Of a stretch of 38,893 bases of DNA, positions 1 to 38,893 are shown in pieces. The translations under genes and the position numbers were made by a program. The DNA is from Nanobdellati archaeon. Its GTDB lineage: Archaea > Nanobdellota > Nanobdellia > Woesearchaeales > JAADFO01. The notes under the pieces are model-generated. The model had not been told where the DNA came from, ran no database searches, and saw only the letters and a program-made list of their open reading frames with translations. Every line of letters starts with the position of its first letter. Position 1 is the stretch's first letter. Location: contig JAADFO010000026.1 in assembly GCA_013152815.1 (NCBI GenBank), positions 1 to 38,893 on the forward strand. Reading direction: 5' to 3'.

Positions 1-1244
1 CCGGTAATGTCCTCGACGTTGCTGGTCGGCTTGTTTTTTGTAGCTTCTGCAATGAGCCGATCGACATATTCCCTGGCCTCCTTTGCCTGTGTCGCGAAGC
101 GTCTGATCTGCTGGGACTTCCGGATCAGCTCTGCCCTCGTCTGGAGATAGCCTGCATCGATATATCCTTGATAATAGTCCTCGATAAGCGCCGGCGTGAT
201 GTAACGGCCGACGCTCCTGAAGGAAGGATCCTGTTCTCCGGTGAGCTTGACTGCCTGAAGGACCAGCTGCTGACCGCTCACCATGGCCGCATAGGCAAGC
301 TCTTCGCCGGCAGCGTATCTGCTGAACATCTGCAGGTCATCCTCGAAACGCCCGATGGCCCAGGCGATGGATTTCTCTGGTTCGAAACGGTCATCGTTAT
401 GCGGCGTGCACTTTGCCTGGGTGCGGCATTGTTCTCCCTGACAGTCGCAGGGGACGATGTTCTCGATGAAAGAGGGATGTGCAGTGATAAGGCTGTAGCA
501 GATGGGGATGATGCCTGCACAGCCAAGATCCTCATCGATATGGAGGGGATCGCCCCTGCTGCTTGCCGCGATAAGAGCCAGGATCTCTGAGCTGTTGGCA
601 AGGCCCCGGCTTTGTTTCTTCAACTGTTCGTCAACCGTTTCTTTGTAAAGGAGACTGACCTTGCGTATCATGTTGCCCTGGTCCTGCGGGATAAGGTATT
701 CATTGAGCGGCTGGCCGGAAAGGCCCATGCGGATGTCCTGTGACGATACGCCCATCACCCTGTCCTGGTCTGCATAGAGATGGAATGTTTTGGCAGGTAT
801 GGTGTCGGGAAAGGCCTGATCAATGTCTGCTTGGAGTCGGGGTGCAAGGTAGGCTGCCAGTGCCTGTCCGGGCGGAGAGCGGAGGCAGCTTGTCTTTTCC
901 CTGTTCCAGAGGTTGAGTCCTGCATAGGTGCCGCAGGGAGAGACAGAGAGGAAACCTCCGTTCCTGCCGAGGGGAAGCGCTGCCTCGAAGACCGCGTATT
1001 TTGCCGTGGAAGCAAGGGTGAACTGGAGCTCTTCACCGGCCTGATAGGTCCTGAAGAGGTCGGTTGATTTCTTGCCGATAGAGACATCGAGCCCTTGTTT
1101 CTCGTCGGTATATTTGTCGTTGAACAGGAAGATGGCTGCGGTGAAGATGAAGAGGACACCTATGAAGATGAAGACGATGAAAAACCGCGCCCGCTTTCCC
1201 AGGGGCCTTCTCTGTTTGTGTTGGTGTTTCATGGCGTTTGCCAT
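1..1244 (-). CDS. Membrane-anchored lytic-transglycosylase-like (SLT-fold) protein, probably catalytically dead; C-terminus runs off the window
   Basis: Manual minus-strand translation MANAMKHQHKQRRPLGKRARFFIVFIFIGVLFIFTAAIFLFNDK...NSSEILALIAASSRGDPLHIDEDLGCAGIIPICYSLI...NDDRFEPEKSIAWAIGRFEDDLQMF...DPSFRSVGRYITPALIEDYYQG... open to base 1. Colinear with the SLT domain of the CDS at 3696-5231. Not in the ORF track because it has no stop in the window. Confidence 0.75.
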   Translation of the reverse strand, partial: MANAMKHQHKQRRPLGKRARFFIVFIFIGVLFIFTAAIFLFNDKYTDEKQGLDVSIGKKSTDLFRTYQAGEELQFTLASTAKYAVFEAALPLGRNGGFLSVSPCGTYAGLNLWNREKTSCLRSPPGQALAAYLAPRLQADIDQAFPDTIPAKTFHLYADQDRVMGVSSQDIRMGLSGQPLNEYLIPQDQGNMIRKVSLLYKETVDEQLKKQSRGLANSSEILALIAASSRGDPLHIDEDLGCAGIIPICYSLITAHPSFIENIVPCDCQGEQCRTQAKCTPHNDDRFEPEKSIAWAIGRFEDDLQMFSRYAAGEELAYAAMVSGQQLVLQAVKLTGEQDPSFRSVGRYITPALIEDYYQGYIDAGYLQTRAELIRKSQQIRRFATQAKEAREYVDRLIAEATKNKPTSNVEDIT

Positions 1245-1260
1245 CTTGTTATCGTGGTAT

Positions 1261-1914
1261 TCATATCGGAAATGTGCCTGCGAAGAGCATCCAGGTGGTC
1301 AGTGTTATCTTTATGGGAGTGTGGTCAAGGCCAGGGAGATAGATGACAGCCACGGCCTTGTCGCCCTCTTGCGGAACATAGATGGACGGGCCGGTGGGAC
1401 TGCTGCCGACAGCATTGGATACAGACTCAGCATAGGTCTGGGCCTTGTCCCAGAAATAGGAATAGCCGAAGTTCGCATTGAGGGTGTCGCTGTATTCGAT
1501 ATCGAGGTTCCAGAACTGCCCATATCGCTGGAAGAACATCTCCTTGGCCTTCTCCCTGACGATGGCCAGGCGTTCGTCCTGATATTGGCCGAGGATGATG
1601 AGATCGGCCAGGGTGAGTGTCTTGTCGAAGACATCGGCACCTCCTGCGCCGGCAAAGGCCACGCCAGAACCCTGGTCTGCCGGTGTCCTGAGGAACGTGA
1701 GAAGCGCGGTGTCAGTATTGAGGGACAGAGCATCCTGGTTGATTTTCTGGTCTGGCCGGTCCTTGAAGACAGACAGCATGATGATGAAAAGAGCTGCTAC
1801 GAGGATGATGCCCAGCAAGGCAAAGGAATCAGGCAGGACCGTCGCCTGGGCACGCTTCCTGGTTCTCGTTCTTCCTCTTCGTTCGGGGATTTCTGTTCTC
1901 TTCATACGCATCAT
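1261..1914 (-). CDS. Single-TM envelope protein of unknown function, prepilin-like N-terminus (KRAQATVLPDSFALLGIILVAALFII)
   Basis: Intact 217-aa ORF; N-terminal basic stretch plus TM; colinear with neighbours. Confidence 0.75.
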   Translation of the reverse strand: MMRMKRTEIPERRGRTRTRKRAQATVLPDSFALLGIILVAALFIIMLSVFKDRPDQKINQDALSLNTDTALLTFLRTPADQGSGVAFAGAGGADVFDKTLTLADLIILGQYQDERLAIVREKAKEMFFQRYGQFWNLDIEYSDTLNANFGYSYFWDKAQTYAESVSNAVGSSPTGPSIYVPQEGDKAVAVIYLPGLDHTPIKITLTTWMLFAGTFPI

Positions 1915-1955
1915 CGGACTTGTTCTGTTATGTTTCGTGTTTCTGATGCCTATGG

Positions 1956-2501
1956 CTAACTGCTGGGCATCAGCACATCAAATTTCAGGTATCCTGGTAT
2001 GAGACGCTGCCGGTAGCGGTCCCAGATGAGGATGTTGCGGGTTTCCCGCACCCTTGCGCTCGAACCCTTTCCAGAGAAGCCCGCGAGGACATCCCATCGG
2101 TCGTACCATCGCCTGTTCAGATAGATGGGCGGAACATAGTCCTTGCGTTCTGGGGATGCCCTGGAACCGGCAGCGTGGAGCGTTATCTTTGCGGCGATGA
2201 TCTTGTTCGGGTGCGTGAAATTGATGGCCTGGGCCAGCCGTCGGTCGGTGAAGTATAAGGGGTCGACGATGCCAGGGTGGCTCGAAAGCCCGTCATCATA
2301 GGTGAAACCGTGGGGGGAGAAGTATATCCGGTTGATCAGTGTGGCAGCCTTTGCCGGCTGGTCGTGCAGGGAGATGTTGGCGAACCACACGATGGCAGCA
2401 TTCGCCAGCACAAAGACGATGACCAGGACCATCAGGTTGATGATCCACCAGGTGAATTCGAAAGCAACTCCTCGCCTGCCCAACCGAAGACGGCTTGCCA
2501 T
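1956..2501 (-). CDS. Single-TM envelope protein of unknown function (RRGVAFEFTWWIINLMVLVIVFVLANAAIVWF)
   Basis: 181-aa ORF abutting the next gene; N-terminal TM and predicted extracellular domain. Confidence 0.75.
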   Translation of the reverse strand: MASRLRLGRRGVAFEFTWWIINLMVLVIVFVLANAAIVWFANISLHDQPAKAATLINRIYFSPHGFTYDDGLSSHPGIVDPLYFTDRRLAQAINFTHPNKIIAAKITLHAAGSRASPERKDYVPPIYLNRRWYDRWDVLAGFSGKGSSARVRETRNILIWDRYRQRLIPGYLKFDVLMPSS

Positions 2502-3520
2502 CAGGGACCCACCTTCTTTGGGAAATAATCAAGGATTGCCGTGTCGATGGCATGGGCAAGGGGCCCGGGAGATGACGTGATGCTCAGTTGAGGATCCGCC
2601 CGGCTGTTGCCTATCTCGAGATAGACAGCGAGAGGGTTGCCTGCATAGAGTTCTGGTTGGTTCCCCGGCAGGACAGCGGTGCCTTGCAGCTGGGGGAAGG
2701 CGGCCTGTATCTCGTTGAGGATGCGACAGGCAAGATGTTTTGAAGGACGGAAGCGGCTGTCCCGCGGTTGCGGCACATAGGCGACCACGTCCTCAACAGC
2801 CGGATCTGCATTTGCACCCTGGTGGAGGGAGAGCATCACCAGGTTGCCCTGCATCTTCTGGTAACGCTCCTTATCTGTCGGCCGGGACTGCCTCGAACGG
2901 GTGGCAGAGGCAGGATACCCTGTTCCTGTACCGAGCAGCGCACGGGTGATGCTCCAGGTGAGCGCCCGTTCAGACGATGTCGCAAATCCCGGATCGATGA
3001 TCACCTTGATCTGCGCCAGCGGTGTTGATGAACGGCTGCCGCAATCCATCAGACGCAGAGAGACTTTAGGGTCATCCTTGTCGAACACGAGCAGGGTGTT
3101 CTCCTGCTTGGCCATGGCAAGGGAGGTGAGGACCCCCTTGTCGTGCAACGAGTAGGCAGTATCCTGGCCGTAGGGATAACGGAAGGGAAGGATGCTCTTG
3201 TCGTCCCTGATGGAAACGGTATCGTTGGAGAAGTTCAGCGTATATCGGTCGAGAGGCGGAGGGTAGTAGAGCTCAAGATTTCCAGGTGCAGCATAGACCG
3301 CAGAGGTAAGCAGACCGATGTCCCGCACATAGTATATCTTGTTGAAGTAGGTGGAGTCGCTGACACTTGCCATGTTGCCGTAGAGGACGACGACAACCAT
3401 CACCACGAGAACTGTCTGAAGAGCCATGATAAAGAGGTCTGTATCTCCGTCTGCGTCTTTCCGCTTCCATAGCGATGCAGCAGTTGCCCTATTTCCAGCA
3501 TGCCCCTCTTTTGACAGCAT
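2501..3520 (-). CDS. Membrane-anchored divergent N-acetylmuramoyl-L-alanine amidase (Amidase_3-like)
   Basis: Internal ATG chosen within ORF 2501-3694, just downstream of a TATTTAAAT box. N-terminal TM MALQTVLVVMVVVVLYG. Amidase_3-like string IKVIIDPGFATSSERALTWSITRALLGTG...TRS...NLVMLSLHQGAN...NPLAVYLEIGNSRADPQL...LAHAIDTAILDYF. Confidence 0.65.
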   Translation of the reverse strand: MLSKEGHAGNRATAASLWKRKDADGDTDLFIMALQTVLVVMVVVVLYGNMASVSDSTYFNKIYYVRDIGLLTSAVYAAPGNLELYYPPPLDRYTLNFSNDTVSIRDDKSILPFRYPYGQDTAYSLHDKGVLTSLAMAKQENTLLVFDKDDPKVSLRLMDCGSRSSTPLAQIKVIIDPGFATSSERALTWSITRALLGTGTGYPASATRSRQSRPTDKERYQKMQGNLVMLSLHQGANADPAVEDVVAYVPQPRDSRFRPSKHLACRILNEIQAAFPQLQGTAVLPGNQPELYAGNPLAVYLEIGNSRADPQLSITSSPGPLAHAIDTAILDYFPKKVGP

Positions 3521-3540
3521 GAAGAATTCACAGCAAAGAG

Positions 3541-3556
3541 CATTTAAATACTTTTG
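3541..3556 (-). promoter_or_regulatory. Putative TATA box for the amidase-like gene
   Basis: Minus strand AAAAGTATTTAAATGC about 25-30 nt upstream of the chosen ATG, suggesting a leaderless transcript. Confidence 0.5.
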
Positions 3557-3584
3557 GTCGGTGGCTGACGCTCCCAAGAACATG

Positions 3585-3685
3585 ACGAGAGGGAGAGAGA
3601 AAGAGCAGAAAGGGATGAAAAAAAAGAGGGGTGAGAGAAACCGGGGCAGGAAAGAAAAAGAAAAAAAGAAAAGAAACCGAACAGC
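3585..3685 (-). terminator. T-rich termination region after the transglycosylase gene
   Basis: Sense (minus) strand carries oligo-T runs (TTTCTTTTCTTTTTTTCTTTTTCTTTCC ... CTCTTTTTTTTCATCCC) just after the stop codon at 3696; plus strand is homopurine. Confidence 0.45.
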
Positions 3686-3695
3686 AGCAGACATG

Positions 3696-5231
3696 TCAGG
3701 TGATGGTGGTGCCTATCTTCTGTTCAGCGAGTTCCTTGTATGCCAGGACCCTGGGGACGTACTGCGCAGTCTCGGCTGGAAGGTATGCTGAGACCTCGGC
3801 GAAAGAGGGGTTGGCCTTTCCGGTCTTTCGGATCGCCTTGATGACAGCGCCGGGTCCTGCGTTATAGGCTGCGATGACGAAGGAAAGATAATCAGGTGAT
3901 GTGTGATATGCAGCGAGATATTGGGTGGCGAGCTTGTTGAGGTAATTGATGCCCGAACGGATGGCCCGGTCGGGATTGAAGCGGTCGTCGTTGGCTGGCC
4001 CGCAGCGGGGACTGATGCATGTCCCTGCAACACGGCTCGCCGGCTTCAGGCAGGAACAGGCCGTAAGGAATGATTCCCTGAAGCCGCCGATGACCCCATT
4101 CTCCTGGGAGTTCTCCTTTGCGGTCGCGTAGGTGAACTGCATAAGCCCCGCAGCGTCTGCAGAGGATACTGCATCGGTTCTCCCCGCGCTCTCAGTGAGG
4201 ATGTGCCCCAGGATAAGAGAGGGGGTGATGCCTTCATAGGAGGGGGCCTGTGTGTGCATCGCATCAAGGATGGTGGGGAGATATGCTGAGATCGCCTGAT
4301 CCATGGTCTTGCTGCTGCCGCTTCCGAGGATGACATTTCCTGCCAAGGGGATGGAGGAGAGCGTGTCGATCTCTTTCTTTCGCGCACCGAGAAAATCCTT
4401 GCTCGCTTCATCCTGGATAGCACCGTAGAGATAGACAAGACCCTGCTGATCCGGATCTGCATAGCGCATGTCCATCTTATCGAGATAGAGTCGCTGGCTG
4501 TTCCAGGTCCCGCATTCATCGCCGTAGATGACAAAGTAACCGTAGGGCGCCTTGTCCAGGACGGCATTGCCGCTCTTTACATCGACCTGACGATGGATGC
4601 CGCAGAATCTTGGCTCCTCCTTCGATCGATAATGGGAGATGAAGATGACCTCGCTGGAAAAGGTCCTGCAGTCGAGGATGTTGGTGTCCTGTTCAGACAG
4701 GGAATTCTCCTTGATGTCACCCTGGTAGAGACAAAGACATGCCTGGTCGCCGCATCGTAACGGCCGGATGATGGGACCGTCGGTATCGCCTTCCTGGACC
4801 AATGCCTGCCCATGGACCTGCAGCGAATCCCAGCCTCTGTCAAAACCGACGATCGCATATCCTGGTGGAAGCGAAAGCGTGGTGGTGGTCTCTTCATATT
4901 GTCGGGTGCTGCCGAGAAGGGCATCGATGTTCCTGGCGAGCCCCTCGAAATTGTTGGTGGCTGCCTGCTGTTCGGAGGAGGATCCTGCGCTCATCGCCTG
5001 GAGCACGTGGGGGACGAGGAAGACGATGAGCACTGCGCCCAGAAGAAGATAGAACGTCTGGTTGAGGAGATAGTGTCCTTCTGCTTTCTTGTCTCCCCTG
5101 TCTCTCCTGCCAGAAAAGGAGAACCTTCTTGAGGGCCGAGAACGACTCCAGGAAACCCGTTGCCCTGTCCGCGGCTGCGTCTGAGGATCGCTCAACTGTT
5201 TTCTGGACTCCTGCCGCGTCAGTAGGTGCAT
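3696..5231 (-). CDS. Membrane-anchored lytic transglycosylase (GH23/SLT) with N-terminal Cys-rich module
   Basis: SLT signatures HILTESAGRTDAVSSADAAGLMQFTYATAKE and VIAAYNAGPGAVIKAIRKTGKANPSFAEVSAYLPAET; N-terminal TM (LLNQTFYLLLGAVLIVFLVPHVL). Start MHLLTRQES overlaps the upstream stop. Confidence 0.88.
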   Translation of the reverse strand: MHLLTRQESRKQLSDPQTQPRTGQRVSWSRSRPSRRFSFSGRRDRGDKKAEGHYLLNQTFYLLLGAVLIVFLVPHVLQAMSAGSSSEQQAATNNFEGLARNIDALLGSTRQYEETTTTLSLPPGYAIVGFDRGWDSLQVHGQALVQEGDTDGPIIRPLRCGDQACLCLYQGDIKENSLSEQDTNILDCRTFSSEVIFISHYRSKEEPRFCGIHRQVDVKSGNAVLDKAPYGYFVIYGDECGTWNSQRLYLDKMDMRYADPDQQGLVYLYGAIQDEASKDFLGARKKEIDTLSSIPLAGNVILGSGSSKTMDQAISAYLPTILDAMHTQAPSYEGITPSLILGHILTESAGRTDAVSSADAAGLMQFTYATAKENSQENGVIGGFRESFLTACSCLKPASRVAGTCISPRCGPANDDRFNPDRAIRSGINYLNKLATQYLAAYHTSPDYLSFVIAAYNAGPGAVIKAIRKTGKANPSFAEVSAYLPAETAQYVPRVLAYKELAEQKIGTTIT

Positions 5232-6565
5232 GCATACTCCCCCTTGGCCCTTCGTTCCATCGCCAGGTTCCATTGGGGCGTGCCCATCTCAAAATGCCAT
5301 GGTTCCCCTGAAAACCTGACAAACCCCGCCTGGCACATCACCGATTCCACCCGGGCGGGATCCATGTTGTTGAGGTTCCTTCCTGCGCCGTCATATATGA
5401 CAATGTCGATGGCCCCGCCGCTCATGTGGGGGCAGGGCTGTTGATTGTCGACAGAACCAGGATAGCAAGCAAGGCTGCAATGATACGGCCGGCCATTATG
5501 GTGTTTGGTCTTATAACATTGGTAGAGATCGTTCTGGATGTTCCAGTCCCTGTACGCCTGGGTGATGACCATGCGGTAGTTGTGATGGGAGCTTGTGGGA
5601 TCTTGGAAGTCGGTGGAAAGTTTCTCGAGCGCGTCGCGGACCGGAGGGATGGCCTTGCATATCTTGCCGAAATCGGTATTGGTCTCGTCACAGGTGATGC
5701 CGGGAATGCCCTGGATGCTCACGAGCTGGCTCGTATCGATGGTATAGTGGGTCTGTGGCAGATAGGTTACCAGCGTAGCGATGCGGTCCCTGACGGAATC
5801 ATCCTCTATGGCGCCGTAGATGAATATCCTGGAATCGGTGCTCTCTGGATCGGGATTCTGATCACGGAGCCGCTCAAGATAGAGCTTTTGGGCATCCCAT
5901 TGACCGCATTTATCCCCATAGATGACAAAGTAGCCGTAGGGTCCTGTCTTGAGAGGTTCGTCGAGGCCGGAAAAGACCAGCTGCCTTCGTGTCCCACACA
6001 TGCGTGGCTTAGCATCCTGCTGATCATCAATCGGATCGACAGGCCGCTGATACCTGCTGATGAAGCTCACGTCGCCTGCAAAGGGTATGCACTGCACCAC
6101 ATGGACATCCCGCTGGGACAGATCGTTCTCTTTGATGTCGTCATCATAGAGGCAGATGCACGCTGCATCACCACAGGCGCTGGGTTTGAAAAAAGCTCCG
6201 CCGTTGCGATAACGGTCCGCCTGCGTATGGCTGCCAGAGATGCGTTTCCAGTTCTTGTCAAAGCCGACGATGGCATACCCCCCGCGGAGGCTCAGGGTCG
6301 TATCCCGATAGCCGTAGTCTGGTCCGTCGAGAAGCGCCTGTATGCTGTTGCCGAGACCGTTAAAATTGTCGATGGTTGCCTGGGTCTCTGCATCCTTGGA
6401 ACCCGGAGTCCCGAGAAAGCTCGTTATGATCGGCAGGATCATCAGGATGGCCAGACCCGCGAGCAGGAGTTGCAACACCTCAAACAGCGTTATCGCGCCC
6501 TTTTTTTCATTAGCTCGTCGTCGCACCAGTATCCCCCGTCCTGGCAGGTTCTCCGAGGATGTCAT
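5219..6565 (-). CDS. Membrane-anchored D-Ala-D-Ala carboxypeptidase-like protein (peptidase M15/VanY) with N-terminal Cys-rich module
   Basis: M15 signatures PHMSGGAIDIVIYDG and EPWHFE; N-terminal TM (KKGAITLFEVLQLLLAGLAILMILPII). The exact start is uncertain: ATG at 6565 or a downstream GTG near the upstream stop. Confidence 0.87.
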   Translation of the reverse strand: MTSSENLPGRGILVRRRANEKKGAITLFEVLQLLLAGLAILMILPIITSFLGTPGSKDAETQATIDNFNGLGNSIQALLDGPDYGYRDTTLSLRGGYAIVGFDKNWKRISGSHTQADRYRNGGAFFKPSACGDAACICLYDDDIKENDLSQRDVHVVQCIPFAGDVSFISRYQRPVDPIDDQQDAKPRMCGTRRQLVFSGLDEPLKTGPYGYFVIYGDKCGQWDAQKLYLERLRDQNPDPESTDSRIFIYGAIEDDSVRDRIATLVTYLPQTHYTIDTSQLVSIQGIPGITCDETNTDFGKICKAIPPVRDALEKLSTDFQDPTSSHHNYRMVITQAYRDWNIQNDLYQCYKTKHHNGRPYHCSLACYPGSVDNQQPCPHMSGGAIDIVIYDGAGRNLNNMDPARVESVMCQAGFVRFSGEPWHFEMGTPQWNLAMERRAKGEYACTY

Positions 6566-6788
6566 TTAGTGAATCCCTGCTGTGGTCAGATTGTTGGATG
6601 GTCGAATTGATCGTGGGAGCGAGTCCGCCCTGGATGATCTTCTCCCAGAAGAGCGAATAGGTGATGTAGAGCAGGATGCCCAGGACGACAAGGATGAGGA
6701 TCATGTCCCCCACCGTGCTGAAACCGAACATGGCCTTCTTCGGAAGACTCTTCCTTGTATGTTTTGATCGAAATCTCATGACATTCAA
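6510..6788 (-). CDS. Small single-TM protein
   Basis: 92-aa ORF MNVMRFRSKHTRKSLPKKAMFGFSTVGDMILILVVLGILLYITYSLFW...; overlaps neighbours in operon style. Confidence 0.7.
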   Translation of the reverse strand: MNVMRFRSKHTRKSLPKKAMFGFSTVGDMILILVVLGILLYITYSLFWEKIIQGGLAPTINSTIQQSDHSRDSLNDILGEPARTGDTGATTS

Positions 6789-7063
6789 CCTCCTTTTTTA
6801 TCCGGAGCAGAGATGCAGCAGATATTTTCTCCTGTGCAGCCTATCTTTCCGAAACGTAATGGCCCGCACTCTGATGGTGCCTTACAGCTGGCGCCTTTGA
6901 ACTTGCTTGGGCAGTCATCGATGCTTGATGAGAAGAGCGATGACTTGTTGACGATGATGGCGATGGTCACGATAAGGACGATAAGGACGATGGCCGCGAT
7001 CACGATGGTGTTGAGGCTGATGCCCTGTGCCTGTTTTTGTTGTCTCAACAGCTGTTTTCTCAT
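6785..7063 (-). CDS. Pilin-like Cys-rich small membrane protein
   Basis: MRKQLLRQQKQAQGISLNTIVIAAIVLIVLIVTIAIIV...CPSKFKGASCKAPSECGPLRFGKIGCTGENICCISAPDKKGG; start overlaps the upstream stop as TAATG. Confidence 0.78.
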   Translation of the reverse strand: MRKQLLRQQKQAQGISLNTIVIAAIVLIVLIVTIAIIVNKSSLFSSSIDDCPSKFKGASCKAPSECGPLRFGKIGCTGENICCISAPDKKGG

Positions 7064-7707
7064 TAGCTCACCCCGGTGATGATGCAGGTGTCGCTTGGCC
7101 GCAGGGTATGATCTCCGGCGATGCGCTTGCTGCTGTCCATTTTGATAAGGAGATGATAGTTGTGTTTCAGGAACCCCCATCCTGGCTGATAGATCTTCAG
7201 GGAGATCTTGGAATGGTCATCGGGATCTGCGAACATCGGGCGGAAAAGCGCGGGATCTTCCTCCATCTTGTCACCGAAGACCTCTTGGGGGGTGCTCCAG
7301 TCAGATTCCTTTACGAGGAAGAGCGGGTTGCGATAGGATACCTTGATGTGCATCCAGGGAATCTTTCCGTCGAGAGGGTCATTGAGGTCCTCTGAGAAGG
7401 AAAGCAGGATGGTGTCCTCAGATATCTTGTCCTTGGTCGGCTGGTAGGCAAAATCCTTGACCGTGCAATCCCGCACCGGAAGCTCTGACGGTTCCCTGTG
7501 CAGAAGACAGACATTTTTAGGGAGGCAGGGTCCGCTTAGGTCATCCTGGACTGTATCTGCGAGCCCCACGAGATTAAGGCCCCCTTTCCAAAGGGGGACC
7601 ATATAGGTGGAGATGATGAAATACAGCACCCCCGCAACAATCAATAGGAGAATAAACTTGATGGCAACTCCATAACCCTTCAAGTCTCCTTCTCCTCTTT
7701 TGTTCAT
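7063..7707 (-). CDS. Single-TM envelope protein of unknown function
   Basis: 214-aa ORF MNKRGEGDLKGYGVAIKFILLLIVAGVLYFIIS...; Cys-containing ectodomain. Confidence 0.75.
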   Translation of the reverse strand: MNKRGEGDLKGYGVAIKFILLLIVAGVLYFIISTYMVPLWKGGLNLVGLADTVQDDLSGPCLPKNVCLLHREPSELPVRDCTVKDFAYQPTKDKISEDTILLSFSEDLNDPLDGKIPWMHIKVSYRNPLFLVKESDWSTPQEVFGDKMEEDPALFRPMFADPDDHSKISLKIYQPGWGFLKHNYHLLIKMDSSKRIAGDHTLRPSDTCIITGVS

Positions 7708-7755
7708 CTTTCATGACCCGCTTATCTTTCTGGCGTTTTCTATCGTTTTTGTCTC

Positions 7756-7920
7756 TTAGTTGCCGAATTGAAACACTCGGACGATGTGATCCATAAGGCT
7801 GACCAGGTCTTTCCTGGTGAGCACGAGGAGACCGATGATAGCAGCAAGAAACCCCAAAGCGACCATCCACTTCACAACAGTGGACTCGAGGAATGCTTTC
7901 CTTCCTTTTATGCGTTTCAT
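7756..7920 (-). CDS. 54-aa single-TM peptide (missed by the ORF track)
   Basis: Manual translation MKRIKGRKAFLESTVVKWMVALGFLAAIIGLLVLTRKDLVSLMDHIVRVFQFGN*; fills the gap in the operon. Confidence 0.65.
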   Translation of the reverse strand: MKRIKGRKAFLESTVVKWMVALGFLAAIIGLLVLTRKDLVSLMDHIVRVFQFGN

Positions 7921-8086
7921 GTCGGTTCACTTCGCATGGTCTGTTCAGGCAACATCCTGCCCGAGGACGGGACAGGGCCACTGAAGGCCAAATCATCTAT
8001 CCCGACGCAACAATAAAAAGCTATCGGTGGTTTTAAGCTTGGCCGGCCCCGCTTTTTCCTCGCGACACATATCAGGAATTGCCAAT

Positions 8087-9022
8087 TCAGGACACATCCT
8101 CTGCTGTGAAAGACTGCTTGACAGGGAACTCCCGGCATCCCAGCTCCTTCAGCTTTGCCTTGTCATACTCGATGATGGTGAAGAAGGTGAAATATTCCTT
8201 GTCAGGCCTGCTCCGATCTATGAAATGGTCATAGAGCTGATCAGCAGCAAAGGCCACGCCGCCTGCCACCAATAATGCCCAGCCGATGGGATTTGTCAGG
8301 CTGCCGATGATGAGGACGGCTGCACCTGTTCCGCCCACGACCGATGTTACCACAATGGTCCCCTTGTTGCGGGCTGCCCAGGCAATGGCCTCCTTCATGA
8401 ATTGGATGCCCACTGCATGGATCATGACAAAGGCATATTTTTTTGAGGTGTCAAGCCCTTTGCCTCCTGCAAGAGAAGGTTCCTGGACGAGGGCTTCGCC
8501 GAACTGCTCTGCTGCCTTGGGCGAGACATGACCTTCGCAATAGTCGAGATAGGAAAGGTCACTCTTGCCGACATGCCTGGTCGCCAGATACTCCTGCAAT
8601 CCGTTGATTCTCGTCTTTCCTGGCGGGTCGAAGGACACCACCGAATCGACGGCACAGTATATCCCATCATCCTTGAACAGGGGTTCCTTCCCTCGCAGAT
8701 AATGGTCACAGAGAGGATAATAATAGTCCTCAGCGAGGATCTTCTTGACCTGCTCTGGATCGGTTTGGGTGATGGTGTCGTAGCGGGTGGGGCAGTTGAT
8801 GTTCTCGAAGAGATCGTTGCCAGAGAACTGGCCGAGGAGATGCAGTTCCACGCTCTTTTTGCAACCCAGGGAAGAGGTGATGGAATCTGCCTGCTGGCCG
8901 ACCCTGTTGACGATGGTGACGAGCAGGATGAGAAGCGTGAACAGCCCTATGATGAACCAGACCGTGATCGTCTGCATGGCTTTTCTGCCCATCCTTGGTG
9001 CTGTTGGTATCGTCGATGTCAT
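8087..9022 (-). CDS. Cys-containing envelope protein with N-terminal TM and internal Gly/Ala-rich hydrophobic hairpin
   Basis: 311-aa ORF; TM ITVWFIIGLFTLLILLVTIV and hairpin TIVVTSVVGGTGAAVLIIGSLTNPIGWALLVAGGVAFAADQLY. Confidence 0.75.
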   Translation of the reverse strand: MTSTIPTAPRMGRKAMQTITVWFIIGLFTLLILLVTIVNRVGQQADSITSSLGCKKSVELHLLGQFSGNDLFENINCPTRYDTITQTDPEQVKKILAEDYYYPLCDHYLRGKEPLFKDDGIYCAVDSVVSFDPPGKTRINGLQEYLATRHVGKSDLSYLDYCEGHVSPKAAEQFGEALVQEPSLAGGKGLDTSKKYAFVMIHAVGIQFMKEAIAWAARNKGTIVVTSVVGGTGAAVLIIGSLTNPIGWALLVAGGVAFAADQLYDHFIDRSRPDKEYFTFFTIIEYDKAKLKELGCREFPVKQSFTAEDVS

Positions 9023-9053
9023 GGTGTCTTTGGTCCTGCAGCCAGAAGCTTGT

Positions 9054-9962
9054 TCATCGATCTTTCATAGGTGATGGCGCGTTGACGAAGAGGGAGCAGA
9101 AGGGCATCATCATCTTGTCGCCACCCACGATGATCTCCACCGGCTTGGTCGGGGAGAACTCGGGAGGCACGAGGTAAATCCCGCCGATGGCGTGACATTC
9201 TTCGCAATCAGTGAAGGGATAGGTGAGAGGAAACGAGGAAGCCAGGGAACCCCAGAAATCCTCCCAAGGCCATGGCCCGGCATCTGTGATGGAGAAATAT
9301 CTGCTGAGTTTTGTCTGAAGTTTCACCATCTGCAGGATGATCTGCGAGCCATCCTTTACCTCCTGCTCTGTTCCCTTACGGGCATTGCTGAAGTCTGCCT
9401 TTTTCGGATCCTGCTTGTAGAGGTACTGCCAGTAGCTGTGGTCCTTATCGAACGGGCCGTTATGGCCTGTGAGATAGCGTTCCAGGCCAGCTATCTCGGG
9501 TTTCTCCATGGAACGCAGGTAGGGAAGCAGTGATTTATCGAACCAGATAGTGTCGCAATAGAAGCAGATGGGCCTGTCCTTAAGGTTCCAGTCAGAGAAC
9601 GGATCATACTTTCCTGCGCCCACCGTATCCCAGCACTGCGCCATGGCATCGGCGACGAGCTTGTTGGCCTTGTCTGTATCGATTGCCGTGCGCTCTTTGT
9701 TGAGAACATTGTTGGTTCCCTTGGTATCGAGGATAACCTCTCCCGGCTTGCAGTCGACCGAATAGAACGTATTCGACCCCAGCGGATTGACGGATTTCCC
9801 GAGATAGGTCAAAAAGATGCCTCGTTTGCATGCTGCCTTATCGCTTGCCCGGGAGATGGTGTTCAGGCTCTTCCCGAGGATCGGCACATAGATGGCGAAA
9901 CTCAGCAGGAGTATGACCAAGAGGACAGTGAACGTCGATAGGGCCTTCTTCCCCCGGATCAT
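9054..9962 (-). CDS. Cys-containing envelope protein, divergent paralog of 8087-9022
   Basis: Start MIRGKKALSTFTVLLVILLLSFAIYVPIL at 9962, ATGA-coupled to the small ORF 9959-10081; Cys and GL.(R/E)YL motifs shared with the neighbour. Confidence 0.75.
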   Translation of the reverse strand: MIRGKKALSTFTVLLVILLLSFAIYVPILGKSLNTISRASDKAACKRGIFLTYLGKSVNPLGSNTFYSVDCKPGEVILDTKGTNNVLNKERTAIDTDKANKLVADAMAQCWDTVGAGKYDPFSDWNLKDRPICFYCDTIWFDKSLLPYLRSMEKPEIAGLERYLTGHNGPFDKDHSYWQYLYKQDPKKADFSNARKGTEQEVKDGSQIILQMVKLQTKLSRYFSITDAGPWPWEDFWGSLASSFPLTYPFTDCEECHAIGGIYLVPPEFSPTKPVEIIVGGDKMMMPFCSLFVNAPSPMKDR

Positions 9963-10081
9963 GGTGCCGACCCCAGAAATATCTTTTTGACGATGATATA
10001 GACGAAGACAAAGAAGGTTATGATAAGGACAAGATAGATGATGGTCTCCAGACCCGGCACTTGCCCTTTTTTTCTGGTCAT
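9959..10081 (-). CDS. 40-aa single-TM prepilin-like peptide (missed by the ORF track)
   Basis: Manual translation MTRKKGQVPGLETIIYLVLIITFFVFVYIIVKKIFLGSAP*; ATGA overlap with the next gene; TATA-like TTTAAAT at about 10127-10135. Confidence 0.65.
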   Translation of the reverse strand: MTRKKGQVPGLETIIYLVLIITFFVFVYIIVKKIFLGSAP

Positions 10082-10143
10082 GGTTGCTCAGCCTCCAAGA
10101 AGCACAACCCATCTGAGGAGTATCCTAATTTAAATGCTGCGAT

Positions 10144-10245
10144 TTATGGGGCGGATCTTACAGGAAAACAGGCAAGGAGGGGGATGAAGATGAGCAGCAG
10201 CGCCAGGAAAAGGATGATGATACTGGAAAAGCGGGCATTGGTCAA
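10144..10245 (-). CDS. Possible 33-aa single-TM peptide with TTG start
   Basis: (M)TNARFSSIIILFLALLLIFIPLLACFPVRSAP*; TTG start overlaps the TGA of the upstream ORF. Confidence 0.35.
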   Translation of the reverse strand: MTNARFSSIIILFLALLLIFIPLLACFPVRSAP

Positions 10246-10485
10246 CTCTTGATGCCGAGAGAGATGCAGCATTTCTGGTCAGAGAGCTGACAGTCGGTGT
10301 TGGGAACGATGGGACCCTGGCATGAACCGGTCACACAGCTCCCCCCTTTGGTCGTGCAGGAAACAACATCCTCAGAGAAGATATTGATCTTTCCTGAAAA
10401 GATGGCGACAAGCACCACGAGCACGATAAGAGCGATGGCAGCAACGATGATGGTCGTGATGGATGGAAATGTCGGCTTTTTTCAT
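10242..10485 (-). pseudogene. Frameshifted pilin-like Cys-rich protein gene (or sequencing/assembly indel)
   Basis: Conserved ATG context at 10485 opens the wrong frame. Deleting one A from the AAAAAA run gives MKKPTFPSITTIIVAAIALIVLVVLVAIFSGKINIFSEDVVSCTTKGGSCVTGSCQGPIVPNTDCQLSDQKCCISLGIKS. Confidence 0.55.
10372..10462 (-). repeat. 91-bp perfect direct repeat, copy 1 (encodes the pilin-like TM segment)
   Basis: tcagagaagatattgatctttcctgaaaagatggcgacaagcaccacgagcacgataagagcgatggcagcaacgatgatggtcgtgatgg, identical to 10696-10786. Confidence 0.93.
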
Positions 10486-10526
10486 GGGGGCATCATCATA
10501 GGAGCATCGGTTAGCACCACAGAGCA

Positions 10527-10799
10527 TCATGACCTGCAACAGTCCTCGAAGGAGGAACAATCTATCCAACCGCCTGAGGGGGGAAGGATTGTGGGGCCGC
10601 AGGAACTGTCTCCGTTGCTTTGCTTAGCCTTGCATATCCCGCCCTGAGCACCACAGACATTGTCCTGTGTGCCTTCGGTGGTTGAGCTGTATCCTTCAGA
10701 GAAGATATTGATCTTTCCTGAAAAGATGGCGACAAGCACCACGAGCACGATAAGAGCGATGGCAGCAACGATGATGGTCGTGATGGCAGCTCGTTTCAT
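10527..10799 (-). CDS. Pilin-like Cys-rich small membrane protein
   Basis: MKRAAITTIIVAAIALIVLVVLVAIFSGKINIFSEGYSSTTEGTQDNVCGAQGGICKAKQSNGDSSCGPTILPPSGGWIDCSSFEDCCRS. Confidence 0.78.
   Translation of the reverse strand: MKRAAITTIIVAAIALIVLVVLVAIFSGKINIFSEGYSSTTEGTQDNVCGAQGGICKAKQSNGDSSCGPTILPPSGGWIDCSSFEDCCRS
10696..10786 (-). repeat. 91-bp perfect direct repeat, copy 2
   Basis: Identical to 10372-10462. Confidence 0.93.
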
Positions 10800-10892
10800 G
10801 GTGGCATCAGGATTCAGGCACGTCTCGATTCAAATGGACATCATATCGCCGAGGACAACAGATGAAAAGAAAAAAGGAAAAGAGGTGCGATG

Positions 10893-11135
10893 CTATGCCT
10901 TGACACAGCAGACCTGATTGGAATCTGCAGGGCAGGACCAGGCATCATACTGTATCGAATAGGTGCTGTCGCAGGCATCCAGGCATTGGCCTCCTTTGTT
11001 CTGACAATCTGCTGTCTGCTCGGAGAAACTGCCTATCCTTCCCAGGAAGATCACTGAAAGGACCACCAGGACAAGGAGGGCTATGGCTGCAATGATAATG
11101 ACGTTCATAGAAATTCCCTGGGCTTTCTTAAGCAT
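10893..11135 (-). CDS. Pilin-like Cys-rich small membrane protein
   Basis: MLKKAQGISMNVIIIAAIALLVLVVLSVIFLGRIGSFSEQTADCQNKGGQCLDACDSTYSIQYDAWSCPADSNQVCCVKA; RBS-like GAGGTGAT upstream. Confidence 0.8.
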   Translation of the reverse strand: MLKKAQGISMNVIIIAAIALLVLVVLSVIFLGRIGSFSEQTADCQNKGGQCLDACDSTYSIQYDAWSCPADSNQVCCVKA

Positions 11136-11171
11136 TGAATATCACCTCGGTATGATGATTTCTTGCATGAA

Positions 11172-11184
11172 CTCATATATAAAG
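11172..11184 (-). promoter_or_regulatory. TATA box of the minus-strand envelope cluster
   Basis: Minus strand CTTTATATATGAG upstream of the first gene. Confidence 0.6.
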
Positions 11185-11300
11185 GTTATGTTGGGTGCGA
11201 AAGAGAGGCCGTCCTTATCTGAACCCCACATACCTTTCAATATGGAAAAGAATGCCCGGCCCCTGGAAAAAGGTTGAAAACCGTCCAGGAAACAGCAATA

Positions 11301-11314
11301 AACTATATAAATCC
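11301..11314 (+). promoter_or_regulatory. TATA box of the pcna transcription unit
   Basis: aactatataaatcc upstream of the ATG at 11365. Confidence 0.6.
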
Positions 11315-11364
11315 TCAAGAACCACCCAAACCCGGCATTTTAGTAAAGACCCGGGGGAATCATC

Positions 11365-12105
11365 ATGAAATTGACACTCACTGAACCCAAGTATCTCAAG
11401 GACTCCATCACCATCATCTCTGAGCTCGTCAACGAAGCCAGGTTCAGGGTGACCAAAGATGCTATCGAACTGGTGGCCATGGATCCGGCCAATGTCGCCA
11501 TGGTCATCTTCAAGCTTCTTGCTTCGAACTTCACCGAATATCAGGTCGAGAAGGATGCCGACATCTCCATCAATCTCTCGAACTTCAAACAGATCCTTCG
11601 CCGGCTCAACAGCACAGACATCCTGACCCTGGAACTGGAAGAGAACAAGCTCAAGGTCGAGATGAAGGCAAAGACGAAGAGGACATTCCACCTCCCGCTC
11701 ATAGAGATGGAGGAGAAGGAACAGAAGATCCCTGATCTCAAGTTTCCTGTCAGTGTCACCATCCCCTCGTCGGCATTGAATGAAGCGGTGGAGGATGCCG
11801 ACATCGTCGCAGAATCCCTGGCGTTCATAGCATCGAAAGGCCTGTTTGTCGTGGAAGCAGAAGGCGACCTCAACAAGGCAAGGGTCGAACTGACCGCGGA
11901 TGATGACACCAAGATCGACATAGAAGGGGATGACATCAGATCACGCTACTCCATCGAATATCTCAAGAAGATGATAGCCGGTTCGAAACTCTCTGACAAG
12001 GTAGAGCTTAAGTTCAACAAGGACTACCCGCTCAAGATAGAATACAAAGCACTTGACAAGGTCTTCCTGGGATTCATCCTCGCACCAAGAGTCGAGAATG
12101 ACTAA
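11365..12105 (+). CDS. pcn: DNA polymerase sliding clamp PCNA
   Basis: 246 aa with PCNA signatures: LVNEARFRVTKDAIELVAMDPANVAMV, DLSNFK-type linker, C-terminal FLGFILAPRVEND. Confidence 0.97.
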   Translation: MKLTLTEPKYLKDSITIISELVNEARFRVTKDAIELVAMDPANVAMVIFKLLASNFTEYQVEKDADISINLSNFKQILRRLNSTDILTLELEENKLKVEMKAKTKRTFHLPLIEMEEKEQKIPDLKFPVSVTIPSSALNEAVEDADIVAESLAFIASKGLFVVEAEGDLNKARVELTADDDTKIDIEGDDIRSRYSIEYLKKMIAGSKLSDKVELKFNKDYPLKIEYKALDKVFLGFILAPRVEND

Positions 12106-13579
12106 GAGAAGGACGCAAAGGACAAAGCTGATCCTGGTTCTCATCCTGCTCGTCGCCTTTCTTCTTCGTCTGACAGCGCTCGGCGCAGAAGACATCTGGA
12201 TAGATGAAGCGTATTCTGCCGCAGAAAGCCAACACGGCATCGCGAGGATATGGAACAGCAACGACCCCACACCCCCCCTGTATTATGTGTTCTTGTATTT
12301 CTGGATGGGCCTTTTCGGCAGCAGCGTGTTCATGCTTCGTCTTCTGTCGGTATTCTTCGGGACGCTTCTCGTGCTGGCAGGATACGCTCTTGCCCGACAT
12401 CACTATGACGAAAAGACAGGGCTCCTTGCTGCAGCGCTTCTCGCCTGCAGTCCGGGGCTGATCGCAGCATCCCAGAATGCCCGATCCTATGCGCTCTTCT
12501 TCCTCCTTGCGACGCTGTCGACCTATATGTATGTCCGGTGGAAAGAGAGGGATGCCGCAGGAACACGCGGCTGGTATATCTTGACGAGCACGGCAATGCT
12601 CTACACCCATCCCTTCGGCGTGTTTGTTCTCCTGGCCCAAAACCTTCATTTCTTCACGGTCATCGCTCATTCCGAAAAAAAAGAGGCAAAAAAAGAGGCA
12701 AAGAGACAGGAACCCAAACAGGGAATTGCCGGCTGGGCAGGAATACAGGCAGCGATCTTCCTGCTGTTCGTCCCCTGGCTCCTGCGTCTGCCGGGGATCA
12801 TCCAGACCGGAACGCTCGGTTGGCTCCCTCGCCCGACTCTCGCCTATGGCATCACGACAACGCTTACACTCATCGAAGGAACAATCTATTCACGTATCGG
12901 AGCCGTGACAGGAGTTCTTGTCCTGGGGCTCCTTGTATTGCTGTTGAGCCAACGATCGACAGACGAAAAAAAGGGAAACGCAGACGGCCTGTTGCTCTGG
13001 TATTGGCTCCTGGCGTCCTATCTTGTGCCGTTCATCCTGGCACTCATCTTCATACCGGTGTTCACCACAAGATATGTACTCATCGCGGCCATCCCCCTGC
13101 TCATATTGGCAAGCAGAGCGATAATAACGCAGAAAAAGACCGCGCGAAATGTGCTTGCCGTTATGCTCGTCACGTCGCTTCTCCTCATGAGCCTGTTCCC
13201 GTTGCAAAGCACCATGAACCCCCGTTGGAGCGAAGCCGCAAAGGTTCTGGAAGAACGACGGGCAGCAGACGAACCGCTCATCGTGTTGCCTGCCTATGAG
13301 GTGCTGTCATTATCGTACTATCTGTTACCTGCTTGTTTCCAGGCAACCGACCGAGAGCGATGCTACCAGAAAAAGGGTCTGGTGGCACTGCATAGTCCGG
13401 AGCAGGCAAGGCAACTGGAAGGCAGAGACTATTGGCTGGTGCGTACGTCCGGTCTCACGAGCCAGAATATCGGCCTTCTGATGGACACGTTGCAGGAAAG
13501 ATATGATATTGATTCGGTCAGGGCACATCAATCAGGACAACCAACATATGCTGCTTCGTCTTTTCTCCTGGGCCCTTGA
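12098..13579 (+). CDS. GT-C family membrane glycosyltransferase (ArnT/PMT_2-like)
   Basis: Multi-TM protein; DIWIDEAYSA catalytic-loop motif, N-terminal RLTALG; start overlaps the pcna stop. Confidence 0.85.
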   Translation: MTKRRTQRTKLILVLILLVAFLLRLTALGAEDIWIDEAYSAAESQHGIARIWNSNDPTPPLYYVFLYFWMGLFGSSVFMLRLLSVFFGTLLVLAGYALARHHYDEKTGLLAAALLACSPGLIAASQNARSYALFFLLATLSTYMYVRWKERDAAGTRGWYILTSTAMLYTHPFGVFVLLAQNLHFFTVIAHSEKKEAKKEAKRQEPKQGIAGWAGIQAAIFLLFVPWLLRLPGIIQTGTLGWLPRPTLAYGITTTLTLIEGTIYSRIGAVTGVLVLGLLVLLLSQRSTDEKKGNADGLLLWYWLLASYLVPFILALIFIPVFTTRYVLIAAIPLLILASRAIITQKKTARNVLAVMLVTSLLLMSLFPLQSTMNPRWSEAAKVLEERRAADEPLIVLPAYEVLSLSYYLLPACFQATDRERCYQKKGLVALHSPEQARQLEGRDYWLVRTSGLTSQNIGLLMDTLQERYDIDSVRAHQSGQPTYAASSFLLGP

Positions 13580-13699
13580 CTTCAAGACCCTGAACAGAGG
13601 CAACCTTACAATCGAACATCTGAAGAGAAGGCCCGCCACAGGATAAGGAGGAGGGGATGGACCGTATGTTGCGATCATGGACGAACAGGAAAGAAAGGG

Positions 13700-14398
13700 T
13701 CAGTCATATCTCTCGGTCTTGATGGCGTCCTCAGAAAGGCCCCTCTTCTTCAAAGCGGCGACAATATCATCGACCAATGCAGGGGGACCGCAGACATATG
13801 CCAAGACCGCGTCCGGATGTTTTATCTCGATTTGCTGCAGATCTATCCTGCCCTGCAGGCAGCCGGAAACGACTTCCCTGCTCACATATTGCGTGTAGGA
13901 TACGAGGGGAAGCGTTGCTGCGTACCTCTCCAGTTCTTGACGATAGAGAAGATCTCTTGCTTTTCTTGTGCTGTGGATAAGATGGATCCGCCCGGGATAT
14001 TTCTGCAGGACGAGCGTCCGTAACATGCTCAGGAGAGGAGCCAGGCCAGACCCCGCACCGATGAGGCAGACCCCTTTCTCGTCTCCAGCTGACACATCAG
14101 AAAGGACAAACTTGCCGAATGGTCCGCTCAGCTCAAGGACATCCCCCTGCTGTGCAGTATAAAGTCGTGGACTGACCGCTCCTGCATCGACCTTTTTTAT
14201 GAAGAATTCCAGATGCCCTGTTTCCAGAGGAGACGAAGCGATGGAAAAGGCTCGTCTGTCACACAGGGGATCCTCTTTTCTGCGTATCATGACAAATTGC
14301 CCCGCAAGGAAATCAAACGCAGGGGGGCGTTCCACCCGCAACACACAATAGGGATCTGCAGTCTTGTTCTCCAGGACCTTCATGAAGTGCCGGTTCAT
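13700..14398 (-). CDS. Ferredoxin-NADP+ reductase-like FAD/NAD-binding oxidoreductase
   Basis: RAFSIASSP (FAD), GPFGKFVL, LIGAGSGLAPLLSMLR (NAD), YVCGPPALVDDIVAALKKRG. Confidence 0.9.
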   Translation of the reverse strand: MNRHFMKVLENKTADPYCVLRVERPPAFDFLAGQFVMIRRKEDPLCDRRAFSIASSPLETGHLEFFIKKVDAGAVSPRLYTAQQGDVLELSGPFGKFVLSDVSAGDEKGVCLIGAGSGLAPLLSMLRTLVLQKYPGRIHLIHSTRKARDLLYRQELERYAATLPLVSYTQYVSREVVSGCLQGRIDLQQIEIKHPDAVLAYVCGPPALVDDIVAALKKRGLSEDAIKTERYD

Positions 14399-14498
14399 CT
14401 GTGTGAGAAGGACCCGACGGTATATAAAATTGACGCAACACCCCCGCAGGATGCGTTTGCAGTAAACCTTTTTATATCAGCAGAGCATCCGGTCCCTG

Positions 14499-15632
14499 AT
14501 GAAAAGAAAGAGGTGGCTGTTTCTGGTAGGGACCCTGCTTTTTCTGGGGGCCGTCGTACTCACAGGAGTATATTATTATCAGAGGCTCTTCAAGGACACC
14601 ATCGCGGAAAATATCAATGCGTTCTATGGCAAAGCGGGCGTTTATTTCCCCCGGCTGCTCATCATCGTCTTCATCATTTTCGGGACCAAACTGCTGTTGC
14701 ATGTCACGGATAACGTCCTGCATAAATATTTCCATTACATGGACATGGAGCGGGAATACTATTCGTTCTTCACCCTCGTGAAGTACCTGTCATGGTTCAT
14801 CGCCATCCTCGCCTCTGTTTCCATCTTCTTCGGCAACATCGGTGCCTGGCTCACCTCCCTCGGCCTGATGGGCTTCGGTATCACTTTTGCCCTGCAGAAA
14901 CCCATCCTGAATTTCGTGGGATGGCTCACCATCCTCTTTGTGAAGACCTACACTCTGGAAGACAGGATAAGCATCAACGGACTTCGGGGAGACGTGGTCG
15001 AGATCAGGATGATGTATACCGTCCTGGATGGTCTGCTGGAAAACTCGGACGAGCTCTCCGGAAAGACCATAACCGTGCCCAACGAGATGGTCCTGACGTC
15101 TGCGGTGGTCAATTTCACCAAGACCGGCTATTTTGTCTGGGACGAGGTCTCTGTCCAGATCACCTATGAAAGTGATTGGAAGGCGGCATTCACCATGCTG
15201 GAGGACATCACCCAACGCATCATGGAAAGCTATCTGGAGGGGATCCGGCCGAAGATCATCAGCCACCATCACAACCTCGTCGACCTGTTCCATGAACTGA
15301 GGAAGCAGCATTCTGAAGAGGAAGACGAGGAGAAGAAGACCCAGCTGCACCATCAGCTGAAACAGATCCATCACGATAAAGAAAAGGCCGCCTCTGACAG
15401 GGAAAAGATAAACAGCGAACGTTTCAGGAAACCGATCGTCCGGGTAGCCCTCCTCGAGTCGGCCGTGGAACTGAATGTCCGCTATCTGGCCTATTACAAG
15501 AATCTCCGCTCCATCAAATCAGACATCTATCACACGTTCCTGGATCGTACCAAGAAGAGGAAAGACATAGAGATAGCGTATCCTCACCTGCAGCTGGTCG
15601 TCGGGAAAGAAGGAAGGAACATCCTCCGCTGA
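14499..15632 (+). CDS. Mechanosensitive ion channel of the MscS family
   Basis: 377 aa; several TM helices, then LGLMGFGITFALQKPILNFVGWLTILFVKTYTLEDRISINGLRGDVVEI and TITVPNEMVLTSAVVNFTK. Confidence 0.93.
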   Translation: MKRKRWLFLVGTLLFLGAVVLTGVYYYQRLFKDTIAENINAFYGKAGVYFPRLLIIVFIIFGTKLLLHVTDNVLHKYFHYMDMEREYYSFFTLVKYLSWFIAILASVSIFFGNIGAWLTSLGLMGFGITFALQKPILNFVGWLTILFVKTYTLEDRISINGLRGDVVEIRMMYTVLDGLLENSDELSGKTITVPNEMVLTSAVVNFTKTGYFVWDEVSVQITYESDWKAAFTMLEDITQRIMESYLEGIRPKIISHHHNLVDLFHELRKQHSEEEDEEKKTQLHHQLKQIHHDKEKAASDREKINSERFRKPIVRVALLESAVELNVRYLAYYKNLRSIKSDIYHTFLDRTKKRKDIEIAYPHLQLVVGKEGRNILR

Positions 15633-15692
15633 AGAGAAGAAAGAAAAGGGGACAGGGACGCGCGGGATGGGATGAAAGACGGTCAGGGCCGG

Positions 15693-16640
15693 TCAGACGC
15701 CGCCGTTGCTTTCCACATACTTCTCTGCCATGAGCGCTGCCTTACAGCCGGACCCTGCCGCGGTGATGGCCTGCTGGTAGACCGGGTCCGCAACGTCGCC
15801 GCCGACAAAGACACCCTCGACGCTCGTCCTGACCTCGTCATGGACCTTGATGAACCCCTTCTCGTCCAGGTCGACAAATCCCTCGATGAATTTGGTGTTG
15901 GGGATGTGGCCGATACCCAGGAACATCCCGTCGACCTTGAGTTCAGAAAGCTTGTCGGTCTTGGTGTTGCGTAGCCTGAGGCCGGTGACACCCACCTCAT
16001 CGCCGAGGACCTCTTGGACAACGCTGTTCCAGACCACCTCGATCTTGCTGTTTTCTTTGAGCCGGTCCTGCATGATCTTTGATGCTCTGAGCGCATCGCG
16101 CCGATGCACGAGATACACCTTGTTGGCGAATTTGCTCAGGGTCCCTGCCTCTTCTATGGCAGCGTCGCCTCCTCCGATCATGGCGACCTCTTTGTCCTTG
16201 TAGAAGAAGGCATCACAGGTCGCGCAGGTGGAGACGCCACGGCCCACATATTTCTGTTCAGAAGGCAGCCCGAGCATCCTTGCGTTCGCACCGGTGCAGA
16301 GGATGATTGTTTTGGTCTTCATGCTTCCCTTTCCATGGAACACCTCGAATCCGCCGTCGATCTTCGTTATCTTGTCTGCGGTACCGGCGATGAACCCTGC
16401 ACCGAACTTCTTTGCCTGCTTCCGGGCATGCTCTATGAGTTGAGGGCCCTTGATGCCGTCGGGGAAACCAGGGAAGTTCTCCACCTCGGTGGTGAGCATC
16501 AGCTGCCCCCCTTCTTCAAGACCTCCGAACACTTTCGGGAAGAGGTTTCCTCGTGCCGCATAGATCGCTGCCGTCAGCCCGGAGATGCCGGCTCCTATGA
16601 TGACGACGTTTTCCATTCCTGTCGTGGTTCTTTCTTCCAT
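15693..16640 (-). CDS. trxB: Thioredoxin reductase
   Basis: NVVIIGAGISGLTAAIYAAR, CATCDAFFYKDKEVAMIGGGDAAIEEA, VFVGGDVADPVYQQAITAAGSGCKAALMAEKY; start ATGGAAGAAAG preceded by GGTGATG. Confidence 0.96.
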   Translation of the reverse strand: MEERTTTGMENVVIIGAGISGLTAAIYAARGNLFPKVFGGLEEGGQLMLTTEVENFPGFPDGIKGPQLIEHARKQAKKFGAGFIAGTADKITKIDGGFEVFHGKGSMKTKTIILCTGANARMLGLPSEQKYVGRGVSTCATCDAFFYKDKEVAMIGGGDAAIEEAGTLSKFANKVYLVHRRDALRASKIMQDRLKENSKIEVVWNSVVQEVLGDEVGVTGLRLRNTKTDKLSELKVDGMFLGIGHIPNTKFIEGFVDLDEKGFIKVHDEVRTSVEGVFVGGDVADPVYQQAITAAGSGCKAALMAEKYVESNGGV

Positions 16641-16782
16641 GAGCATCACCTTTGCTTGTTTTGTGCATTCGTTGATTTGTTGCGGGTCGTGACCCGCGGA
16701 GCACAGAGGCATCTGTCAGCCGGGGGCATGTCCTGTGGAACCGGCGCCCTCGTGGATGCCCGCCGGATATCCTGGCAGGCAA

Positions 16783-17313
16783 TCAGGGACGCAGCCACTT
16801 GATCTCCCAATAGCTTACATCGCCCTCGTCGTCAACGACACCGATGAGAAGGCGCTTCTTGGTGGAATGAGCGACGCGATTCTTCGCCGCGAACTCATGC
16901 CATGTGAGGGAGGATGTTTCGGCCACGGGATAGACGACCCAGCGAGCATGGTCCTCTCCGGGCTTGATGCCCCGGTCATAGACCCGAAAATCCGCCCCGA
17001 ATTTCAGCGCGGTCTTGACTATGTAACCTCTTTTCCGCAGGTCTGCGAATACGGCGTAGCGGGTATCGAAATTTGCCGTCATCTTTCGCGCCTTTCGAAG
17101 GAACTGGGTTTCATTCATTCGTCGGCCGCTCTTTCCGTGGATGGTGATGCGGCCTTTTTGGAGCAGGAAAAGCGCGTCGAAAAGCGAAAGGTTGACTTTC
17201 TTCCCCTGTATCGCGCCGAAACGTGACTGGTTGTAGAGCTCCCTTGCCTCGTCGCCTTCTTCTGTTAAGACGCCTGCCTCCAGAAGCGTGCTTTTCACGA
17301 TGGTCTTCACCAT
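16783..17313 (-). CDS. endA: tRNA-splicing endonuclease
   Basis: YAVFADLRKRGYIVKTALKFGADFRVYDRG, HARWVV, KNRVAHSTKKRLLIGVVDDEGDVSYWEIKW. Confidence 0.96.
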   Translation of the reverse strand: MVKTIVKSTLLEAGVLTEEGDEARELYNQSRFGAIQGKKVNLSLFDALFLLQKGRITIHGKSGRRMNETQFLRKARKMTANFDTRYAVFADLRKRGYIVKTALKFGADFRVYDRGIKPGEDHARWVVYPVAETSSLTWHEFAAKNRVAHSTKKRLLIGVVDDEGDVSYWEIKWLRP

Positions 17314-17518
17314 ATCTTCACCATAATATCACCGATATGTGCATAACGATGCATGAGTGCATAACAACGCAAGACAGGGTTACATTTATAAAGCTTATTA
17401 AACTTAATCGTGTTGGCCAGTGAATACCGCAAACGACATAGGCAGGTGAGCCAGCACAAAAAAGAACAGAAAAGAACAGAGAACGAAGAACAGGAAAGAA
17501 CAGAACGGCGTGAATACC

Positions 17519-18409
17519 ATGAAACTGACCTTCCTCGGGACATCCTGCATGGTGCCCACCAAAGAACGGGCCCAGACGGCGATGGTCCTCGAACACAAAG
17601 GAGAGTATCTGCTCATCGATAGCGGCGAGTCTGTTCAGCGGCAGTTCAAGCTTGCGGGGATGAAACCGAGCAAGATAGGGCGGATCCTGCTGACGCACTG
17701 GCACGGGGATCATGTCTTGGGTCTGCCTGGTCTGCTTCAGACGCTTTCGGGATCCGGGCACAAAGGGACACTCGTCATCTATGGCCCGCCAGGCATCAAG
17801 GAGAAGATTGCGCTGATGCTCCGGCTGTATGAGTTCGATAACAAGTTGACCATCAGGGTCGAAGAAGTGCAGAAAGGGGTGTTCTATGAGAACAGGGAAT
17901 ATGCCCTTGAGGCGATCCCTCTCCGGCACCGGATCGCGTGTAATGGCTATGCCTTCCATCTGAAAGACCGACGAAGGATTGATATGAAAAAAGCAGAAGC
18001 GCTGGGCCTGAAAGAAGGCCCACTCCTGGGTGAACTTTCCGTCGGTAAGAACGTCACCCTGGCAGGAAGAGAGATTTCGCCGGATGACGTGACCTATGTG
18101 GTAAAGGGAAAGACCGTGGCGTTCATCTTCGATACCCTGCTTACCGACGCTGCCTGCCGGCTTGCCAAGGATGCCGACATTCTCGTCTGCGAAGCGGTCT
18201 ATACCTCGGACCTTGAGGATAAGGCCAGGGAGCACCAGCACCTCACCGCAGCCCACGCCGCGACCATCGCGAAGAGAGCAGGTGTCAAGAAACTCATCCT
18301 CAGCCACCTTTCCCAGCGTTACAAGGACAAGGCCGTCCTGCTCAAGGAAGCGAAAGCCATCTTCAGTAACACGATGACGGCCAAAGACTTCATGACCCTC
18401 ACCATCTAG
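17519..18409 (+). CDS. rnz: Ribonuclease Z
   Basis: MKLTFLGTSCMVPTKERAQTAMVL, LLTHWHGDHVLGLPGLL, FIFDTLLTDAACRLAKDADILVCEAVY, LILSHLSQRY. Confidence 0.96.
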   Translation: MKLTFLGTSCMVPTKERAQTAMVLEHKGEYLLIDSGESVQRQFKLAGMKPSKIGRILLTHWHGDHVLGLPGLLQTLSGSGHKGTLVIYGPPGIKEKIALMLRLYEFDNKLTIRVEEVQKGVFYENREYALEAIPLRHRIACNGYAFHLKDRRRIDMKKAEALGLKEGPLLGELSVGKNVTLAGREISPDDVTYVVKGKTVAFIFDTLLTDAACRLAKDADILVCEAVYTSDLEDKAREHQHLTAAHAATIAKRAGVKKLILSHLSQRYKDKAVLLKEAKAIFSNTMTAKDFMTLTI

Positions 18410-18469
18410 GGCGGAGCGTTCGTATTTCCCGGGGAGCGGACAGGAGAAACAACGAAACGGTCAGGAGCA

Positions 18470-18685
18470 TCATTTAGAAGCGAGCTTGATATCCACTGCC
18501 TTGACCGTCTTTCTTCCGGCGTGCTGCGCATATTTCCACGCCTCTGCGCCGATGTCCAGGGCCATCTCTTCAAGCGTCTCTTTCAGTGCTGCTTTTGCGT
18601 CGTCAGACACCCTGGCGGCTCCCGCCTGTTTCAGCAGTTTTTCCATCGCCGCCAGGGGGAGCGTTCTTTTGGAAACCATGTTCAA
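18470..18685 (-). CDS. Archaeal histone
   Basis: 71-aa histone fold LPLAAMEKLLKQAGAARVSDDAKAALKETLEEMALDIGAEAWKYAQHAGRKTVKAVDIKLASK. Confidence 0.96.
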   Translation of the reverse strand: MNMVSKRTLPLAAMEKLLKQAGAARVSDDAKAALKETLEEMALDIGAEAWKYAQHAGRKTVKAVDIKLASK

Positions 18686-18741
18686 TCATGACCTAAAGGA
18701 AATGCTTATATAAAATTTTCGTTCAGGAGTGTGAAGGGTGG

Positions 18742-19179
18742 TTGAATTTGAGCAAACATTCACAGAGAAAACGGATAGGCACCCTGGCCGAGAATGATCT
18801 GCTGGGTCGTTTCTGGGACCATGGATTTGCTGCGATACGCAGCGCCGGTTCGGGTTCCATGCGCCACCCCGGTCCGGATCTGCTCGTGGGGAAGGGCCGA
18901 AGGGTGTTTGCTGTGGAGTGCAAGAAGACCAAAGAGAAGGTGAAGTATCTTCCCAAAGAAGAGATGGATGCGCTCCTCTCGTTTTCTCGGCTCTTCGGAG
19001 CAGAATCCTATCTTGCTGTCCAGTTCGGTTCGGATGACTGGTTGCTGGTCGCTCTGGAGGATCTCGACCAGACCGGACGGAGTTATCGCATCACGAAAGA
19101 GAAGGCGACGCTGAAGGGCCTCTCTGTTGAGGAATTGGCCCGGTTCGTGGTCGAGTTTGATCTGGAACCTGCTTCCTGA
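18742..19179 (+). CDS. hjc: Archaeal Holliday junction resolvase Hjc
   Basis: KRIGTLAENDLLGRFWDHGFAAIRSAGSGSMRHPGPDLLVGKGRRVFAVECKKTK; start codon (TTG) uncertain. Confidence 0.95.
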   Translation: MNLSKHSQRKRIGTLAENDLLGRFWDHGFAAIRSAGSGSMRHPGPDLLVGKGRRVFAVECKKTKEKVKYLPKEEMDALLSFSRLFGAESYLAVQFGSDDWLLVALEDLDQTGRSYRITKEKATLKGLSVEELARFVVEFDLEPAS

Positions 19180-19278
19180 AGAAAGTGATGCAACAGGAGC
19201 GGCCCAGGACAGAAAGAAGGATGAGAAAAAGAAAAAAGGAGAAACCAGAGGAAAAAGAGCGCCTGCGACATGCAAATC

Positions 19279-19515
19279 TCAGCGTCGTTTCTTCGCCCTT
19301 TTCTTCGGCTTCTTTCTTGGCGCCACTCTTCTTTCGATCTTCCGTTCTTCCGCCTCGATCTTCAGCTCTTCTCTTTCGAGCCGGGTCACGATCTTCGTCA
19401 TGTTGATATCGATGCGGGCGATCCTCCGCTCCAGCATGACCAAAATTCTGAGGCTGTACACTATCGCCGCCAATGTACCGATGATAATGCTTAAGATAAC
19501 TGCCAGGATATCCAT
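19279..19515 (-). CDS. Small membrane protein with basic coiled-coil tail
   Basis: MDILAVILSIIIGTLAAIVYSLRILVMLERRIARIDINMTKIVTRLEREELKIEAEERKIERRVAPRKKPKKRAKKRR. Confidence 0.6.
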   Translation of the reverse strand: MDILAVILSIIIGTLAAIVYSLRILVMLERRIARIDINMTKIVTRLEREELKIEAEERKIERRVAPRKKPKKRAKKRR

Positions 19516-19666
19516 TTTGAGACGCACCTCCCTCTTTTTTCCGTTGGAACAACAATCATGGGTTTGTTCGGTCTGTTGCATGGCTGCAGCGAACAGACTC
19601 ATTCTTTTAAAAGAAGGCTCATATAAAAATCTTTCTCTTTTTGTCTTCAGTCGGTTAAGACACAGA

Positions 19667-19686
19667 CACCTTTGTTTCCTGTGGAG
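19667..19686 (-). promoter_or_regulatory. ORB-like origin recognition box 1
   Basis: Minus strand CTCCACAGGAAACAAAGGTG, matching ORB 2 in inverted orientation. Confidence 0.72.
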
Positions 19687-20603
19687 GAGAGGTAGAGGGG
19701 TGGGGGTTGGTCTTGTCTGCCTCTTCTGTTGGTTCGGCAGAAAGGTGTGCTCGGAGCAGAGCTAAAAAAGGAGAGGGCTAAAAGGAGATAGCTGAAAAAA
19801 GAGCGGACACAGAGTAGGCACCGGACGATAGAACGCACAGCATGTGAATCGACGCAGTCTCTGGTTATTTATTATCAATTATTATCAATTATTCATTTAT
19901 TATCATTTATTACCGTGTTATTTTATGTTCATCATTTATGTTCAACAGATCATAAAACAGTCACATCATTATTTCATATTATTGTTTTTTTCATATTATT
20001 GTTTTATATTATTAATATTAATTATTAATATCCCTTTTTCACAGCATTAACATCACCACATCACATATGTTATAAACTATATATTGTGAGTCACATATTA
20101 TGAGACATACCACATAGATTACACATCACATCTTATATATTATACTATATACATCATACTATATATATTATACTATACATTACATATATTATATATTATA
20201 TATTATATATTATTATTTACAATATAGAAAGAAAAAGAAGAGAGGAAAAAAGAAGAAAGAAAGACAAAAAAGAGAAGAAAAAGAAGAAAAAGAAGGACTA
20301 AAAGAAAAAAGAGAGAACAGGAAAACAAGAAAACCGAAAGAGAAAAAGAAAAGAACGAACAAGAAAGAAGGACACCAATGATACGAGATGTCTGATGTCT
20401 GATACCAAAATACCTGAATGGAACCAAAAGGAAAAAAACAGATGAAAAAATGAACAGAAGAAACAAAAGGTGAGACAGAAAAGAAAAAGACGTGAAGACG
20501 AGGGAAACAGGACACGACCAATACAACAAACCGGTGATGCAGCGAACAGCAGGAAAGACACATTCAAAAAAAAAACAGAGAGAGACCACCACCCACCCAC
20601 CTA

Positions 20604-20628
20604 TTCCACAGGAAACCAAGGGGTGGGG
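20604..20628 (+). promoter_or_regulatory. ORB-like origin recognition box 2 with G-string
   Basis: TTCCACAGGAAACCAAGGGGTGGGG. Confidence 0.75.
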
Positions 20629-20683
20629 CTTTTTTGGTCAAATGGAAAAATATATATATGCTTGAGAAAACCGGACAACCCCC

Positions 20684-21886
20684 ATGGGTGAACTGAAGAC
20701 ATTTTTTGAGACCTTCTTGACAAAGAAATCCCTTTTTATCAACAAGAAAGCCATACAGGCCCACTTCATGCCCGGTGAAGTTCTCCACAGGGACGAGCAG
20801 ATCCAGGTCATAGCAAACACGCTGGCCCCTGCTCTCCGCATGGAGAAGCCGTCAAACCTTTTCATCTACGGAAAGACCGGGTCAGGAAAGACACTCTGTG
20901 TCAAGCACGTCATCCAGCAGATGAAAGAGGTGGCTGCGCAGAAGGAATTGCCCCTCCAGATAATCTATCTTAACTGCAAGCTCAAAAAAGTGGCAGACAC
21001 AGAGTATCGGATGGTCGCGCAACTGGCAAGGGAGACCGGAAAAGAGATACCGCCGACAGGGCTTCCTACAGATGAGGTGTATGGTATCTTCTTCAATGCC
21101 ATAGACCAGAAGAGACAGGCGGTACTTATCGTCCTTGATGAGATCGACCAGCTGGTAAAAAAAGCCGGGGACGAGCTTCTTTACAATTTTACCAGGATAA
21201 ACGGAGACCTGAAAAATGCTCACATATCTCTTGTCGGTATTTCCAATGATCTGGTATTCATCGATCTTCTGGACCCACGCATCAAGAGTTCGCTTTCAGA
21301 GGAGGAGCTGGTGTTTCCTTCCTACAACGCATTGCAGATAAAGAGCATCCTCAAGAAGAGAGCGAAGATCGCTTTCAAGGAAGGGACACTTCAACCGGGC
21401 GTTATAGAGAAGTGCGCAGCCTATGCGGCAAGAGAGCATGGTGACGCCCGCAGGGCACTGGAACTCCTTCGGGTTGCCGGTGAATTGGCAGAGCGGCAGG
21501 AACAGGAGACCGTTTCCATAGCAAACCTCGACAAGGCAGAGGAAAAGATAGAGAAAGACAGGGTGAATGAGCTTGTGGAGACCCAGCCAAAGCACCACAA
21601 GGCCGTCCTCTATGCGAGCCTTGCTCTGCCCAAGCAAAGCGGCCAGCCGGTCTATACCGGGGACGTCTATGAGCTCTATCGGGATATCTGCAAGCGCGTC
21701 GGTCTGCGTCCGCTGACCCAACGCCGCGTGAGCGACGTCCTTTCCGAACTGGACATGACAGGCATCCTCAACGCAAAGGTCATCTCCAAGGGACGCTACG
21801 GGCGGACGAGAGAGATCAGCCCAGGAATCCCCCGTTCGATGAAGAACAAGACGCTTTCCTTTTTACAGGACGCACTGAACCTCTGA
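20684..21886 (+). CDS. cdc6: Orc1/Cdc6 replication initiator
   Basis: Walker A FIYGKTGSGKT, Walker B AVLIVLDEIDQL, sensor SLVGISNDLVF, AREHGDARRALELLRVAGELA, C-terminal winged helix. Confidence 0.97.
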   Translation: MGELKTFFETFLTKKSLFINKKAIQAHFMPGEVLHRDEQIQVIANTLAPALRMEKPSNLFIYGKTGSGKTLCVKHVIQQMKEVAAQKELPLQIIYLNCKLKKVADTEYRMVAQLARETGKEIPPTGLPTDEVYGIFFNAIDQKRQAVLIVLDEIDQLVKKAGDELLYNFTRINGDLKNAHISLVGISNDLVFIDLLDPRIKSSLSEEELVFPSYNALQIKSILKKRAKIAFKEGTLQPGVIEKCAAYAAREHGDARRALELLRVAGELAERQEQETVSIANLDKAEEKIEKDRVNELVETQPKHHKAVLYASLALPKQSGQPVYTGDVYELYRDICKRVGLRPLTQRRVSDVLSELDMTGILNAKVISKGRYGRTREISPGIPRSMKNKTLSFLQDALNL

Positions 21887-21897
21887 AGGGCCATACT

Positions 21898-23454
21898 GTG
21901 CTGCAACCCAGCAAGCAGCCCGCCACGAGGGACCCTCACATGATACCCACGGAGCATAAGGAGCAGACAGAGACAGGCGACTCTGCAGAGGAAGCCCTCG
22001 GCCTGATCCGAAAGAAGCTGATCAGCGTCTTTTTCCAACGGCAATTCCTTCTTCCGCCAGAGGTCATCAGGAGCATCAATGAGAGACAGGCCCGCGAGCT
22101 TTCTGCGCTTCTTGCCGATGAGACCCTGACGCAGAAGCAGATAGACCTGTTTCTGCAGGAGAATTATGCTGATGTGCTTCCTCCGCGGCGGGGCAAGGTC
22201 AAGGTACTGCGTTCCTATGTCAAAGATTCAAAAAAACGCGAGGTCAAGGACTTTGTCCAGTATTTCAACGCGAGATATCGCTTCTTGTCCCAGCTCCTCC
22301 GGGGAAGGCAGGAACTCAGATCAGCGACTGCCATCAGCAGGATACAGGGAACAGGAGAGCGCGAGCCGGTCGTGTTCATCGGCTGTCTCTATGAAAAACA
22401 AGAGACAAAGAACCACAACATCATCCTGACGCTGGAAGACCCGACAGGAAAAGCCACTGTCCTGGTCTCTAAATCCCGGCAGGAACTCTTCGGGAAGGCG
22501 AAATCCCTGGTCCACGACGAAGTCATAGGCATCACAGGCATACAGGGAAAAGGGATCATCTATGCCAACAGCATCACCTGGCCGGATATCCCGCTCAACA
22601 AAGAGATGAAGAAGTCGCCGGTCGAGGAGTACGCCATCTTCCTTTCTGATCTGCATATCGGGTCGGTCGATTTTCTGAAGGAGCCGTTCGAACGTTTCAT
22701 CGCATGGCTCAACGGACAGGTGGGCGACGAGGAACAACGCCAGAGGGTGAAGAAGATCAAGTACGCTTTCATAGTCGGAGACATGGTGGATGGCATAGGC
22801 ATCTACCCCCGGCAGGAATCCGAACTGCTCATCCCGGAGATAACAGGACAATACGATGAACTCACAAGATATCTCAGACGTTTTCCGCCGCACATCTCCA
22901 TCATCATCTGTCCCGGCAACCACGATGCCACACGGCTGGCCGAGCCGCAGCCGCCCATCTATGCCGACCTTACCCGGGAGCTCTATGCACTGGACAATGT
23001 CATCATGGTATCGAACCCTTCCATGATCCGTATCGGCGAGCAGGAGGGGTTTGCCGGTGTGGACGTCCTTCTCTACCATGGCTATAGCTTTGATTATTAT
23101 ATCGCGCACGTGGACCATATACGGAACCAGGGAGGGTATGACCGGGCAGACCTGGTCATGAAGTTCCTTCTGCGCAGGCGTCATCTCGCTCCGGCGCACT
23201 CGTCCACACTCTATGTCCCGGTGGCTCCGGACCCCCTGGCCATCACCGAGGTGCCCGACATCTTCGTCTCCGGCCACATACACAAAGCATCTGCTTCGCA
23301 CTATCGCAATGTCACGCTCTTGAGCGGGTCCTGCTGGCAGCGGACGACCTCGTTCCAGAAGAAGGTCGGGCATCATCCCGAGCCGGCAAGGGTGCCCATG
23401 GTCAATCTCCAGAGCCGTGGAGTGAAACTTCTCCGTTTCATGGACGATGAATGA
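21898..23454 (+). CDS. polB: DNA polymerase D small subunit DP1 (calcineurin-like phosphoesterase fold)
   Basis: FLSDLHIGS, IVGDMVDGIGIYPRQ, IICPGNHDATR, LYHGYSFDYY, FVSGHIHKA. Start uncertain (GTG 21898 or ATG 21940). Confidence 0.96.
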   Translation: MLQPSKQPATRDPHMIPTEHKEQTETGDSAEEALGLIRKKLISVFFQRQFLLPPEVIRSINERQARELSALLADETLTQKQIDLFLQENYADVLPPRRGKVKVLRSYVKDSKKREVKDFVQYFNARYRFLSQLLRGRQELRSATAISRIQGTGEREPVVFIGCLYEKQETKNHNIILTLEDPTGKATVLVSKSRQELFGKAKSLVHDEVIGITGIQGKGIIYANSITWPDIPLNKEMKKSPVEEYAIFLSDLHIGSVDFLKEPFERFIAWLNGQVGDEEQRQRVKKIKYAFIVGDMVDGIGIYPRQESELLIPEITGQYDELTRYLRRFPPHISIIICPGNHDATRLAEPQPPIYADLTRELYALDNVIMVSNPSMIRIGEQEGFAGVDVLLYHGYSFDYYIAHVDHIRNQGGYDRADLVMKFLLRRRHLAPAHSSTLYVPVAPDPLAITEVPDIFVSGHIHKASASHYRNVTLLSGSCWQRTTSFQKKVGHHPEPARVPMVNLQSRGVKLLRFMDDE

Positions 23455-23479
23455 TGCCCGCAGGGAAACAGAAGACACG

Positions 23480-26400
23480 ATGACGAAACAAACGCAGAGC
23501 ACGCCGGCGTCGCCGGAGATGGAAGCCTATTTCCAGGGGATGGACATCGAAGTGAACAAGCTCTATGCTCTGGCAGGAAAGGCACGCGCCCAGGGATTTG
23601 ATCCTGAGGACAAGGTCAGCATCTTCCTCGCCGAGAACATGGCCCAGCGGGTAGAGGGGCTCCTCAGCATCGCCTATCCGCAGCTCAAAGGGACAGGACT
23701 GAACCGCCGCATTGAAGAGCTGGAGAAGAAGTATGGTGCCCTGGCGTGGGAAGTGGCCCTGGTGATCGCGGAAGAGGTGGCCAAAGAGAAGTTCTGCAGC
23801 TTCACCGACAGGAAGGAGGCGTTGGAAGCAGGCATACGTGCAGGGTTTGCGTATCATACGGTGGGCATTGTTTCTGCTCCGCTGGAAGGGTTTATCGAGT
23901 TGCGTATCAAGCGCAGAAAGGACGGGAAAGAGTATCTGGCCCTTTCCTTTGCAGGTCCGATCAGGGGTGCCGGCGGCACCGGCGCGTCGGTCTGCGTCCT
24001 CATCGGCGACTATCTTCGGGGCATCATGGGGTTTGCTGCCTACGATCCTGGTGAAGATGAGATAAACCGGTTCATCATCGAGCTGGACGACTATCATGAG
24101 CGGATCACCAACCTGCAATACCACCCGAGCCCGGAGGAGCTGGGTTTCCTGGTCTCCCACCTGGCCGTCGAGATCGACGGCGAACCGTCTGAGCGGATAG
24201 AGGTCTCCAATTACAAGGACCTGCCCCGGGTTGAGACCAACAAGATACGTTCGGGGGTCTGTCTTGTCCTTTCGATGCTTGCCCTGAAGGCCCCGAAGCT
24301 TCGGAAACGCCTCAAGAAGTGGGGTGCCGACTTTCATCTGGACTGGGATTTTTTGCATGACTTCCTCATCATACAGAAGAAGGCGAAAGCAGGAAGCGGC
24401 ACAACCCAGGGGAACAGTGAATCACCGCGTCTGTCTCCCAATTATACCTACATCGCCGACCTGGTCGCGGGCCGTCCGGTCCTTTCCAATCCCATGGAGC
24501 CGGGTGGTTTCCGTTTGCGTTACGGAAGGACAAGGGCGACAGGATTCAGCGCTGCAGCAATCCATCCGGGGACAGCCCACCTTTTCTATGATTATATAGC
24601 GACAGGCACCCAGCTCAAGGTCGAGCGTCCGGGAAAAGCGGCTGCCATCACGTTCTGTGATGCCATCGAAGGGCCCATCGTCAAGCTCTTTGACGGGTCT
24701 GTGGTGAAGATAACGAGCGAAGACCAGGCCAGACGTCTCGCCATGAAAGTCAAGGAGATACTTTTCCTGGGGGACATCCTCTTTTCCTATGGAGATTTCT
24801 CAGAGAACGGTCACCTGCTCATCCCGGCGGGCTACAACCAGGAATGGTTTGTCAAGGACTTTGAGAAGGGGATCGTCGACCTGTTCGGCTCCCTGGACCT
24901 GGAGAAGGCTGCCGCCCACCTCCGTATTCCTTTTGCCCATCTTCTCCGTCTTCAGAAGCGCCCTCTGGTGACGCGGCTTTCGCTCTTTGCTGCCGTCCGT
25001 TTCGCCTCTGCACTGAACATCCCGCTTCATCCGGACTTCCTTTTCCATTGGAACGCCATCTCTTTGAAGAGTCTTGCAACTCTCCTGGACGCTTTTGCGG
25101 CAGACGCTTCGGCCGGAGAACCAGGAGGCGTCCTGTCCTATGACCCCCTCCATCATCGTTATGTCATGAAAACTTCAGGCGATGTCAAGCGCATACTTGA
25201 GCTGATGGGTGTTCCCCATGGTGTCGACGAGAACCTGGCATCCCTGCTCTTGGGGCGGGACACCCTGCATTCGCTTCTGATCGCGCTCGGTCTTGTGGAA
25301 CTGGCCGATCTGGAGATGTCCGGTTCAGAGGAAGAGATCCTGCGCAGGGTCGGTCCGCTGGCCGAGAGGCGTCTCCGTGTCCTGGATGCCATCATCAAAG
25401 ACAAGGAAAAGAAGGACACGAAGACCTTCTCGCTTGTTGAGCAGTGGTCGACGATCCGGCTGAAAGATAAATCAGGGACCTTTATCGGTGCCAGGATGGG
25501 GCGGCCGGAGAAGGCAAAGCAGCGCAAGATGACCGGTTCGCCCCACACGCTCTTCCCCGTGGGGGAAGAGGGCGGCAGATTGCGCAGCTTCCAGGCGGCC
25601 ATGGCCAGCGGAAAGGTCACTGCGGATTTTCCATGGTATGTTTCAGAGACCGGGGAGGAAGAGCTGTTCAAGCACAATGCAGAGACCGGCAAGCGGAATG
25701 AGCAGCGGTTCATCACCGACGACGGGAGGTTGCTCCCGAAGAAGGAAGCTGAAAAATACGGGAACTGCGCGTCCTTCTCGCGCCGCGCCATCAACATCAA
25801 CCAGCTCTTCCGGAAGACCCTGAAACAGCTGGGGATGTCGGTCTATCCCGATCTCATCAAGGGCGTGAGAGGGACGGCGAACAAGGACCACATCCCTGAA
25901 CATCTTGCGAAGGGCATACTCCGGGCGAAGAACAACATCTTCGTGAACAAGGACGGCACGACCCGGTATGATATGTCCGAGGTGCCGCTGACCCATTTCA
26001 AGCCCCGGGAGATAGGGACGTCCATCGAGAGGCTCAAGGGGATAGGGTATACCCATGATGTCGACGGCAAAACGCTGGTCTCCGACGACCAGGTCATCGA
26101 GCTCAAGCCGCAGGACCTGGTCCTTCCCGGCGGAAAGAGCACCGATGAGTCTGCTGACCAGGTCCTCTTCAAGGTCGGCGGTTTCATCGATGACCTTCTG
26201 GTGAAGCTCTATGGGTTGCCGCCCTATTACAGGTTCCGGACGAAGAAGGACCTTGTGGGTACTCTGGTGATCGGTCTTGCTCCGCACATCTCTGCAGGGC
26301 TCATCGGAAGGATCATCGGTTTCAGCAAGACCCAGGGGTGTTTTGCCCATCCTCTTTGGCATGCGGGTCTGCGGAGGGATTGCGACGGCGATGAGGCCTG

Positions 26401-27133
26401 CGTCATGCTGCTGCTCGACGGGTTCCTCAATTTCTCTGCTCAGTACCTCCCGGACAAGCGGGGAGCCAAGACCATGGACGCCCCTCTTGTGCTCACCAAA
26501 CGGCTGGTCCCGTCAGAGGTCGATGATATGGTGCACGGCATGGATGTGGCCGCATCCTATCCTCTCGAACTCTATCATGCCGCAGAGCAGCTGAAATATC
26601 CCTGGGATGTTGACGTGGACCAGCTGGGGAAGCATCTTGCCGAACCCCGGCAGTATGAAGGCATGCATTTCACCCATCCCGTATCTTCCCTGAATATGGG
26701 CGTGACCTGTTCCGCTTACAAGACCCTGCCGTCCATGGAGGACAAGCTCAGAGGTCAGATGAAGCTCGCGACACGCATACGCGCCGTAGAGGCAAAGGGC
26801 GTAGCGACCCTGGTCATCGAGAAGCATTTCCTCAAGGACATCAAAGGGAATCTCAGGAAATTTTCACAGCAGCAGTTCCGTTGTGTCAACTGCAACCAGA
26901 AATACCGGCGACCGCCGCTTAAGGGCATTTGCCTTTCCTGCGGCGGCAGGATAATCTTCACGGTCTCTGAAGGCAGTGTGGTGAAGTATCTGGAACCCAG
27001 CATCAGTCTCGCCGAAAAATATGGCGTCTCTCCCTATCTGAAACAGACCCTGGAACTTACCCGGAGGAGGATAGAGGACAATTTCGGCAGGGACCAGGAA
27101 AAGCAGACAGGGCTGGGCAAGTGGTTCGGCTGA
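23480..27133 (+). CDS. polC: DNA polymerase D large subunit DP2
   Basis: [87 protein letters not shown], zinc finger [22 protein letters not shown]. Confidence 0.97.
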   Translation: [1217 protein letters not shown]

Positions 27134-27149
27134 AGCGGCGCCTTTCAGG

Positions 27150-27443
27150 TCACAGGAAATAGACCTGTACGAAGGGAACACCCTCTGCCTTCTTTACGCT
27201 TCCTTCTTCCACCAGCCCCTCTGCGACAAGGAGACCGACGCTCTCTCTGCCCACAGCGTTGATGCAGAGACACGATCTCAGGATGTTCGGGAGCTTGGCA
27301 GGGTCTGCCGGTCTGCCTGCATAGAATGATGAACCAAGGTCGAGCAGGACATCTTTCTCTCTGAGTGTCCTGCCAAGTAATGCTTTGTCGCAGATGGCCA
27401 CGAGCTTCCTGCCGTCTTTCGTGTGCTCTTTAAGAAATATCAT
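27150..27443 (-). CDS. DUF424-family protein
   Basis: MIFLKEHTKDGRKLVAICDKALLGRTLREKDVLLDLGSSFYAGRP...AVGRESVGLLVAEGLVEEGSVKKAEGVPFVQVYFL; beside aIF2-beta. Confidence 0.8.
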   Translation of the reverse strand: MIFLKEHTKDGRKLVAICDKALLGRTLREKDVLLDLGSSFYAGRPADPAKLPNILRSCLCINAVGRESVGLLVAEGLVEEGSVKKAEGVPFVQVYFL

Positions 27444-27502
27444 GTTTGCTGCTCTTGGCTGTGTCTTTCGTCTTCCCGGCGGAACGAGGGATGTCGCGTT
27501 CC

Positions 27503-27910
27503 TCAGAGACGCTTCCTGATAGGGGACACCGCTCCGCATGCCTGGCATTTCAGGGTGTGTCGGGTTTTCTCTTTCACGATCCTGGTATCGGGGCGGTTGC
27601 AGACAGGACAGAACACGAATGCATACGCATAGTCTTCTATCTTCTGGTTGATCCGTGTGGCTGGGACTTTTGAACCGATGATGGCTGCGTTCTTCTTGAG
27701 GTCTCCGGGTGTCGCAAGTTCCTTGAGCACGAACTTCAGCAGGTGGGCGGGTTCCCGGTGGAGCGCGGAGGCTATCTGGTAAAAGTTGCTGATGACAGTC
27801 CTGACCCCCTGGATGTGGCCACGGACGCGCGGGATCTCAAAACGTTCGTTTGAAACGGTCTTTTCAGGGGACTTCTCTCTTGCTCTGTTCAGGAGTTCAG
27901 CATAATCCAT
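27503..27910 (-). CDS. Translation initiation factor aIF2 subunit beta
   Basis: MDYAELLNRAREK...FYQIASALHREPAHLLKFVLKELATPGDL...YVFCPVCN-type zinc ribbon CPVCNRPDTRIVKEKTRHTLKCQACGAVSPIR. Confidence 0.95.
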   Translation of the reverse strand: MDYAELLNRAREKSPEKTVSNERFEIPRVRGHIQGVRTVISNFYQIASALHREPAHLLKFVLKELATPGDLKKNAAIIGSKVPATRINQKIEDYAYAFVFCPVCNRPDTRIVKEKTRHTLKCQACGAVSPIRKRL

Positions 27911-28064
27911 CTGCCAGGTGAACAGTCCACCATTTATAAATCTTATTCGCACAGGACCGATACTCCGGGGTTTCCCGGGAAGTGGTGGTGTGGTGGGATA
28001 AGGGGAGGGATGGGGTGAGTTCGCAGCGAAACATTTATATTCGCCCCGGCCAACGATATCGTCG

Positions 28065-28895
28065 ATGGGAAAACACCATCATGCCCGAAGGGGAGCCACA
28101 CGGACCCATCTCACCCTGAAAGAGCTCAGAGCAAGCTATTTTTCGCGCTTGAACCAGTTAGGGAACGATCGTGAAGCGCTGCTGAAGCTCATCAAGGAGT
28201 TCTTCGTCGACTATTTCGATCTCAAGATACAGATCAGCTTTGACGACCTCCCCGCCATCATCGCCCGGCGGCAGCTGCCTCGGGACATCAAAGAGAAGAT
28301 TGTCAGGTTCACTGAATATCTCATCGAGACAGAATATAGCCCCGCTAACCACGTGGCTTCTTTCTCGGCAGTGGAGGAACGCTTCCGGAAGGTCATCTTC
28401 TTGATCACCATGCGCTCTGAACAGGCTTCCGGGTCAGGGCTCAGGCCTCTGAAGGCAGTCACGCGGCGCTATCTCAGTCCCCTACGGAAGATATATCATC
28501 ATTTCTTCCTTCCTGAAGAGGCAAGCCACGAGCTCAAACGTTTCCTGTTCTTGCAGAAGAAGTGTCTCGGCTTCGCAAAGAGCAAGCAGTATGGCCTTGC
28601 GAAGAAGGAATATGCTGCTGTCCTCCGGCATTATCAGAAGCTTGTTCCTGCAGCACAGGAGACCGCCTATCGGCATCTGCAGGAAGCCCACCGGGCAGTC
28701 CTTCTGAGCATACCGCACGAAGCCCACCTGCAGAAACTCTTGGACAAGGTACCCGCCCGGATCACGGCGAAGAACCGCGAGTCCTGGCGAAGCAGATATT
28801 CCGAGATGGTCAAGCATTACCAATATGTGGAGGAAAGCAAGAAGGAGCGATACTATGATCGGCTGCAGCGTCTCCGAAAAGTCTTAGCATCTTGA
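28065..28895 (+). CDS. Helical protein of unknown function; two modules shared with the cytoplasmic tail of 33159-35894
   Basis: 276-aa ORF; TATA-like acatttatatt upstream; see findings for the shared module. Confidence 0.75.
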   Translation: MGKHHHARRGATRTHLTLKELRASYFSRLNQLGNDREALLKLIKEFFVDYFDLKIQISFDDLPAIIARRQLPRDIKEKIVRFTEYLIETEYSPANHVASFSAVEERFRKVIFLITMRSEQASGSGLRPLKAVTRRYLSPLRKIYHHFFLPEEASHELKRFLFLQKKCLGFAKSKQYGLAKKEYAAVLRHYQKLVPAAQETAYRHLQEAHRAVLLSIPHEAHLQKLLDKVPARITAKNRESWRSRYSEMVKHYQYVEESKKERYYDRLQRLRKVLAS

Positions 28896-28995
28896 ATCTG
28901 GTTTCTCATCACTGCTCTCGCTCTTCTGGACGTTCCCCTGTCGAACATGACGGACGGGCCGCGGGTCATGCTCCTTTCCCTCTGGCAGGGAAGCG

Positions 28996-31900
28996 CTAGC
29001 CGAAAAGGTCATGGAAGAACATCAGCAGGTTCTTCCAGATGCGGGTGAAGAATGCCCCCATGGTCCCGATGATGCCTTCTTTCTTCAACGGGTATTCCAC
29101 ATTGATGTCTTTCTGGTTGATGAGGTATTTGCAGCCCTGGAGCGCCTCGTCGATAAGCTGGCCGGCGGTGCGGAACCGGTTCTCTCCCACTGCCTGTTTT
29201 GCTCGGGAGAGCAGTTCATTGAGCTCGAGGCATTCAGGATTGCTCGCGAAGAGATCCCGGGTGAGCGCTATCCGGGTGTTGAGCTGGCTCCTGTTCTCTT
29301 CTCCCAGCTCCAGGCTGCTCACCAGTATCTTGAGCCGGTCGGTGTATTTCGGTCGGGTGACCCGTCCTTCGATGGTGACCTCGTAGTTTCCGTAATCACG
29401 ATGGGACCCGATGGTCAGGTTGAGGTCCCTCCGTTGGCCTGGTTTCAGTTCGCCGATATTCTCTGGAAAGAATGAGAAGTTGAGGGTCTGGTTGCCGGCC
29501 ACAGCGATGAACGAGATATTATGGAATGTCTTGTTGTCGTGGTTCTCGATGTAGAGCGGTACCTGCATGGTCTGGTTCTCGAAGATGGTGATGACTCCTG
29601 GATTGAGGATCTCCAGCGAGAAATATTTTGTCCTGTTGGATGTCTGGTTGACGAGCTTGGTCTTGGTGATGGTGATGTAGGATGCCCCTCCCGAACTCCC
29701 CCCTCCTGTCGAGCTGGTGGATGAGGTGCTCTCGGGGATGTCTATGAACGTGAGACTGATGTTATTGCTGTAGACGGTCCTGTTCCATGGATCGGTCGCG
29801 CTGAACCGCACCTCTGCTGTCTTTGGACCGTCTGCATAGATGCGGGCGATGTTCGTGCCGGCCTCTATGGCGACCGATATGCTTGCAGGAGCCGAATAAT
29901 TGTAGGTGAGGTTGTCGTCTCCGTCAAGGTCTGAGAAATAATCGTCCAGGTCGACCCAGAGAGTGGTAGTCTTCTCGTTGGCCTCGAAATCATCGATGAT
30001 ATAGTGGATGTTGGCCTGGCTGATGTTCGGGCTCTGCGAGGAATCGTTGGTCGACAGCAAGACCTTGAACTGGAGATATTCCTGTTTTGCTGCGCGGACG
30101 AGGTATCTGCTGTCGTTGTTTTGGGCTCTTGGGGAGATGTTCCATGAAGAGAAGCTGCTCCCGTCTGCAGATGTCCGGACATAAAAGGTGATGTTGGTTC
30201 CGTTGGGCATCCGGCTGCTGACGTCGATCTCGGTGATGTTGAGGTATCCTGCGTCTTCCCTGAGATCGAACGTGGTCGTGTTATACGTGCCTGACATGGC
30301 GAAGCTTCCGTTGTAGAAGAGCCGGAGCCGTGACCCTGACTGTTCGGTGCTGTTGAAATCACCACCTGCCCAGCTGCTGACGTTGACGATGCCGAAACGA
30401 GGGGGCCTGTTGAGGTTGGTGATGTTGACGGTCCATGACGTGCTCGTGTTGTGGACCCCGTCGCTTACCAGGACCGACATGTTCTTTATCCCTGCGGAGG
30501 CGAAGTCGGGTGTATAATTGAACTGGTACTGGTTGCTGATGTTCGTCCCGTCGACGCTCCATATATAGGTCAACGGCTGGCTCTCCGGATCCTGGGCGGT
30601 CACGTTGAAGAGCTGGCTGCTGTTCTCCTGGAGGGTGACTGTCTGTCCGGCGGGGTAGCGGGCATTGATGGTCGGGGGGTTGTTGTTGAACACGATCCGG
30701 AACCGGATGATCTTGGTGATGGTGGTGGTGCCGTCGCTGAGGTTGAAGAGGATGGAGTGGTTGCCGATATCTGCGCTTTGCGGCGTGAAATTGACGAGGA
30801 CAGTGGAATAGTTCACCGGGGTCAGGTTGAAGAGGCTGCTGTTGGTTCCGAACGCCAGACTGTTGTTCTCCTCGTCGCTTCCGCTGATGTACCAGGTGAA
30901 ATTGCTGTTCTCGAAGGTCGTCTGGTTGGTGATGTTCGGATTGAAGTAGGGCGGGTCGTTCACCTCGATGACGGTGAGCATGAAGATGGCCTCATCGGTC
31001 CCGTTCCAACCGTCGCTGATGTTGATGCGCAGGGTATGGTTGCCAACGTTTGTATAGTCTGGGGTGAAGTTGATGATCGCCTGCTCATGCCCCCGAGGTT
31101 CGATGGTGAAGAAGGAGGCGTTCAGCGAGAAGCCGACCGAATCATTGTCCGTGTCGTTGGCCCGGAAGACATGGACATAGTTCTGGTCTTCCGTTGCGGT
31201 GAGGTTGGTGATGTTCAGGAGCAGGGGGCGGGAGTTGTTGAGGATGCTGAAGGTGAACACTTCGATGTCCGAGAGAAGGCCGTCGCTCACGTTGATGATG
31301 ATGCTGTGGTTGCCCAGGTCGGCCTGGCCTGGCGTGAAGTTGATCAGCGCGCTGGTCGAGGAGACAGCAGTCAGGTTGAACATCGTCGTGTTGGTGGTGA
31401 AACTCAGGACGTCGTCGTCAGCATCGCTGGCGGTGATGAGCAAGGTGAACAGGTTGTCTGCCCGCCACTCCTGGTCTCCGATGCTCGCCAGGACCGGGGG
31501 ATTGTTGATGTCTGCTATGGAGAAGATGATGTCGGTATAGTTCGTCGCCCCCCAGCTGTCGTTCGCGGTTATCCTGACCGTGTGGTTTCCCACCATGCTG
31601 TTGTCCGGGGTGAACGAGATCCGGCCGGCGGTGGCATTGAACGTGCTGATGTTGAACAGCGTGCTGTTGTCGGTGAAGGCCAGGGAATCATTGTCGCTGT
31701 CCTGGGCCGTCACATCCATGGTGAACGCCGAGTTCTCGGTGAGGTTCTGGGTGCTGTAGCTGGTGATCGTGGGGGCATGGTTCCTCCGGATGGTGAGGTT
31801 CATGATGCTCGACACGTTGAACTCTCCGTCTCCGACGGTTATGTTGATGGAATAGGTGCCGTTCTGGCCCTCTGCAGGGGTGAAGCTGATGAGGCCCGAT

Positions 31901-33051
31901 CCGGAAACGTCGAAAAGGGTCGTATTATCGTAGTAGAACAGGCTCTGCGTGTCATTGTCCGACGCGTTCACCTGATAGCTGAACAGGCCGTGTTCTGCCC
32001 CTGTGTGGTTGCCGATGGTCTGGATGATCGGAGGGTCATTGACATTGGTGACGTTGAGGATGACCGTGTTGCTGTCCGTCTGGTTCCTGCCGTCGCTCAT
32101 GGTGAAGATGATGGCTTCGGTGCCGTACCAGTTCTTGTCGGGCGCGAACGTGACCGAGAAGTCGGCTTCGTCGATGAAAACATGGACCGACGAGTTCCCT
32201 GTTACGGTGAAGCTGATGTTGTCCTTGTTGCTTCCGCTGCATTCGAGGTTGTCGGCATCATAGAAATGGTCGGTGAGATTGAAGATGTTTGTGAGGTTGG
32301 TGTCCTCTGCCCAGGTGTAGTTGTCGATGGAGGTGTTGAGCACCGGGACGCGGTTGGTGTTGTTCACGCTGATGTTCCAGGTCTTGCTGTCGGTCGCGTT
32401 GTACTCGTCGGAGACGATGAGCGTGACATTGTGGTTTCCTGCATCGCAGAATCCGGGGGTGTACTGCCAGGTGCTGTTCATGGTGATGAGCGTGCCGTCG
32501 AAGGTGTAGGTGTTGCTGAGGCTGTCCACCGGAGGGTTGTGGATAAGGTCATCGTCGCTCGCATTGTAGTCAAAGTTGAACCCCAGGCTGTTGTTCTCGC
32601 TGATGCTGGGGGTGGGGATGGCAGGCGACCATCCGGTGATGTTCGGCGGATCGTTCGTGTTGGTGATGTTGAAGGTGATGAACTGTGAGCTGCCTTCGAA
32701 GGGGGTTCCGGAATCCTGGACAACGATGTTGATGGTGACCACCTGCTGTGCGTCATCATTGCGGGGCGTGAAGTTGATCAGCGCATAGGTGTCGTTATAG
32801 TTCTCCATGTGGAACACCGGCAGCAAGGAAGCCGAGTTGTCCGAGAAATTCAGAGGATATTCTGCATCTGCATCATAGCCGTGCACCAGGTATTCGAAGC
32901 GGGCATCCTCTGCGATGGTGAAATTGGACGGCAGGTCTATGAATACAGGGTTGCTGGCCAGAGCGATGGGCGCCGAGACGAGCAGAACACCTAGAAAGAA
33001 CAATGCGAGAGCCAGATTCCCGCGCCCTTTGGGAAAATTTGCCGGTTCCAT
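28996..33051 (-). CDS. Large secreted/surface protein with tandem cadherin-like (tandem-95/Ig-like) repeats, heavily sequon-rich
   Basis: Signal/TM NLALALFFLGVLLVSAPIALAS; about 10 repeats with (F/V)xxTPxxxxxGNHSxxxxVSDG; dense N-x-S/T; hydrophobic C-terminus. Confidence 0.88.
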   Translation of the reverse strand: MEPANFPKGRGNLALALFFLGVLLVSAPIALASNPVFIDLPSNFTIAEDARFEYLVHGYDADAEYPLNFSDNSASLLPVFHMENYNDTYALINFTPRNDDAQQVVTINIVVQDSGTPFEGSSQFITFNITNTNDPPNITGWSPAIPTPSISENNSLGFNFDYNASDDDLIHNPPVDSLSNTYTFDGTLITMNSTWQYTPGFCDAGNHNVTLIVSDEYNATDSKTWNISVNNTNRVPVLNTSIDNYTWAEDTNLTNIFNLTDHFYDADNLECSGSNKDNISFTVTGNSSVHVFIDEADFSVTFAPDKNWYGTEAIIFTMSDGRNQTDSNTVILNVTNVNDPPIIQTIGNHTGAEHGLFSYQVNASDNDTQSLFYYDNTTLFDVSGSGLISFTPAEGQNGTYSINITVGDGEFNVSSIMNLTIRRNHAPTITSYSTQNLTENSAFTMDVTAQDSDNDSLAFTDNSTLFNISTFNATAGRISFTPDNSMVGNHTVRITANDSWGATNYTDIIFSIADINNPPVLASIGDQEWRADNLFTLLITASDADDDVLSFTTNTTMFNLTAVSSTSALINFTPGQADLGNHSIIINVSDGLLSDIEVFTFSILNNSRPLLLNITNLTATEDQNYVHVFRANDTDNDSVGFSLNASFFTIEPRGHEQAIINFTPDYTNVGNHTLRINISDGWNGTDEAIFMLTVIEVNDPPYFNPNITNQTTFENSNFTWYISGSDEENNSLAFGTNSSLFNLTPVNYSTVLVNFTPQSADIGNHSILFNLSDGTTTITKIIRFRIVFNNNPPTINARYPAGQTVTLQENSSQLFNVTAQDPESQPLTYIWSVDGTNISNQYQFNYTPDFASAGIKNMSVLVSDGVHNTSTSWTVNITNLNRPPRFGIVNVSSWAGGDFNSTEQSGSRLRLFYNGSFAMSGTYNTTTFDLREDAGYLNITEIDVSSRMPNGTNITFYVRTSADGSSFSSWNISPRAQNNDSRYLVRAAKQEYLQFKVLLSTNDSSQSPNISQANIHYIIDDFEANEKTTTLWVDLDDYFSDLDGDDNLTYNYSAPASISVAIEAGTNIARIYADGPKTAEVRFSATDPWNRTVYSNNISLTFIDIPESTSSTSSTGGGSSGGASYITITKTKLVNQTSNRTKYFSLEILNPGVITIFENQTMQVPLYIENHDNKTFHNISFIAVAGNQTLNFSFFPENIGELKPGQRRDLNLTIGSHRDYGNYEVTIEGRVTRPKYTDRLKILVSSLELGEENRSQLNTRIALTRDLFASNPECLELNELLSRAKQAVGENRFRTAGQLIDEALQGCKYLINQKDINVEYPLKKEGIIGTMGAFFTRIWKNLLMFFHDLFG

Positions 33052-33158
33052 GCTTGTCTGTGACCTCTTCCTTTCTTTTCTACACGTCGGGGGTTTTAAT
33101 GCTTTTCTGTGGTTTCCCTGGCATCCCTGCTTCCGCTGTCGCCGGTTGAAGGTTCCTT

Positions 33159-35894
33159 TCACTCTTTGCCCGCCTCTTTCGCTTCCCGGACGCCTTTGAT
33201 GATGCTTCCGTGGATCCTCTTTATCTGCTGATAGATCCCGGTCTTGTCTCTTTCGCTGAGCACGTGATAGACTCCCAGCAGCTCCTTATATGCTTCGGCC
33301 GCCTGCTGTATCTTCCCTGCCCGCAACGCCCGTCTCACTTTTCCGAGGAGCATGTTGGCGTTTCCTTTGGTTATCGTGCTGGAAAGGGTCCCCTGCTGTT
33401 CTGCCATGGTGCTGACCAGCTGCTTCGCTTCTCCGAGGATTCTTTCCAGGTGTTCCTGGGCAAGGCCCTCTTCAGAGAAGCGGAGGGTCTCCAGCAGCCT
33501 GAAGAAGCGCTGGATCTTCTGGGCGAGCGCCCCCGGAACCCTGTGGTTCTCCAATTCTTTCCCGAGCTCATCAGGGGTGAAAGCATAGTCGATACCGAGC
33601 ATCAAGGAGACGTATTCCCTCATCTCGGTGACCAGCTGTTCGATGGTCTCGTGGGAGGTGACTGCGGTGATGTGGTCATGGAGCGTTTCGAGCTTGCTGA
33701 AGACAGACTCCACAATATCCTCCGGCTTCCTCGCTTTTGGGGTCATGAGATAATGGACATAGCTCTCGACTTTGTAGGTCGCCCAGCCGTATCCCTGCCG
33801 GAGTTTCTTCCTGGCGATGAAGAGGAGTATCGGCAGCAGCAGGAGAGCGAGGATGGCCCACATGCCCGGGCCACTGCTTCCGAACGGTGCCTCAAGGAAC
33901 GGCCTTTCTGAACACGCTTGGCATGGTCCGCCGCAGTCGATTCCGGTCTCTTCCTGGTTCTGTATGCCGTCTTCGCAGGTGGGGCACGCTTGGCATGGTC
34001 CGCCGCAGTCGATTCCGGTCTCTTCCTGGTTCTGTATGCCATCTGTGCAGCTTGGGCATATGTCGGGGCATGGTCCGCCGCAGTCGATTCCGGTCTCTTC
34101 CTGGTTCTGTATGCCGTCTTCGCAGGTGGGGCAGGGTCCGCAGTGTCCGCCGCAGTCGACGCCGGTCTCCCGCCCGTTCTTGATGTGGTCATAACAGGTG
34201 GGTATGTACGTGCAGTTCTTCTGCGTCGGTGGTTTGTTCACGTCGGTCTGGCAGTCGGTGAGATCGACGCAGGAACGGCTCTTGCTTCCTGAAGGAAAAC
34301 AGTCTGTCCAGTCCTGACAGACCCAATACTCCTCGCATCTGCTGTGGGGTACGCTTCCTCCTCCTGCTCCTCCTCCTGCTCCCTGGGTGGGTTCTGGTTC
34401 ATCTACTGCCTGGACGGTCAGATAGATCAGGTTGGTGGGCGCCGAGTCACCGCTCGGGTCGACGGCAGAATAGATGATGTTCCTGTTGCCGTTGAAATCC
34501 TTCTCAGGCGTGAGGGTGACGACATGGGTGGTGGCGTCGATCTGCACACCGATATTGGCCACCAGCGTCGAATTATAGGTGAGGTTGTCTCCGTCGGGGT
34601 CCATGAAATAGTTGTCCAGGTCCCGCCCGGTGAGGACCGTATCCTCCGGCCAGGTCTCGTTGGGAAGCGTATGGATGAGCACCGGCCGCCGGTTGGTGAT
34701 GGTCACGTTGTCGATGGCACTGATGGAATAGTAATCGCTGCGGTTACAGGTCACGTTCCAGAGATAGGTTCCCGGTCGGGGGATGATGGTCGTATAGGTA
34801 AAAGCTGAGGCGTTCGGGTCGTAGGTCATGTTCTTCTCGATGACGATGTCATGGGGGCCGTAGAGACGTTCCACACAGCTGCCGTCCGTGATGTCTGTCT
34901 CGTTGCCATAGTGGTAATCTGCATAGAAGGTCACGTTCTGGACATTGTAACGGGTGTAGGTGTCCGTGGTGTCGCTCAGGTCTATGTACGCGCTGTCCAG
35001 GACGTAATAATCGGTGAAATGGGCGACGATGACGGTCACGTTTCCGGAACTGTTGACATTTCCGTTATAGGCGGGTGCATCACAGATGTTGGCGGGGCAC
35101 GGCTTTCCCGAGGTGAACATCTTCGGCTGTCTCATGGTCAGGTTGTAGAAGGTCAATGTTGCCCATTTGCTCAGACGGGGAAGCCGGGTCTCGTTGAGAT
35201 AGATGAAAGCATGGGCGATGGTGATATGGCTGTCCAGGTCATAGGTGTTCACGTTGCTCTGGGTGGTGTCGTATCGGATGAGGCCGCGGTCCGGTATGCC
35301 CAGGCGAAGGTCGGTGATGTTATCCCAGCAGGCGAAGAGAGACAGGTTGGTGGAAAGGCTGTTCTTGAACTGCTCCCATGAGGGTTCGATGCAATCGCTG
35401 ATCAGCATGTTTGCCAGGATGTCGGTGCCGCTGTTGCTGCAGCCCGTCTGGTCGTCGACGGTGAACAGGATGCTGTAGTTGCCGAGATCGCCGACAGTCG
35501 GGTTGATGTCCACCCATCCTGATCGGTTCACGTCAAAGAGGGTCGTGTTGTCGTAGTAGGCCAGAGGATTCCCCTCGGGATCTGTCGCATTGATGAAACA
35601 GCTGATGTTCTCTGTATAGAGATAGGTGCCGCTGCAGTTCTCGCTCCCTGTCGGAGGGTGGTTGACGCAGAGGGACACGTCTCCGGTGGCAAGTCCTGTG
35701 GGCGTCCCCTTTATGGGTTCGCTGAAGGTGATGAGATAATAGTTGGTGCTGGTGGAGATGAGGATGAGCAGCAGTGCCAGGGTGGCGATGATGTTGTTGG
35801 AGAGCCTTCGCGCTATCTTTTTCTGCTTCTCTTTCTTCGGTCTTTTCAGCGCCTTCAACGGGCGCATCGTGTGTTGATTATCAACTTCCTTCAT
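33159..35894 (-). CDS. Surface protein: N-terminal TM, Ig/cadherin-like region, TSP1-like and tandem Cys repeats, TM, cytoplasmic helical tail
   Basis: SRCEEYWVCQDWTDCFPSGSKSRSCVDLTDC; repeats CxDGIQNQEETGIDCGGPC; TM MWAILALLLLPILLFIARKK. Start may be internal MRPLKALKRPK (35864). Confidence 0.88.
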   Translation of the reverse strand: MKEVDNQHTMRPLKALKRPKKEKQKKIARRLSNNIIATLALLLILISTSTNYYLITFSEPIKGTPTGLATGDVSLCVNHPPTGSENCSGTYLYTENISCFINATDPEGNPLAYYDNTTLFDVNRSGWVDINPTVGDLGNYSILFTVDDQTGCSNSGTDILANMLISDCIEPSWEQFKNSLSTNLSLFACWDNITDLRLGIPDRGLIRYDTTQSNVNTYDLDSHITIAHAFIYLNETRLPRLSKWATLTFYNLTMRQPKMFTSGKPCPANICDAPAYNGNVNSSGNVTVIVAHFTDYYVLDSAYIDLSDTTDTYTRYNVQNVTFYADYHYGNETDITDGSCVERLYGPHDIVIEKNMTYDPNASAFTYTTIIPRPGTYLWNVTCNRSDYYSISAIDNVTITNRRPVLIHTLPNETWPEDTVLTGRDLDNYFMDPDGDNLTYNSTLVANIGVQIDATTHVVTLTPEKDFNGNRNIIYSAVDPSGDSAPTNLIYLTVQAVDEPEPTQGAGGGAGGGSVPHSRCEEYWVCQDWTDCFPSGSKSRSCVDLTDCQTDVNKPPTQKNCTYIPTCYDHIKNGRETGVDCGGHCGPCPTCEDGIQNQEETGIDCGGPCPDICPSCTDGIQNQEETGIDCGGPCQACPTCEDGIQNQEETGIDCGGPCQACSERPFLEAPFGSSGPGMWAILALLLLPILLFIARKKLRQGYGWATYKVESYVHYLMTPKARKPEDIVESVFSKLETLHDHITAVTSHETIEQLVTEMREYVSLMLGIDYAFTPDELGKELENHRVPGALAQKIQRFFRLLETLRFSEEGLAQEHLERILGEAKQLVSTMAEQQGTLSSTITKGNANMLLGKVRRALRAGKIQQAAEAYKELLGVYHVLSERDKTGIYQQIKRIHGSIIKGVREAKEAGKE
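33911..34200 (-). repeat. Four tandem 72-75-bp repeats encoding Cys-rich CxDGIQNQEETGIDCGGPC units
   Basis: gcatggtccgccgcagtcgattccggtctcttcctggttctgtatgcc at about 33921, 33993 and 34068; diverged copy at about 34140. Confidence 0.92.
35873..35885. promoter_or_regulatory. 13-bp palindrome GTTGATTATCAAC near the surface-protein start
   Basis: Perfect dyad GTTGAT-T-ATCAAC; second partial copy GTTGATTATCCAC at 35911-35923. Confidence 0.5.
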
Positions 35895-35915
35895 CTTATT
35901 GCTCTTTGCTGTTGA

Positions 35916-36434
35916 TTATCCACGTTCATTTCTTTCCTCTTCTTTTCTCTGGTTCCTTTCTTCCGGAAGGTATGTGAGGAACATCCTGGTCTTGACCTTC
36001 CAGGCGTCGAAGAAGGAATTCATCTCAGAGATGTTTCTTACAGGGACCATCAATGCGTTGCGTCCGACCATCCTGGCTCCGAGCTTCTGGAGGGCTCCTT
36101 CTTGGCTGTTCCTGCCTCTGAGTGCGTAGCCGAAGCGGGTCTTCTGGACGTGGTCCAGCCCATCAAGGGCATAGGTGAGAGCCATGGTCGGCACCAGACC
36201 GAGGGCTTTGCCATAGTCCCTCTTGCGAAGCACAGATGTGCTGTCGCAGAAGAGCCTGACCAGCTCTCCGCTGTCCATGAGCTGCTCCAGCGTGATTACG
36301 TGGCGATATCGTTTCCTGAGCCTGTTCAGGGCTGTTGGATCGGGGGTGTTCCGCAGGACAAGCCACTCCTGATTATCGAGAAGAAGAAGATCATACACCT
36401 CTTTTGCATCCAAGTAGGGAAATAACTCGCCCAT
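35916..36434 (-). CDS. Conserved-looking protein of unknown function
   Basis: MGELFPYLDAKEVYDLLLLDNQEWLVLRNTPDPTALNRLRKRYRHVITLEQLMDSGELVRLF...; clear TATA box upstream. Confidence 0.7.
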   Translation of the reverse strand: MGELFPYLDAKEVYDLLLLDNQEWLVLRNTPDPTALNRLRKRYRHVITLEQLMDSGELVRLFCDSTSVLRKRDYGKALGLVPTMALTYALDGLDHVQKTRFGYALRGRNSQEGALQKLGARMVGRNALMVPVRNISEMNSFFDAWKVKTRMFLTYLPEERNQRKEEERNERG

Positions 36435-36442
36435 GTGGTTTA

Positions 36443-36488
36443 TTATCAACAAGCAGGCTTTTTATAGCTTTTGTTGTTGCTTATCAAC
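36443..36488 (-). promoter_or_regulatory. Promoter of the 35916-36434 gene: TATA box flanked by two GTTGATAA half-sites
   Basis: TTATCAAC at 36443-36450 and 36481-36488 (plus strand) bracketing minus-strand GCTATAAAAAGCC. Confidence 0.5.
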
Positions 36489-36692
36489 ACTCCCTCTTCT
36501 TTTTTTTCTTTTTTTTTCTTTCGGGACGCTCGCCTGTTCTCTTCGCTTCCTTTCCTTCTGATGCATTCACCGTTCTCTGCAGGGCTTGTCTGTCCGTCTG
36601 TGCGACCCTGTATCTAAAACTATAAAAGACACCGGTCCCTGCTCCATCACCAGTGTTCAGTGCCCCTGTGTTTGTTATCTGGAGGGAATTCA

Positions 36693-37706
36693 ATGATTCA
36701 GATGCCGTTCGAAAAGATTGTGGAGAAGATTACGCAGGCCGCAGGGCTTTCTGCTGAAGAGATACAAGCCAAGATCACCGAGAAGATGACCCAACTCTCC
36801 GGGCTCATCTCCAAAGAGGGCGCTGCTCACATCATCGCCAATGAACTGGGGGTCAAGCTCTTCGATCTTTCCAAGAAGGTCGCCATCGGGGATCTCCTTC
36901 CGGGCATGCGTGACCTGAAGGTGGCAGGAAAAGTCGTCCAGGTCTTCGAGATCCGGGAGTTCCAGACAGGTGAACGGAAAGGCAAAGTCGGGACATTCGT
37001 GCTTGGAGATCCGACTGGCCAGATGCGGGTCGTGCTCTGGAATGACATGGCAGACAATCTCGAGAAGCTGGTTCCGGGCATGGTGGTGCGTCTTGAAAAT
37101 GTTGTGGTGCGGGACAACCAGAGCAGGACCGAGATCCATCTCAACGATAAGTCAAAGATCCTCCTTGATCCCGAAGGGGAGGTTGTGGGGGACGTTGCTG
37201 CGGTGCAAAAACCCGCGGTCCTGCAGAAGAAGATCAAAGACCTGGCCGAGGCAGATAGCAATGTCTCGTTGCTTGGTACGGTCGTCCAGATATTCGATCC
37301 CCGTTTTTTCGACAGAAACCGGAAAAAACAGGAGACCGATCCTGCTTCCAACCCCCCTGACTGGTCCTATGTCCTCAATGTCTTCCTTGACGACGGTTCT
37401 GACAATATCCGTGTCGTCTGCTTTGGGGATGCGGTCGAGACGCTCACCAAGAAAAGTCGTCAGGAGTTGATGGCCATGAAGGATGATCCCGGCGCCTTTG
37501 AACCGATAAAGACCGAGCTCCTGGGGCAGATCGTCCGCTTCCAGGGGAGGGTGACCAAGAACAAGATGTTCGACCGGCTCGAGTTCATCGCCAACCAGGT
37601 CGAACGCGACCTCGACCCTGAGAAGGAGTTGGCTGTCCTCGAAAAGGAACAGCAGCCCGTTCCTGCGGCTTCCGCTCCTGTTGGCGGTGACCGACAGGAT
37701 GCCTGA
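36693..37706 (+). CDS. Replication protein A-like OB-fold ssDNA-binding protein
   Basis: DLLPGMRDLKVAGKVVQVFEIREFQTGERKGKVGTFVLGDPTGQMRVVLWNDMAD...; second OB VSLLGTVVQIFDPRFF...LNVFLDDGSDNIRVVCFGDAVETL. Confidence 0.9.
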   Translation: MIQMPFEKIVEKITQAAGLSAEEIQAKITEKMTQLSGLISKEGAAHIIANELGVKLFDLSKKVAIGDLLPGMRDLKVAGKVVQVFEIREFQTGERKGKVGTFVLGDPTGQMRVVLWNDMADNLEKLVPGMVVRLENVVVRDNQSRTEIHLNDKSKILLDPEGEVVGDVAAVQKPAVLQKKIKDLAEADSNVSLLGTVVQIFDPRFFDRNRKKQETDPASNPPDWSYVLNVFLDDGSDNIRVVCFGDAVETLTKKSRQELMAMKDDPGAFEPIKTELLGQIVRFQGRVTKNKMFDRLEFIANQVERDLDPEKELAVLEKEQQPVPAASAPVGGDRQDA

Positions 37707-38176
37707 TGCGATTCATGAACCATTTCCTGTTCTCTTTGCTCCTTTCACTCGCGGGTCTGATCCTGTTCCGGCCATCCTGGCCTCTCTTGTACCTTTTTTT
37801 GGGGCTTGTTTCCGGGCTCTTGCCTGATATTGACGAATCCCGTTCCTTTCTGGGCAGAAAGATAAGGCCGGTGGGCTGGTTGCTCAAGCATCGTGGCATC
37901 ACCCACAGCGCGCTTCCTGTGTTCTTTTTGGGATTCGGCATCTGGCTGGTCACCAAGGATTTTGTATTTGTCTATATGGTGGCTGTCCCCTATTCAGGTC
38001 ATCTCCTTCTGGACAGCTTTACCAAGGCAGGAATCAAACCCCTCTTGCCCTTTTCAAGACGCTCTGTCCACGGGCCCTTCAGGACAGGAGGTCTGTTCGA
38101 CAGGATGCTTCAGTTTTTTTGGCTTTTTATCATCGCGTTTCTTATGGTGTGGGCTATTCAGCTTTTTCTTCCATAA
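37706..38176 (+). CDS. YdjM/DUF457-like membrane-bound metal-dependent hydrolase
   Basis: GLVSGLLPDIDESRSFLGRK, LKHRGITHSALPVFFLGFG, SGHLLLDSFTKAGIKPLLPFSRR. Confidence 0.88.
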   Translation: MRFMNHFLFSLLLSLAGLILFRPSWPLLYLFLGLVSGLLPDIDESRSFLGRKIRPVGWLLKHRGITHSALPVFFLGFGIWLVTKDFVFVYMVAVPYSGHLLLDSFTKAGIKPLLPFSRRSVHGPFRTGGLFDRMLQFFWLFIIAFLMVWAIQLFLP

Positions 38177-38261
38177 CCTTCTTAAAGCGGTGCCTATTCT
38201 GCACATCTTGTTTGGAATTGATTAGAGACCTATCTTAAATTGCTGATGAGGTGGTTTTACC

Positions 38262-38893
38262 ATGGACGATGAGCAGTGTAAGGGTTGTTGCAGACCGAGA
38301 GCGAGAGTTGGTGATGTTGTCGAGAATTTCAAGCTTGAAGCCTACCATGGCGATGAGACCAGGCTGGTGTCGCTTTCTGACTATAAGGGCAAATGGGTCG
38401 TCCTGCTGTTCTATCCGGCAGACTTCACCTTTGTCTGTCCTACCGAATTGTCTGAGGCCGCCGACATGTATGAGCAGTTCCAGAAGGAGAACGCAGAGAT
38501 CCTGTCTGTCTCTACCGACACGGTCTTTGCGCATAAGGCCTGGCACGACACATCTGATACCATCAAGAAGATAAAGTATCCGATGCTTGCCGATCCCAAC
38601 GGCAGGCTGTGCAGGTACTTCGGGACATACATCAAGGGAAGGATGCACGATGTGCAGGAACCCCCTGTCGAAGACCAGGGCCTTTCCTTGAGGGGGACGT
38701 TCATCATCGATCCGAAGGGTGTCTTGAAGAGCGCGGACATCCACGACAATTCCATCGGCAGGAACGCGAAAGAGATCCTCCGCAAGCTGCAGGCAGCGAA
38801 GTTCACAGAAGAGCATCAGGGAATGGTCTGTCCAGCTTCGTGGACTCCCGGCGGCGAGACACTCAAGCCGGGGCTTGACCTGGTCGGAAAGAT
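38262..38893 (+). CDS. Peroxiredoxin (AhpC/TSA, 2-Cys type), 3' end truncated by the window
   Basis: MDDEQCKGCCRPRARVGDVVENFKLEAYHGDETRLVSLSDYKGKWVVLLFYPADFTFVCPTELSE...EHQGMVCPASWTPGGETLKPGLDLVGK; open at the window end. Confidence 0.95.
   Translation, partial: MDDEQCKGCCRPRARVGDVVENFKLEAYHGDETRLVSLSDYKGKWVVLLFYPADFTFVCPTELSEAADMYEQFQKENAEILSVSTDTVFAHKAWHDTSDTIKKIKYPMLADPNGRLCRYFGTYIKGRMHDVQEPPVEDQGLSLRGTFIIDPKGVLKSADIHDNSIGRNAKEILRKLQAAKFTEEHQGMVCPASWTPGGETLKPGLDLVGK

Follow-up and report, generated by a model that had tools for sequence, protein, structure and literature searches.

Giant extracellular SLT proteins (fam00969, Module 98) were described by Castelle et al. in a Pacearchaeota/Woesearchaeota family, and were proposed to bind or attach to bacterial walls or to degrade them (PMC8204110). 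They resemble the gene cluster studied here in their lineages, in the SLT domain and in being large extracellular proteins, and the orthologues of its gene g01 are likely members of fam00969; the main text of that paper does not contain 'pil', 'type IV' or 'secretion system'. Murein transglycosylases were found in vampiristic Woesearchaeota, for which predation was proposed by Vigneron et al. (PMC9723730), in a main text from which 'pili' is absent. Archaeal peptidoglycan hydrolases that kill bacteria have also been reported (PMC12352652); that work uses neither 'pili' nor 'pilus' in its main text and mentions Woesearchaeota only via PMC9723730. The murein-targeting enzymes of these two studies are comparable to the hydrolases of our cluster.

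Among filaments, the Kil/Tad pili of Myxococcus xanthus carry interchangeable minor-pilin tips on which the killing of prey depends (PMC12075869). Large variable domains on several minor pilins, the 59-aa helix-only Flp adapter pilin KilO, and the contact of these pili with prey bacteria find a likeness in our cluster and in the cell contact proposed for it. However, the system is bacterial and works with a needleless T3SS, 'peptidoglycan' is absent from PMC12075869, and the two were likened by description only. Modular pilins, with foreign domains cut and pasted on a pilin, are represented by PilB and PilC of Streptococcus sanguinis (reviewed in PMC10191384), but these bear bacterial adhesive domains, whereas those of our cluster are archaeal and bear murein hydrolases. 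The census of archaeal type IV pili (PMC4858521) covers the ATPase, the TadC-type platform and class III signal peptides, with no DPANN, Woesearchaeota or transglycosylase in its text. A literature search, with most subscription journals, preprints and supplements outside its scope, retrieved no paper joining Woesearchaeota or Woesearchaeales, pilins and murein hydrolases. An earlier note on this DNA had called the apparatus a candidate undescribed one; this does not hold for the giant SLT proteins and the transglycosylases linked to predation, but, relative to the literature searched, the pilin-like stem, the gene cluster, the swapping of hydrolases and the motor are new.

The window, that is, the whole stretch of DNA analysed, is a complete contig (C26) of 38,893 bp from a 1.49 Mb archaeal MAG (completeness 90.8%, contamination 0.74%). 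Judging from its sequence, the host is a Woesearchaeote; the PolD large subunit (DP2) is up to 53-56% identical to those of named Candidatus Woesearchaeota MAGs, and the contig also bears pcna and other archaeal replication genes. A run of 15 genes with frequent overlaps occupies bases 3-11135 of the minus strand (Table 1), as the earlier note had described. Its characterisation of the genes as short fails for g01, which reaches past the contig end and is thus truncated rather than short. Nearly all proteins of the run share one layout: a short basic leader whose last residue is G or A, one long hydrophobic helix and an extracellular domain. We propose, with a probability of about 0.6, that the cluster encodes a dedicated machine resembling type IV filaments, with modular pilins that would present murein hydrolases to bacterial walls.

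Table 1. Genes of the minus-strand run in the window
Gene	Positions	Strand	Product	Remarks
g01	3..1244	-	stem + degenerate SLT domain; N-terminal anchor KRA + TM	orthologue of giant SLT pilin-like protein; open at contig end
g02	1261..1905	-	pilin-like protein (KRAQATVLPDSFALLGIILVAALF)	same-position homologues in L042, L047, L059, L071
g03	1956..2501	-	pilin-like protein (RRG|VAFEFTWWIINLMVLVIVFVL)	23 profile-found members, position kept
g04	2501..3520	-	pilin-like stem + Amidase_3-type domain, DPGF for DPGH	
g05	3696..5231	-	ADAP pilin-like domain (~240 aa) + SLT lytic transglycosylase, catalytic Glu present	
g06	5219..6565	-	ADAP pilin-like domain (KKG|AITLFEVLQLLLAGLAIL) + M15 peptidase domain	
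g07	6510..6788	-	small single-TM protein	among loci read, seen only in window
g08	6785..7063	-	Cys-rich mini-pilin (KQAQGISLNTIVIAAIVLIVL)	6-Cys mini-pilin family
g09	7063..7707	-	single-TM anchored protein	homologue not found in loci read
g10	7756..7920	-	54-aa helix-only prepilin-like protein	candidate major or adapter pilin
g11	8087..9022	-	core pilin-like protein, internal Gly-rich hydrophobic hairpin	
g12	9054..9962	-	g11 paralogue	profile matches reciprocal
g13	10242..10481	-	Cys-rich mini-pilin, reading frame broken	A6 tract near start
g14	10527..10799	-	Cys-rich mini-pilin	
g15	10893..11135	-	Cys-rich mini-pilin (KKA|QGISMNVIIIAAIALLVLVVL)	opens the run

The gene order proved to be conserved: at least four of the six core families were present in each of 25 loci, which represent 21 family-level groups; the first loci were picked by a match to g05, so that this count covers matching loci and is not a random sample. 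The order, established with profiles built from the fetched loci, is (mini-pilins)-g12-g11-g10-mini-pilins-ADAP-g04-g03-g02-stem/giant, where ADAP denotes the N-terminal domain common to g05 and g06 (42% identity). In an even draw of the order, the profile of the g11 family found members in 128 of 147 genomes, and a single-protein search with g05 gave matches in 45 of the 147. Of the 380 genomes sampled from the phylum, 242 had a match to the ADAP profile, which is an upper bound because many of these matches are weak or cover the N-terminal part only. In the relatives, genes were called simply as the longest ORFs, hence errors are to be expected in some of the starts and in some absences from single loci. 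Both this synteny and the composition of the contig, which shows no break in GC content between 11 kb and pcna, support the core of the earlier note, an envelope apparatus with murein-hydrolase-like proteins on prepilin-like anchors.

The same data bear on the possibility that bacterial or phage DNA was misbinned with an archaeal contig, a suspicion raised by the matches of the SLT domain to phage endolysin and tail families. Clear bacterial or phage relatives exist for the hydrolase domains only, and the cluster recurs in many independent genomes, in several of them next to an archaeal RPA-type gene. Given the conserved synteny and the lack of a composition break, a chimeric or phage origin is very unlikely and was rejected.

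A prepilin-like N-terminus was detected in 175 of 241 core-family proteins and in 73 of 431 other ORFs of the same loci (Fisher p 3e-47), in agreement with the N-terminal anchoring claimed before, although the rule was ad hoc and the inclusion of spurious ORFs in the second set made the contrast easier. Leaders of the KKG, KKA or KRG type followed by a TM helix occur across most core families; among the g03 members the rule was satisfied by only 7 of 23. The stem domain is conserved across 22 aligned sequences. The AlphaFold model of ADAP (pLDDT 82, fair) consists of a long N-terminal helix followed by a beta-sheet, that of the stem was of modest quality (pLDDT 71), and a Foldseek search with the two models gave no significant PDB match. 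The Cys-rich pilin-like proteins announced by the earlier note correspond to the four 6-Cys mini-pilins of the window (g08, g13, g14 and g15). In the L047 orthologue of g11, Gly-zipper matches were seen below the cut-off. A short prepilin-like ORF (about 44-59 aa) lies directly past g11 in most loci examined, as found by a search that allowed several frames and starts and was run without a shuffled control.

The missing pilin match of the ADAP and stem models would suit an explanation in which the cluster encodes signal-anchored surface hydrolases and adhesins that never polymerise, the KKG-type leaders being mere membrane anchors; the enzymes would then act from the cell surface, either breaking down bacterial debris or killing competitors. 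Proteins of 1000 aa and more are, moreover, unusual as pilins, and archaeal wall hydrolases that kill bacteria are known (PMC12352652). On the other hand, the multi-gene context is strongly ordered, and the helix-only product of the short gene past g11 could hardly be an anchored enzyme. We therefore regard this explanation as somewhat unlikely, the more so as, in relatives, an ATPase gene and a platform-like gene immediately precede the cluster.

In two of these relatives, L098 and L099, the genes immediately upstream of g11, in the same orientation, encode a T2SSE ATPase (760 and 782 aa, respectively) and a multi-TM protein (725 and 727 aa). A multi-TM protein is also found upstream of the cluster in L097 and, with other genes between, in L093, where the end of an ORF ahead of it may be that of the ATPase. 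The same pair, an ATPase of 766 aa and a multi-TM protein of 761 aa, is present in the genome of the window on contig C27, and the prepilin peptidase (Peptidase_A24, PF01478) on contig C73 (G000:C73), which agrees with the earlier suggestion that these components may lie elsewhere; the peptidase was found in 30 of 31 genomes checked. The C27 ATPase is divergent (T2SSE 4.6e-15), with 58% identity to the L098 and L099 enzymes, and its neighbour shares 41-48% identity with the four counterparts (L093, L097, L098, L099). The multi-TM neighbours of the ATPase (712-761 aa) give a weak T2SSF signal (E 3.4e-4, below the cut-off, and E 0.009), and alignment with the ordinary platform proteins of the genome by hhalign reached a probability of 15-32%, with matches in two separate halves; tentatively, we consider this protein a putative platform.

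The extension ATPase is thus joined to the pilins by synteny in L098 and L099; in the genome of the window, where separate contigs carry the motor and the pilins, the link is by analogy with these relatives. Most genomes also carry one or two ordinary T4P motors, and these (C44, C33) may be the cognate ones; however, the pair adjoining the cluster in relatives is that of C27. The presence of ordinary T2SSF and that of g11 were not correlated across genomes, and co-occurrence was therefore not used as support for a motor.

With respect to the enzymes, the canonical SLT lytic transglycosylase and the canonical M15 carboxypeptidase reported by the earlier note could be recognised in g05 and g06. 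The former matches PF01464 at 6.4e-20 and contains the motifs ES, GLMQ and AYNAGPG, including the catalytic Glu of GH23. In the latter, HMSGGAID (HxxGxAxD) and EPWH (ExWH) are present, with a Pfam M15 value of 6.1e-5, just under the curated cut-off; the M15 motifs were complete in all four domains examined. The predicted SLT-like pseudoenzyme is g01, which reads SSRGDP, with Ser in place of the catalytic Glu kept in the 21 other of 22 aligned SLT domains. As to the Amidase_3-like protein, the assignment of g04 is backed by a match of its family profile to the amidase 4rn7 at 1e-6 and by four orthologues passing the Pfam Amidase_3 cut-off (L043, L066, L070, L071), two of which (L066 and L070) have DPGHG, SIH and E as expected. 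The start of g04 was moved upstream after comparison with orthologues and is probably near 3520. Because DPGF stands where DPGH is expected, with Phe for the first zinc-ligand His and an incomplete H/E/H set, this amidase is probably inactive in the genome of the window. In the genome of the window, the g01 SLT domain and the g04 amidase look inactive, a point on which the reading of the earlier note needs revision.

Seven kinds of wall hydrolase were found on proteins of the cluster: SLT, M23, M15/VanY, Amidase_2, Amidase_3, NlpC/P60 and muramidase. These domains are interchangeable modules, set on pilin-like stems that stay constant. The 28 scanned proteins of the stem/giant set gave SLT in 18, M23 in 6, Amidase_2 in 2, VanY in 2 and NlpC/P60 in 1, with TPM, polysaccharide deacetylase and NAGPA as singletons; this set is impure, since L069:10279-14223, the source of the deacetylase, the NAGPA and one VanY match, is a neighbouring M15 protein in which the stem was not seen, and the stem is also absent from L078 and from the multi-TM SLT proteins of L045, L046 and L050. 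Orthologues of the stem protein with an SLT domain are mostly 430-1250 aa long. ADAP carries SLT and M15 in the window, so that in g05 and g06 one scaffold appears to bear two catalytic heads; it carries M15 in L071 and, below the cut-off, a GDSL-lipase-like domain in L076. Amidase_3 is borne by g04 in four loci, and the 1479-aa form in L092 has muramidase and Amidase_2.

A hydrolase was not recognised in all relatives. Pfam scans found hydrolases in the L092 and L091 loci and none in selected proteins of L094, L095 and L100. The loci from other families of the class (L093, L097-L099) have short versions of the ADAP, g04 and stem proteins, which would leave little room for a hydrolase domain; an SLT-matching protein lies near the cluster in L097. 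Together with the inactive-looking SLT domain of g01 and amidase of g04, these relatives, in which the scanned proteins showed no hydrolase or the proteins are short, make wall cutting look like a module added onto a broader pilus-like system.

The chemistries represented span the glycan strand, the amide bond and the stem peptide, which points to bacterial murein as the probable substrate. One could instead assume that the enzymes act on the envelope of the archaeon itself, either remodelling it for the passage of a filament or cutting a murein-like polymer of its own, much as VirB1-like transglycosylases remodel the cell's own envelope in bacterial secretion systems. We strongly doubt this, as Archaea are not known to have murein, and modules so diverse and so readily swapped suggest that the target is foreign and varies. 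Another alternative is a pilus for the uptake of DNA or nutrients, in which the hydrolases would release murein fragments, nucleotides or DNA from bacteria without predation. Its anatomy would be identical to that of the machine favoured here, DNA uptake is common among type IV filaments, and DPANN genomes have reduced biosynthesis; nevertheless, the variety of wall-cutting chemistries seems to exceed the needs of uptake, and we find such a function unlikely.

Returning to the filament-like machine with hydrolase-bearing pilins, we infer the following mode of action, in which it would belong to Woesearchaeales and related members of the class. The C73 prepilin peptidase would trim the KKG/KKA leaders, and the divergent T2SSE-type ATPase and the large platform-like membrane protein of C27 would assemble the subunits. 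Candidates for shaft or adapter pilins are the g10 protein and the 6-Cys mini-pilins. By analogy with the modular pilins (PMC10191384) and the Kil pilus (PMC12075869), the larger proteins would most likely be minor pilins presenting wall hydrolases; g11, g12, the ADAP proteins, g04, g03, g02 and the stem protein g01 would be minor modular pilins located probably at the tip or the base. Upon cell contact, the hydrolases grafted on ADAP, g04 and g01 may cut bacterial murein locally, in order to breach or grip the bacterial wall for episymbiosis, predation or capture of nutrients or DNA. The most extensive version of this model, in which archaea of the whole class would share a previously undescribed pilus, driven by a divergent motor of its own and fitted with interchangeable murein-hydrolase tips for breaching or anchoring in bacterial walls, is more tentative, with odds that we place a little below even.

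If that version is true, the machine would be a DPANN cross-domain contact weapon or attachment organelle. DPANN lineages are mostly uncultured and their partners unknown; the cluster, conserved and apparently linked to a motor, may help to recognise from their genomes those archaea that possibly live on bacteria or at their expense, yields a concrete list of parts for expression, and offers a reading for previously unexplained lineage-specific proteins of Woesearchaeota.

Three minor observations may be added. A scan of the genome contigs with an SLT protein query returned no match. In a tree of SLT domains, concerned with whether the g05 domain was copied from g01, two branches are starred. 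Finally, an RPA-type OB-fold protein is the next gene in several loci, and, by sequence resemblance, in L099 and L093 as well.

Within the cluster of prepilin-like proteins, the gene g13 is a near-copy of g14, and its reading frame is broken at an A6 tract located directly 3' of a potential ATG. This break could represent an assembly error, a pseudogene or a phase-variable tract.

Among the relatives' loci, L090 encodes three giant/stem-type proteins close together, of which only the longest contains a Pfam SLT domain. A g04-type protein bearing N-acetylmuramidase and Amidase_2 domains is encoded in L092. The protein that adjoins the cluster in L069 combines three domains: polysaccharide deacetylase, VanY and NAGPA. 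In several relatives (L053-L057), giant extracellular-type proteins of 1000-4000 aa are encoded upstream of the cluster, and some of them contain very many cysteines. The window's own genome carries, on another contig (C42), a further SLT protein, unlinked to the cluster and devoid of a pilin-like stem.

Elsewhere in the window, two overlapping, very large genes encode products with repeated extracellular-type repeats, which are probably adhesins. A low-GC stretch (37-46% vs about 55%) surrounds a T-rich ORF adjoining an Orc1/Cdc6-like gene, and is a possible replication origin.

Coordinates of the features discussed
Feature	Location	Strand	Length (aa)
g13	window 10242-10490	-	
Low-GC stretch	window 19500-20700		
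Repeat protein	window 28996-33162	-	1388
Repeat protein	window 33159-35894	-	911
Giant/stem-type trio	L090:1928-9631		522, 615, 929
g04-type protein	L092:11407-15846		1479
Cluster-adjoining protein	L069:10279-14223		1314
Unlinked SLT protein	G000:C42:5033-5626 (L078:4724-5791)		355
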